A program made the translations under genes and the position numbers. Shown here piece after piece: positions 1 through 64,000 of a DNA stretch of 64,000 bases. The notes below the pieces were generated by a model. The model did no database searches. It saw only the letters and a program-made list of their open reading frames with translations, and was not told the origin of the DNA. The stretch is taken from positions 434,001 through 498,000 of the forward strand of contig JAFKHH010000012.1 in assembly GCA_017306865.1 (NCBI GenBank), given 5' to 3'. The DNA comes from Filimonas sp. Lineage in GTDB: Bacteria; Bacteroidota; Bacteroidia; Chitinophagales; Chitinophagaceae. Numbering within the stretch: position 1 is the first letter of the stretch; the number at the start of each line of letters is the position of its first letter.

Positions 1-1293
1 CAAAAAAGCCGCAACCAGTTTTTGTATCTCGTAGAAAAAGGACGGGTGTCTTATCTTATGGAGCGCTACAGTGAAAGTAACTTCTTTTTTAATAAAGCCG
101 ATAACATGGCTGAAGACGAAAAGAAAACGACTGGTGATGCAGTAAAGGGAACATTGCTGAACCCGATGATGCAAACTTATGCCGTACAGGACTTCGAGCG
201 ATTCATGCTGCACTACTATAAAGCCATTAATTATTGCAACCTGAACAATATGGAAGATGCAATAGTAGAAGCACGCCGCATTACACTGGACAACAATTTG
301 CTAAGCGATATTAAAAAAGATAAAACAAACAAGTATAGCAAAGACGCATTTTCCCTCGTAGTACAGGGAATGTTGTATGAAAAAAACGGGGACATTAATA
401 ACGCATTTATCTCTTATAGAAATGCAGTAGAAACATATACTTCCCAGGCTGACCATACATGGTATGGCATAACCGTTCCTGAACAATTGAAAAAAGATGT
501 AATTCGCACCGCCGCATTAATGGGTTTTAAAGACGAGCAGAACAGGTTTGAAAATATGTTTGGCCAAAAGTATGTGCGTGATACTGCCAGCGGTGGATCT
601 ATGATCATTTTCTGGGAGCATGGGAAAGCGCCCATCAAGTCAGAGCAGAATATTATATTGACATTGATCAAAAATGAAGCAGGCATGCTTACGTATCAGA
701 GTGAGTTGGGCAGCTTCAACATTCCCATTCCTGTGGGATTGAATAGTAACAGCGGAACAAACGACCTAGGCAGTTTTCAAACGTTCCGTATAGCATTGCC
801 ACAGTATCTTCCGCTCTCCTCCAATAACGTATCGGCAAGCCTTACTATTAACGATGGCGTATCTGCAAACCTGGAACCTGTTATGGATGTGAATGCAGTA
901 GCAATAGCAGTATTAAAAGAGCGGCGGGCAAAAGATATTACCAATGCGCTCATACGTTTAGCTGCAAAAAAGGCTATAGAAGTCGGCGCAAAAGCTGCAA
1001 CGAAAGCCATTGCTGAAAACAACAGCAAAAAAGAAGACGACCAGAAGAAAAAACAAGAGGCAGAAAACATTAGTAATGTAGTAGGCGCGGCAGTTCAGGC
1101 ATTTAGTTTCTTCTCCGAGAAAGCCGATACCCGTAACTGGCAAACCTTGCCATCTGGTATTCAATACATCCGCGTGCCTTTACAAAGAGGCGCGAATAAG
1201 ATCATAGTAACACCACAAGGTGGAACCACCAGGAAGATCATTGATGTAAATGGCAATGGCAGCATACAGTTGTATAGCTTCTATACCAATTAG
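1..1293 (+). CDS. COG3014-like TPR protein, 5' end outside window
   Basis: The reading frame is open from base 1, so the true start lies upstream and the gene is truncated by the window edge; the first visible codons read QKSRNQFLYLVEKG. The visible 430 residues resemble the uncharacterised COG3014 family. A helical repeat region in the first 170 residues (SYLMERYSESNFFFNKAD, HYYKAINYCNLNNMEDAIVEARR, GMLYEKNGDINNAFISYRNAVE) looks like tetratricopeptide repeats. It is followed by a beta-rich region starting near MIIFWEHGKAP and an alanine/lysine-rich helical segment around residues 300-360. Members are usually secreted or lipoproteins, but the signal region is not in view. No function is known. 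It ends 15 bp before the convergent reductase gene. Confidence 0.75.
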   Translation, partial: QKSRNQFLYLVEKGRVSYLMERYSESNFFFNKADNMAEDEKKTTGDAVKGTLLNPMMQTYAVQDFERFMLHYYKAINYCNLNNMEDAIVEARRITLDNNLLSDIKKDKTNKYSKDAFSLVVQGMLYEKNGDINNAFISYRNAVETYTSQADHTWYGITVPEQLKKDVIRTAALMGFKDEQNRFENMFGQKYVRDTASGGSMIIFWEHGKAPIKSEQNIILTLIKNEAGMLTYQSELGSFNIPIPVGLNSNSGTNDLGSFQTFRIALPQYLPLSSNNVSASLTINDGVSANLEPVMDVNAVAIAVLKERRAKDITNALIRLAAKKAIEVGAKAATKAIAENNSKKEDDQKKKQEAENISNVVGAAVQAFSFFSEKADTRNWQTLPSGIQYIRVPLQRGANKIIVTPQGGTTRKIIDVNGNGSIQLYSFYTN

Positions 1294-1307
1294 GCTGAAG
1301 AATAGAA

Positions 1308-2381
1308 TTATTTTACATCAAAATCTATCACCACTCTTTCTGAAACAGGGTGCGATTGACAAGTAAGGATAAAGCCAGCTTTCAGTTCATCCGGCTCCAA
1401 ACCATAATTTACTTCCATATCTACCTTGCCTTCTATCAGCTTTGCCTTACAAGTGCAGCAAACACCACCGCGGCAGGCATAAGGTAAATCTGCGCCCTCT
1501 TTCATGGCTGCATCAAGAATGGAATCATCCTTATACGCTAGATCAAAATCAAAGCTTCTGCCATCCAGTGTTATAGTGATCTTGCTTTTAGCTCTTTCAT
1601 CTGCAGGCGCACTGTGTACTGTATTTGAATGTTTGGGAGAGGAAGCTGTGAACAACTCAAAGTGAATTTTTTTCTTGTCTACCCCTCTTCCTTCCAGGTA
1701 ATCCTTCACACAAAAGATCATCTCTTCCGGCCCGCAAATAAAGAACTCATCTGCACGAATATCGATCAGCTTTGTAAACAACGTATCGCACTTAGTCGCA
1801 TCAATACGCCCCGAATGCAAAGCAGCATCTGTTATCTCCCTGCTTAGTATATGAATGATACGAAAACGGTCCATATACTTATTCTTAAGCGACTCCAGCT
1901 CTTCCTTAAAGATAATAGAGTGTCTGTCCCTGTTGCCATAAACTAGCGTAAAGCTGCTTCTAGGCTCAGTAGCCAATACTGTTTTTATAATAGAGATCAC
2001 AGGCGTAATACCGCTTCCTGCAGCCACACCCACATATTGTTTCGCATTCGCCTTTTTTACCTCTGTATAAAACTTACCCATAGGCGGCATCAGGTCTATG
2101 CTGTCGCCAACCTGTAGCTGCGATGCGGCAAAGGAAGAAAACACACCTCCCGGTATTTGTTTTACAGCAATGCGCCATTCATTATCCAGCGGAGAACTGC
2201 ATAAAGAATAAGAGCGCCTCACTTCCTCTCCGTTAATATAAGTGCGAAGCGTAAGATACTGTCCGTGTTGATATTGGAATTTTTTTTGTACGTTTTCCGG
2301 TATGGTAAATGCAATCGATATACAATCTGCAGTCTCCTGTCGGATATCTGCAATAAAGGCTTTCTCAAAGTGTAGTGACAT
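1308..2381 (-). CDS. PaaE-type ferredoxin/NADPH reductase (FAD + 2Fe-2S)
   Basis: A 357-residue three-domain oxidoreductase of the phenylacetyl-CoA epoxidase reductase (PaaE/PaaK) type. An FAD-binding domain comes first (RSYSLCSSP is the flavin-binding RxYSL motif), then an NAD(P)H-binding domain (VGVAAGSGITPVISII, FFICGPEEMI), and a C-terminal plant-type 2Fe-2S ferredoxin domain with CRGGVCCTC plus a distal Cys in LTCQSH. The frame extends upstream to 2471, but those 30 residues are translated repeat DNA, so the ATG at 2381 (MSLHFEKAF) is chosen. No other paa genes are visible. The adjacent TetR gene on the same strand may be its regulator. It could serve another monooxygenase, so the family is firm and the pathway is not. 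Confidence 0.85.
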   Translation of the reverse strand: MSLHFEKAFIADIRQETADCISIAFTIPENVQKKFQYQHGQYLTLRTYINGEEVRRSYSLCSSPLDNEWRIAVKQIPGGVFSSFAASQLQVGDSIDLMPPMGKFYTEVKKANAKQYVGVAAGSGITPVISIIKTVLATEPRSSFTLVYGNRDRHSIIFKEELESLKNKYMDRFRIIHILSREITDAALHSGRIDATKCDTLFTKLIDIRADEFFICGPEEMIFCVKDYLEGRGVDKKKIHFELFTASSPKHSNTVHSAPADERAKSKITITLDGRSFDFDLAYKDDSILDAAMKEGADLPYACRGGVCCTCKAKLIEGKVDMEVNYGLEPDELKAGFILTCQSHPVSERVVIDFDVK

Positions 2382-2390
2382 AGTTAAAAG

Positions 2391-2640
2391 TACGATGTAA
2401 AGGGTAATTGTTGTATGGTTAAATTGCTGAATTGTTATATGGTTAACTTGTTTAATGGTTTTTTGAACCAAGCTCCAGGATCGCTATTGAGCTTTTGTTG
2501 CGTCGCACATTGCTGCGTTCTGTTCGTTATTCATCTTTTCAAGCTGTAGATGTGATCCGGTCTAAAGGCAATCAATTTACCCAACGCTTTGCGACTTTCA
2601 CAATTCACCATTGACAATTCACAACTCACCATTATTGTCT
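2391..2640. repeat. Intergenic word repeats (ATTGTTxxATGGTT / TTCACAATTCACCATT)
   Basis: The gap between the TetR and reductase genes holds no gene. Next to the reductase start lie three tandem variants of a word such as TTGTTGTATGGTTAA, TTGTTATATGGTTAA and TTGTTTAATGGTT (2408-2462). Next to the TetR stop lies a second tract, TTCACAATTCACCATTGA followed by CAATTCACAACTCACCATT (about 2589-2634). The two tracts could partly pair with each other. The same words recur in many other gaps of this window. Confidence 0.6.
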
Positions 2641-3222
2641 CAACCCATCCACCATAATTGTAACCATGTTTTTTTCTAATTCCTCAGCGCTGATCTTTTG
2701 TTGAGAACGGTGCCAGGAATCAATGCCGCTGATCGCGTGTAGAATGATCAGTACAGCAGTAGGGGCATCAATTTTCTTGATCTCACCCTTTTGAATACCC
2801 TCTTCAATGATCGCTGCAAAACGTTTGCGGTAGCTTCTGCGCTGGTTGCGGTAGTTAGACAGGTATGGGTCGTTTAAGTGGCGCCATTCACGGTCGCTTA
2901 CATACACTTCCTCATAGTTGTCGATCATTTGCCCGATGTGGAAGCGCATCAGGGTTTCAATCTTTTCAATGCTCGTTGTGTTAGAAGATTCTACTGCATG
3001 CATCTTTTCTACGTACCTGTTGGCAACGTTAAAGCAGACATCATGCAATAATTCAGTTTTGGAACGGATGTGGTTGTAAAGGCTGGCGGCTTCCACGCCT
3101 ACTTTAACGGCAAGGTCCCTCATACTGGCTGCCTTGTAGCCTTTTTCCCGGAAAAGGGTAGCAGCGGCTTTTGTAATAACCTCTCTACGGGTTACATCTT
3201 TGTTTGTTTTGATTCTGGCCAT
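2632..3222 (-). CDS. TetR/AcrR family transcriptional regulator
   Basis: A 196-residue one-component repressor. The N-terminus has the TetR helix-turn-helix: RREVITKAAATLFREKGYKA, then SMRDLAVKVGVEAASLYNHI, in which the recognition helix ends in the typical SLYNHIRSK. The C-terminal 130 residues are an alpha-helical ligand-binding and dimerisation domain (TetR_C type) with no recognisable ligand specificity. It lies upstream of the PaaE-type reductase on the same strand, so an acyl-CoA or aromatic-degradation ligand is a reasonable guess, by analogy with PaaR, but nothing in the sequence proves it. The ATG at 3222 is the first in-frame start of the HTH domain and length matches the family. 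Confidence 0.88.
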   Translation of the reverse strand: MARIKTNKDVTRREVITKAAATLFREKGYKAASMRDLAVKVGVEAASLYNHIRSKTELLHDVCFNVANRYVEKMHAVESSNTTSIEKIETLMRFHIGQMIDNYEEVYVSDREWRHLNDPYLSNYRNQRRSYRKRFAAIIEEGIQKGEIKKIDAPTAVLIILHAISGIDSWHRSQQKISAEELEKNMVTIMVDGLRQ

Positions 3223-3391
3223 GTAATCGAATGTATGTGTGTCTTTTTAATAAAAACAGTCCTGAAAGATAAGAAATAACAACAACTATGCACCCTGTGC
3301 AGACTATGTTATCCAAAAAAGAAGAGCTTTTGTAGTAGAAATAAGCCATAAAAAAGGCCTTTTTATAACAAAAACGTTCGTTTTTTATTTT

Positions 3392-3464
3392 GTGAGTTGT
3401 CAATAGTCAGTAGTGAATGGGACGGTCTGGCGTCCAAACTCACTACTGACAACTCACCACTCAC
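3392..3464. repeat. Imperfect inverted repeat (GTGAGTTGTCA family) in divergent gap
   Basis: The 328-bp gap between the divergent TetR and PfkB genes has an imperfect palindrome. The left arm begins GTGAGTTGTCAATAGTCAG (3392-3420); the right arm contains CACTACTGACAACTCACC (about 3441-3458). The arms are separated by GACGGTCTGG-like spacer. The rest of the gap is AT-rich leader with no coding signal. Confidence 0.65.
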
Positions 3465-3517
3465 TTTTTAATGTGAAACTAATTACCGCTAAAAGCCTTT
3501 TTTCCCCTGAAATGCAA

Positions 3518-3525
3518 TAGGTTTG
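3518..3525 (+). promoter_or_regulatory. Bacteroidota -7 box (TAGGTTTG) for pfkB-family gene
   Basis: TAGGTTTG matches the Bacteroidota sigma-A -7 consensus TAnnTTTG exactly and lies 26 bp before the ATG at 3551. A T-rich stretch at about 3498-3504 sits roughly where the -33 element would be. Predicted by motif only. Confidence 0.5.
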
Positions 3526-3550
3526 CGCCCGGAAAAAAATCCGGCAAACT

Positions 3551-4474
3551 ATGTCTTTAATTGTAGTAGGAACAATGGCGTTCGACGATATCGAAACGCC
3601 TTTTGGAAAATCTGACAGGATCATTGGTGGTTCTGCAACGTATGTGGCTTATGCTGCCAGTAACTTTATAGATTCTGTAGAGCAGATTTCCATAGTAGGA
3701 AATGACTTTCCACAGGCAGAACTGGACTACCTGCAAAGCAAGGGAGTTTCTGTAGATGGCGTGGAAATAGTTAAAGACAAGCCGTCCTTTTTCTGGGCTG
3801 GTAAGTACCACATGGATATGAATACCCGCGATACGCTGGTAACAGACCTGAACGTACTGATGGATTTTAACCCGATCGTGCCTGAGAGCTACCAGGGTGC
3901 AGAATTCCTGATGCTGGGTAACCTGATGCCTAAACTGCAGAAAAGCGTTATAGAGCAATTAAAGACCAGGCCAAAACTTATTGTACTGGATACCATGAAC
4001 TTCTGGATGGAGACAGCCCTCGACGATCTGAAGGAAGTGCTGACAATGGTAGACGTATTGATGGTAAACGATAGCGAAGCCCGCCAGTTAACCAATGAAT
4101 TCTCTATAGTAAAAGCAGCTAAAAAAATATTGACAATGGGCCCTAAATACCTGATCATCAAGAAAGGGGAACATGGCGCATTGCTCTTCAATGAAAACAA
4201 TGTCTTCTTCGCACCGGCATTGCCATTAGAAGAAGTGTTTGACCCGACCGGCGCTGGCGACACATTCGCAGGCGGCTTTATGGGGCACCTGGCAAAGACA
4301 AAAGATATTTCTTTTGAAAACATGAAAACTGCTATCATAGTAGGTTCTGCAATGGCAAGTTTCTGTGTAGAGAAATTCGGTACAGAACGTCTGAAAGAGA
4401 TCAGCAAAGAAGATATTGAAGGAAGATTGAACGACTTCGTTCAGTTGGTTAACTTCGATATTAAGCTGGCATAA
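3551..4474 (+). CDS. PfkB-family sugar/nucleoside kinase
   Basis: A 307-residue ribokinase-fold kinase that phosphorylates a hydroxyl of a sugar or nucleoside with ATP. The N-terminal substrate-side signature GGSATYVAYAAS is present near residue 27. The C-terminal ATP-site signature DPTGAGDTFAGGF starts at residue 231, with Asp237 the expected catalytic base. The length is normal. The substrate cannot be told from sequence; the family includes ribokinase, adenosine kinase and fructokinase. It is monocistronic, with a -7 box upstream and a clear terminator downstream. Confidence 0.88.
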   Translation: MSLIVVGTMAFDDIETPFGKSDRIIGGSATYVAYAASNFIDSVEQISIVGNDFPQAELDYLQSKGVSVDGVEIVKDKPSFFWAGKYHMDMNTRDTLVTDLNVLMDFNPIVPESYQGAEFLMLGNLMPKLQKSVIEQLKTRPKLIVLDTMNFWMETALDDLKEVLTMVDVLMVNDSEARQLTNEFSIVKAAKKILTMGPKYLIIKKGEHGALLFNENNVFFAPALPLEEVFDPTGAGDTFAGGFMGHLAKTKDISFENMKTAIIVGSAMASFCVEKFGTERLKEISKEDIEGRLNDFVQLVNFDIKLA

Positions 4475-4534
4475 TGCTCCCCGGCAGGATTCCGGTCGAC
4501 CATTAAACAACAAAAAATCATCTTTTATATAAAT

Positions 4535-4560
4535 AAAAACTTCCCTTAGGGAAGTTTTTT
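4535..4560 (+). terminator. Rho-independent terminator after PfkB kinase
   Basis: An 11-bp perfect stem (AAAAACTTCCC paired with GGGAAGTTTTT) closes a TTA loop and runs into a T tract. It lies 60 bp after the kinase stop. Confidence 0.85.
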
Positions 4561-4595
4561 TAATTTAAAGCCTTAATCAAAAAATCACATTGTAT

Positions 4596-6635
4596 ATGAA
4601 ACCAACAAATTGGCTTGGCGTTTCATGTTTGGCAGTGGCATCCATGCTCGCATCCTGCGGTCAGCAAAAAGACGGCGAAGCGGCTAAAAAAAGTTTTATT
4701 GCCACTGAAAACTTCGATTCATCCGTAAAACCTGGTGACAACTTTTTCCTGTTTGTCAATGGTAAATGGATCAAATCAACAGAAATTCCTGCAACAGAGA
4801 CAGGAGCAGGTTCTTTCAACGACCTCTATAACAGAACAAAGGCCAATTTAAAAGGCATTATTGAAGACGCCGCAAAAAGCAATGCAGCCGCGGGTAGCAT
4901 AGAGCAGAAAGTGGGCGACTTCTATACAGCCGGTATGGATTCTGCAACGATTGATAAGCGCGGTTATGAGCCTGTAAAACCATACCTCGCAAAAATAGAT
5001 GCGATCAAAGATGCAAAAGGTGTAATGGCCTATGTAGCAGAAGACCAGGTCGAAAATAAAAATACCCTCTTCGCACAAGGCTTTAATGCTGATGAGAAAA
5101 ACAGCAGCATGAATATCGCTATCTATTACCAGGGTGGTATTGGTTTACCTGACAGGGATTACTATTTCAAAACAGATTCTGCTACTGCAAAAGTTATAAA
5201 AGCATATCAGACCTATATTGCCAAGTTGTTTGAACTAACAGGTACAGACGCTGCTACTGCTGCTAAAAATGCACAGACAGTATATGCACTGGAAAAACAA
5301 CTGGCTGGCGCACATCGTACAAACGTAGAGCTGCGCGACCCAAAAAGCAACTACAACAAATTTGCTGTAGCTGACCTGGACAAACAGATGCCAACATTCG
5401 GCTGGAAAACATTGCTTCCCGCTATGATGATCAACACAGATTCTGTAAACGTTGGTCAGCCGGCTTTTTATAAAAAAGTAGACGAGTTACTGAAATCTGT
5501 GCCGGTGGAAGACTGGAAAACATACCTGCGTTTCCACAAACTGGCAGACGCAGCATCTGCACTTAGCAGCAACTTTGTAGATGCAAGGTTTGAATACACC
5601 AAAGTATTAAGCGGCCAAAGAAAAATAAAAGCACGCTGGGAAAGAATGGTGCAAAATACAGATGGCAACCTGGGTGAAGCATTAGGTCAGTTATATGTAA
5701 AAAAATACTTTACAGAAGATGCTAAGAAGCGCATGCTGGACCTGGTGAACAACCTGGAAAAAGCATTTGAAACACGCATCAGCAGCCTGGACTGGATGAG
5801 CGACAGCACTAAAGCAAAAGCAAAAGACAAGCTGCATGCTTTCCTCAAAAAAATCGGCTATCCTGACAAATGGCGCGACTATAGCAAAGTAGCAATCGAT
5901 AAAGGTAAATACTTTGAAAATCTGGTGTCTTGTGCTAAAAATGAATATGCTTACCAGGTAGCAAAAGTGGGTAAACCGGTAGATAAGACAGAATGGGGTA
6001 TGACTCCTCCGACTATCAACGCATATTATAACCCGACTTTCAATGAGATCGTATTCCCGGCGGGCATACTGCAATTCCCATTCTTTGATCCTAACGCAGA
6101 TGACGCTATTAACTATGGCGGTATCGGTATGGTGATCGGCCATGAAATGACACACGGCTTTGATGACCAGGGTGCGCAATATGACAAAGAAGGTAACATG
6201 AGAGACTGGTGGGGTAAAGATGATTACACTAAGTTCAAAGCGAAATCTAAACAGGTAATAGACCTGTACAACGGCTTTACTGTACAGGATTCAGTGCATG
6301 TAAACGGAGCATTAACCACAGGTGAAAATATTGCTGACATTGGTGGTATCGCTATTGCGTATGATGCGTTTAAATTAACTAAACAAGGGCAGGATACAAC
6401 AAAGATTGATGGCTTTACACCTGACCAACGCTTCTTTATTTCCCTTGGACAGATCTGGCGTGATAAAATAAAACCAGAAACGGAATTGCTTTACATCAAT
6501 ACAGATCCGCACTCTCCGGCTATGTATCGTGTAAACGGTCCGCTGATGAACTTCACTCCATTCTATAAAGCGTTTAATATTCAGCCAACAGATAAGATGT
6601 TTGTAGCTGAAGATAAACGTATTAAGATCTGGTAG
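4596..6635 (+). CDS. M13 family (neprilysin/PepO-like) zinc endopeptidase, lipoprotein
   Basis: A 679-residue peptidase of family M13, which cuts small peptides outside the cytoplasm. The N-terminus is a lipoprotein signal with lipobox LASC (Cys21), so it is probably anchored in the outer membrane facing the periplasm. Peptidase_M13_N spans about residues 45-430. The catalytic domain follows, with VIGHEMTHGFDDQG carrying the HExxH zinc site (His516, Glu517, His520) and GENIADIGG giving the third ligand Glu577 and Asp581. The C-terminal RVNGPLMNFTPFYKAF region is also typical. The start is the ATG at 4596; an in-frame TTG two codons upstream is less likely. All catalytic residues are intact. 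Confidence 0.93.
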   Translation: MKPTNWLGVSCLAVASMLASCGQQKDGEAAKKSFIATENFDSSVKPGDNFFLFVNGKWIKSTEIPATETGAGSFNDLYNRTKANLKGIIEDAAKSNAAAGSIEQKVGDFYTAGMDSATIDKRGYEPVKPYLAKIDAIKDAKGVMAYVAEDQVENKNTLFAQGFNADEKNSSMNIAIYYQGGIGLPDRDYYFKTDSATAKVIKAYQTYIAKLFELTGTDAATAAKNAQTVYALEKQLAGAHRTNVELRDPKSNYNKFAVADLDKQMPTFGWKTLLPAMMINTDSVNVGQPAFYKKVDELLKSVPVEDWKTYLRFHKLADAASALSSNFVDARFEYTKVLSGQRKIKARWERMVQNTDGNLGEALGQLYVKKYFTEDAKKRMLDLVNNLEKAFETRISSLDWMSDSTKAKAKDKLHAFLKKIGYPDKWRDYSKVAIDKGKYFENLVSCAKNEYAYQVAKVGKPVDKTEWGMTPPTINAYYNPTFNEIVFPAGILQFPFFDPNADDAINYGGIGMVIGHEMTHGFDDQGAQYDKEGNMRDWWGKDDYTKFKAKSKQVIDLYNGFTVQDSVHVNGALTTGENIADIGGIAIAYDAFKLTKQGQDTTKIDGFTPDQRFFISLGQIWRDKIKPETELLYINTDPHSPAMYRVNGPLMNFTPFYKAFNIQPTDKMFVAEDKRIKIW

Positions 6636-6675
6636 GAAGAAAAGTACGAATGACAAAGTACTAAGTACAAATAAT

Positions 6676-6723
6676 GTTGCCTGTTACAGGTTACCAGCTA
6701 GCTGGTAACCTGTAACAGGCAAC
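6676..6723. repeat. 48-bp perfect palindrome
   Basis: The 24 bases from GTTGCCTGTTACAGG onward are followed directly by their exact reverse complement, centred on AGCTAGCT, with no mismatch and no loop. It begins 41 bp after the M13 peptidase stop and is followed by TTGTTTT. It may act as a terminator or processing hairpin for that gene; as DNA it could extrude a cruciform. Confidence 0.9.
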
Positions 6724-6916
6724 TTGTTTTATGACGCTATGGCCAATGACTTTTTTGACCGGTCTTCCAAACAATCGTTCGTAAAATTTTTTTGGCATGC
6801 TGTTCATTCCGGGGTACATTCGCTTCGCAATGAATATAACAATGACAAAGAAGAGCATTAAGAAACACATCTCGACACGGGAAGGTGCTTAATGTTGCAT
6901 ATAAAAGATATAAAGC

Positions 6917-6951
6917 AAAAAAGCCTTCCCAGACAGGGGAGGCTTTTTTAA
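6917..6951 (+). terminator. Terminator-like hairpin in M13-asd gap
   Basis: A 14-bp stem (AAAAAAGCCTTCCC with GGGGAGGCTTTTTT, one G-T pair) with loop AGACA. It has T tracts on both sides, so it could work in either direction. The 518-bp gap 6636-7153 also has the 48-bp palindrome and the GTTTCA repeats; between 6724 and 6916 I see no gene. Confidence 0.75.
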
Positions 6952-6954
6952 TAT

Positions 6955-7136
6955 TTCAAAGTTTCACAATGGAACACGAAACTTTGAAACGCTAAAACAA
7001 GCAGCCAGATATTCCATATCTGCAAGGGCATGATGCTATTCAATGTTTAAGTGAGATATGGAATATCTTTTAGTTTCAAAAGGTTCATAGATGAAACGCT
7101 GAAACTTTGAAACAATAAGTTGAAACTATTAATTCA
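6955..7136. repeat. Nested inverted repeats upstream of asd (GTTTCA and AGATATTCCATATCT)
   Basis: Outer arms carry the reiterated word GTTTCA/TGAAAC: CAAAGTTTCACAATGG and CGAAACTTTGAAACGC on the left (6957-6993), GTTTCAAAAGG and GAAACTTTGAAAC on the right (7073-7112). Nested inside is a perfect 15-bp inverted pair: AGATATTCCATATCT at about 7011 and AGATATGGAATATCT at about 7053. The asd leader would therefore fold strongly. Confidence 0.7.
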
Positions 7137-7153
7137 AACAAATAAAAATCAAA

Positions 7154-8143
7154 ATGAAAGTAGCTGTAGTAGGTGCTACCGGCTTAGTAGGCACCAAAAT
7201 GTTACAGGTGTTAGCAGAAAGGAATTTTCCTGTAACAGAGATCGTTCCTGTTGCGTCTGAACGTTCTGTAGGTAAAGAAGTAGAATTTAAAGGTGCTAAG
7301 TATAAGGTAGTAAGCATGGCCGATGGCATTGCAGCAAAACCTGCTGTAGCGATCTTTTCTGCCGGTGGCAGTACATCCCTGGAGTGGGCTCCTAAGTTTG
7401 CGGAAGCTGGTATTACCGTTATCGATAATTCCTCTGCATGGAGAATGGACCCTACTAAAAAATTAGTAGTGCCGGAAGTAAATGCAGACGTATTAACTGC
7501 TGAAGATAAAATTATTGCAAATCCAAACTGCTCTACTATACAGATGGTAGTTGCGTTGAATCCTTTGCATAAAAAATACAAGATCAAGCGTATAGTAGTA
7601 AGTACTTACCAGAGCGTAACAGGTACGGGTAAAAAAGCCGTTGATCAACTGTTCAACGAGCGTAAGGGCGTACAAGGAGAGATGGCGTACAAATACCAGA
7701 TAGATCTGAACGTTATACCACAGATTGACGTATTCCTCGAAAATGGTTATACCAAAGAGGAAATGAAAATGGTAAAAGAAACCAATAAGATCATTGGTGA
7801 CGACAGCATTAAAGTAACAGCTACAACAGTTCGTATTCCTGTAGTAGGCGGACACAGCGAAAGCGTGAACGTAGAATTTGAAAATGAGTACGACCTGGAA
7901 GAAGTAAAATCATTATTAAGCAGCGCACCGGGTGTAGTTGTTCAGAATGATGACGCCACACAATTTTATCCAATGCCATTGTGGGCGCATGAAAAAGACG
8001 AAGTGTTTGTAGGTCGCCTCAGAAGGGACGAAACACAACCTAAAACATTGAATCTATGGGTTGTAAGCGACAACCTGCGCAAAGGCGCTGCAACAAATGC
8101 AGTACAGATTGCAGAATATTTAAGAAGTAAAGGACTATTGTAA
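7154..8143 (+). CDS. asd: Aspartate-semialdehyde dehydrogenase
   Basis: A 329-residue NADPH-dependent enzyme that reduces beta-aspartyl phosphate to aspartate semialdehyde. This is the branch point to lysine/diaminopimelate, threonine and methionine. The Rossmann motif VGATGLVGTKM is at the start, the active-site Cys126 is in NPNCSTIQM, and the catalytic His region is RIPVVGGHSESVNV. Length and order match the bacterial Asd family. No other biosynthetic genes are adjacent. Its leader contains strong nested inverted repeats. Confidence 0.96.
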   Translation: MKVAVVGATGLVGTKMLQVLAERNFPVTEIVPVASERSVGKEVEFKGAKYKVVSMADGIAAKPAVAIFSAGGSTSLEWAPKFAEAGITVIDNSSAWRMDPTKKLVVPEVNADVLTAEDKIIANPNCSTIQMVVALNPLHKKYKIKRIVVSTYQSVTGTGKKAVDQLFNERKGVQGEMAYKYQIDLNVIPQIDVFLENGYTKEEMKMVKETNKIIGDDSIKVTATTVRIPVVGGHSESVNVEFENEYDLEEVKSLLSSAPGVVVQNDDATQFYPMPLWAHEKDEVFVGRLRRDETQPKTLNLWVVSDNLRKGAATNAVQIAEYLRSKGLL

Positions 8144-8589
8144 TATAGTTGATAAGGTTTGTAAGTGTGCTCAAATGGTTGAATTGTTCAATGGCTTAAT
8201 TGTCCGTTAAACAATTTGACCATTTGGCATTTATAAAGCATAAGCTACAGAAACACAAAAACACGGAAGGAATTCAAAGAGTTGCGTAGCGGCTCTTCCT
8301 ATGTGTTCTATGTTCTCTTGAATAAATAGACTATGCTATTTTTGAGAGCCCAGCTTATCCTATGTGCCTACGTATCTTATGCTCCTCCCGGTATGTTACC
8401 GGGACAAGTTATGTGGTGAAAGAAATTTGCTCCGGCCTTCTACGTATTGACTTCATAGGCAGCTATAATACCACAAGTGCCGGATTACAAAAAGCCTAAA
8501 CAAACCATTCAACAATAAAACCATGTAACAATTTAACCCTATAAACATAATCCTTAACTTAGCCCTACACCTATCACCTCACACCATAT
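8144..8589. repeat. Gene-free gap with word repeats (ATTGTTCAATGG, AACACAAAAACACGG)
   Basis: No gene is seen in these 446 bp. After the asd stop there is GGTTGAATTGTTCAATGGC followed by CAATTTGACCATTTGG (8178-8228), a loose inverted pair. A second word tract, AGAAACACAAAAACACGG, faces TATGTGTTCTATGTTCTC (8251-8318). Near the yjbR start, ACCATTCAACAATAAAACC and ATGTAACAATTTAACCC (about 8507-8541) repeat the first word in reverse complement. So the arms of the ATTGTT family flank the gap. Confidence 0.55.
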
Positions 8590-8940
8590 ATGGACATTGA
8601 ACAATTACGCGATTATTGCCTCTCTAAAGTTGATGCAACAGAAGGGTTTCCTTTCGGAGAAGATACACTCGTATTTAAAGTAAGAGGTAAAATGTTCTTA
8701 CTGATTGGATTAAACAACGACCCACTACAATTCAATGTAAAATGTGATCCAGATAAGGCAGAAGAATTGCGTGAGCAGTATGATGCCGTAAAGCCTGGCT
8801 ATCACATGAATAAAAAATATTGGAACACAATATTATTAAATGGCTCGCTTTCTGCTAAGCTATTACGTGAAATGATTGACGATTCATATAAGCTTGTTGT
8901 GATGAGCCTGCCCAAAAAAGACCGGGAAGGACTTTTGTAA
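8590..8940 (+). CDS. MmcQ/YjbR family protein
   Basis: A 116-residue protein of the MmcQ/YjbR family (CyaY-like fold), described as a possible DNA-binding protein but with no firm role. Family features are the N-terminal LRDYCLSKVDATEGFPFGED, the central VFKVRGKMFLLI with NVKCDPDKAEELREQY, and the MNKKYWNTILLNG segment before a final helix LLREMIDDSYKLVVMSLPKK. Full length. It stands 36 bp before the TPM protein gene on the same strand and may be co-transcribed. Confidence 0.85.
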   Translation: MDIEQLRDYCLSKVDATEGFPFGEDTLVFKVRGKMFLLIGLNNDPLQFNVKCDPDKAEELREQYDAVKPGYHMNKKYWNTILLNGSLSAKLLREMIDDSYKLVVMSLPKKDREGLL

Positions 8941-8976
8941 ATTTTAATAATTGCTACCTGACCTAAAACATTACCT

Positions 8977-10500
8977 GTGAAACTGAAAACTCCTAAAAGC
9001 GTTCTCACGATACTACTCTTATTTTCTTTTGTCGCAAACCTGTATGCACAAAAAACTAATCCTGCCATTCTAAAAGTACCTGACCCCAAAAAAAATGGCG
9101 GCGGTTACGTAAGTAATCCCGATCATATTGTTACGGATGAAACAGTGCAGGAAATGAATGCTGTGCTCAAATCGCTTGACCAATCCAACAAAGCACAGGT
9201 AGCCGTTGTGTTACTATCATCCATAAAGACGGATAAAACGCCCAAAGATTTTGCGCACGAGTTATTTAACTACTGGAAGATAGGTAAGAAAGAGTTGAAC
9301 AACGGACTACTAATTCTGCTCGTAAAAGATCAGCGCCGTATCGAATTTGAAACGGGTTATGGAATAGAAGGTGACTTGCCGGACATTACCTGTTTTAATA
9401 TCCAGCAAAAATCAATGTTGCCTTATTTTAAACAGGGCGATTATGATAATGGTATGCTGGCAGGTATTAATAAAGTAGCCGCTACCTTAAACAAAGATTC
9501 CACAGTTGAAGATGCAGCAGATAACCCAATAGATGTAGCGCCAGGTGCAGAGGGAGAACAAATGGGGAATGGAACCCCGGCTAGTCAGAAATATGATCAT
9601 GCTTCTACCTACGATTATCCGGGTCTTGCTTTTGTTGGAATATGTATTTTCCAGTTTATTTTTTCTGCTATTGGTTTGAAAGCATTCTCTGGTTATAATA
9701 AAACAGATGTGCGTGTGCCTGGTGGTATGTTATTGAAAACATCTGTTTTCTGGTTGCCAGTCGTAATGGCCCTTGTACTGGAGCAATACATAAGAATACC
9801 CATCTGGATTCATTTGATTATCGCCTTCTATCTTTCATGGACATTAATCATTCACCTGTTTGTAATTGTTACTAAACGCCAGATAAACAAGATGGCGCCA
9901 GAGAAAGACCGTAAGTGGAAGTATGGCGTATTAGACCAGATCTATAGTCGCTTTTTCATTGCAGAATTCTTCTTCCCATTACTTGCATGGCGGTTCAGAA
10001 AAATAAAACATGAAATGGATGATGCCCGCAATGCGCCATATACTTGCTCAGAATGCGGCAAGCCTATGAAGAAATTATCTTCAACAGAAGAGAAAAAATA
10101 CCTGGCTAAATATGAGCAAACAGAAGAAGATCTCAAATCAATCGATTACGATGTATGGGTTTGTACAGGATGTAAAAACTGGATAAAGTTGGATTATGAT
10201 AACATTCGCTCCACTGTAGAACATTGCCCGTCCTGTACACGAAAAACATTTGTAATGGTGAAAAATAGAACGATTGTGCGGGCCACCAAGTACAATGCAG
10301 GCTCAGGAGTAATGCAGTATCAATGCAAATCGTGTAATCATAAAGAAGACAGAACGTATGTTATACCTCAGTTGAGTGATTCTTCGTCTTCAGGCAGTTC
10401 CTCTTCTTCTTCCTCGTCATCCTCTTCGTCTTCGTCCAGCAGCTCATCCAGTTGGGGTGGTGGTTCCTCTGGTGGTGGTGGCGCTGGTAGTAGTTGGTAA
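8977..10500 (+). CDS. TPM-domain membrane protein with zinc ribbons and Ser/Gly tail
   Basis: A 507-residue protein with a GTG start and a signal peptide ending near NLYAQK. A TPM domain (YgcG/Psb32 family, about residues 45-170: HIVTDETVQEMNAVLKSLD, RRIEFETGYGIEGDLPD) comes next. Hydrophobic segments follow at about residues 210-235 and 250-310. The cytoplasmic part has CxxC pairs (CSECGK, CTGCKN, CPSCTR, CKSCNH) that form zinc-ribbon-like knuckles. The tail is a run of about 25 serines followed by WGGGSSGGGG and a final GSSW, as in many YgcG-type proteins. TPM proteins are linked to envelope or photosystem repair; the role here is unknown. Confidence 0.85.
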   Translation: MKLKTPKSVLTILLLFSFVANLYAQKTNPAILKVPDPKKNGGGYVSNPDHIVTDETVQEMNAVLKSLDQSNKAQVAVVLLSSIKTDKTPKDFAHELFNYWKIGKKELNNGLLILLVKDQRRIEFETGYGIEGDLPDITCFNIQQKSMLPYFKQGDYDNGMLAGINKVAATLNKDSTVEDAADNPIDVAPGAEGEQMGNGTPASQKYDHASTYDYPGLAFVGICIFQFIFSAIGLKAFSGYNKTDVRVPGGMLLKTSVFWLPVVMALVLEQYIRIPIWIHLIIAFYLSWTLIIHLFVIVTKRQINKMAPEKDRKWKYGVLDQIYSRFFIAEFFFPLLAWRFRKIKHEMDDARNAPYTCSECGKPMKKLSSTEEKKYLAKYEQTEEDLKSIDYDVWVCTGCKNWIKLDYDNIRSTVEHCPSCTRKTFVMVKNRTIVRATKYNAGSGVMQYQCKSCNHKEDRTYVIPQLSDSSSSGSSSSSSSSSSSSSSSSSSSWGGGSSGGGGAGSSW

Positions 10501-10938
10501 GAATGAATTGTTGAATAGTTGTATTGTTTAATTGTTAGGTTTACGCAAAGCCGCAAAGATTAGCCACAAAGGCACGCCAAGAAAAGTGAAGCTATTCGAC
10601 ATGTTAGCGAAGCGCATGTCGAATCCAGATAAGAGGGATATTAATCCCTGCTAACGTGTCGAACAGCATAAGGCTCGCCAAGAAATGCGAAGCATTTCCT
10701 CTATGTGCCCTAATGTGTCCCTGCTTAAAAGAAGGTATAATATTAATTAATTGCGTAAACCTCTATCTTAGACGAGTTGGTTATGTTTCCCAAACAGATT
10801 CGTGGAGCAAGAAGTCAACTCTTCTATGTGTTTAAAAACTCCGCTTAGATAAGAATCTCTAGGTATTCTCTCCGGTAAATAAAAAGAGCCGCGAAGCGGC
10901 CCAACAATTTGACAATATAACAATGCAACAATTTTTCT
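10501..10938. repeat. Gene-free gap between convergent genes, flanked by ATTGTT word arms
   Basis: These 438 bp between convergent genes hold no gene. Directly after the TPM stop, GAATTGTTGAATAGTTG and ATTGTTTAATTGTTAGG form the left arm (10504-10540). The reverse-complemented word, CAACAATTTGACAATA and AACAATGCAACAATTTTT, forms the right arm at the other end (10900-10937). Between them lie ACGCAAAGCCGCAAAG-type words (10543-10585). A short inverted pair occurs around CGACATGTTAGCGAAGC / GCTAACGTGTCG (10598-10666). Confidence 0.6.
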
Positions 10939-11607
10939 CTAATCCTCTATCGCCCTGTTAATAAATGCATTCATCGGTTGTAACGCCTCGAATGCAGAGA
11001 CGATCAGCTTAGGAAGGTCTTTTGAAAGCAACTCTGCATCTGTAACAGGACGCGTTGTTACGTAGCTTTTCATCTTCAACAATTCTATTGCCGGGTTTTC
11101 CTCATCATATCCTTTCGGCGGCCTGCTCAGTACATACTCAGCAGATTTGTCCAGTCCGCCATACGTAGCAACAAACTTTTTATTCTTCATAATCTTGGAA
11201 AACTCATCATAACAATAATCAATTTCCTGCCTCACCTTTTTCAGATGCTCCGGCATAGGCATCCACAATCCGCCACCAACAAAACTTTTGCCCGGTTCCA
11301 TGTGAAAGTAATAACCTGCATAAATGCTTTTCTTGCCGCCGCGCACGATGAATGCGCCGAAGTTCGTTTTATATGGAGATTTGTCTTTACTAAAACGCAC
11401 ATCCCTGTTTATACGGAACATACAATCCTTCAATTGTAAAGAAGCAATATCTGCGTCCTTCTTTCCTGTTTGCTTGATCACTTCCGAAATCAGGTTGCCA
11501 TAATCTTCGCGCGCCGCTTCGTACACTTTCCTGTTCGCGTCAAACCATTCCTTTACATTGTTCTTCTTTAACTGCGTAAGAAACTGTAGTGTGCTTTTCT
11601 GTAGCAT
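10939..11607 (-). CDS. DUF2461 family protein
   Basis: A 222-residue protein of DUF2461 (TIGR02453), a widespread family of unknown function. Typical motifs are the start FLTQLKKNNVKEWFDANRK, the central FRINRDVRFSKDKSPYKTNF, the GYYFHMEPGKSFVGGGLW segment, and PKGYDEENPAIELLKMKSY toward the end. Full length, with no signal peptide, so probably cytoplasmic. It lies 23 bp downstream of gldA on the same strand and may be in one transcript with it. Confidence 0.9.
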   Translation of the reverse strand: MLQKSTLQFLTQLKKNNVKEWFDANRKVYEAAREDYGNLISEVIKQTGKKDADIASLQLKDCMFRINRDVRFSKDKSPYKTNFGAFIVRGGKKSIYAGYYFHMEPGKSFVGGGLWMPMPEHLKKVRQEIDYCYDEFSKIMKNKKFVATYGGLDKSAEYVLSRPPKGYDEENPAIELLKMKSYVTTRPVTDAELLSKDLPKLIVSAFEALQPMNAFINRAIED

Positions 11608-11630
11608 ATAACGATAATTGAAAAATAAAA

Positions 11631-12542
11631 TTAAGATGGATTTACCGTCAGTTGCCTGAAGATGTCTTCCAAGGAATTCCCCTCTGTCTGCAAGCTTTCT
11701 ATATTAAGATTCTCTTTTAACGATAGCTCAAGTAACTGTTTGCGTGCTTCTGTAGCATCAATTGTTTTTAATAGCCACGTATGCGTATTTATTTTTTCTA
11801 TCGACCTGATAGCTGGTAATCGTTGAAGCCACTCGCTTTCCAACGCTTCTTTAAAGCTGACCCGCACAGATTCCACATCACTTTTCTGTTGCAATTGGCT
11901 AAGAAGGCTATCAGCAACCAGTTTTCCTTTGTTAATAATAATTACACGATCACAAATGGCCTGCACTTCCTGTAATATATGAGAAGAAAATAGAACGGTT
12001 TTGTTCGATCCCTGCGCTTTGATCACATTCCTGATCTCAATGATCTGGTTAGGGTCCAGTCCGCTTGTTGGTTCATCCAGTATCAGCACTTCCGGGGTAT
12101 GCACCAGCGCCGCTGCTAATCCTACACGCTGTTTATATCCCTTGGAAAGCTGGCCTATCTTTTTATTAGCCTCAGGTGTTAAGCCTACCAGCGCGATCGT
12201 CTCCTCAATTACCTGTTGCTCATTTTCTATTTTGTAAACACCTACGACAAATGAAAGATATTCCCTTACATACATATCATAGTATAAAGGATTAGCTTCT
12301 GCCAGGTAGCCGATCTTTTGCTTTGCAGCCAGGGCATTGTCACGCACATTAATGCCACACACGGTAGCAGTGCCACCATCTGCCTGCAGATAGCCCGTGA
12401 TCATCTTCATTGTCGTGCTTTTACCTGCGCCGTTCGGCCCAAGAAAACCTACGATCTCACCCCTTCCAATAGAGAAAGAAATGCTGTCAACAGCCTTTTG
12501 CTGACCGTAATTTTTTGAGAGATTAGAAACCTGGATTGACAT
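11631..12542 (-). CDS. gldA: GldA-type ABC transporter ATP-binding protein
   Basis: A 303-residue ABC ATPase. The Walker A is GPNGAGKST, the signature LSKGYKQRVGLA, the Walker B VLILDEPTSGLDP and the switch His is in FSSHILQE. The C-terminal 80 residues (VESVRVSFKEALESEWLQ onward to NSLEDIFRQLT) fit the GldA subfamily of the gliding-motility ABC transporter, which works with GldF and GldG. Neither gldF nor gldG is nearby, as is common for this gene, so involvement in gliding is inference; a general ABC-2 exporter ATPase is the alternative. Confidence 0.8.
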   Translation of the reverse strand: MSIQVSNLSKNYGQQKAVDSISFSIGRGEIVGFLGPNGAGKSTTMKMITGYLQADGGTATVCGINVRDNALAAKQKIGYLAEANPLYYDMYVREYLSFVVGVYKIENEQQVIEETIALVGLTPEANKKIGQLSKGYKQRVGLAAALVHTPEVLILDEPTSGLDPNQIIEIRNVIKAQGSNKTVLFSSHILQEVQAICDRVIIINKGKLVADSLLSQLQQKSDVESVRVSFKEALESEWLQRLPAIRSIEKINTHTWLLKTIDATEARKQLLELSLKENLNIESLQTEGNSLEDIFRQLTVNPS

Positions 12543-12546
12543 AGGT

Positions 12547-12554
12547 CAAAGATA
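12547..12554 (-). promoter_or_regulatory. -7 box (TATCTTTG) immediately before gldA
   Basis: On the minus strand TATCTTTG matches TAnnTTTG exactly and ends 4 bp before the gldA ATG. A transcript starting at the usual distance would begin at or inside the start codon, i.e. be leaderless. Confidence 0.35.
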
Positions 12555-12588
12555 GGAAGCTATAATTTGAAAAAGACTAAGGGGTAAT

Positions 12589-12682
12589 TGTTAAATTGTT
12601 TAATGGTTCAATTGTCAAATTGTAATGATAGGGCTTAAACTAAATCACCTCAACAATTAAACCATATATCCATTAAACAATT
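12589..12682. repeat. Inverted repeat (AATTGTTTAATGG / CCATTAAACAATT)
   Basis: A perfect 13-bp arm pair (12594-12606 and 12670-12682), surrounded by further looser copies of the same words on each side (GGTTCAATTGTCAAATTG, CAACAATTAAACCATAT). It fills the gap between the small membrane protein gene and gldA; the right arm ends on the stop codon of the small gene. Confidence 0.7.
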
Positions 12683-12896
12683 ACTTATCATACTCCCCCG
12701 TCAGCGCATAAAAGCCAAATAGGGATAGGCCAATCGCAATAGGCGTAAAGATGCTTACAATAATGATCCACGGCAGGTAAACATCACTCACAGGGTGGGC
12801 ATTGATCCTGCTATAAGCCTCGTAGCCGAGGAAGGCAATAGCAGCCGGACCCAGCAGCAGCCATACAATTCCTAATATTCTTCTTATTGCATTCAT
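12681..12896 (-). CDS. Small two-helix membrane protein beside MHS transporter
   Basis: A 71-residue protein with two hydrophobic helices (about residues 7-24 and 42-64) joined by a polar stretch AYSRINAHPVSDVYLP. It resembles short Bacteroidota proteins (possibly the family named DUF6814) that sit beside MFS transporters of the metabolite:H+ symporter type, which is also the position here: 73 bp downstream of the transporter on the same strand. Coding is supported by the balanced composition and this context. A role as transporter accessory subunit is inference. Confidence 0.7.
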   Translation of the reverse strand: MNAIRRILGIVWLLLGPAAIAFLGYEAYSRINAHPVSDVYLPWIIIVSIFTPIAIGLSLFGFYALTGEYDK

Positions 12897-12969
12897 AATA
12901 GTGAGTTGTGAATGGTGAGATGTGAGGATAAGTATTCCTTATGCCCTACACCTCACAACCTTATACCTT
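12897..12969. repeat. Inverted word repeat (GTGAGTTGTGAATGG / CACCTCACAACC)
   Basis: The gap between the small gene and the transporter consists almost wholly of GTGAGTTGTGAATGGTGAG and GTGAGG on the left and CCCTACACCTCACAACC on the right, facing each other across ATTCCTTATGCC. Confidence 0.6.
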
Positions 12970-14520
12970 TTAAATAATGATCCTTTCTTTCTTAACCTCT
13001 TTCGGTTTAGTTACATATAAACAACCGATGATAAAGCAAAGCGCTGCAATACCAATCGGGTACCACAAACCCGCCAACGGATCGCCGGAAGGGTTCGTAC
13101 TTGTTTTTGAATATTCAAATATCAATGTACCAATAAACGGAACCAACCCACCAAACACGCCATTACCAATATGATAAGGCAGGCTCATGCTTGTATAACG
13201 GATATGTATAGGGAACAGCTCTACCAGATAGGCAGCTATTGGGCCATATACCATTGTTACAAAGAATACCAATGCGAATACCATCCCGATCACCATCCAC
13301 CTTTGTACATCCGATAGCAGCAGCGATGTTTTAATAACTGGTTTGCCAGATGCGTTTTTGCCCGCAACATACGTTTCTGTTTTTACCTCGGTGATTACAG
13401 AACCATCTGAGCAGGTCTTGCTTGTAGTTGTTTCTTCCACCTCATCCGTTAAAAAAGAGTCCTGTTTATTGGGAACCAGTTTGCTGTCTGTTTTCAATTC
13501 TTTCGTAGAAACAATTGTCTTCGTTTTTATATTACTCATGTCATACATCGCCCCGAAGATGGGTCGGTAGCAGATAACAGCGAGTAATAAACCTGCCATC
13601 ATAATAGGTTTGCGGCCTATCTTGTCGCTCAACGCACCAAATACAATAAAAAATGGTGTAGCAATCAGTAGTGCAATACCAATACAAGTGTTGGCTTGTG
13701 TGGCGTCTATATTACAATTCTTCAGCAGAAAAGTCTGTGCGTAGAACTGGCCGGTGTACCACACCACGCCTTGCCCCATCGTAACACCAAATAGTGCTAC
13801 AAGCACCATTTTCAAGTTTTTCTTTTTGCCGAAGCTTTCTTTCAGTGGATTGGATGAAGTCTTGCCCTCTTTCTTCAGTTTAGCAAATAGTGGGGATTCC
13901 TGCATTTTTAACCGGATCACGATAGATACGATCACGAGTACAATACTAAGCAGGAACGGTAAGCGCCAGCCCCAATCATTAAAATCTTCCTTGCTCAATA
14001 CTTTCTGGCAGGTAATGATCACCAGTAAAGAAACAAACAAACCCATTGTAGCGGTTGTCTGGATCCAACTGGTAAAATATCCGCGCTTGTTTGCTGGCGC
14101 ATATTCTGCAACATACGTTGCAGCGCCGCCATATTCACCCCCTAACGCCAAACCTTGTATCAGGCGAATAAGCAGCACGAGCAAAGGCGCGCCGGAAAAT
14201 GTTGCATAACTGGGGAGTAAGCCAATAAAGAAAGTGGAGCCACCCATCAGTACCAATGTTAACAGGAATGTGTGCTTCCTGCCGATCATGTCCCCCAATC
14301 GGCCAAATACAATAGCACCAAAAGGGCGAACGATAAAGCCTGCAGCAAAAGTAGCCAGCGTAGCCAGGAATGCGGCAGTAGGATTATCTGGCGGGAAAAA
14401 CTTTTCAGATATAATCGTAGCAAGGCTTCCGAATATGTAAAAGTCATACCATTCGATAAGGGTGCCAAGTGATGATGCACCTATGACACTATATAATCTC
14501 TTGTTGTTGGTTGTCTGCAT
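12970..14520 (-). CDS. MHS-family (metabolite:H+ symporter) MFS transporter
   Basis: A 516-residue, 12-helix major facilitator of the MHS family, which imports organic acids or betaines with protons. Family signatures are the start SSLGTLIEWYDFYIFGSLA, FGRLGDMIGRKHTFL (motif A between helices 2 and 3), GLALGGEYGGAATYVAEYAP, and ALSDKIGRKPIMM at mid-protein. It has an extra soluble segment of about 75 residues (about 325-405, KTKTIVSTKELK to TSLLLSDVQ) between two helices of the second half. It is divergent from acs 124 bp away, which hints at uptake of acetate or a related carboxylate; this is inference. Confidence 0.85.
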   Translation of the reverse strand: MQTTNNKRLYSVIGASSLGTLIEWYDFYIFGSLATIISEKFFPPDNPTAAFLATLATFAAGFIVRPFGAIVFGRLGDMIGRKHTFLLTLVLMGGSTFFIGLLPSYATFSGAPLLVLLIRLIQGLALGGEYGGAATYVAEYAPANKRGYFTSWIQTTATMGLFVSLLVIITCQKVLSKEDFNDWGWRLPFLLSIVLVIVSIVIRLKMQESPLFAKLKKEGKTSSNPLKESFGKKKNLKMVLVALFGVTMGQGVVWYTGQFYAQTFLLKNCNIDATQANTCIGIALLIATPFFIVFGALSDKIGRKPIMMAGLLLAVICYRPIFGAMYDMSNIKTKTIVSTKELKTDSKLVPNKQDSFLTDEVEETTTSKTCSDGSVITEVKTETYVAGKNASGKPVIKTSLLLSDVQRWMVIGMVFALVFFVTMVYGPIAAYLVELFPIHIRYTSMSLPYHIGNGVFGGLVPFIGTLIFEYSKTSTNPSGDPLAGLWYPIGIAALCFIIGCLYVTKPKEVKKERIII

Positions 14521-14644
14521 AAACAGGTTTCGGCAAGTCGGGACAGGCTTGAAGATAAATAAAAAAACAATTGTTTGTGAAATTAGCAGCGCTATAAAAA
14601 ATTGATGTCTTAAATTTAAACCCGGAAAAAGAAAAGATTGTATT

Positions 14645-16561
14645 ATGTCATATCCTTATCAAATCAAGTCGCTGAGCGAATACCAGGAAGCCTACAAGAG
14701 AAGTGTACAACAACCAGAAAATTTTTGGGCGGATATCGCAAACAACTTTTACTGGCGCAGAAGGTGGGATAAAGTACTTGAATGGAATTTCAAAGAACCA
14801 AAAATAGAGTGGTTCAAAGGTGCAAAATTGAACATAACAGAAAATTGCCTGGACAGGCACCTGGAAACATTGGGAAACAGGCCCGCGATTATATGGGAGC
14901 CGAATGACCCAGAAGAGTATCATCGCATCATTACATACAAAGACCTTCACCTGAAAGTTTGCCAGTTTGCAAACGTGTTGAAGAATAATGGCGTGAAAAA
15001 AGGTGACAGGGTTTGTATCTACATGGGCATGATTCCTGAGTTAGCTATCTCAGTATTAGCATGCGCACGCATTGGTGCTATTCACTCTGTGATCTTTGGT
15101 GGGTTCTCTGCACAAAGTATTGCAGACCGTTTACAGGACGCCAGGGCAGAATATGTAATTACCTGCGACGGTGCATATCGCGGACAAAAAGATATTCCAC
15201 TAAAAAGTGTAATTGATGATGCATTGATCGCATGCCCGTTTGTAAAACGGGTGATCGTGTCTACACGTACGCGTACAGCGGTAAGTATGATCAAAGGCCG
15301 TGATGTGTGGTGGGAAGATGAGATCAAAAAAATAGAAACGTTGGGCATGAAAGACTGCCCGGCAGAAGAGATGGATGCGGAAGATCCTTTATTCATCTTA
15401 TATACATCTGGCTCTACAGGTAAACCGAAAGGAGTAGTGCACACCTGCGGAGGATACATGGTCTACACGAACTATAGTTTTGTAAACGTGTTTCAATATC
15501 AGCCGGGCGATATTCATTTTTGTACAGCAGATATCGGATGGATCACCGGGCATAGCTATATCGTATATGGCCCTTTAAGTGCCGGTGCTACAACATTGTT
15601 GTTTGAAGGTGTACCTACATGGCCGGACGCAGGGCGTTTCTGGCAGATCGTAGACAAGTACAGCGTAAATATTTTATATACTGCGCCTACAGCTATCCGT
15701 TCTTTAATGGGTTTTGGCCTTGGGCCATTACAAGGCAAGAGCCTTTCTTCACTCAAAGTATTAGGTACTGTAGGTGAGCCGATCAATGAAGAAGCATGGC
15801 ATTGGTATGATGAACAAGTAGGCAAGAAAAAATCTCCGATAGTAGATACCTGGTGGCAAACAGAAACAGGCGGTATATTAATATCAAACCTTGCAGGCGT
15901 TACACCTGCCAAACCTGCACATGCTACACTGCCATTGCCAGGCGTACAACCTGTACTGGTAGATGAGAATGGCAAAGAAATAGAAGGAAATAATGTAAGT
16001 GGTAATCTTTGTATCAAATTCCCCTGGCCGGGTATTTTACGAACAACGTATGGTGATCACGAGCGTTGCAGGACCAACTACTTTGCAACATATGAAAACA
16101 TGTATTTTACCGGGGATGGTGCATTACGCGATGAAGACGGAAACTATCGTATCACAGGCCGTGTGGATGATGTGTTGAACGTGAGTGGGCACCGCATAGG
16201 TACTGCAGAAGTTGAAAATGCCATCAACATGCATGCTGGTGTAGTAGAAAGTGCAGTAGTAGGCTATCCACACGATATTAAAGGACAAGGTATTTATGCA
16301 TATGTTGTATATACAGGATCGCATGGTGGAGATGAAGAGCTGGCAAGAAGGGATATTACTGCAACTGTAAGCCGCATCATAGGCCCGATTGCAAAACCGG
16401 ATAAAATCCAGTTCGTAACTGGCCTGCCAAAAACAAGAAGCGGCAAGATCATGCGCCGCATTTTGCGCAAAGTAGCTGAGAATGAATTAGAAAATTTGGG
16501 CGATACTTCTACCTTACTCGATCCGTCTGTAGTAGATGAGATTAAGAAAGGGAAATTGTAA
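14645..16561 (+). CDS. acs: Acetyl-CoA synthetase
   Basis: A 638-residue AMP-forming acetate-CoA ligase that turns acetate, ATP and CoA into acetyl-CoA. The ACAS_N cap is at the start; the P-loop-like YTSGSTGKPKGVVHT is near residue 257. DTWWQTETGG is the acyl-pocket motif with the family tryptophan, and GRVDDVLNVSGHRIGTAEVE is the hinge and core motif. PKTRSGKIMRR holds Lys601, equivalent to the acetylated lysine used to switch off Acs in other bacteria. Full length with all key residues. Divergent from the MHS transporter and followed by a strong terminator. Confidence 0.96.
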   Translation: MSYPYQIKSLSEYQEAYKRSVQQPENFWADIANNFYWRRRWDKVLEWNFKEPKIEWFKGAKLNITENCLDRHLETLGNRPAIIWEPNDPEEYHRIITYKDLHLKVCQFANVLKNNGVKKGDRVCIYMGMIPELAISVLACARIGAIHSVIFGGFSAQSIADRLQDARAEYVITCDGAYRGQKDIPLKSVIDDALIACPFVKRVIVSTRTRTAVSMIKGRDVWWEDEIKKIETLGMKDCPAEEMDAEDPLFILYTSGSTGKPKGVVHTCGGYMVYTNYSFVNVFQYQPGDIHFCTADIGWITGHSYIVYGPLSAGATTLLFEGVPTWPDAGRFWQIVDKYSVNILYTAPTAIRSLMGFGLGPLQGKSLSSLKVLGTVGEPINEEAWHWYDEQVGKKKSPIVDTWWQTETGGILISNLAGVTPAKPAHATLPLPGVQPVLVDENGKEIEGNNVSGNLCIKFPWPGILRTTYGDHERCRTNYFATYENMYFTGDGALRDEDGNYRITGRVDDVLNVSGHRIGTAEVENAINMHAGVVESAVVGYPHDIKGQGIYAYVVYTGSHGGDEELARRDITATVSRIIGPIAKPDKIQFVTGLPKTRSGKIMRRILRKVAENELENLGDTSTLLDPSVVDEIKKGKL

Positions 16562-16583
16562 CATAAGTCCTATAGCATTTCTC

Positions 16584-16622
16584 AATAAGGCATAGTAAGT
16601 TTACTATGCCTTATTATTTTTT
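16584..16622 (+). terminator. Rho-independent terminator after acs
   Basis: A 15-bp perfect stem (AATAAGGCATAGTAA with its reverse complement) with a tight GT centre, followed by ATTTTTTAA, 23 bp after the acs stop. Confidence 0.88.
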
Positions 16623-16654
16623 AATCGATGCGGGAAAACACCATGCTTGTAATT

Positions 16655-16732
16655 AAAACGCTTTGTGTTCTCTGCGTTTCCTCTGCGCTCTTTGCGATGC
16701 TTAGCGCCTTTGCGTGAAACCTCCCCGCTATC
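16655..16732. repeat. Word repeat CTCTGCG/CTTTGCG
   Basis: A tract of reiterated near-identical heptamers: CTTTGTGTTCTCTGCG, TTTCCTCTGCGCTC, TTTGCGATGC, CGCCTTTGCGTGAAACC. The same tract type, with the same CTTTGCGTGAAACC end, occurs at 63890-63935. It lies between acs and the next lipoprotein gene. Confidence 0.65.
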
Positions 16733-16759
16733 GGTTAATGAACATTTTATTTAAGTGAT

Positions 16760-17503
16760 ATGAAGCATTATTACATCATCATATTGTTCCTGTTTGCTGC
16801 ATGCAAAAACAGCAGTACCGGGCAAGAAGCAAAAAAGGATTCCCCGGCTACACAAATAAAAGACACAGCATTAAAAACATTAATATCGACTCCAAAATAT
16901 CAGCAATTTTTTGATGCGCGGTTCAACCTGGAAGATTCCAATTCCGTGGAGGTAGATTCCAGCGTAATAGGGGGAAATAAAGTAATTATTGTCATGGTGC
17001 GGGATACCACATTTTCATTTTCAAGGATTGTTGTATTAACACAACAACATAATGAATGGAAATTAATGGATAGCTCTGGCATGTTGGAAGCAGATGGAAG
17101 AGGGCCGCATTTCTCTCTCAATAAAGATACGCTTGCTATTAATCATGGCGTTCACCGCGGCTACACAGAACTGCGCTACACATTTGATGTGTCATCCGGT
17201 AGGTTTAAACTCTTTGATGCTACGCAATATTATATAGAACCATACAAAGAGGATAAAAATTGCAATTGTGGTTTGCAAGTGTACCAGGTATATAACGAGC
17301 GTACACATCAGTTAACGATCCGTACAGAATTGCGGGATTATAAAAGGTTTGAAAAACTAATAGGCAGTAAACAAAAAGAGTTTTCACGTGCAGGCAAACA
17401 GCTCTGGTTAAGTGAACTCAATGAAATATTACTCTTTGGCGAAGAAGATATTTTTACTGTTGACGATAAAGAAATAGCGGCACTTTCTGTGTATAAGAAA
17501 TAG
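16760..17503 (+). CDS. Hypothetical lipoprotein
   Basis: A 247-residue protein I do not recognise. It begins with a short lipoprotein signal whose lipobox is LFAAC (Cys15), so it is probably membrane-anchored in the periplasm. The rest is beta-rich, with strands such as NKVIIVMVRDTTFSFSRIVVLTQ and a CNCG motif near residue 172. There is no transmembrane segment after the signal. It has its own upstream gap and no operon partner. Confidence 0.7.
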   Translation: MKHYYIIILFLFAACKNSSTGQEAKKDSPATQIKDTALKTLISTPKYQQFFDARFNLEDSNSVEVDSSVIGGNKVIIVMVRDTTFSFSRIVVLTQQHNEWKLMDSSGMLEADGRGPHFSLNKDTLAINHGVHRGYTELRYTFDVSSGRFKLFDATQYYIEPYKEDKNCNCGLQVYQVYNERTHQLTIRTELRDYKRFEKLIGSKQKEFSRAGKQLWLSELNEILLFGEEDIFTVDDKEIAALSVYKK

Positions 17504-17884
17504 CCTGCTTAATGTTTATAAGGGCACCGTTAAAAATCGCTGCATGTAACTTCTATTTTAAAACCCGTTTAACAAAAACTGTTGTTAAACAGTTTTTTGC
17601 ACATAGCAATATCATTCATTTGTTTTTGCTTTGCTCTCTGATTATTCTCGCCCGAAATAAAATACTGTTCTGTAAAGAATATAGTAAAGCCGGAACAGAA
17701 GGCAATAATTTTAGTTTTAACTCTAGCTGACTCAACTTAATTGACATCTATCAGCGTAGGCGTACGTTTTACGCTGGGTAGAAGTAAAAGTTAGTCGTTC
17801 TAACTTAGGAAAAACCGATGGTTCGCAAAACAAGAGCGGCCCTCCTGACAGGAAGGCCGCTCTTTATATTTATTCTATACTGAA
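17504..17884. other. Gene-free convergent gap
   Basis: These 381 bp between convergent genes hold a possible 72-codon frame at 17512-17730 with no signal, domain or upstream ribosome site, which I do not accept as a gene. GTTTAACAAAAACTGTTGTTAAAC (17562-17589) is a small inverted repeat. The strong hairpin at 17832-17864 is listed separately. Nothing else stands out. Confidence 0.6.
17832..17864. terminator. Bidirectional hairpin between lipoprotein and OPT genes
   Basis: A 10-bp GC-rich perfect stem, AAGAGCGGCC with GGCCGCTCTT, extended inside by a partial TCCT/AGGA pairing. T-rich flanks are present on both sides. Probably ends the OPT transporter transcript from the right. Confidence 0.8.
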
Positions 17885-19951
17885 TTAATGCTCCAGCTTT
17901 ACATCATCTTTTTTGATTGCTATTCTATATAATACCAATCCCATTAACACGAAGAATAAAGCACCAAGCAACATATAACCAGTTTCGCCAAATGCACTGC
18001 TAAGCGCATGTTCCGCACTCCAGCCCTGCATCATTTTATTTACACCATCACTTGCTGAAGCAAATGCAACTACCACACCGGCAATCGCACCGCCAGCCAC
18101 AAGGCCTGTTGCAAACAAGTTGCCTTTGCCCAGGTCTTCCTCTTCTGTGTTTACGGCTTCTCCTTTTTTCTTTTTCTTCCAGTCTACAATACCGCGGATA
18201 GCGCCACCTGCAAAAATTGGCAATGTAGTGCTCAAAGGCAAGTACACACCCACCGCAAAGCTCAGTGCCTTAATGCCGCATAGTTCCATTACAATAGCCA
18301 CAGCAGCACCTACCAACACAAACTGCCAGTCAAGGTTGAAAGAAAGAATGCCCTTTACCAATGTCGCCATAAGCGTACCCTGCGGAGCAGGATATTTATC
18401 CGTACCAATTGCGTGCTGAATACCTTGCGCCAGCATCTCGCTGGACGGCGTATCCAATATTTTTACAGTAGCACCAATCGCGATTGAAGAAACGATCGCA
18501 CCTACAAACAACGCGATCTGCTGATACTTAGGCGTAGCGCCTACAATGTAACCTGTTTTCAAGTCTTGAGAAGTAGCGCCTGCATTTGCAGCAGCTATAC
18601 AGATCATACCACCTACCACCAATGCCATAGGCTCATATACTTTACCAGTCCAGCCAACTGCGATAAACACAAGACAGGTGCCCATCAATGTCGCAATAGT
18701 CATACCGCTGATCGGGTTATTCGAACTACCGATCAGGCCTACGATACGTGATGATACCGTAACGAAGAATGCACCGAATATTACTACCAGTACACCCAGT
18801 ACCAGTTTACTTACGATTGTATCGCCCGGTACCTGCGGCAGGATAGTCATTAAAAGTATAAGAACAACACTGCCGATACCTACTATCTTAACGTTCAGGT
18901 CACGCTCCGTTCTTCTAACGGCAGCCGCATCGCCACCTTCTTTTTTAATAGAACCAAGGCTGCCTTTAAAAGAAGATACGATTGTAGGCAATGTTTTAAA
19001 TAATGTGATAAAACCACCTGCAGCTACGGCGCCAGCGCCGATCTGTCTTACATACGCGCGGTAAATGGCTGCCGACCAGTCACCAAAGCTGTGTGTCAGC
19101 GGATCCCAGCTACCAGGGCCGCCAGCAGTGGTAAGGTTAGTTAAATACCCCAATTTTACCAGTTGAGCCGCAATTACATCGCCCGGCACCACAGACGCCA
19201 GCAATGGAATGAATACAAACCAGCTCAGTACACCACCTGCAACCAGTACACCGGAGATCTTTGGCCCAATAATATAGCCAACGCCCATATATTCTGGCGT
19301 AATCTCTCCGCTTACACGTGCAGATGGGAAATATTTGTTTACCTGCTTAGTCGCATAAAATGGAACTTCAGCAATTACATGAAATACTTTTTGTAACAAA
19401 GCATATAAGAATGCAAAGCCAAGACCCATAAAAGCCGTCTTCGCAAAGTCGCCGCCCTTCTCGCCTGCTTTCAATACAGAAGCGCAAGCCGTTCCTTCAG
19501 GATAAGGAAGCGTATTATGCTCTTTTACGATCAAAGACCTTCTCAATGGTATCATCATCAACGTACCAAGGATACCGCCAAAGATGGCAAGCGTGAGAAT
19601 GGTCACATAGTTAAAAAAAGATGCACTGCTCGGCTCTGACAAAAACAGGAAACCAGGCAATGTAAATACCACCCCTGCCGCAATACTCTCACCAGCAGAA
19701 CCGGTGGTCTGGATGATATTGTTTTCGAGAATGGTTGTTTTCAAAAATTTTCTGCCAAGTGTAATGGCAATTACGGCAATCGGAATAGATGCACTCACCG
19801 TTAAGCCTGCCTTCAATGCAAGATACACGGTAGCAGCTCCGAAAATAATTCCGAAAATGCCTCCCATAATAATTGCCTTGAGCGTAAACTCTTTCACATT
19901 CGCTTCATCCGGCACAAACGGCTCGAATTTTTTGTTCTCTGACATACTCAT
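17885..19951 (-). CDS. OPT family oligopeptide transporter
   Basis: A 688-residue polytopic membrane protein of the oligopeptide transporter (OPT/YSL) superfamily, a proton-coupled importer of small peptides or metal chelates. After a polar N-terminus (FEPFVPDEANVKEFTLKAI) it shows about 14-16 hydrophobic helices. The OPT signature is GGIFGIIFGAATVYLALKAG with NIIQTTGSAGESIAAGVVFT, then LPYPEGTACASVLKAGE. The polar loop KKKKKGEAVNTEEEDLGK (about 600) is typical. The start could be either of two ATGs two codons apart. It follows the POT transporter gene but a terminator lies between them. Confidence 0.92.
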   Translation of the reverse strand: MSMSENKKFEPFVPDEANVKEFTLKAIIMGGIFGIIFGAATVYLALKAGLTVSASIPIAVIAITLGRKFLKTTILENNIIQTTGSAGESIAAGVVFTLPGFLFLSEPSSASFFNYVTILTLAIFGGILGTLMMIPLRRSLIVKEHNTLPYPEGTACASVLKAGEKGGDFAKTAFMGLGFAFLYALLQKVFHVIAEVPFYATKQVNKYFPSARVSGEITPEYMGVGYIIGPKISGVLVAGGVLSWFVFIPLLASVVPGDVIAAQLVKLGYLTNLTTAGGPGSWDPLTHSFGDWSAAIYRAYVRQIGAGAVAAGGFITLFKTLPTIVSSFKGSLGSIKKEGGDAAAVRRTERDLNVKIVGIGSVVLILLMTILPQVPGDTIVSKLVLGVLVVIFGAFFVTVSSRIVGLIGSSNNPISGMTIATLMGTCLVFIAVGWTGKVYEPMALVVGGMICIAAANAGATSQDLKTGYIVGATPKYQQIALFVGAIVSSIAIGATVKILDTPSSEMLAQGIQHAIGTDKYPAPQGTLMATLVKGILSFNLDWQFVLVGAAVAIVMELCGIKALSFAVGVYLPLSTTLPIFAGGAIRGIVDWKKKKKGEAVNTEEEDLGKGNLFATGLVAGGAIAGVVVAFASASDGVNKMMQGWSAEHALSSAFGETGYMLLGALFFVLMGLVLYRIAIKKDDVKLEH

Positions 19952-19970
19952 TTATATTGGGTAATATGAA

Positions 19971-20008
19971 TAAAAAAAGCGTGACGCGGATTCCGGCACG
20001 CTAAAAAG
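19971..20008 (-). terminator. Terminator of the POT transporter gene
   Basis: Reading the minus strand, AGCGTGCCGG pairs imperfectly with the region ending CACGCT (19978-20002) and is followed at once by seven T. It lies 18 bp after the POT stop. Confidence 0.7.
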
Positions 20009-20019
20009 TAAATACGTTT

Positions 20020-21750
20020 CTATTGTTGGGCTGTTGTGCCTGCAACCATCATCTTTTGTAGTTTTTTCGTTAACAGGAACAGGATCAGCGCTGCTATACC
20101 CGCCATGAAAACGAATAACATAAAGAAGTCATATAAGTTGCTCATTTTATAACCAAGGAAGTCCGTCACTTTTCCATTATCAGGATATAACGCACTCAAT
20201 ACGCCCGCCAGTTTATTGCCAAATGCATTAGCCGTAAACCATACTGCCATCAGCAAAGAAGAGAATTTGAGCGGAGATAATTTATTCACCAGTGACATGC
20301 CTATCGGAGAAAGACAAAGCTCGCCCCAGGTGTGGAAAGCATACATACCTGTCAGCCAGATCATACTAACCTTTATGCCCGGGTGTATGTTATTAACGCC
20401 CTGTGCTATCCACCAATAACCCAAAGCCAGCAATAATAAACCCAAAGCCATCTTGGTTGGAGACGACGGTTCTCTTTTGCCGAGCTTGGTCCAGAACCAT
20501 GCAAAAAATGGTGCAAATATTACGATGAACAGTGAGTTTAATGATTGGAACCAACTTGCTGGTATCTCATCTTTAGATACAACTGACAAACCGCTTTGCA
20601 GCAGGTACAGGTTTGTGCCGATAAGTGCCACACTCAATAGGCCTAATAACCCAAATACAGTTAAACGCAACACTTTATTGAAATCGCCGGACAGGTTCCT
20701 GGCCGTCTTTTTAAATAAGGTGTATATATAATAAAGAAAGGCAAGAGAAAGAACATATATCAACCATACCGGAACATGTAGACCAATTTGCCTGTTGGTT
20801 TGTTCCTCCGCAAAGAATGTCAGGGAAGCGCCCGCTTGTTCGAATGCACTCCAGAAAAAGATCACGAAGAAGCACACGATAAATATTACCCCCACTTTAC
20901 TTTTTTCTACAGACGTTAATGATTTGTCCATGAAAATGATAGCAGGTACTGCTATAATACATGCGATCAGCAGGTAAAACAGGTAGCTGAATACTTTAGC
21001 GTCTATAAAGAAAAGCCCGATCAACACCACAGATAAAACAGCCATGCCTATTACTGTAACCAGTGGATTCAGCGCCATTTTAGGCGTATTTGCAGGTATC
21101 TGGCCCAAAGGTTTGCCCTCCGGTGTAACCACATACTTCTCCTGGAACAGCTTCTGTACAATAACACTTAACACCATGCCTACGCCAGCGATCAGGAATG
21201 CCCATTTAAAATCTTCCGGGTTGCCCGTATCGCCAAAAAGGCCGCAAACGAACGGCCCCAGCGCTCCGCCGGTGTTGATCCCCATATAAAATATAGTATA
21301 AGCTGCGTCTTTACGATTGTCATTGGCCGGGTATAACTGGCCTACGAGGGAAGAAATGTTTGGTTTGAAAAAGCCGTTACCCGTAATCATTAAGCCAAGC
21401 CCTGAATAAAAGAGTATTTCAGACAAACCTGGCGTGCTCTTATATAATGAGCCACAGAAGAATAATAAAACCTCGCCTATTGCCATTACAATACCGCCAG
21501 CAATAATGGAGCGTTTGTTGCCCCAATAGCGATCTGCTATGTAACCGCCTAAAAGTGGTGTCAGGAAAACGAGACTGATATAACTACCATATAAATTAGA
21601 AGCAAAAACCTTGTCGAAAAGCAGGGCCTTGGTCATAAACAAAACCAGGATAGCCCTCATGCCGTAATAATTAAAGCGCTCCCACATTTCAGTTGCAAAC
21701 AAAATATACAAGCCTTTTGGGTGCCCTTTAGAGGCTTTCACTTCATTCAT
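20020..21750 (-). CDS. POT/PTR family proton-dependent peptide transporter
   Basis: A 576-residue MFS protein of the POT family (DtpT/YjdL-like), importing di- and tripeptides with protons. The proton-coupling motif ExxERFxYYG is at residues 21-30 (EMWERFNYYG). The PTR2 signature GGYIADRYWGNKRSI follows at about 68, then FYMGINTGGALGPFVCG, and FFWSAFEQAGASLTFFAEEQ at mid-length. Length and helix count suit the Bacteroidota POT type. It lies beside an OPT transporter, so the pair gives peptide uptake by two unrelated carriers. Confidence 0.93.
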   Translation of the reverse strand: MNEVKASKGHPKGLYILFATEMWERFNYYGMRAILVLFMTKALLFDKVFASNLYGSYISLVFLTPLLGGYIADRYWGNKRSIIAGGIVMAIGEVLLFFCGSLYKSTPGLSEILFYSGLGLMITGNGFFKPNISSLVGQLYPANDNRKDAAYTIFYMGINTGGALGPFVCGLFGDTGNPEDFKWAFLIAGVGMVLSVIVQKLFQEKYVVTPEGKPLGQIPANTPKMALNPLVTVIGMAVLSVVLIGLFFIDAKVFSYLFYLLIACIIAVPAIIFMDKSLTSVEKSKVGVIFIVCFFVIFFWSAFEQAGASLTFFAEEQTNRQIGLHVPVWLIYVLSLAFLYYIYTLFKKTARNLSGDFNKVLRLTVFGLLGLLSVALIGTNLYLLQSGLSVVSKDEIPASWFQSLNSLFIVIFAPFFAWFWTKLGKREPSSPTKMALGLLLLALGYWWIAQGVNNIHPGIKVSMIWLTGMYAFHTWGELCLSPIGMSLVNKLSPLKFSSLLMAVWFTANAFGNKLAGVLSALYPDNGKVTDFLGYKMSNLYDFFMLFVFMAGIAALILFLLTKKLQKMMVAGTTAQQ

Positions 21751-21884
21751 ATGTTCTTTTTTCGTTAGAAAATCGGGGGTTGACCATTTTTTAGACCGCC
21801 CAAAATACAGATAAAATCCTTATCGCAGGTTATTATGACCTTCCTCATCGAAAAAATGATACTTTCGCACCTCCTAAAGAGGTT

Positions 21885-21990
21885 TGAAGCATAAGGTGTA
21901 TGGTACAAGGAAGAAAATTTCATTTGCCGTTTCTTATACCTGATGCCTCATACCTTGCGCCTTTATCTTACATCTCACACTATAATATAT
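21885..21990. repeat. AAGGTGTATGG / GCCTCATACCTTGCGCC word repeat before purD
   Basis: The divergent gap between POT and purD holds CATAAGGTGTATGGTACAAGG on the left and ATACCTGATGCCTCATACC then TTGCGCCTTTATCTTACA on the right, so an imperfect inverted repeat spans about 21889-21975. The same word family recurs at 25885-25940 and 41160-41285. Confidence 0.55.
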
Positions 21991-21994
21991 TGAT

Positions 21995-23278
21995 ATGAAT
22001 ATTCTCATTCTTGGGTCAGGCGGCCGTGAACACGCACTGGCTTGGAAAATAAACCAGAGTAAACAATGTGATCAATTATTTATTGCACCTGGCAATGCTG
22101 GTACGGCAACAGTGGGGACTAATATAGATATAAGTGTCACTGATTTTGATGCGCAAAAGACTTTCTGCCTGGAACACAACATCGCATTTGTGATCGTAGG
22201 GCCGGAAGAGCCGCTTGTAAAAGGAGTGTATGACTATTTCAAAAAAGATGCGGCGTTACAACATATAAAAGTGTTTGGGCCTTCGGCCTATGGCGCGCAG
22301 TTGGAAGGAAGCAAAGCGTTTTCCAAAAAATTTATGGAAAGACAAGCTATCCCAACAGCAGCTTATGCAGAGTTTACCAATGAAAATTTTGAAGAAGGCA
22401 AAGCATATCTCGCAAAACACAGCCTGCCAATTGTGCTAAAAGCTGATGGGCTCGCTGCCGGAAAAGGTGTAGTTATCTGCCAGACACATGAAGAAGCTTT
22501 GTCCGTGTTTGAAGAAATGATCATTAACCGCCAGTTTGGTGAAGCCTCTGCGAAGGTGGTAGTAGAAGCCTTCCTGCAAGGAATAGAAGTAAGTGTGTTT
22601 GCGGTAACTGATGGGAAAGAGTATAAGATAATCGGGCATGCTAAAGATTATAAACGCATAGGCGTGGGAGATACGGGGCCAAACACAGGTGGAATGGGTT
22701 GTGTAAGCCCTGTGCCATTTATGGATAAAACCTTTATGGACAAAGTAGAACAGCAGGTGATTATCCCTACGGTAAAAGGATTGGAGAAAGAAAATATTGA
22801 GTATAAAGGCTTTATCTTCTTTGGGTTAATGAATGTAGCCGGAGATCCGTTTGTAATAGAGTATAACTGCCGCATGGGGGATCCCGAAACAGAAGTGGTG
22901 ATTCCAAGGTTGCAGAATGATGTGGTGGATGTATTGCTCGCATGCCATACTGGCGAGCTGGCTAGCATTACTATAAATGCAAGTCCTGAAAGCTGCTGTA
23001 CGGTAGTTGCGGTGAGTGGTGGCTATCCCGGCGATTATGAAAAAGGAAAAGTGATTACAGGTTTGGACCACACTTTTTCCGACAAGACCATCGTTTTTCA
23101 TGCAGGAACTAAAACTGCTGCAAATGGTGTAGTAACAAATGGAGGGCGTGTCTTGGCTGTTACCTCATTTGGTCCCAACATTACAGATGCCGTAGCTACA
23201 TCCAAAGAAGCATTGAAATCAATAGATTTTGAAGGAATGTACTTTAGAAATGATATTGGCTTCGAATTTGCACAATGA
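21995..23278 (+). CDS. purD: Phosphoribosylamine-glycine ligase
   Basis: A 427-residue ATP-grasp enzyme joining glycine to phosphoribosylamine, step two of purine synthesis. The N-terminal domain starts ILGSGGREHALAWK; GPEEPLVKGVYDYF follows. The ATP-grasp part has LKADGLAAGKGVVI and GDTGPNTGGMGCVSPVP. FGLMNVAGDPFVIEYNCRMGDPETEVV holds the metal-binding residues. Full length, all motifs intact. No other pur genes are adjacent. Confidence 0.96.
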   Translation: MNILILGSGGREHALAWKINQSKQCDQLFIAPGNAGTATVGTNIDISVTDFDAQKTFCLEHNIAFVIVGPEEPLVKGVYDYFKKDAALQHIKVFGPSAYGAQLEGSKAFSKKFMERQAIPTAAYAEFTNENFEEGKAYLAKHSLPIVLKADGLAAGKGVVICQTHEEALSVFEEMIINRQFGEASAKVVVEAFLQGIEVSVFAVTDGKEYKIIGHAKDYKRIGVGDTGPNTGGMGCVSPVPFMDKTFMDKVEQQVIIPTVKGLEKENIEYKGFIFFGLMNVAGDPFVIEYNCRMGDPETEVVIPRLQNDVVDVLLACHTGELASITINASPESCCTVVAVSGGYPGDYEKGKVITGLDHTFSDKTIVFHAGTKTAANGVVTNGGRVLAVTSFGPNITDAVATSKEALKSIDFEGMYFRNDIGFEFAQ

Positions 23279-23290
23279 TAAGTTTTAGAA

Positions 23291-23338
23291 GTTTACAAGT
23301 TTCAATGTTTCAAAAATGAAACGCTGAAACTTGTAAAC
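23291..23338. repeat. 22-bp near-perfect inverted repeat (GTTTACAAGTTTCA) after purD
   Basis: GTTTACAAGTTTCA plus ATGTTTCA on the left arm (23291-23312) faces TGAAACGCTGAAACTTG plus TAAAC (23317-23338) across an AAAA loop, with two mismatches. It lies 12 bp after the purD stop and lacks a T tract. It belongs to the GTTTCA word family also found before asd and galE. Confidence 0.75.
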
Positions 23339-23409
23339 ATTGAAACCAGCATACGCGGACTGTTTTAGCATGAACGTTTAAAACAGGTGATTTAATCTTA
23401 TATTGTTGC

Positions 23410-24690
23410 ATGAAGAACCTGTTCATAAGCCTGTCCATTATCCTTGTTGCGCACGTGCCCCTTGCTGCACAGGAGACAGATGCTAAAAAAGACCTGGAAA
23501 AAGCGAAAGCTGAAATGATCAGGGAGGCTGATGATGAGCAGCAGCCTAATTATACAAAAGCCGTTAACCTGCTGAAAGGCGTGGTGTCCAAAGAGCCGGG
23601 AAATGCAACTGCCTGGTATTTTTATGGATATGCGCTTGATAAGCTGAATATTCCCGATGGCGAACACATTCCTGCGGCCACTTATACCCTTACAGAACAG
23701 GCCAGTACTGCTTTTGAAAAAGCAGTTTCATTAAGCAATGATATATATACCGGTGAGCTTATTCTTCTTGACCCGCATACTAAAATACTTTCAGTATGGG
23801 GTTCGCTTGCATTAAAATACCTGAATGAAGGTAAGCGTGACTCCGCCTTGCTTTGCTTACGCAAATCAGCTTTGCAGGGAGGCATTAACCGTACAGTACT
23901 TACCTACTTCAAACAGGTGATCAATGAATGTAGTTCTAACGCATATTTTTTCACAAATGGAGATATGTATCTCTACTATCTCAACTACCTGCAACTGGTA
24001 GAAAAATTCCGTGTAGATGTGAACTGTATTGACCTTAACCTGTTAAATACCAAGTGGTATAGTACCTGGCAGGCCGCTCGCAACAAGCTACCGGTTTCGT
24101 TCGGTCCGGCAGACCTTGCCAAGCTGGAAGCGAAGAAATGGGAGGAAAAATTAGTGTCGATAGACAATAAAAACCCGCGTTTCAGCGATTCTAGTGTGAC
24201 ATGGAAATTATCGGCCACGTATGATAAGAAGTATTTGCTCCGTTCAGACCAGGTATTGTTAGACGTGTTACAACAGAATGGTTTTAGGAAGGATGTTTTT
24301 TTTGCAGCGGATGTACCGCCTTACATGTGGTTGTTTTTAAATGATTATCTTCAATGTCGTGGGCTTACAAACAAACTTGTTACAAAAAAAGACAGCAATG
24401 ATTTAAATATGCTGACCGAAAGGTTAAAGTCATTGCCTTACCTGCCTTCATCATCCAGGACCTATTTAAATAACAGGGATAATATACAGGTGTTGAACAA
24501 TTACAGGTTTGCTTATACTACGGTGGCAGGCATAGCCTTACAAAAGGATAAAGCCGCTATAGCACAGCGTTTGATGGAGTCGGTAGAGGGCAAATATCCG
24601 GAGACAACACTTCCCTTTTTTGCGGAAGAAACAAAGCAATGGTTTGCCCAGTTAAAGAAAAAAATAAAAAGTAAAGTAAGTTTGGAATAA
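23410..24690 (+). CDS. Secreted TPR-like protein with DUF2723-C-like motif
   Basis: A 426-residue protein with a signal peptide ending near LAAQET. Residues 20-150 contain helical repeats (YTKAVNLLKGVVSKEPGNATAWYFYG, ASTAFEKAVSLSNDIYTG) of TPR type. The segment NAYFFTNGDMYLYYLNYLQ and RVDVNCIDLNLLNTKWY (about residues 177-215) closely resembles the motif near the C-terminus of DUF2723 membrane proteins of this phylum, but the membrane part is absent. No function can be assigned. It ends 157 bp before mreB on the same strand, so it may only by chance neighbour the cell-shape genes. Confidence 0.75.
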   Translation: MKNLFISLSIILVAHVPLAAQETDAKKDLEKAKAEMIREADDEQQPNYTKAVNLLKGVVSKEPGNATAWYFYGYALDKLNIPDGEHIPAATYTLTEQASTAFEKAVSLSNDIYTGELILLDPHTKILSVWGSLALKYLNEGKRDSALLCLRKSALQGGINRTVLTYFKQVINECSSNAYFFTNGDMYLYYLNYLQLVEKFRVDVNCIDLNLLNTKWYSTWQAARNKLPVSFGPADLAKLEAKKWEEKLVSIDNKNPRFSDSSVTWKLSATYDKKYLLRSDQVLLDVLQQNGFRKDVFFAADVPPYMWLFLNDYLQCRGLTNKLVTKKDSNDLNMLTERLKSLPYLPSSSRTYLNNRDNIQVLNNYRFAYTTVAGIALQKDKAAIAQRLMESVEGKYPETTLPFFAEETKQWFAQLKKKIKSKVSLE

Positions 24691-24846
24691 TATTTTCTGT
24701 ACTTATGCGAAATAATTTTCTCACGCAATTGTAAACTTGTTGTTATTATCGAAAAAGCTTTAAAAATCTACGTTTCAGGCTTTTTAATTCGACTTATTTC
24801 AATCAATTTTGCAAGCAATTAATCACCTACGGAATTAAAGAAGATA

Positions 24847-25872
24847 ATGGGACTTTTCAATCTGTTTACGCAAGAGATAGCGATGGATTTGGGTACCGCC
24901 AATACCCTGATAATACATAATGAAGAAATTGTAGTGAATGAGCCTTCGATAGTTGCGTTAAACCGCAATAATCCCAAGGAGGTGCTGGCAGTAGGAAAGC
25001 GTGCATTGATGATGCACGAAAAAACACACGAAAGCATACGTACAGTAAGGCCGCTGAAGGATGGTGTGATCGCCGACTTCAACGCTGCTGAATTGATGAT
25101 AAGGGAGATGATCAAAATGATCTATCCTAAAAAGCCGTTGTTTTCCCCTACATGGAGAATGATGATCTGTATTCCATCCAGCATTACCGAGGTAGAGAAA
25201 CGTGCGGTACGTGACAGTGCTGAACAGGCGGGTGCAAAAGAAGTGTACCTCATTCACGAGCCAATGGCTGCGGCGCTGGGTATAGGCATTGATGTAGAAG
25301 AACCTGTGGGTAACATGATTATCGACATTGGAGGTGGTACAACTGGTATTACTGTGATAGCGCTTGCCGGTATTGTATGTGACCAGAGTATCCGTATTGC
25401 CGGTGACGAATTTACCTCAGACATTATGGAAGCGCTACGCCGTTACCATAGCTTGCTGATAGGTGAGAGAACAGCCGAACAGATCAAAATACAGATCGGT
25501 GCTGCAATGAAAGATCTGGACAATCCGCCGGATGATCTGCCGGTAAATGGCCGTGACCTTGTAACAGGTATTCCTAAGCAGATCATGGTAAGCTACCAGG
25601 AAGTAGCGGAAGCTTTAGATAAAAGTATTTTTAAAATAGAAGAAGCTATCCTGAAGGCGCTGGAAACAACGCCGCCGGAGCTGGCTGCCGACATCTATCG
25701 TCGTGGTTTATACCTGACTGGCGGTGGTGCATTGCTTCGTGGCCTGGACAAGCGTCTTAGCCAGAAGATCAAACTGCCTGTACACATTGCTGATGACCCG
25801 TTGAAAAGCGTGGTACGCGGTACTGGTATCGCTTTGAAAAATTATCAACGTTTTCCATTTATAATGAGATAA
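24847..25872 (+). CDS. mreB: Rod shape-determining protein MreB
   Basis: A 341-residue bacterial actin homologue that polymerises under the inner membrane and directs lateral wall synthesis. The phosphate-1 loop is MDLGTANTLI near residue 13, phosphate-2 is IIDIGGGTTGITVI, and the adenosine motif is YLTGGGALLRGLD near the C-terminus. The N-terminal MGLFNLF is the short amphipathic membrane anchor. It opens the mreBCD-mrdA-rodA cluster; all five genes lie on one strand. Confidence 0.96.
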   Translation: MGLFNLFTQEIAMDLGTANTLIIHNEEIVVNEPSIVALNRNNPKEVLAVGKRALMMHEKTHESIRTVRPLKDGVIADFNAAELMIREMIKMIYPKKPLFSPTWRMMICIPSSITEVEKRAVRDSAEQAGAKEVYLIHEPMAAALGIGIDVEEPVGNMIIDIGGGTTGITVIALAGIVCDQSIRIAGDEFTSDIMEALRRYHSLLIGERTAEQIKIQIGAAMKDLDNPPDDLPVNGRDLVTGIPKQIMVSYQEVAEALDKSIFKIEEAILKALETTPPELAADIYRRGLYLTGGGALLRGLDKRLSQKIKLPVHIADDPLKSVVRGTGIALKNYQRFPFIMR

Positions 25873-25884
25873 CTCAAGGGAAAG

Positions 25885-25945
25885 GTATAAGGCGTAAGGT
25901 ATAAGGTGCAAACCTTACGCCTTACACCTGAAGCCGCATCCCTTA
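25885..25945. repeat. Inverted repeat TAAGGCGTAAGG / CCTTACGCCTTA between mreB and mreC
   Basis: A perfect 12-bp arm pair (25888-25899 and 25913-25924) with extra copies of AAGGTATAAGG and CTTACACC around it fills most of the 84-bp gap between mreB and mreC. It may be a processing or attenuation hairpin inside the cluster. Confidence 0.75.
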
Positions 25946-25956
25946 AACCTTGACTA

Positions 25957-26808
25957 GTGCGGAACATCATTCTCTTCATCAAGCGTTTTTTTACCCTCGT
26001 TCTTTTCCTTGTACTGCAAGGGATTTGTTTTGCTATGCTGGTAAACTATAATAAGACCTACCAGGCACTGTTTGCCAACACTGCAAACGAGATAACGGGT
26101 GGAATAGACAAACGGTACAATGATGTGGACTATTTCTTTCACTTAAAAGAAACCAACCGCAAACTGGCAGATGAAAATGCACGCCTGCACAACCTTGTTG
26201 CCACAAATTTTGAAGGTCCGGATAGTACGCGGAAAAAACACGTAGACACGTTGTATAAGGATACAACAGGCCGTGGACGCGTATTTACATGGATGCCTGC
26301 CAAAGTGGTTAATAATTCCGTATCGCAGGAAAATAACTTCATTACCATATTCCGAGGAAGCAAACAAGGGGTTACCAAAGACATGGCAGTAGTAGGGCCG
26401 GATGGCATTGTAGGCCGTGTGGTATTGGTCAGCGATAACTATGCAAGGGTAATGAGCCTGCTGAACAGGAATAGCAAAGTGAGTGTGATGCTGAAGAAAG
26501 GTGCCTATTCCGGTATTGCAGAGTGGGATGGTAAAGATGCAGCACATGTGATCCTTAAAGGCATTACCAAAAGTGCGCAGGTACAAAAAGGGGATACCAT
26601 CCTGACCAGTAATTTGTCCGGTAACTTTCCTCCAGGCTTAATGGTAGGAACAGTAGCCGCAATTGAAACAGACCAGGCAAGTAACTTTTATACATTAAGA
26701 GTAAAAACAGCGACTAATTTCTTTAATCTGCAATATGCTTACCTCGTTCTGAACGAGATGTGGGCAGAGCAAAAAGTATTGGAGGCGCAAACACCGCAGA
26801 ATCAATGA
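25957..26808 (+). CDS. mreC: Rod shape-determining protein MreC
   Basis: A 283-residue MreC with a GTG start. One N-terminal membrane helix (FFTLVLFLVLQGICFAMLV, about residues 11-29) is followed by a coiled-coil (HLKETNRKLADENARLHNL). The periplasmic two-barrel domain has the typical VVGPDGIVGRVVLVSDNYARV and FPPGLMVGTVAAIE. MreC links MreB inside to PBP2/RodA outside. Its stop overlaps the mreD start (ATGA), showing translational coupling. Confidence 0.94.
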   Translation: MRNIILFIKRFFTLVLFLVLQGICFAMLVNYNKTYQALFANTANEITGGIDKRYNDVDYFFHLKETNRKLADENARLHNLVATNFEGPDSTRKKHVDTLYKDTTGRGRVFTWMPAKVVNNSVSQENNFITIFRGSKQGVTKDMAVVGPDGIVGRVVLVSDNYARVMSLLNRNSKVSVMLKKGAYSGIAEWDGKDAAHVILKGITKSAQVQKGDTILTSNLSGNFPPGLMVGTVAAIETDQASNFYTLRVKTATNFFNLQYAYLVLNEMWAEQKVLEAQTPQNQ

Positions 26809-27335
26809 GTACATTGGTAAAAACGATATTACGGTTTATTCTCTTCATACTCGTTCAGGCCTTTGTACTGGATAAGGTTCCTACATTGCACCAGTTCGTA
26901 AAGCCATACCTTTATTTCCTCTTTATACTTTGGTTACCGTTCAGCATTTCAAGGGTTGGCCTCATGTTCATTGCATTTGCATTCGGCTTATGTATGGACT
27001 ATTTTTCCGGCGTTCCCGGCCTGCATGCCGCACCCTGCGTGCTTATTGCTTACATAAGGCCATTTGTACTGAATATCTTATTGCCACAGGAAACAACAGA
27101 AGCAAGTTATATAGAGCCTAGCATTTCCAGCCTTGGCATTGCACCATACAGCGTATATGTGCTGTTACTGGCGTTTTTGCATAACGCCTTCCTGGTGCTG
27201 ATAGAGTGGGTACAGTTTGGCAGCTTTATTTTCTTTGTAGGTAAAGTAACTGCTACTACGGTAGTGAGCTTAGTGCTGATCTTTGTAACAGAGATGCTTT
27301 TTTACAGGAAGGGAAAATACAGAACAAACGCTTAA
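26805..27335 (+). CDS. mreD: Rod shape-determining protein MreD
   Basis: A 176-residue polytopic membrane protein with about five helices, the MreD subunit of the elongasome. Sequence conservation in this family is weak; identification rests on size, hydrophobicity, the motif FAFGLCMDYFSGVPGLHA (MreD proteins have a G-x-x-x-D-x-x-S/F-G-x-P-G-x-H element) and position after mreC. The ATG at 26805 overlaps the mreC stop by four bases; an in-frame start 15 codons upstream is inside mreC and less likely. Confidence 0.9.
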   Translation: MSTLVKTILRFILFILVQAFVLDKVPTLHQFVKPYLYFLFILWLPFSISRVGLMFIAFAFGLCMDYFSGVPGLHAAPCVLIAYIRPFVLNILLPQETTEASYIEPSISSLGIAPYSVYVLLLAFLHNAFLVLIEWVQFGSFIFFVGKVTATTVVSLVLIFVTEMLFYRKGKYRTNA

Positions 27336-27487
27336 CCGGCATAACTTCCCATTTTTCCGAAAGACACCTTTTCCGGCATACTTTTCCGTTATAAAAAAAA
27401 TTGTACACATGCTTTGATGTTTATGATAGTACAATAAGCAATTTTGTGTATAGAATCTTTCATTTCATAATTCATTCCTGACGAACC
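27336..27487. other. mreD-mrdA spacer with TTTTCCG repeats
   Basis: This 152-bp spacer has four copies of a TTTTCCG-like word (TTTTTCCG, CTTTTCCGGCATA, CTTTTCCGTT) followed by an AT-rich tract that may hold a second promoter for mrdA-rodA. No gene. Confidence 0.4.
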
Positions 27488-29611
27488 ATGCCGGTGTACA
27501 ATCAATCGAGGAGCAGAATAGTACAGATCATATTTGTGGCGGTATTCCTGGTAATACTGGGGCAGCTATTGCACCTGCAGATCTTTTCTTCCAAATATAA
27601 AATGCAGGCAGAGAACAATGCCCGCTACAGGAAAGTAGTATATCCTGACCGAGGCCTTATTTACGACCGTAAAAGCAAGGCCATCCTGGAAAATACAATT
27701 ATGTATGACCTGATGGTTACACCCAGTGAGGCAAAAGGCACCGATACATTTGCGCTATGCAATATCCTGGGGATAGATACCGCTACATTCAGAAAACGCA
27801 TTCGCGACGTAGGATTTAAGAACTCTTACGTTCGTCCGAGTGTATTTGAAGCATTGCTTAGCCCGGAAATGTTTGCCCGCCTGAACGAGAACATGTATAA
27901 GTTCCCGGGATTCTTTCTGCAGGATAGGCCTGTAAGGGACTATCCTTACGGTGCAGCAGCAAACGTACTTGGTTACCTGGCTGAAGTAGATACGTCGTTT
28001 TTGCGCAGGCACAAAGAAGAAGGGTACGAAATGGGGGATTATGCCGGTATGACCGGGCTGGAACGTAGCTATGAAAAAGTACTGATGGGCCAGCGTGGTA
28101 TTAAATACTTCATCCGGGACAACAGGAGCCGTATACAGGGTTCTTATGAAAATGGTGTTTATGACAGCGCTGCTGTTGCCGGTAAAAGCCTGCACCTAAG
28201 CCTGGATATAGAGCTGCAAAAACTGGGTGAGAAACTCATGGGTAATAAAGTAGGAAGCATTGTTGCCATAGATCCGCAGACCGGCGGCATTTTATGTATG
28301 GTGAGCAGCCCAACCTACAATCCTAATTACCTGACGGGGAATATGCGTCGCAAGCATTTTTCCGAATTGTATATGGACCCAAGGACGCCATTGGTAAACC
28401 GTGCAGTAAATGCACAATACTCCCCGGGTTCTACTTTTAAAACCGTTGTGGGTATTGTAGGCTTGTCAGAAGGCGTAATTGATGAACGCTTTAGTATTAC
28501 CTGTAATGGTGCCTTCTGGGGATGTGGTAATGGTAAACCGAAGTGCCTGGACAGAGGTACATTCAACCTGACCAGCGCTATTGCACATAGTGATAATACA
28601 TACTTTGCTACCGTATTTAAACGAATAATAGATCAGCAACGTTATGGCAGTTCCGACAGCTCGCTAAACATATTTAATAAATATGCGGCTTCTTTCGGAT
28701 TGGGTAAAAGATTAGGTGTAGACATACCTTCAGAAAAGAACGGTAATATCCCTACGCCAAAATATTATCAGAAAATATTCGGCCCACGCTGGGTATCCTG
28801 CAATATTATTTCAAACTCAATAGGGCAGGGCGAGGTATTGACTACGCTGACACAGTTGGCAAATGTAATGGCGACGATTGCTAATAAAGGATGGTATATA
28901 ACACCACACCTGGTAGATAGTATTGAAGGTGGCGACCGGTACAGCTTACTGGCAGAGTATAAAGTGAAGCACCATACTTATAATGTACCTGATACTGCAT
29001 TTGAAGCTGTGCATAATGGAATGCAGGGCGTTATGGAATACGGTACGGGAGCTGCAGCAAAAGTACCTGGTATAGTTGTATGTGGTAAGACCGGTACGGT
29101 AGAAAACTACCTGCGTGGTGTAAAACAAAAAGACCATGCATTCTTTGGCGCCTTTGCTCCCCGTAACAGCCCAAGGATAGCCATAGCGGTAATGTGTGAG
29201 AATGCAGGCTTTGGTGCCTCTTCTGCCGCACCTATTGCCAGCCTGATGATAGAAAAATACCTTAAAGATTCTATAGCAGGGAAAGAGAGGCAAGATAAAG
29301 TGGAAGCGCTTGCTAAGGTAAACCTGATACCGGAACGTATGCGCCGGGCAATGGATAGCCTTGCCAGACTGTCAAGAACCAAGGATAGCCTGAACGAGAT
29401 TAAGCAAAGGGAGAAAGAAAAAGAGATGTCTGATACAATGGACCTGGAAGAAAGGCCGGCGGAGTTTGAAACCAGGGGTACAGACACTGCTATAAAGAAT
29501 GCACCAGCCACACCTGCGAAGCCTCCTGTAAAAAGGCAACAGGCGTCGCCGGCTGCACTGCCTGATGAAAACAAAAAAGTTAACAACAACCGTAAAACAA
29601 CCAAACCTTAA
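27488..29611 (+). CDS. mrdA: Penicillin-binding protein 2 (peptidoglycan transpeptidase)
   Basis: A 707-residue class-B PBP that cross-links peptidoglycan during elongation. There is one N-terminal membrane helix (IVQIIFVAVFLVILGQLLHL). The dimerisation domain includes YPDRGLIYDRKSKAILEN. The transpeptidase domain has SxxK (Ser315-Thr-Phe-Lys318), SxN as SDN (Ser368-Asn370) and KTG (Lys534-Gly536 in CGKTGTVEN). A charged tail of about 100 residues, rich in Lys, Glu and Pro (KEKEMSDTMDLEERPAEFE to the end), is longer than in many homologues. Its stop overlaps the rodA start (TAATG). Confidence 0.95.
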   Translation: MPVYNQSRSRIVQIIFVAVFLVILGQLLHLQIFSSKYKMQAENNARYRKVVYPDRGLIYDRKSKAILENTIMYDLMVTPSEAKGTDTFALCNILGIDTATFRKRIRDVGFKNSYVRPSVFEALLSPEMFARLNENMYKFPGFFLQDRPVRDYPYGAAANVLGYLAEVDTSFLRRHKEEGYEMGDYAGMTGLERSYEKVLMGQRGIKYFIRDNRSRIQGSYENGVYDSAAVAGKSLHLSLDIELQKLGEKLMGNKVGSIVAIDPQTGGILCMVSSPTYNPNYLTGNMRRKHFSELYMDPRTPLVNRAVNAQYSPGSTFKTVVGIVGLSEGVIDERFSITCNGAFWGCGNGKPKCLDRGTFNLTSAIAHSDNTYFATVFKRIIDQQRYGSSDSSLNIFNKYAASFGLGKRLGVDIPSEKNGNIPTPKYYQKIFGPRWVSCNIISNSIGQGEVLTTLTQLANVMATIANKGWYITPHLVDSIEGGDRYSLLAEYKVKHHTYNVPDTAFEAVHNGMQGVMEYGTGAAAKVPGIVVCGKTGTVENYLRGVKQKDHAFFGAFAPRNSPRIAIAVMCENAGFGASSAAPIASLMIEKYLKDSIAGKERQDKVEALAKVNLIPERMRRAMDSLARLSRTKDSLNEIKQREKEKEMSDTMDLEERPAEFETRGTDTAIKNAPATPAKPPVKRQQASPAALPDENKKVNNNRKTTKP

Positions 29612-30951
29612 TGCAGCAGGATAAATCAATATCAAAAGGGATCGACTGGCTTACTGTGCTCTTGTACGCAGTGTTGGTTTCTGTAGGCATTCTATGCATA
29701 TTCATGGTAGAGTATAAACCCGGTACGAGTGTAATAGGAACTTTCCTGTCAGGAAAAACAAACTATAGCAAACAGCTCATCTTTGCCGGTGTCTGTGCTT
29801 TAATGGCCACATTCATCCTGCTTAGCGATAGTAAGCTATATACTGCGTTTGCTAACCTGTTATATGCATTTGGTATCCTCCTGATGTTTGCCACCTTTGC
29901 AATAGGTAAAAATGTGAACGGCTCTAAAAGCTGGATACCGCTGGGCGGTGGCTTCAACCTGCAACCGGCAGAGCTGTGTAAAATATTCACAGCACTGGCC
30001 CTGGCAAAGTTTATATCACAACAAGACCTTGACTTTACCAAGATAAAGAACCAGGCCATTGCGGCTGTTATTTCCCTGACACCGGCCATACTTTCCATTT
30101 TGCAAAATGAAACAGGGCTTGCCTTAGTATATCTGTCCTTCTTCATTGTAATGTTCAGAGAAGGCTTACCATCCTGGATATTGATCGTAGGTTTTTCATT
30201 CGGTACGCTGGTAGTAGCCACCCTCATTATGGAGCCGAACCTGCTGGCAATTATCCTTACCGCCATAGCAGCGCTAACGATCTATTTATTACGCAGACAG
30301 GTGAAACGGGACAAAGCCTTACTCGTATTCATATTGGTAATATGGGGAGCTTGTGTAGGTGTACAACGCTTTGCTGTGCCTTATATTTTTAATAATGTGT
30401 TTCAGTGCTACCAGTCTCAGCGTATATACAGCATGGTGGGTAAAGATTATGATTGCAGCCAGAACAGGAGTGCAAAAAAAGAATCGTCTGAGAACAAAGC
30501 AGTAAAAAAACCGGATGACTATAACGTAAGGCAAAGTAAAATAGCGATAGGATCAGGTGGTATTACAGGCAGAGGTTTTCTGAAAGGCACTCAAACACGA
30601 GGCAAATACGTGCCTGAACAGCATACCGATTTCATCTTTACGTCCCTGGGTGAGGCATTTGGGTTTATAGGCTGTACCATTTTCCTGGGCATTTATTTAG
30701 TACTCTTATTCCGGATAATAAAAATAGCAGAACGGCAACGAAGTACATTCAGCCGCGTATATGCCTATAGTGTAGCCAGCATTATGTTCTTTCATATAAC
30801 TGTAAATGTTTGTATGACCATTGGTCTGTTCCCGATCATTGGTATCCCGTTACCATTGATCAGCTATGGCGGGTCATCATTGCTTACCTTTACTGTTTTA
30901 ATATTTATACTGGTAAGGCTGGATGCTGACAGACAAGTAGTACTTAGATAA
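29611..30951 (+). CDS. rodA: Peptidoglycan glycosyltransferase RodA (SEDS)
   Basis: A 446-residue SEDS polymerase that makes glycan strands with PBP2. About ten membrane helices. The helices GFNLQPAELCKIFTALALA and the extracellular-loop motif EQHTDFIFTSLGEAFGFIG carry the expected catalytic Asp340. The closing signature is PLPLISYGGSSLLTF. A hydrophilic insert of about 30 residues (CSQNRSAKKESSENKAVKK and following) in the large loop before the HTDFIF motif is seen in Bacteroidota RodA. It overlaps mrdA by one base. Confidence 0.95.
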   Translation: MQQDKSISKGIDWLTVLLYAVLVSVGILCIFMVEYKPGTSVIGTFLSGKTNYSKQLIFAGVCALMATFILLSDSKLYTAFANLLYAFGILLMFATFAIGKNVNGSKSWIPLGGGFNLQPAELCKIFTALALAKFISQQDLDFTKIKNQAIAAVISLTPAILSILQNETGLALVYLSFFIVMFREGLPSWILIVGFSFGTLVVATLIMEPNLLAIILTAIAALTIYLLRRQVKRDKALLVFILVIWGACVGVQRFAVPYIFNNVFQCYQSQRIYSMVGKDYDCSQNRSAKKESSENKAVKKPDDYNVRQSKIAIGSGGITGRGFLKGTQTRGKYVPEQHTDFIFTSLGEAFGFIGCTIFLGIYLVLLFRIIKIAERQRSTFSRVYAYSVASIMFFHITVNVCMTIGLFPIIGIPLPLISYGGSSLLTFTVLIFILVRLDADRQVVLR

Positions 30952-30990
30952 GCAAGCCCGGTTTTGCCGGAAGGCACGTAATCAATAGTT

Positions 30991-31728
30991 ATGAAAATAA
31001 TACCATTATCCGAAGGTGAGTTTACGATAGATAAGACAAAAGTATTTGTACCGTTCAATATTGATAATGATGATCTGCAAAGCAGGCCGGTTGGCAGCCT
31101 TCTCGTAGAAGTGCAGCCATTTGTAGTGATTACCTCAAAAGACATATTACTGCTTGATACAGGCCTGGGGTTTTCAAAAAACGGAGAACTACAGATCCAT
31201 ACAAACCTGAAAGCAAACGGCATACAGCCAGAGCAGGTTACAAAAGTATTAATGACGCACCTGCACAAAGACCATGCTGGTGGTGTAAGCCGGAAAGACA
31301 ACTTTGGTCATTATCATTTTGCCTTTCCTAATGCCACATATTACGTGCAACAAAAAGAACTGGACTTTGCTTACGATGCAGGCTTCCCATCTTACATGAC
31401 GGATGAAGTAAGTGTGTTACAAAATAGCAGGCAAGTAGTGTACCTGGATGGCGATGGTGAGATAGACGGTTATATACGCTACCAGGTTACGGGAGCCCAT
31501 AGTCCATATCACCAGGTATATTGGATACAGGAAGATGGCGAAACTATTTTCTTTGGCGGTGATGATGCACCGCAATTACAACAAATGAAAAGCCGCTTTG
31601 TAGCGAAGTATGACTATGACGGAAAGAAGTGTATGGAGTTGCGCCAGCAATGGTGGGCAGAAGGGCAGGAGAAGAACTGGACCTTTTTATTTTATCACGA
31701 TGTAAAATCTCCCGTGTTTTCGTTTTAA
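30991..31728 (+). CDS. Metallo-beta-lactamase-fold hydrolase
   Basis: A 245-residue MBL-fold metal-dependent hydrolase. The zinc motif HxHxDH is THLHKDHAGG (His90, His92, Asp94, His95); the later ligands are His in VTGAHSPYHQVY, Asp in FFGGDDAPQ and His in FLFYHDVKSP. It resembles the lactonase-like (AHL lactonase/AttM) branch, but the substrate is not predictable. No signal peptide. It starts 39 bp after rodA, separated only by a small GC hairpin, so may be read through from the cell-shape cluster. Confidence 0.85.
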   Translation: MKIIPLSEGEFTIDKTKVFVPFNIDNDDLQSRPVGSLLVEVQPFVVITSKDILLLDTGLGFSKNGELQIHTNLKANGIQPEQVTKVLMTHLHKDHAGGVSRKDNFGHYHFAFPNATYYVQQKELDFAYDAGFPSYMTDEVSVLQNSRQVVYLDGDGEIDGYIRYQVTGAHSPYHQVYWIQEDGETIFFGGDDAPQLQQMKSRFVAKYDYDGKKCMELRQQWWAEGQEKNWTFLFYHDVKSPVFSF

Positions 31729-31810
31729 CAGCAAAGTATTTGCATAGCACAAAAAATGGGTAAGGATTTTAAATCCGGGTGTGATCATATAAACACCTGC
31801 ATTTTACATA

Positions 31811-31839
31811 GAGGTTGTCTTAACGGGCAGCCTCTTTTT
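31811..31839 (+). terminator. Terminator after MBL-fold gene
   Basis: GAGGTTG pairs with CAGCCTC (one G-T pair) across TCTTAACGGG and is followed by TTTTTG. Confidence 0.7.
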
Positions 31840-31857
31840 GTATTTATAGGAATGCCT

Positions 31858-31893
31858 TTAAAAAAAATAGGCCCGCCCTAGACAGGGCTGGCC
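31858..31893 (-). terminator. Terminator of the sigma/anti-sigma operon
   Basis: On the minus strand GGCCAGCCCT pairs with AGGGCGGGCC around a TGTCT-like loop, followed by TATTTTTTTT. It ends the operon that starts at 33685. Confidence 0.75.
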
Positions 31894-31959
31894 GTTGCTA
31901 ACCTATGAAAAACACCTAGTTTAAAATAAGTTTATAATGAGGTAATGTAATCGTTTTTT

Positions 31960-32352
31960 TCAGGGTGCCAATCTACGCATCTTTTGTCGTTTTTGTAACT
32001 CTTTTTGAAGAATTTCTCTATAATTTCTTTCCAGAGTAAAAACGTTGTTTACACGCTCTTCATCCATCAGCACTTTTTTAAATTCACCCTTGTATTTTTT
32101 CTTGATTCCTAACGCCGCTTCGTCAAATTGCAACTCGTCATTCAGGTTTTCCTTACGAGCTTTTCTCAGTTCGCTTAGGTATGCAGAATATAAGGGCCAG
32201 AATTTTTTTGCTTCGTCGGGCTTCAGATTTAATTCTTTTGTAATGTAAGCTTTTCGTAGCACTTCAGCCTTATTTCCATCTCCTCCCGGTTGAGCGAGGC
32301 AAAAATAATTATGCAATATTAAAAACGCTATGAAAAAAGCAATTTTTTTCAT
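31960..32352 (-). CDS. Periplasmic Spy/CpxP-like helical protein
   Basis: A 130-residue secreted protein: signal peptide to about residue 20 (LHNYFCLAQ), then an all-helical, highly charged body. ITKELNLKPDEAKKFWPLYSAYLSELRKAR and the final LQKELQKRQKMRRLAP recall Spy/CpxP-type periplasmic chaperones and the heavy-metal-resistance group. In this phylum similar genes often close ECF-sigma operons and are labelled as sensors of ECF sigma factors. It lies 12 bp after the anti-sigma-like gene. The function is inferred from position and helical character. Confidence 0.7.
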   Translation of the reverse strand: MKKIAFFIAFLILHNYFCLAQPGGDGNKAEVLRKAYITKELNLKPDEAKKFWPLYSAYLSELRKARKENLNDELQFDEAALGIKKKYKGEFKKVLMDEERVNNVFTLERNYREILQKELQKRQKMRRLAP

Positions 32353-32364
32353 CTTTAATCAAAT

Positions 32365-33102
32365 TTAAATCCCATTAACTGATTTATCGCCAAGATCATT
32401 AGTTTCTTTTAGATACTGTTGTATCTCTTCTTCTGTCATACTGTTGATGGAATTTTGAATGTCGGGTTCTACTGAGTTTTCAGTTGCCTGGCTTGGATCA
32501 GAAATAGGTGGATGCGCGCTCAGATAATTTACAATATCATCTTCGCTCAGTTTAGAAACACTTTCTTTTACATCTACACTACCTGATGTTTTGAAGGAAC
32601 CAAAATCATCAGAAGACTGTCTGCTGGAGTCGGTGAACATGTATGCTCCGGTAACCATTATACCGGCTACTACCGCTGCGGAAAGATAGGCAAACCATTG
32701 GCGTGATAGAGAAACTACCTTTGACCTGGTTTGTCGGGAAGTAATAATAGATGGGAGATTATCAAAATAATTAACGGGTACTTTATAAGGCATTTCTTTT
32801 GAAACCGTATTCAAAAGAGTGGCATGTGCCTCCAGTTCTTCAAAAGGAGTCTGCAGTAATTCCGCTTCTTTCACTTTCTGAAGAATCTGGGACGGCAGGT
32901 TGTCAAAATAAGCGTCTGGTACAACATATTGCGGTAATGCCCCTGTCTCCTTTAGAGAAGCCAGACGCACCTGCGCTACGATACTATCAGCTAAACCTTC
33001 AAAATAGCCAGAAGGTACATTGTAGGGGGTTACCTGTTCAATGGTAGCAACGGCCTGACTAATTTGCTGTAGTTCATTTAATATGTTGTTGTTGTTATTC
33101 AT
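32365..33102 (-). CDS. Anti-sigma-factor-like membrane protein with YFDNLP repeats
   Basis: A 245-residue protein with a single membrane helix at about residues 137-156 (WFAYLSAAVVAGIMVTGAYMF). The cytoplasmic part has three copies of P-x-x-Y-F-(D/E)-x-L: VPSGYFEGL (30-37), VPDAYFDNLP (61-70), VPVNYFDNLP (108-117). The extracytoplasmic part is acidic, with LSEDDIVNYLS and MTEEEIQQYLK repeats. There is no classical zinc-binding anti-sigma motif (HxxxCxxC). It is encoded 37 bp after the ECF sigma factor and is very likely its membrane-bound partner. Confidence 0.7.
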   Translation of the reverse strand: MNNNNNILNELQQISQAVATIEQVTPYNVPSGYFEGLADSIVAQVRLASLKETGALPQYVVPDAYFDNLPSQILQKVKEAELLQTPFEELEAHATLLNTVSKEMPYKVPVNYFDNLPSIITSRQTRSKVVSLSRQWFAYLSAAVVAGIMVTGAYMFTDSSRQSSDDFGSFKTSGSVDVKESVSKLSEDDIVNYLSAHPPISDPSQATENSVEPDIQNSINSMTEEEIQQYLKETNDLGDKSVNGI

Positions 33103-33139
33103 ACATGCCTGTCCTTTGACTCGCTCATATAAAGCTGGT

Positions 33140-33685
33140 TTAATTGTTTTTGATAAAGTCTTCTATTTTTTTAACCGCATGATGGTAGCTCGCTTTTAAT
33201 GCGCCCTCGCTCGTTTGCAGCACCCGGCTCATTTCTTCGTAAGGCATCTCATCATAGTATCGTAAATTAAATACAATTCTCTGTTTTTCAGGAAGTTGCT
33301 GTATGGCCAATTGAAGTTTCCACTCCAGTTTGTTCGCATCAAAGTGCCTGTCTGCAACAATCTTGTTGGAAAGCCCTGCCTCCACCTCATCAAGGCTGAC
33401 AGCACTTCTTTTTTTCTGTTGCTCCAGGAAAGTCAGGGATTCGTTTGTTGCAATACGGTAAAGCCACGTGTAGAGTTGGCTATCCTCTCTGAAATTGTCT
33501 AACGCATTCCAAACCTTGATAAACATATTTTGCAGCACATCATTGGCATCATCGTGGTCCACAACGAGGCGCCTGACGTGCCAGTAGAGTTTTTCCTGGT
33601 ACTTTTTTATAATACCTGTAAAGCCCTTTTCCTTAGTATCAGCTTGCTTAAAGAGATATAGCAGTTCCTTATCGTCCAAATGCAT
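33140..33685 (-). CDS. ECF RNA polymerase sigma factor
   Basis: A 181-residue group 4 sigma-70 factor. Region 2 contains DANDVLQNMFIKVWNALDNF and TWLYRIATNESLTFLEQQ. Region 4 ends LPEKQRIVFNLRYYDEMPYEEMSRVLQTSEGALKASYHHAVKKI, with the -35-binding helix-turn-helix. It leads an operon with the anti-sigma-like gene and the Spy-like gene. The target regulon is not evident; an envelope-stress or periplasmic signal is suggested by the secreted third product. Confidence 0.93.
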   Translation of the reverse strand: MHLDDKELLYLFKQADTKEKGFTGIIKKYQEKLYWHVRRLVVDHDDANDVLQNMFIKVWNALDNFREDSQLYTWLYRIATNESLTFLEQQKKRSAVSLDEVEAGLSNKIVADRHFDANKLEWKLQLAIQQLPEKQRIVFNLRYYDEMPYEEMSRVLQTSEGALKASYHHAVKKIEDFIKNN

Positions 33686-33779
33686 TGGGGCTAATTAAAT
33701 AAGTAAAATCAAGTCTTTGATAAAGCATACGTTGCCAGGTTTAATGTAAAGCCTGCCTATGAATGTGAAAATAGGATTA

Positions 33780-33880
33780 AAACTGTTACCATTGTTTAAT
33801 TGCTTAATTGTAGCATGGATAAATTGTCGGTAGCAGAAAATGTGCAGTATTAGGTGTAAGGGTTAAGCTACATAAGGCTT
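33780..33880. repeat. Word repeats between transketolase and sigma operon
   Basis: ATTGTTTAATTGC and TTAATTGTAGCATGGATAAA (33793-33823) belong to the ATTGTT word family; TTAGGTGTAAGGGTTAAG with CATAAGGCTTGG (33850-33882) belongs to the AAGG family. No gene. Confidence 0.5.
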
Positions 33881-33894
33881 GGGGAAAAAGTATA

Positions 33895-33922
33895 AAAAAA
33901 CCGCCCCGCAAGCGGGACGGTT
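33895..33922 (-). terminator. Terminator of the transketolase-half gene
   Basis: Reading the minus strand, AACCGTCCCGC pairs with GCGGGGCGGTT (one mismatch) and is followed by seven T. Confidence 0.8.
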
Positions 33923-33953
33923 CAACGATATAATCCTATATCAATGGAACAAC

Positions 33954-34919
33954 TTATTTCTTCTTCCTTGCAAGAGCGTTTTCAGCCGCTGCTACGATAT
34001 CTGGTGTATCCAGTCCGTATTTAGTCAGCAGCTCACTAGGCTTGCCGCTTTCGCCGAAAGTATCATTTGTGCCTACATACTCAATAGGAACAGGGAAATG
34101 ACGGGATGCTACGTGCGCTACGCTGTCACCTAAACCTCCCAATACATTGTGTTCCTCACATGTAACTGCACAGCCGGTTTTAGTAATTGATTTTACAATA
34201 GCTTCTTCATCCAGCGGTTTGATCGTATGAATGTTGATCAGTTCTACGCTGTATCCTTTTTCTTCCAGTATTCTTCCAGCCTCGATGGCTTTCCATACCA
34301 GGTGTCCGCACGCGAATATGCTGATGTCTGTACCCTCATTCAATACCTGTGCTTTACCAATTACAAAGTCACTTCCGTCTTCCTTGGTAAAATTTGGCCA
34401 TTTTGGACGACCGAAACGCAGGTAAACAGGGCCCTCATACGCAGCAATAGCTTTTGTAGCGGCCTTTGTCTGGTTGAAGTCGCAAGGCACGATCACCGTC
34501 ATACCAGGCAACATTCTCATTAAACCAATATCTTCCAGGATCTGGTGCGTAGCGCCGTCTTCACCTAATGTTAAGCCAGCGTGGCTTGCACAGATCTTTA
34601 CATTTTTACCGCTATAGGCAACGCTCTGGCGTATCTGGTCATATACACGGCCAGTGCTAAAGTTTGCAAATGTTGTAGTGTATGGTATTTTACCACCTAT
34701 CGTCAGGCCGGCTGCAATGCCAATCATATTTGCTTCAGCAATACCGCACTGTACATATCGTTCAGGGAAATCTTTTATAAACGGGCCCAGTTTCATAGAA
34801 CCGGCAAGGTCAGCAGTTAATACAACTACGTCCGGGTTTTCTTTTCCTATCTCATATATTCCTTCACCAAAACCACCACGTGTTTCCTTCTCGTTTTGTA
34901 CTTGAATATCTTTTAGCAT
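33954..34919 (-). CDS. Transketolase C-terminal subunit
   Basis: A 321-residue protein equal to the C-terminal half of transketolase (pyrimidine-binding plus C-terminal domains), as in split two-gene transketolases. Motifs are [35 protein letters not shown] with the catalytic-type Glu, [21 protein letters not shown], and [25 protein letters not shown]. The C-terminal domain includes [17 protein letters not shown]. An N-terminal partner with the diphosphate-binding GDG motif is needed for activity and is not next to it in this window. It is monocistronic with its own terminator. Confidence 0.88.
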
Positions 34920-34924
34920 AGTAT

Positions 34925-35076
34925 CGATTATAGTTTCAATAGTTTCAAAGTTTCAGCCGTTTTCACTATAAGAACGGCTCTGTCAATTATAAGTATGCAA
35001 AGTAACTATAGTTTCAATAGGTTTCAAAGTTTCAATGGTTTCATTGGGAAACACTGAAACGTGTAATCTTTTGAAG
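34925..35076. repeat. GTTTCAAAGTTTCA word repeats between galE and transketolase gene
   Basis: Two blocks of the same word: ATAGTTTCAATAGTTTC and AAAGTTTCAGCCG (34930-34960), then CTATAGTTTCAATAGGTTTC, AAAGTTTCAATGGTTTC and TGGGAAACACTGAAACG (35004-35061). The family matches 6955-7112 and 23291-23338. Confidence 0.65.
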
Positions 35077-36132
35077 CTAATTCAGTATAGGGTTTTGCTT
35101 TTTCATCAATTCCTCATCCTGCTTTATTTTAAGTTCCCATTGCCATGCAGTACGCATCATTTCATTCAGGTCATATTTGATGTCCCACTGCAGGGATTGA
35201 ACCGCGTGGTTGTTATTCGCATAGATTGCAATAACATCACCAGGACGGCGAGCGCCTACTTTATAATTCAATTTTTGGCCTGTTACGGCTTCAAAAGCTT
35301 TAATAGCTTCCAGCACCGTTACGCCATTGCCGGTACCCAGGTTGAACACGTCGCAAACACTTGTGTTCTTTTTGTTGAATGTGTACTGGATAGCCAATGT
35401 ATGTGCGTGCGCAATATCACAAACGTGAATGAAGTCACGGATACAGCTTCCATCTCTTGTATCATAGTCTGCGCCCCATACCTGCATCTGCGGCAGCTTA
35501 CCTATAGCTGTTTGTGTAATAGCCGGAACCAGGTTCTGTGGTTTACCCAATGGCAGTTCGCCAATATTAGCAGACGGGTGAGCGCCTACAGGGTTAAAGT
35601 AGCGGAGCAATATAGAATTGAAGCCATAAGCACGTGAAAACTCACGGATGATTTCTTCACCCATTTGTTTGGTAGCGCCATAAGGAGATTCTGCCTTTTT
35701 AATAGGAGATTCTTCTGTTACTGGTATCTTATCCGGATTGCCATAAACCGTGCAGGAAGAAGAAAATACAAAGTTGCTGATCTTAAATTCTCGTACACAC
35801 TTCAATAAGTTGATCAGCGAGAAAAGGTTGTTTTCAAAATAATCCAGCGGTTGTTCTACCGATTCGCCTACAGCCTTGTAAGCTGCAAAGTGAATAACAC
35901 CTTTGATATCCGGGTTTTCCTGGAAAACGGCGAGTGTTTCATCGAAGTTTTTCAGGTCTACTTTATAGTTCTTTACTTTTTTCCCGGTGATCTTTTCTAT
36001 ACCATCTGTAAGGTATGTGGTGGAACGGGAATTGTCGTCGATCGAAATAACATCAAAACCATTCTCAATCAAGTCTACAATTGTATGCGAGCCAATATAT
36101 CCGCAGCCTCCGGTAACGAGAATCTTTGCCAT
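35077..36132 (-). CDS. galE: UDP-glucose 4-epimerase
   Basis: A 351-residue short-chain dehydrogenase/reductase of the GalE type, interconverting UDP-glucose and UDP-galactose with bound NAD. TGGCGYIGSHT (residues 7-17) is the NAD-binding glycine motif. HFAAYKAVGESV and FSSSCTVYG follow, and the catalytic Tyr151-x-x-x-Lys155 is in SPYGATKQMGEE. The C-terminal GTRDGSCIRDFIHV-like element (here TRDGSCIRDFIHVCDIA) and the RRPGDV motif are present. Normal length, monocistronic. Confidence 0.94.
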   Translation of the reverse strand: MAKILVTGGCGYIGSHTIVDLIENGFDVISIDDNSRSTTYLTDGIEKITGKKVKNYKVDLKNFDETLAVFQENPDIKGVIHFAAYKAVGESVEQPLDYFENNLFSLINLLKCVREFKISNFVFSSSCTVYGNPDKIPVTEESPIKKAESPYGATKQMGEEIIREFSRAYGFNSILLRYFNPVGAHPSANIGELPLGKPQNLVPAITQTAIGKLPQMQVWGADYDTRDGSCIRDFIHVCDIAHAHTLAIQYTFNKKNTSVCDVFNLGTGNGVTVLEAIKAFEAVTGQKLNYKVGARRPGDVIAIYANNNHAVQSLQWDIKYDLNEMMRTAWQWELKIKQDEELMKKQNPILN

Positions 36133-36224
36133 TTGCTGTTTGTGATTTCACGCAAATTACGGATTTGCAGGCACAGTACGTGCGTTAGCTTTTGATTAAA
36201 ACCATATCTATCGATTGCATTGTT

Positions 36225-36394
36225 GCATAGCTAAATTGTTTAATGAGATCGTGAGACGTGGTGAATCGGCAATCGTGAATGAGTATTTCTGTGTTTTAGT
36301 GTCTCCATGGCAAATGTGAGTTGTGAGTAGTCAGTTGTGAGTAGGGCGGCTCATTCACGATCACGATTGTCGATTCACGTCTCACGATCTTTCA
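36225..36394. repeat. CGTGAATCGTGA / GTGAGTTGTGAGTAG word palindrome
   Basis: The 317-bp gap 36133-36449 has no gene. An ATTGTTTAATG copy (36235-36246) is followed by ATCGTGAGACGTGGTGAATC and GGCAATCGTGAATGAG. The right arm is CATTCACGATCACGATTG and TCGATTCACGTCTCACGATC (36352-36390). Between them lie CTGTGTTTTAGTGTCTCC and two copies of GTGAGTTGTGAGTAG-like words. The arms can form a long imperfect hairpin. Confidence 0.65.
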
Positions 36395-36427
36395 CAAAAA
36401 AAGCCTGCTCACAATGAACAGGCTTTT
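36395..36427 (-). terminator. Terminator of the DUF47-pit operon
   Basis: On the minus strand AAAGCCTGTTCA pairs with TGAGCAGGCTTT across TTG, with one mismatch, and runs into TTTTTTT. It lies 23 bp after the pit stop. Confidence 0.82.
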
Positions 36428-36449
36428 AGTTATATGAGTTTGAATACGA

Positions 36450-37463
36450 TTAGATAAATAACCTGATCAGGTAGAAGAAAATAGCAGCCATGATCGCACT
36501 TACCGGAATGGTGAGTACCCAGGCCCATAACAGGTTTACCGTAACACCCCAGCGCACAGCGGAAAGACGCTTTGTAGCACCAACACCTATGATAGAACCG
36601 GTAATGGTATGGGTAGTAGATACAGGTATTTTTAAATGTTCTGTCAGGAATAAAGTAACTGCACCTGCTGTTTCAGCAGCCACACCTTCCAGCGGGGTTA
36701 CTTTTGTAATCTTGGTGCCCATCGTTTTCACGATCTTCCAGCCTCCGCTTAGTGTACCTAGGCCCATTGCCACGAAACACATGATCGGAACCCAGTCAGG
36801 TATAGCATGTAGATCAGGAATGTAGTGTGTAGCAACCATTGCAGATCCAATGATACCCATTACTTTCTGGGAATCGTTACTACCATGGCCTAAGCTGAAC
36901 AGGGCTGATGAAACCAACTGTAAACGTTTAAACCATTTCTCCGCCTTATACGGGTTGGACCGTTTACTGAGATGCACAATAATAATGGTAATAATAAAGG
37001 CGATGATCATCCCAATAAAAGGGGCAAGGAAAATGAAACAAACTATTGGAAGAACTTTGGCCAATACAATTACGCCAAACGTTTTGTAGTGTGCTACAGC
37101 AGCACCAATCAGACCACCAATCAATGCATGTGACGAACTGGATGGAATACCAAACCACCATGTGATCAGGTTCCATGCAATAGCAGATAACAGGCCTGCC
37201 AGGATAACGTATAATGCATAAGGGTCTCCCTTATCAATATTTACGCTTTTGGCAATTGTATCTGCAATACCAAAGCCCCCAACAATGTATTTGGAAATAA
37301 AGAAAGCGCCGAAGTTGAAAAAAGCCGCCCAGGCTACTGCCTGGAATGGCGTTAATACTTTAGTAGAAACAATTGTAGCAATAGAGTTGGCCGAATCGTG
37401 AAAGCCGTTGATATAATCAAATATAAAAGACAGCCCTATGATAACGAGCAGTAGTGTGACCAT
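36450..37463 (-). CDS. Inorganic phosphate transporter, PiT family
   Basis: A 337-residue low-affinity phosphate permease of the PitA/PHO4 family. Two repeated signature segments mark the family: GFHDSANSIATIVSTKVLTPFQAVAWAAFFNF near the N-terminus and the second-half SLGHGSNDSQKVMGIIGSAMVA with PVSTTHTITGSIIGVGATKR. SSSHALIGGLIGAAVAHY is also typical. About ten membrane helices. It is co-transcribed with the upstream DUF47 gene (26-bp gap), a common pair in bacteria. Confidence 0.93.
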   Translation of the reverse strand: MVTLLLVIIGLSFIFDYINGFHDSANSIATIVSTKVLTPFQAVAWAAFFNFGAFFISKYIVGGFGIADTIAKSVNIDKGDPYALYVILAGLLSAIAWNLITWWFGIPSSSSHALIGGLIGAAVAHYKTFGVIVLAKVLPIVCFIFLAPFIGMIIAFIITIIIVHLSKRSNPYKAEKWFKRLQLVSSALFSLGHGSNDSQKVMGIIGSAMVATHYIPDLHAIPDWVPIMCFVAMGLGTLSGGWKIVKTMGTKITKVTPLEGVAAETAGAVTLFLTEHLKIPVSTTHTITGSIIGVGATKRLSAVRWGVTVNLLWAWVLTIPVSAIMAAIFFYLIRLFI

Positions 37464-37489
37464 ACTTTTGGTTTAACCTTTCTGATGAA

Positions 37490-38137
37490 TTAAGCGTATT
37501 TAACGATAATTGATTCAATAACATTCGCAGCGTCTTCGCATTTGTCTGTTACTGTTTCCATCGCCTGGTATATCTCTCTCTTTTTGATCAGCTCTTTCAC
37601 ATCATTCTCGCTCTCAAACAGTTTTTCGATGCTCATATCAAATACATCGTCAGCCTGGTTTTCTATACTGTTCACCTTTACCATAGCCTCAGTCATCTGG
37701 CGTAGGTTTTTCATATCCCTAAGGCCATAAACAACTTTTTTGATCTCAGCAGCACCCTGCTCAATCAATTCAGCCATTTTCTGAATACCACTATCATTAG
37801 GATTTACTTTGTAGAAATTGATCTTCTTTGCAGAAGAGAATATATAATCTGCAATATCATCCAGGGAAGTAGCCAGGTAGTGAATGTCCTCACGGTCAAA
37901 AGGAGTAATGAAATTGCGCCCTAACTCAGTGAAAATTTTATGTGTATGATCGTCGTTTTTATGTTCCAGGTCTTCAATTTGGGAGATTAAAGAGGCTCTT
38001 TTGTTGTGGTCCACTTCATATACCACTTGTTTTAACAATTGCGCCATTTGGTTTACGGTAATAGCCACATCCTCAAATAACTCATAAAACACTTTGTTTT
38101 TTGGCATAAAAATCTTGCCAATGGAGTTGATACCCAT
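37490..38137 (-). CDS. DUF47/PhoU-like Pit accessory protein
   Basis: A 215-residue all-helical protein of the DUF47 (Pit accessory, YkaA/PhoU-like) family. Features: FEDVAITVNQMAQLLKQVV, then DHTHKIFTELGRNFITPFDREDIHYLATSLDDIADYI, the conserved metal-binding region with E/D clusters, then VNSIENQADDVFDMSIEKLFE. In other bacteria it modulates phosphate uptake by the Pit partner. A -7 box lies 20 bp upstream. No PHO-box-like repeat is in phase with that -7 box, so the pair may be expressed constitutively. Confidence 0.9.
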   Translation of the reverse strand: MGINSIGKIFMPKNKVFYELFEDVAITVNQMAQLLKQVVYEVDHNKRASLISQIEDLEHKNDDHTHKIFTELGRNFITPFDREDIHYLATSLDDIADYIFSSAKKINFYKVNPNDSGIQKMAELIEQGAAEIKKVVYGLRDMKNLRQMTEAMVKVNSIENQADDVFDMSIEKLFESENDVKELIKKREIYQAMETVTDKCEDAANVIESIIVKYA

Positions 38138-38156
38138 AATCTAATCGATTTTGGGG

Positions 38157-38164
38157 CAAAAATA
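38157..38164 (-). promoter_or_regulatory. -7 box (TATTTTTG) of the DUF47-pit operon
   Basis: On the minus strand TATTTTTG fits TAnnTTTG exactly and lies 20 bp before the DUF47 start codon. Motif evidence only. Confidence 0.45.
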
Positions 38165-38261
38165 GAAGTATGCTTTCAGGGCTGAGTTGTTTACAAATAA
38201 TTAATAATTTGGTAACATTGAGAATTGTCTAACTGCCTGAAAAACGGCTATTTAATGTTGA

Positions 38262-38307
38262 GTTAACCCAGGGCTAATAATTCCGTAACATATGCCTTCT
38301 ACTTTCG
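38262..38307 (+). promoter_or_regulatory. Putative PHO box (3 x 11 bp) and -7 element of TonB receptor gene
   Basis: Three contiguous 11-mers share TAA at the same position: GTTAACCCAGG (38262), GCTAATAATTC (38273), CGTAACATATG (38284). After exactly 5 bp comes TACTTTCG (38300-38307), one mismatch from TAnnTTTG. Contiguous 11-bp direct repeats just upstream of the core promoter are how PhoB/PhoP-type OmpR-family regulators bind. The same layout and spacing occurs at 42842-42898. A PhoB-like regulator is encoded at 49047-49724. The assignment is inference from pattern. Confidence 0.55.
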
Positions 38308-38325
38308 CTCCAAATTCATTTGGAC

Positions 38326-41145
38326 GTGAATAAAACTGCTCAGGCTGCGGTATGCAGTCTCATTGTACTACTGCGCACTATCCCTGCATTTTCCCAACAA
38401 GTAAAAATTACGGGCAAAGTAAGCGATGCCCAAACAAGTTCCCCGCTGGTAGGGGCCTCTGTTATATTACAGGAAACTAAAAAAGGTGTTACTACAGACG
38501 TAGAAGGCCGCTTCTTTCTGCAATTGGAAAAAGGGCACAAATACACCATCAGGGTCGTAAGTGTAGGCTATGCCGCAAAAACACTGACCGACGTAACTGC
38601 TGATAACACCAACTCCCTGGATGTAACACTGGACGAAGACAAGAAAAACCAATTGGAACTGGTAGTAGTAAAATCAACCTCTGCAAAAAGAGAAAGTATT
38701 GCCTCTATCTACCTTACACAAAAGAACAGCTCTGCGATCTCAGACGGCATTTCTGCCGATATGATCAAAAAATCTCCGGATAAGAATACTGGTGAGGTTT
38801 TAAAAAGAGTAAGCGGTGCTTCAGTTCAGGATAATAAATTTGTAGTTATCCGTGGTTTAAATGAGCGTTACAATGCATCCCTGTTAAATAATTCCATCTT
38901 ACCTAGCACAGAGCCGGATAAAAAAGCATTTTCTTTCGACATCATTCCATCCTCACTTGTAGACAATGTAGTTATCTATAAGTCTGCTACACCAGATCTA
39001 CCGGGCGACTTTGCCGGCGGCGCTGTAAAGATTACTACAAAGGATTACCCGGTAAGAAAGCTAAGTGAGCTATCCATTTCTGTTGGTTACAACACACTCA
39101 CCACTTTTAAAGAGTTTTATCGTGGCTACCCTAAAGGATCATTGGATGGGATTGGCTTTTTTGACAATTCCCGTTTAATACCTAATCCATACTATACACA
39201 GAAAAGTAATTTCAGCAACCTGCCTGAAGCCAACAAATCTGCTATTACAAAACAGTTTCCTAATACATATGGCTATGAAAAAGTAAGTAACAGCCTGCCA
39301 AACATCAGCGTTTCTTACACAGGGGGTAATACAAAACTGCTTAACAATGGCAAGAAGCTTGGTTACATCTATGCCTTAAGCTATGGTACATCCAGGAAAG
39401 TATCTGAAAGAGAGAGAACAGAGTACCAGAGCTACAACCTTTCTGATTACGATTATACAACCAATAACTACGATATACGCAACAACCTGTCTGCTATGTT
39501 GAACCTTTCTTACTCGTTTGGAAAAAGTAAGATCGCATGGAAAAATATGTTCAACAACGATTTTAGTAACATCACCGGGTTACGCTCAGGTATAGTAACT
39601 GCGAATTCTTCACCTATATATATAAAAGGTACGGGTAATGAAGCTACGGGTAATGGTATCGTAAACTCTGTGGTGGAAGGGCTTCATAAGCTGAACAGCA
39701 CATGGACACTGGATTGGAATGGTTCATTTGGTTATACCTATCGCTGGCAGCCAGATCAGAAAGTATTGACATATAGATCTGATGACAGCCCTACCAGTAA
39801 TTTTTACCTGAAACTCAACAATGAGAACTCCCCGGAGATTCGCAATGCGGGCCGCGTTTATTCATTCCTTACGGAATATATCTACGGTGCTAATGTAAAT
39901 ATTGCGAAACAGTTTAATTGGTTGGGGCAACAACAGAAACTGAAAATAGGTGGTACTACTTATTACAGGACCAGGAACCTGGAAGTGGACGCTCTGGGTT
40001 ATTCTGCACTGAACTCTGTTCCGGGTGGTGTACGCATTGATGAAACAAAAGCAACAGACTTCAATAATATTTTCAGCAATGAGAATATTGATAAGTATCG
40101 CCTGACAGTTGCCAATATTGCGACAAACTCCACTGACTATAAAGGCACAGGATTTCTGAATGCAGGTTATGTAATGTTAGACAACAAGTTTGCACAAAAC
40201 GTAAAGTTGACTTGGGGTGCAAGGGTGGAGAACTACAATCAGAAACTGGAAACCAAAGGTGCGCCTACATTGAACCTGCAAAATTTTGATGTACTGCCGT
40301 CTCTATTGCTGACTTATGGTCTGAATGATAAAACAAATTTGCGTCTTGCCGGCTTCCAGTCTGTAAACAGGCCGGAGTTTAGAGAACTGGCTACTTACTC
40401 AGTGTATGATTATGATAATAATGTGGTGATAAGAGGTAACAGTGCATTGGAACGTGCCCGTATTACGAATGGAGATCTGCGTTACGAGTGGTTCCCTGGT
40501 GCGGGTGAAATTGTTTCCGTAAGTGCATTCTATAAATATTTCAAAAGCCCGATAGAGCAGGTATATCTTGGCAATGATGTGTACTCCTATCAGAATGCTG
40601 AAAGTGCTGATGCATATGGAGCCGAAGTAGAGCTAAGAAAGAAACTGGATTTTATTGGCGGAAACGTCTTCAATCATTTTACATTCTATGCCAATGCAGC
40701 CTACATCAAAGGTTCTGTAAAGCTGAAAGACCAGAATAACAACATCATTAATACAAATAGTCCGTTACAAGGACAATCTCCGTACCTCGTGAATGCAGGG
40801 TTGACATATACTTCAATAGCTGAAGATTTTTCAGTGAACGTATTGTACAACAGGATCGGAACACGCCTCAGATCACGCGGTAGCCTGCTAAGTGGTGGCG
40901 CCAGGGATGTGTTTGAGGCACCGCGCGATGTTATAGACCTACAGGTAACAAAGCGATTTATGAACGACAAGTTTGAGATAAAGGCAACTGTTAGCGACAT
41001 CCTTGCTCAATCGTACAGGTGGTTCTACAAATTTGACACAGATCACTCACAAATAAGTTACGACGCTTCTAAAGACAGGGTTGTGAATTCAATTAAGTAT
41101 GGCCCTACCATCAACCTGTCGCTACGATACAGCTTCAGTAAATAG
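38326..41145 (+). CDS. TonB-dependent receptor with N-terminal CarboxypepD_reg-like domain
   Basis: A 939-residue outer-membrane receptor. A signal peptide ends near IPAFSQQ. A CarboxypepD_reg-like beta-sandwich follows (about residues 25-110: ITGKVSDAQTSSPLVGASVIL to DVTLDEDKKN). The plug has KSPDKNTGEVLKRVSGASVQDNKFVVIRGLNERYN, and a 22-strand-type barrel ends in NLSLRYSFSK. It takes up a ligand using TonB energy. The start is uncertain: GTG at 38326 is used, TTG at 38320 is possible, and neither has a clear ribosome site. It is divergent from the phosphate transporter operon and preceded by PHO-box-like repeats, so a phosphorus-containing ligand is a guess. Confidence 0.85.
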   Translation: MNKTAQAAVCSLIVLLRTIPAFSQQVKITGKVSDAQTSSPLVGASVILQETKKGVTTDVEGRFFLQLEKGHKYTIRVVSVGYAAKTLTDVTADNTNSLDVTLDEDKKNQLELVVVKSTSAKRESIASIYLTQKNSSAISDGISADMIKKSPDKNTGEVLKRVSGASVQDNKFVVIRGLNERYNASLLNNSILPSTEPDKKAFSFDIIPSSLVDNVVIYKSATPDLPGDFAGGAVKITTKDYPVRKLSELSISVGYNTLTTFKEFYRGYPKGSLDGIGFFDNSRLIPNPYYTQKSNFSNLPEANKSAITKQFPNTYGYEKVSNSLPNISVSYTGGNTKLLNNGKKLGYIYALSYGTSRKVSERERTEYQSYNLSDYDYTTNNYDIRNNLSAMLNLSYSFGKSKIAWKNMFNNDFSNITGLRSGIVTANSSPIYIKGTGNEATGNGIVNSVVEGLHKLNSTWTLDWNGSFGYTYRWQPDQKVLTYRSDDSPTSNFYLKLNNENSPEIRNAGRVYSFLTEYIYGANVNIAKQFNWLGQQQKLKIGGTTYYRTRNLEVDALGYSALNSVPGGVRIDETKATDFNNIFSNENIDKYRLTVANIATNSTDYKGTGFLNAGYVMLDNKFAQNVKLTWGARVENYNQKLETKGAPTLNLQNFDVLPSLLLTYGLNDKTNLRLAGFQSVNRPEFRELATYSVYDYDNNVVIRGNSALERARITNGDLRYEWFPGAGEIVSVSAFYKYFKSPIEQVYLGNDVYSYQNAESADAYGAEVELRKKLDFIGGNVFNHFTFYANAAYIKGSVKLKDQNNNIINTNSPLQGQSPYLVNAGLTYTSIAEDFSVNVLYNRIGTRLRSRGSLLSGGARDVFEAPRDVIDLQVTKRFMNDKFEIKATVSDILAQSYRWFYKFDTDHSQISYDASKDRVVNSIKYGPTINLSLRYSFSK

Positions 41146-41154
41146 TGTGTATTT

Positions 41155-41290
41155 GTGTTTGGACATATAAGGCATAAGGAATAAGGGTTAAGTTATAAGG
41201 CTTTCAGGCAAATGTCAATCCGGCTATAAAGCCGGGCTGCTACACCTATGCCTGGATCTTACACTTCACGCCATATTTCCTTAAACCATA
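41155..41290. repeat. AAGG-family word repeats between receptor and beta-helix gene
   Basis: CATATAAGGCATAAGGAATAAG and GGTTAAGTTATAAGGC on the left (41164-41204) face CTATGCCTGGATCTTACAC and TTCACGCCATATTTCC on the right (41249-41283), an imperfect inverted repeat. It separates two genes that may still be one transcript. Confidence 0.5.
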
Positions 41291-41361
41291 AAATCGAATC
41301 AATAGTTTGCTAATCATCTGGCAATACATGGCATTTAACTTTAATTAAATTGAAAATTTGT

Positions 41362-42747
41362 ATGAAAAAACTGACATCAGTACTTGTGTTGGGGGCGATA
41401 GTACTGGGTACGGCATGCAGCAAAAGTGACAACCAGCCTGCACCAAATCCCGGTCCTACTCCAAATCCAGACGGTTCTTATGATATCCGCGGGGTTATCA
41501 ATAAGGACATGACTTTGACTAAAGACAAAAAGTATCGTCTGCGTGGTTATGTGTACGTTACTGGTAATGCTACGCTAACAATTGAAGCAGGAACCAGGAT
41601 CGTATCTAATAAAGATTCAGCCGGCGTATTAGTGATCTATAGAGATGCTAAGATCATGGCTGACGGTACTGCGGATAATCCAATCGTATTTACCTCTAAC
41701 GAAACATCTGCTGCGCCAGGCGACCTTGGCGGTATCATCCTTGTTGGCCAGGCTACAGGCAATAACAACCACTCTGTAATTGAAGGTGGCGTAGATGCTG
41801 CTTACAGTGCATTTGGCGGATCAAACGATGCTCATAACTCAGGTATCTTCCGTTATGTACGTATAGAGTATGCTGGTAAAGCTGTTAACCCGGGCGATGA
41901 AGTGAATGGGTTGTCTTTATATGGTGTAGGTTCAGGTACTACTATTGACTATGTACAGATCGTTAGGGGCCTGGATGACGCATTCGAATTTTTCGGTGGT
42001 GCTGTAAATGCAAAACACCTGATCGCTTACAACTGTGCTGATGATGATTTTGATATGGACGATGGCTACCACGGTAAAATCCAGTATGCGATCTCTATTA
42101 AAGATCCTAAGTTCACCGATGCCAAAGGCACTACAGGTGACATTTCTAACAATTTTGAGGTTGACAACATTAACCCATCAAACGGGTTCCTGTTTACAAG
42201 AGCGCCGATAACTTTCCCTGTATTATCAAACTTTACAGCAGTTGGTCCAAATAATGCAGCAGGTGTATCTGCTGATTATGGCTATGGCATGCGTTGGAGA
42301 AGAGGTTCTAAATTCATCCTTGCCAATTCCATTGTGATCGGTGGTCAGAGAGCAGGTCTGGACCTGGATGATGACTCTACTGCATCATATTATGCAAAAG
42401 ATACCAGTGCATTTTACAATAGCTTCCTGCATTCAGTTGCAAAACCATTCCAGGTGGATAGGTTAGTAGTAACACCTAGAGTACTAGACTCACTGGGTCT
42501 TGCAACTAAAGTAACCGGATCTGATAAGAGCGTTGTTTACGCGAATGTAAATGACATCAAACTGACTGATCCGTTCAACAACCCAGCACCTAATGTAAAA
42601 CCAGCTACAGGATCTCCGGCATTAACTACTGCCGGAAGATTTGACAGAGGTAAACTGACTGATGCATTCTTTGATAAAACAACATACATCGGTGCGTTAG
42701 ACGCAACAAATGACTGGACAGCTAAATGGACAGTTTGGAATAAATAA
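41362..42747 (+). CDS. Surface lipoprotein, beta-helix-like, partner of TonB receptor
   Basis: A 461-residue lipoprotein with lipobox LGTAC (Cys19), followed by SKSDNQPAPNPGPTPNPDGS, a proline-rich linker. The body looks like a right-handed beta-helix: repeated short strands and turns such as GYVYVTGNATLTIEAGTRIV, IMADGTADNPIVFTSNE, GIFRYVRIEYAG, TIDYVQIVRGLDDAFEFFGGAVNAKHLIAYNCADDDFDMDDGYHG. Aspartates cluster in the last of these. No catalytic motif is clear. The ATG at 41362 is preferred over a TTG four codons upstream. Its position between two TonB receptors suggests a SusD-like substrate-capturing partner; this is inference. Confidence 0.75.
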   Translation: MKKLTSVLVLGAIVLGTACSKSDNQPAPNPGPTPNPDGSYDIRGVINKDMTLTKDKKYRLRGYVYVTGNATLTIEAGTRIVSNKDSAGVLVIYRDAKIMADGTADNPIVFTSNETSAAPGDLGGIILVGQATGNNNHSVIEGGVDAAYSAFGGSNDAHNSGIFRYVRIEYAGKAVNPGDEVNGLSLYGVGSGTTIDYVQIVRGLDDAFEFFGGAVNAKHLIAYNCADDDFDMDDGYHGKIQYAISIKDPKFTDAKGTTGDISNNFEVDNINPSNGFLFTRAPITFPVLSNFTAVGPNNAAGVSADYGYGMRWRRGSKFILANSIVIGGQRAGLDLDDDSTASYYAKDTSAFYNSFLHSVAKPFQVDRLVVTPRVLDSLGLATKVTGSDKSVVYANVNDIKLTDPFNNPAPNVKPATGSPALTTAGRFDRGKLTDAFFDKTTYIGALDATNDWTAKWTVWNK

Positions 42748-42760
42748 CTATATATAAAAA

Positions 42761-42790
42761 ATAGAAAGGCTTATTCTTAAGCCTTTCTAT
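42761..42790. terminator. Hairpin after beta-helix gene
   Basis: A perfect 13-bp stem, ATAGAAAGGCTTA with TAAGCCTTTCTAT, loop TTCT. It lies 13 bp after the stop. There is an A tract before but only a weak T tract after. Confidence 0.7.
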
Positions 42791-42806
42791 TCTACTTGTT
42801 GTTTAC

Positions 42807-42842
42807 GCTTGTTAACGGTAATCGTTAATAACGTTAACAAGC
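42807..42842. promoter_or_regulatory. Palindrome GCTTGTTAACG / CGTTAACAAGC upstream of Oar-like gene
   Basis: A perfect 11-bp inverted pair (42807-42817, 42832-42842) with a 14-bp centre that includes TCGTTAATAA. It contains the same GTTAAC core as the adjacent direct repeats, so it may be an extra operator for the same or another dimeric regulator. Confidence 0.5.
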
Positions 42843-42898
42843 TTAATGTCGTGGTAACATTACGGTAACAATTCGTTAACATTGGCGACCGTCCTTTG
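42842..42898 (+). promoter_or_regulatory. Putative PHO box (4 x 11 bp) and -7 element of Oar-like receptor gene
   Basis: Four contiguous 11-mers have TAA in phase at 42844, 42855, 42866 and 42877: CTTAATGTCGT, GGTAACATTAC, GGTAACAATTC, GTTAACATTGG. The last three carry TAACA exactly. Five bases later comes GTCCTTTG (42891-42898), a partial match to TAnnTTTG, 17 bp before the ATG. Spacing from last repeat to -7 element equals that at 38262-38307. A PhoB-like activator is the best candidate to bind it. Confidence 0.65.
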
Positions 42899-42915
42899 CG
42901 CAAACTTAAAACGCA

Positions 42916-45900
42916 ATGAGACGAATCGTCTATTTGATGTTAGTAACCTTCGTAACATCGGTACTACTTCCTAAGTTTTCTATCTCACAGGAAACTACTG
43001 CAACCCTTACAGGTACGATCTCTGATGCGGCAGGTGCGCCTATCACCGGTGCCTCTATCGTAATTACACACGTACCTACTGGTTTTGTAACAAAATTGCA
43101 AACCAATAACAAAGGCCGCTTTGCTGCTCCAACGCTTAAAGCAGGTGGACCTTATACAATCAAAATATCTTATGTAGGATTGAAGGATGAAGTGTTGAAT
43201 GACATTAATCTTGCATTAGGTGATAACCCGGATCTGAATGTTTCATTGAGTGCAACGGCTAACGAACTGAAAGAAGTAACGGTATTGGCTGCAGGCAGAA
43301 AAGCTGCACCATCCGGTCTTACAGTTAGCACAAAGCAATTGAATACGTTGCCTACATTAGGCAGAAGCCTGAGCGACTTCACAAGATTGACACCTCAGTC
43401 AAACAACAACTCTTTTGCCGGTACAAACTTCCGTTATAACAATATCACCCTGGACGGTGCTATCAATAATGATGCTATCGGTTTCAGTAATTCATTTGGT
43501 GGTGTAAGTGGTGGTGGTCAGAGCGGTACTGCCGGTTCTGGTACACGTACAAACCCGTATAGCCTTGATGTTATACAGGAAGTACAGGTACAACTGACTC
43601 CGTATGATGTAAAGCTGGGTAACTTCACTGGTGGTAGTGTGAACGCTGTAACAAAAAGCGGTACAAACGATTTTCACGGTTCTATATATGGCTATGGCAG
43701 AAACCAGGCATTTGTTGGTAAAAGCGTAGACGGAACAAAATCTAAAATCGGTTCTGACTTCTACGATTACCAATATGGTGGTACATTAAGCGGCCCGATC
43801 ATCAAAAACAAATTGTTCTTCATTGTAAATGGTGAGATCACCCGCCGCCAGGAACCAACTTTCTTTAACGCAGGCGATCCGGGTTCTATCTCTATTGCAG
43901 ATGCACAGCGTGTAGTAGCAGCTTATAAAAAAGCAGGCTATGATCCGGGTTCTTACGATCAATACAAGATCTTCACAAACAGTAATAAATTCTTCGGTCG
44001 TATAGACTACAACATTGATCCTAACAATACATTGATGTTGCGTGCGATCTATACAGAAGGTGAAGGCAATAACCTGGAGCGTACAAATACAACCTTCCAG
44101 TTCTCTTCTACAGACTTTACCCAGCATACTAAAAACCTGAACTTAGTAGCTGAGTTAAAAACAAAATTCAGCAACAGTGTAAACAACAACTTAATTGTTA
44201 GTTACATCAACGTACATGATTACCGCGATTTCCCTACTGCAGGTAATACACCTTCTCCTTATGTGGATATTACCAATGGTGCTATCAACATCTGGGCTGG
44301 TACATGGCGCGAAGCTGCTATTTACAATACAAGACAAAAAACATTTGAGATCACAGATAACGTAACCTGGACAAAAGGAATTAACAAATTCACTTTTGGT
44401 ACGCACAACGAATTCTATGATTTCAACTACGGCTTTATCAACTCATGGAATGGTCGCTGGCAGTATGGTACTTTAGATAACTTTGAAAACAATCTGCCAA
44501 GCAGGATCCGTGGCGCATTTGCTTTTGATAAAGGCAAGAATAACTACAGCGATCTTTCAAACAATACACCAGGTGCTAAGTTTAACGTAGCTATGCTGAG
44601 TGCTTATGCACAGGATGAAATAGCTGTAACAAAACGTTTCAAAATAACACCGGGTATCCGTGTTGACTATTCTTCTGTAGGCAGTCAGCCTCCTATGGAT
44701 AAAGATCTGAACAGCATCACCGCCGACGTTCATAACTCTGGTACTTTCTCTAACACACCGTATAGCCAATTAAGTAATAAATGGCTGGGTAACGCTGTAT
44801 TCTCTCCACGTCTTGGTTTTAACTGGGATATCAATGGTGATCAGTCTACAGTGTTGAGAGGTGGTACAGGTATCTTTACCGGTAGAGTACCATTTGCATG
44901 GTTAGGTTATGCGTACACGCTGAACGGTAACGACTACGGTAACGTTGACTACAAAGCAAACAATACTTACGTTCCATTGGTTGGTCCTAACCAACTGGTA
45001 GATACTATTGGTAAATATGGTGGAGCAGGTGCTGTAAATAAAAGAGAACTTGACCTGATCGACAATAACTTTAAAATGCCTACTATCTGGCGTTCTAACG
45101 TAGCTGTAGATTTCAAATTCGGTCATGGCTATAAGTTGACTTTGGATGCGATGTACACAAAAACATTGTATGATGTAATGTTCCAGCAGATCAATAAAAA
45201 AGACAGTGGTGTAATGTATTATGCAACTGGCCCTACACAGACTCCATTGTACACTGGTGGCGACGTTAGCAGCAAATACTCCAGCGTATTCCTGTTGAGC
45301 AATACAAAAGAAGGCTATCGTTATAACTTTACTGTACAGTTAACTAAAGCAACAAACAACATCAGGTTAGGTGCTACACACTCACTTAATTTCAACTGGT
45401 CTGCTGCATATACTTACGGCATGTCTAAAGACGTGAGCAATGGTATCCGTAATTCATTCCAGAGTAACTGGGATTATAACCCGGCTATCTCTGCAAACAG
45501 CCCTGCATTGGGATACTCAAACTTTGACCTGCGTCACAGGATAGTAGCTTTCGCTGGTGCTAACTTTATCTGGAGCAAAAGCAATGCATCTTCAATCAGC
45601 TTTGTTTACTCTGGTCAATCTGGTAGCCCTTACAGCTTAGTGTACACAGGTGCTCCGGGTGGTATCATCAACGGTAACGCGGCATTGCCTTACATTCCAA
45701 AAGATCAGAACGATATCATACTGAAAGATCCTACACAGTGGGCTGCATTGAATTCATTCATTGAAGGCGACAGCTACCTGAAAAATCACCGTGGTCAGTA
45801 CGCTGACAGAAACGGATTGCGCACACCATGGAACCATACACTGGATATGAAATTGATGCATGAGTTCAAATTCAACAACAAGCATAGCCTGACGTTGAGC

Positions 45901-46170
45901 CTGGATGTATTCAATGTGCTGAACCTGATCAACAACGACTGGGGACATATCACTTTCGTAACAAATACAAACAACTATACTGTTAACTTCCTGAAGTTTG
46001 AAAAAGATGCGAAAGGTGTAGCGCCGGGTAACCCAACAAGCAACCCTGCTACTAACTATACGCCAACATTCAGCTTCCAGCAACCGACTACCAGCAATGG
46101 TAAATACTACACCGTAGACCCGATCAACTCACGTTGGCAAGGTCAATTCGGTATCAAATACACATTCTAG
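42916..46170 (+). CDS. Oar-like TonB-dependent outer-membrane receptor
   Basis: A 1084-residue receptor of the Oar/OmpA-like TonB-dependent type. A signal peptide ends near FSISQET. A CarboxypepD_reg domain covers about residues 27-120 (LTGTISDAAGAPITGASIVI, TNNKGRFAAPTLKAGGPYTI). The plug has LPTLGRSLSDFTRLTPQ, and the Oar-type QEVQVQLTPYDVKLGNFTGG with SVNAVTKSGTNDFHGS follows. The barrel ends RWQGQFGIKYTF with a terminal Phe. Oar proteins are linked to protein secretion or nutrient uptake in different bacteria. Codon use is like its neighbours. Upstream PHO-box-like repeats suggest phosphate control. Confidence 0.88.
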   Translation: MRRIVYLMLVTFVTSVLLPKFSISQETTATLTGTISDAAGAPITGASIVITHVPTGFVTKLQTNNKGRFAAPTLKAGGPYTIKISYVGLKDEVLNDINLALGDNPDLNVSLSATANELKEVTVLAAGRKAAPSGLTVSTKQLNTLPTLGRSLSDFTRLTPQSNNNSFAGTNFRYNNITLDGAINNDAIGFSNSFGGVSGGGQSGTAGSGTRTNPYSLDVIQEVQVQLTPYDVKLGNFTGGSVNAVTKSGTNDFHGSIYGYGRNQAFVGKSVDGTKSKIGSDFYDYQYGGTLSGPIIKNKLFFIVNGEITRRQEPTFFNAGDPGSISIADAQRVVAAYKKAGYDPGSYDQYKIFTNSNKFFGRIDYNIDPNNTLMLRAIYTEGEGNNLERTNTTFQFSSTDFTQHTKNLNLVAELKTKFSNSVNNNLIVSYINVHDYRDFPTAGNTPSPYVDITNGAINIWAGTWREAAIYNTRQKTFEITDNVTWTKGINKFTFGTHNEFYDFNYGFINSWNGRWQYGTLDNFENNLPSRIRGAFAFDKGKNNYSDLSNNTPGAKFNVAMLSAYAQDEIAVTKRFKITPGIRVDYSSVGSQPPMDKDLNSITADVHNSGTFSNTPYSQLSNKWLGNAVFSPRLGFNWDINGDQSTVLRGGTGIFTGRVPFAWLGYAYTLNGNDYGNVDYKANNTYVPLVGPNQLVDTIGKYGGAGAVNKRELDLIDNNFKMPTIWRSNVAVDFKFGHGYKLTLDAMYTKTLYDVMFQQINKKDSGVMYYATGPTQTPLYTGGDVSSKYSSVFLLSNTKEGYRYNFTVQLTKATNNIRLGATHSLNFNWSAAYTYGMSKDVSNGIRNSFQSNWDYNPAISANSPALGYSNFDLRHRIVAFAGANFIWSKSNASSISFVYSGQSGSPYSLVYTGAPGGIINGNAALPYIPKDQNDIILKDPTQWAALNSFIEGDSYLKNHRGQYADRNGLRTPWNHTLDMKLMHEFKFNNKHSLTLSLDVFNVLNLINNDWGHITFVTNTNNYTVNFLKFEKDAKGVAPGNPTSNPATNYTPTFSFQQPTTSNGKYYTVDPINSRWQGQFGIKYTF

Positions 46171-46199
46171 CATTTAGTTGAAAATCCGAATAGATAAGG

Positions 46200-46231
46200 G
46201 AGCCGCTGATTTATTTCAGCGGCTCTTTTTT
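46200..46231 (+). terminator. Rho-independent terminator after Oar-like gene
   Basis: GAGCCGCTGA pairs with TCAGCGGCTC across TTTATT and is followed by TTTTTTA, 30 bp after the stop. Confidence 0.88.
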
Positions 46232-46245
46232 ATGCACGATGTAAT

Positions 46246-46490
46246 GATCGTGAGACGTGAAACGGAAATCGTGAATTGGACTCATTGAATGCACCGCAAT
46301 AAGATTATTCCGCGTATTCTGCGCTTTCCGCGAGCAATCATTCTGTGCTTCTGTGGCAAATCGTGAGAAATGAAGCGGAAATCGTGAATGGAACTCATAG
46401 AACGCACTACAATAAAACTATTCCGCGTATTCTGCGCTTTCCGCGAGCAATCATATTCTGTTCCTCAGTGCCTCTGTGGCAAAATAAAAG
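46246..46490. repeat. 113-bp tandem duplication of intergenic repeat unit
   Basis: Two head-to-tail copies start at CGGAAATCGTGAAT (46263 and 46376). A 36-bp block beginning TATTCCGCGTATTCTGCG is identical in both (46306-46341 and 46419-46454). The unit ends CTGTGGCAAA in both copies, with a small insertion in the second. It uses the CGTGAATCGTGA and CTCTGTGG words of other gaps. The 540-bp gap 46171-46710 otherwise has ATTGTT-family words (46530-46562) and a weak hairpin GCCTCGATC / GATGGGGC-like at 46682-46701. No gene. Confidence 0.85.
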
Positions 46491-46710
46491 ACAGAAAAGC
46501 TAACGCCAATTCGTATCCTCCTACAGTCAAAACAATTAAACAAGGAAACAATAAACAATTCAATATTCACTTTTTCATCACGTTTCGTTCATAATTAGTT
46601 TACAAATGAATCGCAGTTTTGTGTCGCAGTTTGGTTTATAGCAACGAGTAAAAAGTACAGTAGATTTTCTCATGCCAGTCGGCCTCGATCTCCATCGGGG
46701 CTTCTTGGTT

Positions 46711-47553
46711 TTAATAAGGTGAAGTATGTTTTTTGTTCGTTGATGATATTTTATAGTTGATGCCGCATTGAAAACTTAAGATCCTGTTACCAACATTCGC
46801 TTGTGTGTAATAAGTAGCCCGGTTGATGGTAACATGAAAAGTCGTTGCAAAATAGCCGTAACGCTGGCGATGATAACCTGCTGCATTAGTAGCGCCTTTG
46901 CCAAAATCCAGGTCACTGTATTGAGGGCCAAGCATTGTATTATACTGAATGGCATAACCGATCTCACCACGGCGAAGTTTACCGACAAACTCCGAAGAAA
47001 ATCCCAGCGAACCCAGTGTTGCAGACGTAGCAACGCCACTCACAGAATCTTTATTTACACTCTTTCTAAAAGACAAATAGCTACCAAATTCATTGTACAA
47101 ATTACCCGATACCCCTATCACACGCCACTCCCCATATCTAAACGGCCATACGAAAGACATACCACCTTCCAGGTTTGCGGTGCCGTAAAATTTTTTTCCA
47201 TTAATGTTCCGTTCTCCTGCATAATTGATCAGTAAACTGGAATATCCTACCTCATAGCTTCCCAGGCTCAATCCTCCGCCATACCAACCTTTAAAAAGGC
47301 TGAACTGGTGAACATTGTATGCATTTGCCTGGAAAGAATATTGCGCATCTCTTAAATACTCATTAGCAAGTCCTGTGGTAAAAGAGCCGTTTGCATAGAA
47401 CGCAGATTTCTCGTCGCCATTTTGTAGCGGCTGCGTTACATAGTGGTTATTGCCCAATGCCGGGCTTACATAATAAGATTGTGTTTTACAGGAACTGATT
47501 AGTGCAGCTATAGCCAAAGGCAATAGCCACCTTGTAAGGGCTTGGTTGGTCAT
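46711..47553 (-). CDS. Barrel-like lipoprotein of unknown function
   Basis: A 280-residue protein with lipobox ISSC (Cys22) and no internal membrane helix. The rest has alternating strands with aromatic ends and glycine turns, for example GWYGGGLSLGSYEVGYSSLLINYAG, GEWRVIGVSGNLYNEFGSYLSF and RYGYFATTFHVTIN, typical of a small outer-membrane beta-barrel, ending GINYKISSTNKKHTSPY. A lipidated barrel is unusual. It lies downstream of the PhoR-like kinase gene on the same strand, but a terminator-like hairpin separates them. I do not recognise a family. Confidence 0.7.
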   Translation of the reverse strand: MTNQALTRWLLPLAIAALISSCKTQSYYVSPALGNNHYVTQPLQNGDEKSAFYANGSFTTGLANEYLRDAQYSFQANAYNVHQFSLFKGWYGGGLSLGSYEVGYSSLLINYAGERNINGKKFYGTANLEGGMSFVWPFRYGEWRVIGVSGNLYNEFGSYLSFRKSVNKDSVSGVATSATLGSLGFSSEFVGKLRRGEIGYAIQYNTMLGPQYSDLDFGKGATNAAGYHRQRYGYFATTFHVTINRATYYTQANVGNRILSFQCGINYKISSTNKKHTSPY

Positions 47554-47738
47554 AAAGCAGTTTTTGAATGCTATATATGACTTAGAACTTTCGCTGATTG
47601 CTGCCTGTAATATCTATAAATATTATGCAAAAAAATAATAAGCTCCTTGTTTAAACAAAGAAGCCAACTACAAAGAGTATCCCTTGTGTGGATTTTATAA
47701 CCTTTGTAAACCTCGTGGAGAGTATTAATCAAAACAAA

Positions 47739-47763
47739 AGTCGCATGCGTTCAACATGCGACT
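47739..47763 (-). terminator. Terminator-like hairpin after PhoR-like gene
   Basis: A perfect 9-bp stem, AGTCGCATG with CATGCGACT, loop of seven. On the minus strand it is followed by TTTGTTTTG. Confidence 0.7.
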
Positions 47764-47791
47764 CATATAAAGCGGTTAGAAATGTTATCTT

Positions 47792-48841
47792 TTAATCCCG
47801 GCGCGTATCCAGCGTAAAGCCCAGCGTAGTGCCTATATCCAGCTTACTCCGTACATGCATAGCCTGGTTATGCGCTTCGATGATGTGTTTGCAAATAGAT
47901 AAGCCTAAGCCAGAGCCACCCACATCGCGACTACGTCCACGGTCTGTTCTGTAAAAACGTTCAAAGATGCGCGGTAAATGCTCCTCGCTAATACCTATGC
48001 CATCATCGCTTATCTCAACCAGTACATGCTTGTCATCTGTTTTATATACGCTCGCAACGATGTTGCCATCCTTCTTACCATACTTGATCGCGTTAGAAAC
48101 AAGATTGATGATCACCTGGCGTATTTTTTCCTTATCGGCAAACACCGTGATTGGTTGTTCGCATCCTTTCTTAATGCTGCATTTAATATTCCGTGAAGCA
48201 CTTTTGATAGAGAGAGTTTCAAAAACTTCCCTGATCAGGTCCTGGATAATGAAGTTCTCCTTGTATAAAGGCTGCTCACCGCTTTCCAGCTTGGAAATTT
48301 CGTCCAGGTCACTTACCAGCGTTACCATCCTGTCTACATTTCGTGCCGCATTTTCCAGGAACTTTTTATTCACCGCAGGGTTCTCCAAAGCGCCACCTAA
48401 CAGCGTATCTACATACCCCTGTATAGCAAAAATGGGCGTTTTAAACTCGTGCGAGAGATTTTGCAAAAACTCCTTCCGGTAAGCCTCATTGCTCTTTAAT
48501 ATTTCAATTTCTGCCTTACGCTGCGCTGCCCATTTTTCTACATCCTCACGTACCTCGTCAATGCTTTTCTGAGGAAGAATATATTTATAATACATCTCCT
48601 CCTTCTTTGAAGCCTTAGTCTGGTAAATGAACTTGTAAATGAGTTTGATCTTGCGATAAATAAATCGCTCCAGTACAGTACGGATCAGGAAATAGCTACC
48701 CGCAAACACAATAATGCAGGCAATAATAGCTACAATAAGCGATGCGTGAACGATATAAAAACCTATTCCTATCGGCACGGCAACAGCAACGGCTGTCAGC
48801 GCCGACAATTGGTTAGGTGTAAAGTTCTTCGTACTGAACAT
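47792..48841 (-). CDS. PhoR-like sensor histidine kinase
   Basis: A 349-residue membrane kinase. Two helices close together (about residues 14-31 and 36-54) leave almost no periplasmic loop. A short charged linker leads to the HisKA domain with phospho-acceptor His131 in NLSHEFKTPIFAIQGY. The HATPase part has NLVSNAIKYG (N box), DDGIGI (G1), FERFYR (F box) and GGSGLGLSICK (G2). The lack of an outside sensor domain is like PhoR, which reads phosphate status through Pst/PhoU. No PAS domain is evident. It lies 205 bp downstream of the response regulator gene on the same strand and is presumed its partner. Confidence 0.8.
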   Translation of the reverse strand: MFSTKNFTPNQLSALTAVAVAVPIGIGFYIVHASLIVAIIACIIVFAGSYFLIRTVLERFIYRKIKLIYKFIYQTKASKKEEMYYKYILPQKSIDEVREDVEKWAAQRKAEIEILKSNEAYRKEFLQNLSHEFKTPIFAIQGYVDTLLGGALENPAVNKKFLENAARNVDRMVTLVSDLDEISKLESGEQPLYKENFIIQDLIREVFETLSIKSASRNIKCSIKKGCEQPITVFADKEKIRQVIINLVSNAIKYGKKDGNIVASVYKTDDKHVLVEISDDGIGISEEHLPRIFERFYRTDRGRSRDVGGSGLGLSICKHIIEAHNQAMHVRSKLDIGTTLGFTLDTRRD

Positions 48842-48911
48842 GATGGAAAAGTCGTTAAAGGGTTATCCTAAACCCGAAAAGTTACGTTAACAATGGTGAA
48901 TTGTTTGCAAG

Positions 48912-49046
48912 ATAGACGTCAGTCGTGAATCGTCAATCGTGAATAAAGCGTTTCTTGTATAAACTATACCCAACGAGAATTGATTGATTAAAGCATGAGT
49001 GGAGTTTACAAGCCCCATTCACGATTATCGTCTCACGTTTCACGAT
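48912..49046. repeat. CGTGAATCGTCAATCGTGA word palindrome between regulator and kinase genes
   Basis: CAGTCGTGAATCGTCAATCG and TGAATAAAG on the left (48919-48946) face CATTCACGATTATCGTCTC and ACGTTTCACGATC on the right (49017-49046). It fills most of the gap between the two regulatory genes. Confidence 0.65.
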
Positions 49047-49724
49047 CTACATCTCAAACTTATACCCAACGCCTTTTACCGTTGTAATACAATCTATGCC
49101 CAGTTTCTGGCGTATTTTACGAATGTGCACATCGATCGTTCTGTCGCCTACGATCACATCTGTGCCCCAGACCTGGCTTAGTATTTCATTGCGGAGGAAT
49201 ACACGTCCCGGACGGGATGCCAGCAGGTATAATAATTCAAATTCTTTTTTAGCCAGTATCACATCTTCCTCATTAACGGCTACCACAAATTTCACCGGGT
49301 CAATGTTGATGTTACCCACTTTCAGTGTCTTATCGCCTTCCTTATTAAGACGGCGGAAAATGGCGTTTACACGGCTGATCAGCACCTTTGGGCTAATCGG
49401 CTTGTTTACATAATCATCCGCACCCGTATCAAAGCCCTTGATGTGGGATGCTTCATCACTAAGTGCAGTAAGGAAAATGATCAGTGTATCCTGGAATGCC
49501 GGTAAAGCTCTGAGGGTAGAGCAAACCTCCACACCTGTTTTCTTAGGCATCATAATATCCAGGATGATCAGGTCAGGGTTGATTTGTTTTGCTTTCTGGA
49601 TAGCCTCATCACCATCTTTGGCGGTGTAGATTTCATATCCCTCTTTCGTCAGGTTATAGCCTATAATTTCCAATATATCCTGTTCATCATCAGCTATTAA
49701 GACCTTCTTTCCCTTGTTTTCCAT
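49047..49724 (-). CDS. PhoB-like OmpR-family response regulator
   Basis: A 225-residue regulator. The receiver domain has the acidic pair Asp12-Asp13 in IADDEQD, phospho-acceptor Asp56 in ILDIMMP, Thr in FLTALSDE and Lys in VNKPISPKVL. The winged-helix DNA-binding domain covers about residues 130-225, including LAKKEFELLYLLASRPGRVFLRNEI, VWGTDVIVGDRTIDVHIRKIRQKLG and the end TVKGVGYKFEM. The ATG at 49724 is preferred to a TTG two codons earlier. OmpR-family proteins of this type bind 11-bp direct repeats, as seen upstream of both TonB receptor genes nearby. PhoB identity is inferred from overall similarity and context. Confidence 0.82.
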   Translation of the reverse strand: MENKGKKVLIADDEQDILEIIGYNLTKEGYEIYTAKDGDEAIQKAKQINPDLIILDIMMPKKTGVEVCSTLRALPAFQDTLIIFLTALSDEASHIKGFDTGADDYVNKPISPKVLISRVNAIFRRLNKEGDKTLKVGNINIDPVKFVVAVNEEDVILAKKEFELLYLLASRPGRVFLRNEILSQVWGTDVIVGDRTIDVHIRKIRQKLGIDCITTVKGVGYKFEM

Positions 49725-49740
49725 TAACAATATGTTTACA

Positions 49741-49748
49741 CAAAAATA
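49741..49748 (-). promoter_or_regulatory. -7 box (TATTTTTG) of the response regulator gene
   Basis: The minus strand reads TATTTTTG, an exact TAnnTTTG match 16 bp before the ATG. Further upstream on that strand TTAACAATTAG is followed in phase by ATAATGCTG, a two-unit 11-bp echo of the PHO-like repeats, but not at the same spacing from the -7 box. Confidence 0.4.
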
Positions 49749-49820
49749 ATTTTACAAGCTGTAACGCTGTGTGCAACAGCATTATCTAATTGTTAAGGGT
49801 ACTAACTTTACCTTTGGTAG

Positions 49821-49828
49821 TATTTTTG
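49821..49828 (+). promoter_or_regulatory. -7 box (TATTTTTG) of the 730-residue protein gene
   Basis: TATTTTTG lies 29 bp before the ATG. A second exact match, TACCTTTG at 49809-49816, overlaps the same promoter region. Either may be used. Confidence 0.4.
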
Positions 49829-49857
49829 CTTAGACAAGGTAACCATATTTATACAGA

Positions 49858-52050
49858 ATGGCTAAATTATACATTTTACTAGCGTTTTTATTCATTGCAG
49901 GGGCTGCGGAGGCGCAAGCCGTATCTACTCCCCAGATACCGCTGATCCGTAAGAAATTTCATGACGATATTGACTTTGTTCAAAAAGAAATATTAAAGCT
50001 GGATGGAGTAGATGATGATAAGTTTGCCCCTTCTAAAGATGAAGCGGTAAACCAGCGGGCCAATGAAGCTGCCACTTCACGCATTGACCAGTTTCAGCAG
50101 AACGTAGAAGCGGATGCTGCACTGGACGCGAATGCTAAAATAAAATACCTGCGCGGCATGTATGACGTGCTGGCAGCTTACCTGAGTGACGCACGTTACA
50201 GAAGGATCAAACAGTCCATGTTGCCGGAAGTAGTAACAGCCTACCTGGATGCGATGAAGAACGAAGTAGCCGGACAGTCTATATTGCCGGTTATTGATAA
50301 GAATGAACTGGAAGTGGGCGCTGTTATAGTAAGAAGTTTTGCTTTTAAAGAGAATAGTGGCCTGAAGCCATCACAAGACCTGTTGGTTTTGAAAGATTGC
50401 CAGAAACATCCGGAAAAAACATTGTCCATTCTCTTGCGCAATCCTGATATGCCATTTGCAGATAGCCTGATACAGATAGCTGCAAAGCGCAACCAGGAGG
50501 ATATTTACAACTTTGCCCAGGCGCCCAACTCGCTGGGCTCACGCATAAGAAAGTCCAATGATCCATTGGTAAAGATCATTGCCCGTATGGCAAGGTCTAA
50601 ATCAGGACGTCAGTATTTCCCGTTCCTGGATGATCTCTATAAAGACAAACGCACTTTTGAAGAAGTGGATTCTGCCATGCTGGATAATGTGAAGTATTAC
50701 AAACTGCTGGTGGCAACACAGATAAATTATGCAGGACGACTTGCTGCACGTGATACGCCACTGGTGATGAAAACACTGACGAACAAATTGCAGCAGGTAG
50801 GTCGCGATGAGTTTATTAATGAAATAAATGGTTTGCATGAGCTAAGCGACGAGCGTGTACGTTTCAAAAAACTAGATCCTTTGTCGCCTGAAGAGCTATA
50901 CTACCTGGCAGTATTGCAGGAGGAAGAAATATACACCTCATCCTATACCAGGGGTGTGTACCCGGCCATATTCAAGAGGATGAAAACGCCTCGCGGCGAT
51001 ACTTTATTGATGCACGTGTACTTCGACAAGTTTAAGAAGTGGATCAAAATGGCAGCCAACTACAATACGCTGGACAACTTCCTGAAAACACTGTACACTA
51101 CAAATGAGGATAAGAGCATAAATAAACTGAACGCACAAATATTGATGCGCGCATTTGTACGCGGCCTTGATAGAACCAATAGCCTGGAAGATGCCGTAGA
51201 CGTTGCCAACTCATTTGCAAGCATTACCGATCCGGACTTAAAAACGCTGATCCTGGAAGAAGTGCAGAAATCACTAACAGAGGCTAAACGATCGAATAAT
51301 GTACGCGGAGTGAACATTTACAGCATTCTCAATACGCTATTCCTATCTATGGATCCGTCGAATAATATAGATGTGTCTACAGCGCTTGGTATTCCACCGG
51401 TGTACACGATGCCAAATGCATCCCTTAAAGATACCTCCGGCAGGATCATCATTCAGCAGTTCTTTTATGGAGATAAAGACGGAAACACAGTCTTTAATTC
51501 CTTCCTGAATAATTTTTCCAATGCCAACTGGCGTACCAAAGGAGAAAAGGATTGGGTAGCTGTTTCTTCCACCAAAGGGGTGCCTATTACCATTTATGCA
51601 AACAGGCCGCTGGATGAAAATAAGGGCCTGGATGAGCAGGCTCAAAAGAACCTGGATAATTACCTGGCGGATAATAACCTGAACCCGACAGTGGTCATCC
51701 ACCGCGGGCACAGCTACTACCTGAATAGTACATTGAAGCAGCTTGCGCCTTCGGCAAAAGTGATCTTATTGGGAAGTTGTGGTGGCTACCAAAGCCTGAA
51801 TACAGTACTCAATACCTGTCCATATTCCCAGATCATCTCGTCTAAGCAGACTGGCAGTGGCCTTATCAACCAACCAATGATCAATGTAATGGTGGAGAAA
51901 ATGAGGGAAGGGAAAGACCTGAACTGGCCTGATCTCTGGGATAATTTTTCCAAGATGTTTAAAAACAACGAATTATTCGCCGACTATGTGCCACCTCACA
52001 AAAACCTGGGGGCAGTATTCATTATGGCGTATAACAAATTAGAGGAATAA
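49858..52050 (+). CDS. Large secreted protein with possible clan-CD peptidase-like C-terminus
   Basis: A 730-residue protein with a signal peptide ending near GAAEAQA. Residues 25-500 are mostly helical and charged, with no domain I recognise. The C-terminal region (about 540-725) reads like an alpha/beta sandwich. A strand ends in VVIHRGHSYY (His615, Gly617, His618); about 23 residues later a second hydrophobic strand ends KVILLGSCGGYQ (Cys641), then SSKQTGSGLINQPMINVMVEKM follows. A strand-His-Gly then strand-Ser-Cys order is the hallmark of clan-CD cysteine peptidases (caspase, gingipain, CHAT). This is a motif-level suggestion. It is divergent from the PhoB-like gene and ends in a very strong hairpin. 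Confidence 0.7.
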   Translation: MAKLYILLAFLFIAGAAEAQAVSTPQIPLIRKKFHDDIDFVQKEILKLDGVDDDKFAPSKDEAVNQRANEAATSRIDQFQQNVEADAALDANAKIKYLRGMYDVLAAYLSDARYRRIKQSMLPEVVTAYLDAMKNEVAGQSILPVIDKNELEVGAVIVRSFAFKENSGLKPSQDLLVLKDCQKHPEKTLSILLRNPDMPFADSLIQIAAKRNQEDIYNFAQAPNSLGSRIRKSNDPLVKIIARMARSKSGRQYFPFLDDLYKDKRTFEEVDSAMLDNVKYYKLLVATQINYAGRLAARDTPLVMKTLTNKLQQVGRDEFINEINGLHELSDERVRFKKLDPLSPEELYYLAVLQEEEIYTSSYTRGVYPAIFKRMKTPRGDTLLMHVYFDKFKKWIKMAANYNTLDNFLKTLYTTNEDKSINKLNAQILMRAFVRGLDRTNSLEDAVDVANSFASITDPDLKTLILEEVQKSLTEAKRSNNVRGVNIYSILNTLFLSMDPSNNIDVSTALGIPPVYTMPNASLKDTSGRIIIQQFFYGDKDGNTVFNSFLNNFSNANWRTKGEKDWVAVSSTKGVPITIYANRPLDENKGLDEQAQKNLDNYLADNNLNPTVVIHRGHSYYLNSTLKQLAPSAKVILLGSCGGYQSLNTVLNTCPYSQIISSKQTGSGLINQPMINVMVEKMREGKDLNWPDLWDNFSKMFKNNELFADYVPPHKNLGAVFIMAYNKLEE

Positions 52051-52054
52051 AAAT

Positions 52055-52234
52055 TGCTTTATTGTTTAATGGATAAATTGTTGAAGCCGTTACCCGGACA
52101 ATTTGAAAATGAAATAATATGAAAATTTGAAAATAAGAGCGCCGCTTCTGAAGAAGCGGCGCTCTTATTTTCAAAAACAACCATTTAGCCATTAAACAAT
52201 AAAACAATTCTCACATTTTCAAATCGCCTCATTT
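52055..52234. repeat. Nested palindrome: 50-bp perfect core inside word-repeat arms
   Basis: The core (52126-52175) is a perfect 24-bp inverted repeat with a two-base centre, beginning TTTGAAAATAAGAGCGCC. It is a very strong bidirectional terminator between convergent genes. Around it are arms of the word TGAAAATTTGAAAATG (left, 52103-52135; right, reverse-complemented, 52212-52231). An outermost pair follows, ATTGTTTAATGG (52065-52076) with CCATTAAACAAT (52190-52201). Confidence 0.88.
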
Positions 52235-52873
52235 TCAAATTAAAAACTGATTATTCCGCTTCTCATACCCAATCGTTGTAGACTGGCCGTGACCGGGATA
52301 AACAACCGTTTCGTCAGGTAAAACAAATAGCCTCGTCCTGATACTCTCCAACAATTGCTCATGGCTTCCATACGGAAAATCCGTTCTGCCGATGCTTCTC
52401 CTGAACAATACATCTCCGCCGATAAGAATGCCCTGTTTTTCGTTATAAAAACAAATACTGCCGGGAGAATGTCCCGGAGCAAGAATCACCTTCAGTTCAT
52501 CTGTACCCAGCATGACCGTATCGTTATCCTGCAGAAAATGCAAAGGCCCGTCATAGTTTTCGAAGTCCATCCCAAAGCGTTTCGCAGATGCTGTTGCACC
52601 TTCCATTATCTTTTGCTCCTCTGGGTGTAAGTACATTTCCAGCTTATAAGTCTCTGCCGCCCATTTTGCTCCAAATACGTGATCAAAGTGGCAATGGGTA
52701 TTCATCAGGCGCACCGGGTTCAGCCCCGCCTTTAAAATAAAATTTTTTAATTCCTCCTGTTCAGCGAAAAACATACATCCGGGGTCTATAATAATAGCAT
52801 CACCCTTTTCGTTGGATAATAAATAGGTATTCTCCTGAACCGGGTTGAATGTAAAAATGTCCACTTTTATCAT
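52235..52873 (-). CDS. Glyoxalase II-like MBL-fold hydrolase
   Basis: A 212-residue cytoplasmic metallo-beta-lactamase-fold hydrolase of the YcbL/glyoxalase-II-like branch. Metal motifs are THCHFDHVFG (HxHxDH), APGHSPGS, LIGGDVLFRRSIGRTDFPYG (bridging Asp) and the final VVYPGHGQSTTIGYEKRNN. It lacks the C-terminal substrate domain of true glyoxalase II, so it probably cuts another thioester or a related small substrate. Single gene, convergent with the 730-residue protein gene. Confidence 0.9.
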   Translation of the reverse strand: MIKVDIFTFNPVQENTYLLSNEKGDAIIIDPGCMFFAEQEELKNFILKAGLNPVRLMNTHCHFDHVFGAKWAAETYKLEMYLHPEEQKIMEGATASAKRFGMDFENYDGPLHFLQDNDTVMLGTDELKVILAPGHSPGSICFYNEKQGILIGGDVLFRRSIGRTDFPYGSHEQLLESIRTRLFVLPDETVVYPGHGQSTTIGYEKRNNQFLI

Positions 52874-52878
52874 AATAG

Positions 52879-52886
52879 TATTTTTG
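52879..52886 (+). promoter_or_regulatory. -7 box (TATTTTTG) for the 1139-residue outer-membrane gene
   Basis: An exact TAnnTTTG match 53 bp before the ATG at 52940, in the short divergent gap. Motif only. Confidence 0.35.
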
Positions 52887-52939
52887 CTGTCTTACAGTTA
52901 ATTATGCTAATTTTAAAACTCTAAAGCTAAAGATTGGAT

Positions 52940-55900
52940 ATGCAAGTTACACGCATCAAAGTTGGTATTGCTTTTTTATTACTAGCAACATTGCTTCCCG
53001 TATGTATCCATGCCCAGGTGAATTCGGTTGTATTCGGAAAAAACCGGATACAGTATAAAAAGTATAACTGGAAGTTTTATCAAACACAAAACTTCAATGC
53101 ATATTTCAACCAGGGCGGTTTGGAACTTGGCAAATACGTGGCACAGATAGCCGAGGCGGAACTGCCTTCCATAGAGGATGCAGTGGAATATTCATTGCAG
53201 CGCAGGGCCAATCTAGTTATCTATAACAATTACGACGATTATAAATCCACCAACATTGGCCTTTCTGTGGACTGGCAAAGTTCCGGCGGTCTGACCAAAC
53301 TGGTAAACAATAAGGTGGTTTTGTATTTTAACGGCAACCACAATGATCTGCGCAGACAGGTGAGAGAGGGGATAGCACGCATACTGGTTGACAATATCCT
53401 TTTTGGTGACGACATCGGCGAAATTGCTAGCAACCAGGCTTTGCTGGATCTGCCTAAATGGTTAACTGATGGCTACGTAGAATACATTGCTGAACCGTGG
53501 AGCCCGGAAAAAGACGATGAGCTGAAAAGCGTGATCATGGGCGGTAACTATACAAAATTTTACCAGTTCGCATTTGACAAGCCATTACTGGCAGGCCATG
53601 CCTTCTGGAACTACATAGCGGAGAAATACAAAAAAGAAAACGTTACCTATTTCCTTTATCTTTCTCGCTTATACAAAAACATTAATACCGCATCACAAAG
53701 GATCTGCAAAAAGAAATTCAAAGAAGTATTGAGCGACTTTATGGATTATCAGCAGGATAAATATTCCAAAGACCTGCGCCAGCGTCGTAATGCACCTAAA
53801 GGAAAATTGTCAGTAGTAGAAGAAACAACTAAAAAAGACTTCTTCCGTTTTGCTGCCAATCCAAATGCCCGCAATAATTCCTACGCAGTTGTACAGTTTA
53901 AAAAAGGCATCTACAGCGTTAAATATGTAGACAATTCTTACGACGAACATACACTGTTGAAATTTGGTGTACGCACATATGCAGGCGATATCAATCCAAA
54001 TTACCCGATCCTCTCATGGGATGGTAAAGGCTCCCGCTTATTGGTCATGTACATGCGCGAAGGCAAGCTAAACATGTTTGTGTATGATGTGGTAGCTAAT
54101 ATAAAACGCTTTAAACAGGAAGTAAAAGGATTTGACCAGGTATTAGATGCCGGCTTTATGCTGGATGCCAATACCCTTTTGCTAAGCGCGGTTAAAAATG
54201 GCCACTCCGACATCTTTACCTATAGGATAGACAACGAGAAGATCACACAGATTACCAATGATGTGTATGACGATCTTGATCCGACATTTGTATCGTTCCC
54301 TAACAGGACGGGTATCATCTTTGCATCTAACAGGCCGGGACCTAATGCTCCAAATGCAGATACAGTACTGCCTAGCAGGAACCACTTTAATATATTCCTG
54401 GTAGACCTGAACAACAAAAGTGAGTTCAAACAAATAGCGCAGCTCACAAAAATGAAATTTACAGATGCGCGCCACCCGATGCAGTACAATACAAACCACT
54501 TCACCTTTGTGTCTGAAGAGAATGGTATTGCTAACAGGTGGGCTGGTTTCTTCTCCACTTCAAGAAACGGGTTGGATACATTGTATTACATAGGTGATGA
54601 AATAGTACGTAACCCAACGAATAAAGAAATCGACTCTACTTTAGCCGCATGGCAAAAAAGTGAACCAGATAGCATCAGCTACTTCCAGGTGTTCAAAGAT
54701 TCTACTTATACATTCCCGATCACCAACTACCAAAGCAGCCTGTTGGAAACACGTATAGCAGGAGATAAAGGACAGGTAAGTGAGGTGAGGAGAGAAGGTG
54801 ATTATAAGTTTCTGTACAAGCTGAATGTTGACTCTGTGGCGCTGCGCAAAAGAAATGTGAATGCAAGGCCTACGGATTATATGAAACGCATTTTGCAGGA
54901 AGACAGGTTGAAGCAAGGTAAAGCTGAAGTGCAGCAACCGGAAAAGAAAACAGACAAGCCTAAGACAAATGTGTTCCAGAATGAATTTGAAGAAGACAAG
55001 CCTTCTCCAAAAACAAACAATAACGCGCAACAGCCGGGACTGCAAGCCAATGTGCCGGGGCCTGATGATGGCGTGTTGCAAAAAGCCGGTCTCTATAACT
55101 ATAAGCTCAAGTTCAGCACAGACTACCTTGTAGCCGGTATTACCAATAACATCCTGATAAACCGTTACCAGCCGTATGCTGGTGGTGCGGGGCCGATACA
55201 ACTGAATAATGGTAATGACATCAACTTCACCTTTAACGTAGGCGTGAGTGACTTATTTGAAGACATTAAGTTCGTAGGTGGATACCGTTTTGGTACAGAC
55301 CTGTCCGATAAAGATGTGTTCTTCTCCTTCCAGAATTACAGGAAAAGACTTGATTGGGGCTTGACGTATTATCGCAGCAATCAGAAGAACTATCAAAACT
55401 TCTTTAAGGCGCCGTACAACATATATGATAATATGCTGTACACAAACCTGTACCAGTTGAATCTGTCTTATCCTATCAATGAAGTGAAAAGCGTTCGTGC
55501 ATTGATTGGTTATCGAACAGACAGAGGCGCGATCAGGCCATATAAAAATGATGCAGGTACAATGGATTCTACCACTTTGAAAATGGCGGACTCTACTGCA
55601 AAGACTTTGATCACACGTCTGGAGTATGTGCATGACAATACGATCAATCCAACACAGAATATCTGGAATGGCCTGCGTTATAAAATATATGCAGAGCTGA
55701 CTATGCCAATGGAAAATGGAGCTAACGCCAAAGGCAAAAAAATATTCAATATCGGCTTTGATGCACGGCATTACCTGAAAATTTACCGCAACCTAATATG
55801 GGCGGTAAGAGCTGCCGGTGACTTCTCATTTGGTGATCAGAAAATGATCTACTACCTGGGCGGTGTAGATGGATGGGTAGGCGTAGGACAAAACCAGTTC

Positions 55901-56359
55901 TATACGTATAACAAGCCTGACCCTTCGCAGAACTATGCGTTCCAGTCACTCGCTGTAAATATGCGTGGTTATAAGCAAAACCTGGCAAATGGTAACAATG
56001 CGATGGTGATTAACAGTGAAGTGCGATTGCCGATATTCACGACCTTCTTCAATAAACCAATCAACAATGCGTTTATCAGGAACTTCCAGGTAATCCAGTT
56101 CTTTGACTTTGGTACAGCATGGGCAGGTTCCCTGAAGAATATGGAAAGGCCAACAGAAACGTATGTAGATAACGGCGCACCTCCATTGATCACAGCTAAA
56201 ATACGTGCCGGTGGTATCGGGCCTTTTGCCGGCGGTTATGGCTTTGGCGTACGTAGTACACTCTTAGGTTACTTCCTTAAGTTAGATACTGCATGGCCTA
56301 TGAATGGCGTATTCAGAGGCAAACCAATGTGGTACTTCGCACTTGGTGTAGACTTCTAG
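52940..56359 (+). CDS. Outer-membrane protein: degenerate metallopeptidase, PD40 repeats, Omp85-like barrel
   Basis: A 1139-residue exported protein in three parts. A signal peptide ends near IHAQVN. Residues 25-260 resemble the peptidase-MA (gluzincin) fold, but the expected HExxH is QVREGIARI (Arg142, Glu143, Arg147) and the usual WxxEGxAEY is KWLTDGYVEYI (Trp174, Asp177), so zinc ligands are missing. Residues 300-560 hold TolB/PD40-type propeller blades (DINPNYPILSWDGKGSRLLV, VYDDLDPTFVSFPNRTGIIFAS). After a Lys/Pro-rich linker, residues about 725-1139 look like an Omp85/BamA-type barrel (FDFGTAW, AGGIGPFAGGYGFGVR), ending in MWYFALGVDF. The start is the ATG at 52940. No function is known. 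Confidence 0.78.
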   Translation: MQVTRIKVGIAFLLLATLLPVCIHAQVNSVVFGKNRIQYKKYNWKFYQTQNFNAYFNQGGLELGKYVAQIAEAELPSIEDAVEYSLQRRANLVIYNNYDDYKSTNIGLSVDWQSSGGLTKLVNNKVVLYFNGNHNDLRRQVREGIARILVDNILFGDDIGEIASNQALLDLPKWLTDGYVEYIAEPWSPEKDDELKSVIMGGNYTKFYQFAFDKPLLAGHAFWNYIAEKYKKENVTYFLYLSRLYKNINTASQRICKKKFKEVLSDFMDYQQDKYSKDLRQRRNAPKGKLSVVEETTKKDFFRFAANPNARNNSYAVVQFKKGIYSVKYVDNSYDEHTLLKFGVRTYAGDINPNYPILSWDGKGSRLLVMYMREGKLNMFVYDVVANIKRFKQEVKGFDQVLDAGFMLDANTLLLSAVKNGHSDIFTYRIDNEKITQITNDVYDDLDPTFVSFPNRTGIIFASNRPGPNAPNADTVLPSRNHFNIFLVDLNNKSEFKQIAQLTKMKFTDARHPMQYNTNHFTFVSEENGIANRWAGFFSTSRNGLDTLYYIGDEIVRNPTNKEIDSTLAAWQKSEPDSISYFQVFKDSTYTFPITNYQSSLLETRIAGDKGQVSEVRREGDYKFLYKLNVDSVALRKRNVNARPTDYMKRILQEDRLKQGKAEVQQPEKKTDKPKTNVFQNEFEEDKPSPKTNNNAQQPGLQANVPGPDDGVLQKAGLYNYKLKFSTDYLVAGITNNILINRYQPYAGGAGPIQLNNGNDINFTFNVGVSDLFEDIKFVGGYRFGTDLSDKDVFFSFQNYRKRLDWGLTYYRSNQKNYQNFFKAPYNIYDNMLYTNLYQLNLSYPINEVKSVRALIGYRTDRGAIRPYKNDAGTMDSTTLKMADSTAKTLITRLEYVHDNTINPTQNIWNGLRYKIYAELTMPMENGANAKGKKIFNIGFDARHYLKIYRNLIWAVRAAGDFSFGDQKMIYYLGGVDGWVGVGQNQFYTYNKPDPSQNYAFQSLAVNMRGYKQNLANGNNAMVINSEVRLPIFTTFFNKPINNAFIRNFQVIQFFDFGTAWAGSLKNMERPTETYVDNGAPPLITAKIRAGGIGPFAGGYGFGVRSTLLGYFLKLDTAWPMNGVFRGKPMWYFALGVDF

Positions 56360-56367
56360 AAATATAG

Positions 56368-56500
56368 AACAAGGAACAAGGAATTTCGAATTGAGAATAA
56401 AAAACGCTCAATGTTCAACGCTCAACTTTCAATGAGCATTGAATATTGAGCGTTGAACATTGTACATTATTCTTCGTTCTATATTCCTTGTTCGATATTC
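56368..56500. repeat. Double inverted repeat (AGAACAAGGAACAAGG; CAATGTTCAACGCTCAA)
   Basis: Inner pair: a perfect 17-bp arm CAATGTTCAACGCTCAA (56409-56425) with its reverse complement at 56446-56462, extended inward by TTCAAT/ATTGAA. Outer pair: TATAGAACAAGGAACAAGG (56373-56391) facing TTCTATATTCCTTGTTCG (about 56477-56494). It fills the gap between two convergent genes and probably ends both transcripts. Confidence 0.8.
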
Positions 56501-59182
56501 CTACTCTCCCCACCAGTCGCCTTCATGCTTCTGATGCAAAGTCTCTGGCTTAATCACCGCAGGCTGTTCACCCACCATCTCGTTAAGCAGTTGTGCAACC
56601 AATGCTGTCCACCCTGTCTGGTGGCTTGCGCCCAATCCACTGCCATTATCTCCATGAAAGTATTCATAGAATAACAAAAGCTGTTCATTGCCCGGTTGCT
56701 GGTAAAACCAATTGTAAACACCATGGGTTTTCCTGTTGCCATTTTTATCCTTTTCAAACAGACTTACCACACGCTTTGTCAACTCATCCGCAATGTCCAG
56801 CAGTTCCATAAACTTACCGGACCCTGTAGGGTATTCTATTGTAAGGCTACCATTATAAAACTCGCCATATTTCCTGATGGATTGTATAATCAGGTAGTTG
56901 ATCGGCATCCACACCGGGCCACGCCAGTTACTGTTACCCCCAAAGAAATTGGAAGTAGAGTCACCCGGATCATATTGAATAGAATACTCAGTGCCATCTA
57001 TGGTTACTGAATAAGGATTTTTTTCATGGTATTTAGAAAGGGCACGTATGCCTCCTTCTGATAAGAACTCTGTCTCACTCAGTAAGCGCGTCAGCAAAGC
57101 AACTAGTCTGTCTTTTTTTACGAGAGATAACAATATCCTTTCACCTTCTGCGCGTTCCTCATTAGGCCAGAATTTGCCATTTTTTAAACGGTAACGTTCA
57201 AACCAGGTTACACGTTTTGTAAAGTCTTCCAGTTTTTGAAACACATGCTCTTCTATGATCGATGCTGCGAATAAAGAAGTTAATCCTACAATAGATTGAA
57301 TACGCAACTGTGTTGGTTTACTGTTAGGGGAAACCAGCATGTCATAGAAAAATTTGTCATCATCATTCCACAACCCCATTTCATTCAATGCCTCAGCGAT
57401 CAGTACAAAGTGCTCAAAGAACTTAGTTGCAGTATCTTCAAATGCATCATCATGCAACGCGATCTCAATGGCTATATCCATCAGGTTCAGCGCGTACATC
57501 CCCATCCAGCTTGTGCCATCAGCCTGCTCCAGCTCCATTTGCCCATGCAACTGTATGCTTCTGTTGAATACACCAATATTATCCAGGCCAAGGAACCCCC
57601 CTTCAAAGATGTTATTACCATTCGGGTCCTTACGGTTGATCCACCAGGTGAAATTGATAATAAGTTTGGAGAAGATCCTTTTTAAGAAAGCCACATCTCC
57701 ATGACCATTATTCTTTTGCTTCTCAATGTTGTACACCTGTAGCGCAGCCCATGCATGCACTGGCGGATTTACATCGCTGAAGTTCCACTCATAAGCAGGC
57801 AACTGGCCATCTGGCTTCATATACCACTCCCGCATGATCAGTATTAGCTGATGTTTGGCAAAAGATGGGTCTATCATCGCCATCGGTATGCAATGGAAAG
57901 CCAGGTCCCATGCAGCATACCAGGGGTATTCCCATTTATCAGGCATTAGTATAATGTCCTGGTTCTTCAGGTGCTGCCATTCGTGGTTGCGGCCGTGTTT
58001 ACGCTGTTCGCTTGGCGGCGTAATACCATCGCTTTGGTTCAGCCATCTTTCTATATCGAAATGATAACATTGCTTGCTCCACAATAAACCTGCAAGCGCC
58101 TGCCGCTGTATCAGCTTATAATCTGCAGGCATATTTTTAGGCAACACAGAATCATAAAATTCATCGGCCTCCTTCTTACGATGCACAAAAATATTGTCTG
58201 CCCCACCTGCAAAAGGTTGCTCGATCAGCACGTCTGATAAACGCAGGTAAATGGTTTTTGACTTACCGCTCTCAATCCTGTATTTATATACCGGCGCAAA
58301 CTTGGTACCGCTTGTCTTTTTAGAGATCTCTGTTACATTCTTTTGGTTAATGATCACCTCATTAAACGCGTCCTTGGTAAAAGGCGTTTTATTCGGAATG
58401 CCCTGCACCTTCTCCAGGTTAGTTTCATTTTCTGTAAATAACTGGGTTGATGGTTCCTGGAAGTAGAGGTAATAATTGCCCAGGCGCTCGTGGGTTGCTT
58501 TTACTGTACAATTGTCGATGCGAGTGATCTCTGGCCTTTTTTCAAGTCCACCATATTGCCAGCGGTTATAAAACCAAAGTGTAGGCAGCACCGTAATTGG
58601 CGCAGCAGTTTTGCCACGATTTACGATCTCTATTTTTACACCTATATCACGTTTGTTATACTTTGCATATGTGATATAGACATCGAAATATTTATTGTCG
58701 TTGAAAACACCTGTGTCCAGTATTTCAAATTCAGGTTCCTCTTTAGAGCGGCTCCTGTTTTTTTCCACCAGGTTTTGATAAGGGAAAGCCTGTTGCGGAT
58801 ACTTATACAGCATCTGCATATAATAGTGCGTCGGTATATTATCCAGGTAGTAATAAAGTTCCTTTACATCCTCACCATGGTTGCCCTCATAGTTACCTAA
58901 GCCAAAAAGGCGTTCTTTTAGTATGGCATCCTTCCCGTTCCACAATGCAACGGAAAAACAAAGGTTTTGGAAAAAGTCGGAAATGCCGCCTATGCCATCT
59001 TCTCCCCATCTGTATGCACGGCAGTGCGAATGGCTAAAAGGAAAATAATTCCATGCATCTCCATTTTCGCTGTAGTCTTCACGAACAGTGCCCCATTGGC
59101 GTTCTGATATGTATGGGCCCCACTGCTCTAACGGTACTTTCTTATTGGCGTTTACTTTCAGTCGTTGTTGTTCTGCTGTCAT
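56501..59182 (-). CDS. GH63/MGH1-like glycoside hydrolase
   Basis: An 893-residue cytoplasmic enzyme of the GH63-like (MGH1-type) family with an (alpha/alpha)6 barrel, related to mannosyl-glycerate hydrolase and alpha-glucosidases. Typical segments: the N-terminal ERQWGTVREDYSENGDAWNYFPF, KEPEFEILDTGVFNDNKYFDV-type beta domain, MPDKWEYPWYAAWDLAFHCIPM, LNPPVHAW-like DVNPPVHAWAALQVY, GTSWMGMYALNLMDIA and NWRGPVWMPINYLIIQSI. Several conserved acidic residues lie in these. The long frame starts at 59230, but the ATG at 59182 (MTAEQQRLKV) gives the family N-terminus. Substrate unknown. Confidence 0.85.
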   Translation of the reverse strand: MTAEQQRLKVNANKKVPLEQWGPYISERQWGTVREDYSENGDAWNYFPFSHSHCRAYRWGEDGIGGISDFFQNLCFSVALWNGKDAILKERLFGLGNYEGNHGEDVKELYYYLDNIPTHYYMQMLYKYPQQAFPYQNLVEKNRSRSKEEPEFEILDTGVFNDNKYFDVYITYAKYNKRDIGVKIEIVNRGKTAAPITVLPTLWFYNRWQYGGLEKRPEITRIDNCTVKATHERLGNYYLYFQEPSTQLFTENETNLEKVQGIPNKTPFTKDAFNEVIINQKNVTEISKKTSGTKFAPVYKYRIESGKSKTIYLRLSDVLIEQPFAGGADNIFVHRKKEADEFYDSVLPKNMPADYKLIQRQALAGLLWSKQCYHFDIERWLNQSDGITPPSEQRKHGRNHEWQHLKNQDIILMPDKWEYPWYAAWDLAFHCIPMAMIDPSFAKHQLILIMREWYMKPDGQLPAYEWNFSDVNPPVHAWAALQVYNIEKQKNNGHGDVAFLKRIFSKLIINFTWWINRKDPNGNNIFEGGFLGLDNIGVFNRSIQLHGQMELEQADGTSWMGMYALNLMDIAIEIALHDDAFEDTATKFFEHFVLIAEALNEMGLWNDDDKFFYDMLVSPNSKPTQLRIQSIVGLTSLFAASIIEEHVFQKLEDFTKRVTWFERYRLKNGKFWPNEERAEGERILLSLVKKDRLVALLTRLLSETEFLSEGGIRALSKYHEKNPYSVTIDGTEYSIQYDPGDSTSNFFGGNSNWRGPVWMPINYLIIQSIRKYGEFYNGSLTIEYPTGSGKFMELLDIADELTKRVVSLFEKDKNGNRKTHGVYNWFYQQPGNEQLLLFYEYFHGDNGSGLGASHQTGWTALVAQLLNEMVGEQPAVIKPETLHQKHEGDWWGE

Positions 59183-59309
59183 CGGCGAATCTATTAAGCT
59201 GGTTACCCAGGTAATAATGCTGACAGGCAATCGTCAGGGTGTGAAATTAACACATACTGCCGATATGCTGCACCTTAGAAAGGGCATTGTAATGAAACTT
59301 TAAGGTGAT

Positions 59310-59400
59310 TTACGTGAATCGTGAAACGGGAGCCGTGAATGGGCTTATGTAATTGCAGTGGCTTTTATTCACGATTGTCGACTCACGACTCACGCAACAA
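59310..59400. repeat. CGTGAATCGTGAAACGGGAG / CACGATTGTCGACTCACGACTCACG repeat
   Basis: The left arm ACGTGAATCGTGAAACGG with GAGCCGTGAATGG (59318-59340) faces CACGATTGTCGACTCACG and ACTCACGC (59371-59396). Same family as 36250-36390, 46250-46390 and 48919-49046. It lies between two minus-strand genes. Confidence 0.65.
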
Positions 59401-59401
59401 A

Positions 59402-60034
59402 CTACTGCTGCTCCTTCGTCTCTCCCGTAATTACTTTTTTCTTCCGGCCTTTCCTGCCCTTTTCGGGTAGTTCAGGTTTGGCAAAAATACTACTGCCATC
59501 ATCCTTTTGTTTCCAGCCAGCGCATTGCTGAGTTGTTGAGTATGCCTGTACCTCCTTTAGTGTAGATACACAGTGCTGTGGGTGCGTGGGGTTCGCTGCA
59601 CAACACCACTCTATAGGGATAAAGATCCGCTTATTGCTGATCTGCGCAAGATTGGAATAATTGATCGGCGCCTGTTTGATGTAGCCGAAAATATGGTCAT
59701 CTATAAAACGCAACTTTACTGTTACGGTAAACTCTTCATCTTCTTCAAGGATATTGCTTTGAAACTCCTCTTTTAATTCCGACATTTCTTTGGGTCCCAT
59801 TTGTTTAATACGAAAAACCATTTCCTCAGGCAGCTTGCAATCTTCCAGTTTGCTGATTTCACTAGCTTCTTTTACCGGGGCAGGTTGTGCTGAATCTTTT
59901 ACAGGTGGAGGTTGGGGTTTGGGGGTAGGGTACATCCGGGCATTTTGAATGTGTTGCGCAAATGAAGGGGATGCACATACCATAAGCAGCGCGCAGCACA
60001 AGACTGCGTAAAGCTTTGTTTTTAAGGGCGACAT
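59402..60034 (-). CDS. Secreted hypothetical protein, Cys-containing, Lys-rich tail
   Basis: A 210-residue protein with a clear signal peptide ending PSFAQH. A proline-rich linker (YPTPKPQPPPVKDSAQPAPV) precedes a small domain with seven cysteines, among them CKLPEE, EWCCAANPTHPQHC and QQCAGW, probably disulphide-linked in the periplasm. The C-terminus is strongly basic (KGRKGRKKK). It matches no family that I recognise. Single gene, divergent from the amidase. Confidence 0.65.
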   Translation of the reverse strand: MSPLKTKLYAVLCCALLMVCASPSFAQHIQNARMYPTPKPQPPPVKDSAQPAPVKEASEISKLEDCKLPEEMVFRIKQMGPKEMSELKEEFQSNILEEDEEFTVTVKLRFIDDHIFGYIKQAPINYSNLAQISNKRIFIPIEWCCAANPTHPQHCVSTLKEVQAYSTTQQCAGWKQKDDGSSIFAKPELPEKGRKGRKKKVITGETKEQQ

Positions 60035-60160
60035 TCGTTTTGATTTAAGGGCCGGGGTTAACCGGAGTTTTGGGATAGAAAGTTACGCCGCACATGCATA
60101 AAAGAAAAATATATATTGGGATAGGTTGCTTGCGGTTTTCTGTCGTTAAATTGCGGTATT

Positions 60161-60991
60161 ATGAAGAAAATACTACAAACAAGCCTTGTGCTCGTAGCAA
60201 GCCTCGCCGTTTTATACGGTTGCTCGCACGGCCCTTATGCAACTACTAACAAGATGTATAAGACACAGGCAAAAGATATAGCTAAAACAATTGGCGCTAC
60301 GCCAGTGCCAAACAATTTTGATTCAGTGCCGGCGGCGGCGCAGTGGGTTGGTACAACCAACTTCAATATGCGCAAGCCCAATTTTGTGATCATACATCAT
60401 ACGGCGCAGAATAGTTGTGAGCAGACATTAAAAACATTTACTGTTACACACAGCCAGGTAAGCGCACACTATGTGATCTGTAAAGATGGAACAGTACACC
60501 ACATGCTGAATGATTATCTGCGTGCATGGCAGGCTGGTAATAGCCGCTGGGGCAACGTAACAGATATAAACTCCGTATCCATAGGAATAGAAATAGATAA
60601 CAATGGATTTGAAAAATTTACGGATGAGCAAATTAATAGCCTCCTGCACCTGCTTTCAGGACTGAAAAAATCCTACGGCATACCGGCAGCAAATTTTATC
60701 GGGCATGCTGATATAGCGCCTACCCGTAAAAATGATCCGAATGTAACATTCCCGTGGAAGACCTTAGCGGATAAAGGATTTGGTCTTTGGTACAACGATA
60801 CTACAAATGTTGCTGTGCCTGAGAACTTCAATAGCATAGAAGCATTGCGCATAGTTGGTTATGATGTAAGAGATACATCTGCAACCATCCGTTCATTCAA
60901 ACGCCACTTTATGCAACAGGACACCAGTAAAGTGCTGAATGAAGAAGATAAAAAAGTATTGTTCCAGTTATATCGGAAATACATGCAGTAG
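60161..60991 (+). CDS. N-acetylmuramoyl-L-alanine amidase, AmiD-like lipoprotein
   Basis: A 276-residue peptidoglycan amidase of the Amidase_2 (AmiD/PGRP) fold. Lipobox LYGC gives Cys21, so it is membrane-anchored in the periplasm. Zinc ligands are His79/His80 in VIIHHTAQNS, His182 in IGHADIAPTRKNDP and Asp192, with the His-to-Asp spacing of ten seen in AmiD. SVSIGIEIDNNGFEKFTDEQ is the conserved core strand. It cuts the amide between MurNAc and L-Ala, probably in wall recycling. A strong terminator follows. Confidence 0.92.
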   Translation: MKKILQTSLVLVASLAVLYGCSHGPYATTNKMYKTQAKDIAKTIGATPVPNNFDSVPAAAQWVGTTNFNMRKPNFVIIHHTAQNSCEQTLKTFTVTHSQVSAHYVICKDGTVHHMLNDYLRAWQAGNSRWGNVTDINSVSIGIEIDNNGFEKFTDEQINSLLHLLSGLKKSYGIPAANFIGHADIAPTRKNDPNVTFPWKTLADKGFGLWYNDTTNVAVPENFNSIEALRIVGYDVRDTSATIRSFKRHFMQQDTSKVLNEEDKKVLFQLYRKYMQ

Positions 60992-61016
60992 GTAGTTGAT
61001 TTTTGTAGTATAACAG

Positions 61017-61062
61017 CAGCGGCAAGATGTAATAAACAAATACAGCTTGCCGCTGTTTTTTT
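61017..61062 (+). terminator. Terminator after amidase gene
   Basis: CAGCGGCAAG pairs with CTTGCCGCTG across about 19 bases and runs into TTTTTTT. The rest of the 380-bp gap 60992-61371 is an AT-rich leader with no gene; CACCTTTG at 61338-61345 is the likely -7 region of the next gene. Confidence 0.8.
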
Positions 61063-61371
61063 GTGAATGGGGTTGTGCGTTGACAAAAATGCTATATCTA
61101 ATCTATAAAAGAACATTTGTGTAATTAGCTCCTTGTAAAAGTGATAGTCATAAGTGCAATACATTCCAACAATCAGACAATCTCTCTAATTTGAGATACT
61201 GAAACATATTCATTTTTTATTCTCCTACTGCTATTTCATGTGCAAACACGATTTCCGCCACTTCTCCTCTCAGAACCATTCATAATTGCTTAATCACCGC
61301 TGGTGTAATGAAGTTTTACTCGCGTGTAATGTTATGACACCTTTGCATACCAATAGAGCAAATTATTTGTT

Positions 61372-63819
61372 ATGAGAAAAATAGTAACCCTTGTAATCCT
61401 GCTGCTTTGCTGCGCGTGGACTGTAAATGCACAGCAGGTTTCCGGGCTGGTAAATGACGCAGACGCAAAGCCCGTAGCTAACGCAACCGTTTCTTTATTA
61501 AACGTAAAAGACTCTTCTGTAGCGAAATACAACGTAACTGATAAAGAAGGGCACTTCATCTTCAAAACTGTAAAAGCTGGCAAATACATCCTCGAAGTAT
61601 CTTTTGTAGGATACCTGAAATCTTATTCAGCCCCTTTTGAAGTAACGACTAAGCCGGTAGAATTACCATTGACAGTGATCAACAAACCTTCAGCAGACCT
61701 GAAAGGTGTGGTGGTTACTGCAAAAAAACCAATGGTGGAAGTAAAAGCAGACAAAACAATTGTAAACGTGGAAAACAGCATTAACGCTGTAGGAAACGAT
61801 GCATTGGAACTACTGCGCAAATCTCCGGGTGTAATGGTAGACAAAGATGATAACCTGAGCGTAGCCGGTAAAAACGGCGTACAGGTATATATAGATGGCA
61901 AGCCATCTCCTTTGTCTGGTAAAGACCTTAGTGAATACCTGAAAACATTACAATCAAACCAGATCGAAGCGATCGAGATCATTACCAATCCTTCTGCAAA
62001 ATATGATGCGGCTGGTAATGCAGGTATCATCAACATCCGTTTAAAAAAGAATAAAGCTTTTGGAACCAACGGTTCTCTCACCGGCGGATACAACATTGGT
62101 ACTTATGCTAAATACAATGTTGGCGGAGCGATCAACCACAGGGATAAAAAAGTGAACCTGTTTGGTAATTACAACTACAACAACAGCCGGAACGAAAACT
62201 TCATTAACCTGTACAGGACAATGAGTGACACGGCATTTGACCAGCACTCTGTAATGACTACCAATAGCCAGAGCCACAACTTTAAAGCAGGTATGGACTA
62301 CTATGCTACAAGGTTCAGCACATTTGGCGTAATGGTGAATGGCAATATTGGCGAGAGCAATACCCAAATGAACAGTAACACTTACATAAGCTATATTCCA
62401 ACAAATGCTTATGTAAAGAAGAATCTGGCGAACAACGAAATAGATGGTAACCGTAAAAATATCAATCCTAACCTGAATTACCGTTTTGCCGATACATCAG
62501 GCCATGAGTTGAATATAGATGCGGACTATGGCTGGTACAGGATCAGGTCAAACCAGTTACAGCCAAACCTTACATTGAACCCCTCAGATGTATTGCTGGA
62601 TAAAACCGTGTACAACATGTTGGCGCCGGCAGATATTGACATCTACTCACTGAAAGGTGATTATGAGCAGAATTTTAAGAAAGGCCGTTTAGGTTTAGGC
62701 TTTAAAACATCATACACAAACAGTGATAACGATTTCCAGCGTTTCAACGTGTTTGACAATGGTAAGTTCAAAGACACATCACGCAGCAACAAGTTTGACT
62801 ATAAAGAAAACATCAATGCTGCTTATGCAAACTATAACCGCCAGTTCAAAGGCTTTATGGTACAGGTAGGTTTGCGTGTTGAAAATACAAATGCAGAAGG
62901 TAAATCTACCGGCTATAAACAAGCTGGCAGCCAGTGGGTGCCTTTTGACTCCTCTTTCAAACGTAACTATACAGACCTGTTCCCTAGTGCAGCCATCACA
63001 TTCAACAAGAATGTAAAAAGCCAATGGACAGTTACCTATAGCAGGCGTATAGACAGACCGGCTTACCAGGATCTGAATCCATTTGAGTTCCAGTTGGATA
63101 AATACACTTTCCAGAGAGGTAACACTGAGTTAAAGCCACAATACACAAACAGCATTGGCTTGACGCACATGTACAAATACTTCCTTACAACTACATTGAA
63201 CTATAGCCACGTAAGCGATGTGTTTGCTCAATTAGTAGATACAGCGGGTAAAAACCAGTCATTTATCTCTAAGAAAAATCTGGCAAACCAGGATGTGGTT
63301 AGCTTAAATATCAGTGCGCCGGTACAAATAAAATGGTATAGTGGTTTCTTCAACGTAAACTCTAACTATTCCCACTATAGCGCAAACTTCGGCCCGGGCA
63401 GGCAGGTAAATGTAGATGCCTTCAATGTGAACATCTATGCACAGAACTCTTTCAAACTGTCTAAAACGGTAACAGGCGAGATCAGTGGCTTCTATACCTC
63501 ACCTTCTATCTGGCAGGGTACGTTCAAAAGCAAAGCAATGTGGAGCATGGATGCAGGTGTACAAAAGTCAATCCTGAAAGGCAAAGCAAATATCAAAGCA
63601 TCTGTAAGCGATATCTTCCTGACCATGCGCTGGAAAGCGACAAGTGATTTTGCAGGACAATATATCAATGCAAATGGTGGATGGGAAAGCCGCTTGTTCA
63701 AACTGAACTTCACATACCGCTTCGGTAGCAACCAGGTAAAAGCTGCACGCCAGCGTAAAACTGCTGCTGATGAGGAAGGCAAACGCGTAGGTTCACAAGG
63801 CGGTGGGTTAGGAAACTAA
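61372..63819 (+). CDS. Outer-membrane beta-barrel receptor, CarboxypepD_reg-like N-domain
   Basis: An 815-residue outer-membrane protein of the TonB-receptor-like OMP_b-brl_3 family. The signal peptide ends NAQQVSG. A CarboxypepD_reg-like domain covers residues 22-110 (SGLVNDADAKPVANATVSLLNV, YILEVSFVGYLKSY). The plug is NAVGNDALELLRKSPGVMVDKDDNLSVAGKNGVQVYIDGKPS, with IEIITNPSAKYDAAGNAGIINI. The barrel ends LFKLNFTYRFGSNQ, followed by a short basic tail. Its ligand is unknown. The gene stands alone with no SusD partner and no PHO-like repeats. Confidence 0.88.
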   Translation: MRKIVTLVILLLCCAWTVNAQQVSGLVNDADAKPVANATVSLLNVKDSSVAKYNVTDKEGHFIFKTVKAGKYILEVSFVGYLKSYSAPFEVTTKPVELPLTVINKPSADLKGVVVTAKKPMVEVKADKTIVNVENSINAVGNDALELLRKSPGVMVDKDDNLSVAGKNGVQVYIDGKPSPLSGKDLSEYLKTLQSNQIEAIEIITNPSAKYDAAGNAGIINIRLKKNKAFGTNGSLTGGYNIGTYAKYNVGGAINHRDKKVNLFGNYNYNNSRNENFINLYRTMSDTAFDQHSVMTTNSQSHNFKAGMDYYATRFSTFGVMVNGNIGESNTQMNSNTYISYIPTNAYVKKNLANNEIDGNRKNINPNLNYRFADTSGHELNIDADYGWYRIRSNQLQPNLTLNPSDVLLDKTVYNMLAPADIDIYSLKGDYEQNFKKGRLGLGFKTSYTNSDNDFQRFNVFDNGKFKDTSRSNKFDYKENINAAYANYNRQFKGFMVQVGLRVENTNAEGKSTGYKQAGSQWVPFDSSFKRNYTDLFPSAAITFNKNVKSQWTVTYSRRIDRPAYQDLNPFEFQLDKYTFQRGNTELKPQYTNSIGLTHMYKYFLTTTLNYSHVSDVFAQLVDTAGKNQSFISKKNLANQDVVSLNISAPVQIKWYSGFFNVNSNYSHYSANFGPGRQVNVDAFNVNIYAQNSFKLSKTVTGEISGFYTSPSIWQGTFKSKAMWSMDAGVQKSILKGKANIKASVSDIFLTMRWKATSDFAGQYINANGGWESRLFKLNFTYRFGSNQVKAARQRKTAADEEGKRVGSQGGGLGN

Positions 63820-63860
63820 TCAAGTACGAAGAACGAAATACCAGGTACAAAGTAGATAAT

Positions 63861-63890
63861 AAAAGCCCGGCAATATGCCGGGCTTTTTCT
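63861..63890 (+). terminator. Rho-independent terminator after outer-membrane receptor
   Basis: A perfect 12-bp GC-rich stem, AAAAGCCCGGCA with TGCCGGGCTTTT, loop ATA, followed by TTCTTT. It is 41 bp after the stop. Confidence 0.9.
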
Positions 63891-63940
63891 TTGCGTGCTT
63901 TGCGATACTTTGTGCCTTTGCGTGAAACCTTTAACAAAAG
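63889..63940. repeat. Word repeat CTTTGCGTG / CTTTGCGTGAAACC
   Basis: CTTTGCGTGC, TTTGCGATACTTTGTGCC and TTTGCGTGAAACC in a row. It matches the tract at 16655-16732 closely, including the ending CGTGAAACC. The last 60 bases of the window show GGAATTCC and TCCATATGGA palindromes but no gene. Confidence 0.65.
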
Positions 63941-64000
63941 CTAAATCAAATATGGCACAAGTTTGGAATTCCATATGGAAACTTGATGCCGCATGAAAAA

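Follow-up and report, generated by a model that had tools for sequence, protein, structure and literature searches.

Do the 11-bp repeats upstream of two TonB-dependent receptor genes in Filimonas sp. constitute a Pho box, and do they tie these receptors to phosphate starvation? Both genes lie with genes for a lipoprotein-like protein, a Pit-type phosphate transporter, and a two-component regulatory pair in the stretch of 64,000 nucleotides analysed here (contig JAFKHH010000012.1; hereafter the window), whose relevant features are collected in Table 1. The first-pass annotation, made from the DNA alone, had proposed a phosphate-starvation regulon in which the receptors and a beta-helix lipoprotein take up a phosphorus compound at the cell surface.

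Table 1. Arrays, promoter elements, and genes of the receptor locus (positions in the window)
Feature	Position	Strand	Remarks
Pit-type phosphate transporter	36450..37463	-	
DUF47 (PhoU_div), divergent neighbour of receptor 1	37490..38137	-	
Second, looser 11-bp array upstream of receptor 1	38189..38221	+	Units TTACA/TTAAT/TAACA
Putative proximal Pho-box array of receptor 1	38262..38294	+	Three 11-bp units, conserved in orthologues
-7-like element of receptor 1, TACTTTCG	38300..38307	+	Matches TAnnTTTG at 5/6 fixed bases
Receptor 1, TonB-dependent receptor	38326..41145	+	CarboxypepD_reg-like and Plug domains
Lipoprotein-like secreted protein	41362..42747	+	Predicted beta-helix, invariant acidic residues
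Putative Pho-box array of receptor 2	42842..42885	+	One degenerate and three perfect-core 11-bp units
-7-like element of receptor 2, GTCCTTTG	42891..42898	+	Matches TAnnTTTG at only 4/6 fixed bases
Receptor 2, outer-membrane receptor (Oar-like in the first-pass annotation)	42916..46170	+	OMP_b-brl_4 and CarboxypepD_reg domains
Sensor kinase, putative PhoR orthologue	47792..48841	-	No PAS domain matched in Pfam
Response regulator, putative PhoB orthologue and proposed array binder	49047..49724	-	Receiver and winged-helix OmpR/PhoB effector domains

Repeat arrays upstream of the receptor genes

The proximal array of receptor 1 consists of units at 38262-38272, 38273-38283, and 38284-38294, with TAA in phase at 38264, 38275, and 38286, preceded by a degenerate in-phase unit (TTAATG at 38252). 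A 5-bp gap (CCTTC) separates it from TACTTTCG; counted from the T of the last TAACA, this element lies at 14 nt. Upstream of receptor 2, a degenerate unit (42842-42852) is followed by three perfect-core units (42853-42863, 42864-42874, and 42875-42885), and the gap to GTCCTTTG is again 5 bp (CGACC). These coordinates agree with the first-pass annotation, which had described three units before receptor 1 and four before receptor 2, each with a 5-bp gap to a -7-like element; the fourth unit of receptor 2 is the degenerate one. The exact triplet TAACA-N6-TAACA-N6-TAACA occurs once in the 6.15-Mb genome, at 42855 in the receptor 2 promoter. Up to two mismatches give 4 matches in the window, where 0.45 would be expected; none of 100 shuffles had as many. 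Two of the four are the receptor 2 array read in overlapping registers. When the 330-bp promoters were shuffled, the score of the receptor 1 proximal array (14.0) was matched by 2 of 2000 shuffles and that of the receptor 2 promoter by 0 of 2000.

The top score in the receptor 1 promoter (14.5) belongs to the second, looser array, which the first-pass annotation does not mention; no -7 element stands at the standard distance from it, and its score was reached by 0/2000 shuffles and, in a second run, by 1/2000.

The arrays are conserved in orthologous promoters, where the first-pass annotation had looked for its own refutation. Among relatives of receptor 1 (the best 80 of 92, less L098 and L102, whose upstream DNA is too short, to give 79 promoters including that of the window), 56/78 upstream regions score at least 13.5 and 46/78 at least 14 (57/79 and 47/79 with the window), compared with 0.63% and 0.13% of shuffled regions; when start codons are set otherwise, the counts are 54 and 44. 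A stricter score, which predates the tolerance of C/T at one base and omits L102 for its short upstream DNA, gives 35/79 loci at period 11 and 0 or 1 at any of the nine other periods. Promoters from Flavobacteriia and Crocinitomicaceae score less often (7/16). For receptor 2 (the best 30 loci, from 37 genomes with a match), the array is kept in 7/8 orthologues from other genomes with at least 47% identity and in 2/21 of the more distant homologues. Orthologous sequences in such counts are not independent samples. Arrays usually hold three to four units in phase, and up to seven, with the core TTAAYA, which was read off arrays already selected for that core.

The flavobacterial -7 consensus is reported as TAnnTTTG (PMC9723704). 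Measured from T to T, array and -7-like element stand in sharp phase, at distances of 14 and also of 25 and 11. Distance 14 was found in 47/79 receptor 1, 5/9 receptor 2, 10/30 PlcP-like, and 3/6 pst promoters; it is the highest for the receptor 1 and PlcP-like sets, ties with 25 for receptor 2, and is exceeded by 25 (5/6) in the pst set, whose six loci were picked for having an array, so that 6/6 in its distance and shuffle tests is not independent.

Arrays upstream of other phosphorus genes

Similar arrays precede phosphate transport operons elsewhere. PstC exceeds its model cut-off in 14 genomes, and sixteen pst loci from 12 of these were scanned (G020 and G044 were excluded, their contig ends being too near); an array scoring at least 14 is present in six and absent from ten. 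Nine scan windows reached this score at period 11, compared with 0, 0, 0, 0, 0, 1, and 0 at periods 8, 9, 10, 12, 13, 14, and 15. In all six loci the array directly precedes a gene of 390-490 amino acids followed by pstS and pstC, and homologues of this gene occur in exactly those six array-bearing loci. Its identification as a porin was dropped, two of the six proteins having no Pfam match and one of these no NCBIfam match either. Within 1.5 kb upstream of pstC, a scan from which G013 and secondary permease matches were excluded, arrays were found in 0/13 loci; in two genomes they lie about 2.6-2.8 kb upstream, and the longer stretches yielded the 6/16.

A PlcP-like phosphoesterase gene, present in 36/59 genomes at E<=1e-20, bears the array in 16/30 promoters (15/29 without the genome studied here) versus 0 at nine other periods, among the best 30 of 37 matches in 36 genomes. 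The protein matches PF12850 and PF00149, and a glycosyltransferase gene adjoins; in NCBIfam it matches LpxH models best, below their cut-offs, and the PlcP label is not secure. The array also tracks a ppk-like gene, and a separate SusC-SusD cluster elsewhere in the genome bears one. Among 14 phoX-like genes of Flavobacterium (81 genomes searched), several of them weak matches with uncertain starts, one promoter has an array, the same as at other periods. PhoX has a match in 4 of 30 locus-derived genomes (3 over cut-off); the strongest is that of Pedobacter psychroterrae, preceded by TAACA-N6-TAACA-N9-TACCTTTG, with three-unit scores of only 13.0 and 12.5. Arrays of at least 14 were found at 1/9 DUF47 promoters and 0/9 Pit promoters.

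The regulator pair and the receptor neighbourhood

The response regulator is the best PhoB-model match of its genome, which holds ten full-length matches to that model. Matches to it occur in 54/59 genomes at E<=1e-65, a single match in 52, and its recognition helix is close to that of E. coli PhoB. In one relative (G037) orthologues of the regulator (60% identity) and kinase (50%) lie inside a pstC-pstA-pstB-phoU-RR-HK operon, and a second (G057) has the same gene order. The protein falls below the curated PhoB cut-offs of TIGR02154 and NF053854 (222.7 < 296.2 and 212.5 < 270 bits), as does the pst-operon orthologue from G037; the TIGR02154 cut-off was exceeded in only 2 of a 14-genome control panel. 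Judged from sequence, the protein is a PhoB orthologue by context and not by curated model. The earlier reading of a PhoB/PhoR-like pair is upheld by the genome-wide best match and by the pst-phoU operon context in relatives.

In this genome, which is 99.97% complete, neither PstC nor PhoU was detected, and in 41 of the 54 genomes with a PhoB orthologue neither exceeds its model cut-off. DUF47 is a PhoU-like protein. It is conceivable, if rather unlikely, that PhoR-PhoB operates here without the Pst-PhoU sensing complex and that the adjoining Pit-DUF47 pair reports phosphate status to PhoR instead; if true, a regulon otherwise of the classical Pho-box kind would have a different input.

Receptor 1, lipoprotein, response regulator, and kinase genes occur together in 17/80 loci. 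Receptor 1 is followed by the beta-helix protein and not by SusD, which differs from the SusCD/Pus pairing. Neither PDB sequences nor Pfam gave a match for the lipoprotein; a confident predicted model backs the beta-helix proposed from sequence, and the predicted fold most resembles those of pectate and alginate lyases.

A putative Pho box in Bacteroidota

The PHO box consists of contiguous 11-nt direct-repeat units bound head-to-tail, with a consensus reported to vary by species (PMC4415409). The arrays described here share with those of E. coli and Streptomyces the contiguous 11-nt direct repeats before pst and phosphorus-scavenging genes, but differ in their core (TTAAYA rather than CTGTCAT or GTTCACC), in running to as many as seven units, and in keeping phase with the -7 element of Bacteroidota, TAnnTTTG. 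The E. coli core CTGTCAT is thus not found, a mismatch that is not disqualifying because of the reported species variation. The repeats of Bacillus PhoP are also counted among PHO boxes.

Published data from Bacteroidota point the same way. In Riemerella anatipestifer the most conserved bases at DAP-seq sites of PhoP are reported as TTTAACA, the PhoP/PhoR pair is raised in phosphate starvation, and binding was assayed by EMSA with a TonB-receptor promoter; the peaks numbered 583, and differential expression was seen for only 50 candidate target genes (PMC9603813). The likeness is one of motif core; the available sections of that paper compare the motif with ArcA, not with an 11-bp array or with pst/PlcP. 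In F. johnsoniae a TonB-dependent receptor (pf07715, pf13715) and a polygalacturonase-like lipoprotein (IPR011050) are reported beside PhoBR and respond to Pi depletion; PhoB, an orphan pf13620 receptor, PlcP, and a pf05787 gene are Pi-induced, and PhoR is not significantly so (PMC8115612). This PUSIV/PhoBR cluster resembles the receptor locus in gene make-up, the level at which the two were compared; the main text of that paper uses neither 'promoter' nor 'pho box' (PMC8115612). PhoB of B. fragilis binds the pst promoter in EMSA; that species has Pst, not detected here, and the sections available do not give the binding sequence (PMC3547664). Marine bacteria, too, are reported to carry putative Pho boxes in their plcP gene clusters (Sebastian et al. 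2015, PMC4796936). Among open-licence papers, as far as their accessible text extends, none was found that describes a Pho-box array in Bacteroidota.

The arrays are very probably a Bacteroidota Pho box and putative PhoB sites, because the regulator has orthologues in pst-phoU operons, the Riemerella core is TTTAACA, and a cluster of like make-up in F. johnsoniae responds to phosphate depletion. The phosphate-starvation regulation claimed earlier is supported by the conserved repeats and by the same array before pst operons and PlcP-like genes. The DNA itself shows the arrays, how they are conserved and spaced, which genes make up the set, and that the regulator is an orthologue; from these we infer a sequence of events running from a phosphate signal in this organism to a substrate. 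When phosphate is short, the kinase would phosphorylate the response regulator, which would bind head-to-tail on three or more contiguous units with the core TTAAYA and recruit RNA polymerase, the primary sigma factor reading TAnnTTTG, upstream of which the last TAACA most often starts by 14 nt. It is highly likely that PhoR-activated PhoB turns on both receptors and remote phosphorus genes in this way; besides the PlcP-like phosphoesterase with its glycosyltransferase, which would serve lipid remodelling, the latter would include a PAP2 phosphatase and a SusCD cluster whose last gene encodes a phosphoesterase. The probable role of the receptors, together with the lipoprotein, would be to bind an organic phosphorus source, or to process it, and to bring it into the cell.

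That the repeats were chosen by eye and reflect chance or AT-rich promoter composition finds some encouragement in loose whole-genome counts, which fall below or barely above reversed controls. With up to three mismatches the triplet is noise (313 matches versus 494); two units plus the -7 pattern give 34 versus 38, and three units plus the -7 pattern 6 versus 5 in this genome and 263 versus 203 in 59 genomes. The receptor 1 promoter itself matches the pattern of two units plus -7 with no mismatch, partly by construction, the pattern having been loosened for the fit. Almost nothing is found, however, in dinucleotide shuffles or at other periods (seven to nine of them), and most promoters of receptor 1 orthologues and of close receptor 2 orthologues score; the orthologue, shuffle, and other-period tests rule out chance or low complexity, to which we give practically no weight. 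A different OmpR-family regulator, such as an ArcA-like or RprY-like protein, might instead bind the arrays, with the phosphorus genes answering a broader stress. The ten PhoB-model matches mean that further regulators of this family exist in the genome, and the Riemerella PhoP motif is reported to resemble that of E. coli ArcA (PMC9603813). This is improbable when set against an array that tracks pst, PlcP-like, receptor-lipoprotein, and ppk-like genes and against an adjoining regulator orthologous to one in pst-phoU operons.

A further possibility, one we regard as the less probable but worth keeping in mind, leaves the PHO box real and has the receptors import a non-phosphorus compound, such as a metal or glycan needed in phosphate stress. 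Receptors of the families that carry these domains take a wide range of substrates. The lyase-like fold predicted for the lipoprotein would fit such a role, as would the polygalacturonase-like homology reported for the F. johnsoniae lipoproteins (Lidbury et al., PMC8115612).

With the arrays taken as PhoB sites, a Pho-box rule can be proposed for Chitinophagaceae and Sphingobacteriaceae and, more weakly, for Flavobacteriia: three or more 11-bp units with the core TTAAYA, phased to TAnnTTTG, most often at 14 nt from the last TAACA. The question is then raised of how PhoR may sense phosphate in Bacteroidota that have no detectable Pst and PhoU. The rule would tie TonB receptors and lipoproteins to phosphate starvation, and may explain, at the level of promoters, the Pi induction seen in published data.

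Repeat arrays upstream of the two receptors

The first-pass annotation placed 11-bp direct repeats upstream of both TonB-dependent receptors (receptor 1, 38326-41145; the Oar-like receptor 2, 42916-46170); arrays with a TTAAYA core are indeed present there, with the equal gap to a -7-like octamer that it had described. They constitute a predicted Bacteroidota-type Pho box, an assignment strongly supported by sequence comparison; the Pho box is a known kind of element. The TTAAYA-type rule, the -7 phasing, and the reach across gene sets were not found in the open-licence literature searched, within the text that those sources made available.

A three-unit pattern with up to two mismatches has four matches in the window, every one upstream of receptor 1 or 2, versus 0.45 expected, and a count of four was reached in 0 of 100 shuffles; without mismatches, the triplet has a single occurrence in the 6.15-Mb source genome. 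A looser second array upstream of receptor 1 has a three-unit match score of 14.5, versus 14.0 for the array first annotated, and no -7 element is found in the sequence at the standard distance from it.

Coordinates of arrays and array-bearing genes (L numbers, fetched loci; other positions, the window)
Feature	Location	Description
Receptor 1 array	38262-38294	three 11-bp units, then 5 bp, then -7-like octamer
Looser second array	38189-38221	between divergent DUF47-Pit operon and receptor 1
Receptor 2 array	42842-42885	three perfect-core units and one degenerate, then 5 bp, then -7-like octamer
Two GTTAAC palindromes	42811-42816, 42833-42838	spaced by 22 bp; close upstream of receptor 2 array, out of phase with it
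PlcP-like metallophosphoesterase, then glycosyltransferase	L310 5311-7318 (-)	long array
SusC-SusD-DUF5689-phosphoesterase cluster	L308 1344-9216 (-)	Pho-box-like array near 9370-9381
PAP2 phosphatase	this genome	three-unit plus -7 match
Conserved gene between DUF47 and receptor 1 (Niastella, Longitalea)	L033, L034, L036 ~4316-5743 (+)	own array
Polyphosphate kinase-looking gene	L042 1565-3629 (-)	array upstream
Array-bearing pst operons	L232-L236, L239	conserved 390-490-aa gene first, before pstS

Conservation and promoter spacing

Retention in orthologous promoters had been named as a check, and the repeats are kept in 56 of 78 receptor 1 relatives and in seven of eight close receptor 2 relatives. 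For receptor 1 the best 80 of 92 relatives were kept, 78 with usable upstream DNA; they suggest Chitinophagaceae as the family of the source genome. Under the main score, which tolerates C/T at one base, 56/78 reach at least 13.5 and 46/78 at least 14 (57/79 and 47/79 with the window added), levels attained by 0.63% and 0.13% of dinucleotide shuffles, respectively; under the earlier, stricter score, 35/79 loci reach at least 14 at period 11, versus none or one at any of nine alternative periods. By taxonomic group, assigned by hand, receptor 1 arrays of at least 13.5 occur in 24/27 Sphingobacteriaceae, 16/22 Chitinophagaceae-labelled (window included), 10/14 unassigned, and 7/16 Flavobacteriia/Crocinitomicaceae loci. 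Receptor 2 arrays are found in 7/8 loci of other genomes at 47% identity or more and in 2/21 below 45%. In-phase arrays span three to seven units, three to four being common for receptor 1.

PhoB is described as sitting head-to-tail on 11-nt units (PMC4415409), and TAnnTTTG is given as the flavobacterial -7 consensus (PMC9723704). For candidates matching at least five of its six fixed bases, the spacing between the initial T of the last TAACA and that of TAnnTTTG clusters at 14, 25, and 11 nt, 25 being one unit further than 14. These distances occur in 47, 26, and 16 of 79 receptor 1 promoters (any other, at most 4), 5, 5, and 3 of 9 for receptor 2 (at most 2), 10, 8, and 1 of 30 for the PlcP-like gene (at most 1), and 3, 5, and 3 of 6 for pst (at most 1).

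Other genes with the array

Three units plus a -7 element, with up to two mismatches, occur at five places in this genome, both receptors among them; because the pattern was modelled on the receptor promoters, only the remaining three, at the PlcP-like gene, the PAP2 phosphatase, and the SusC-SusD-DUF5689-phosphoesterase cluster, count as new. At up to three mismatches the signal is weak (6 versus 5 in the control for this genome, 263 versus 203 across 59 genomes), and the two-unit form with a -7 element is not enriched (34 versus 38), so the pattern alone is unreliable as a genome scanner. The SusC-SusD cluster resembles the Pus loci of F. johnsoniae.

The PlcP-like gene and glycosyltransferase, with their long array, match what phosphate-stress remodelling of lipids would lead one to expect. 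The label "PlcP-like" is based on PF12850, which F. johnsoniae PlcP is also reported to have (PMC8115612), and on the adjoining glycosyltransferase; LpxH is the best NCBIfam model, yet below cut-off. The gene is detected in only 36/59 genomes, which fits an accessory enzyme, and the array precedes 16 of 30 orthologues (the best 30 of 37 matches), versus none at nine other periods. One genome, G006, has at least five arrays inside ~14 kb, together with the PlcP-like gene, a receptor 2 homologue, and receptor 1-looking and lipoprotein-looking genes.

Among 271 other genes of the receptor 1 loci, nine have arrays of at least 14, versus 0-1 at other periods; named from N-terminal sequence, three resemble the PlcP-like gene, three represent a single conserved gene next to receptor 1, and one resembles ppk. 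Arrays of this score are absent from Pit (0/9), histidine kinase-like (0/18), and response regulator-like (0/30) promoters and occur in 1/9 DUF47 and 14/64 lipoprotein promoters.

PstC models exceed their cut-off in 14/59 genomes, with no match in the source genome. No array lies within 1.5 kb upstream of pstC in 13 loci; over stretches of ~5-8 kb, arrays of at least 14 occur in 6/16, all directly preceding an unnamed 390-490-codon gene followed by pstS (Pfam-confirmed in L232, placed by position in the other five) and pstC. Homologues of this gene occur in exactly these six loci, and a Pfam search of two of them gave no match. The remaining ten loci have no array of at least 14; one reaches 13.5.

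Regulator pair and lipoprotein

The response regulator (49047-49724, -) is the top PhoB-model match of its genome, under the curated cut-off. Its recognition helix is very like that of E. coli PhoB and almost identical across 26 matching proteins from the loci of relatives, the one in L086 being the most divergent. Seven receptor loci (L093, L096, L097, L100, L101, L103, and L110) hold two PhoB-like regulators each, with two recognition-helix forms. In Riemerella, TTTAACA is reported as the most conserved bases of PhoP DAP-seq peaks, the motif is likened to ArcA, and with 583 peaks only 50 candidate targets were differentially expressed (PMC9603813).

Matches to the regulator at E<=1e-65 occur in 54/59 genomes (single in 52, double in two). 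In G037, orthologues of the regulator (60% identity) and the kinase (50%) lie in an operon with pstC, pstA, pstB, and phoU, each above its own model cut-off; G057 has the same pst-phoU-regulator-kinase order (phoU and pstC by model, the regulator by an E<=1e-65 match, the remainder by inspection). Neither PstC nor PhoU exceeds its cut-off in 41 of the 54 genomes with a PhoB orthologue, the source genome included, where a PhoU search detected none. That genome (99.97% complete) retains PhoB/PhoR, with PstC and PhoU undetected; PstSABC is described as missing from plant-associated Bacteroidetes (PMC8115612). Receptor 1, lipoprotein, regulator, and kinase occur together in 17/80 loci, and Pit with DUF47 in 9/80.

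The lipoprotein (41362-42747, +) had been called a beta-helix, and this is likely: its confident predicted structure (pLDDT 90.2) has many short repeated strands, and pectate lyase 3zsc is its lone PDB match at E<=0.001 (E 8.6e-4, low TM-scores). It may bind a ligand or a metal, as its invariant acidic residues suggest. In F. johnsoniae, Pi depletion is reported to induce PlcP, SusCD-like complexes, an orphan pf13620 TonB-dependent transporter, and, next to PhoBR, another such transporter together with a polygalacturonase-like lipoprotein; PhoB is induced as well, PhoR not significantly (PMC8115612). As that PhoBR cluster is described, the cluster in the window is its equal in gene make-up.
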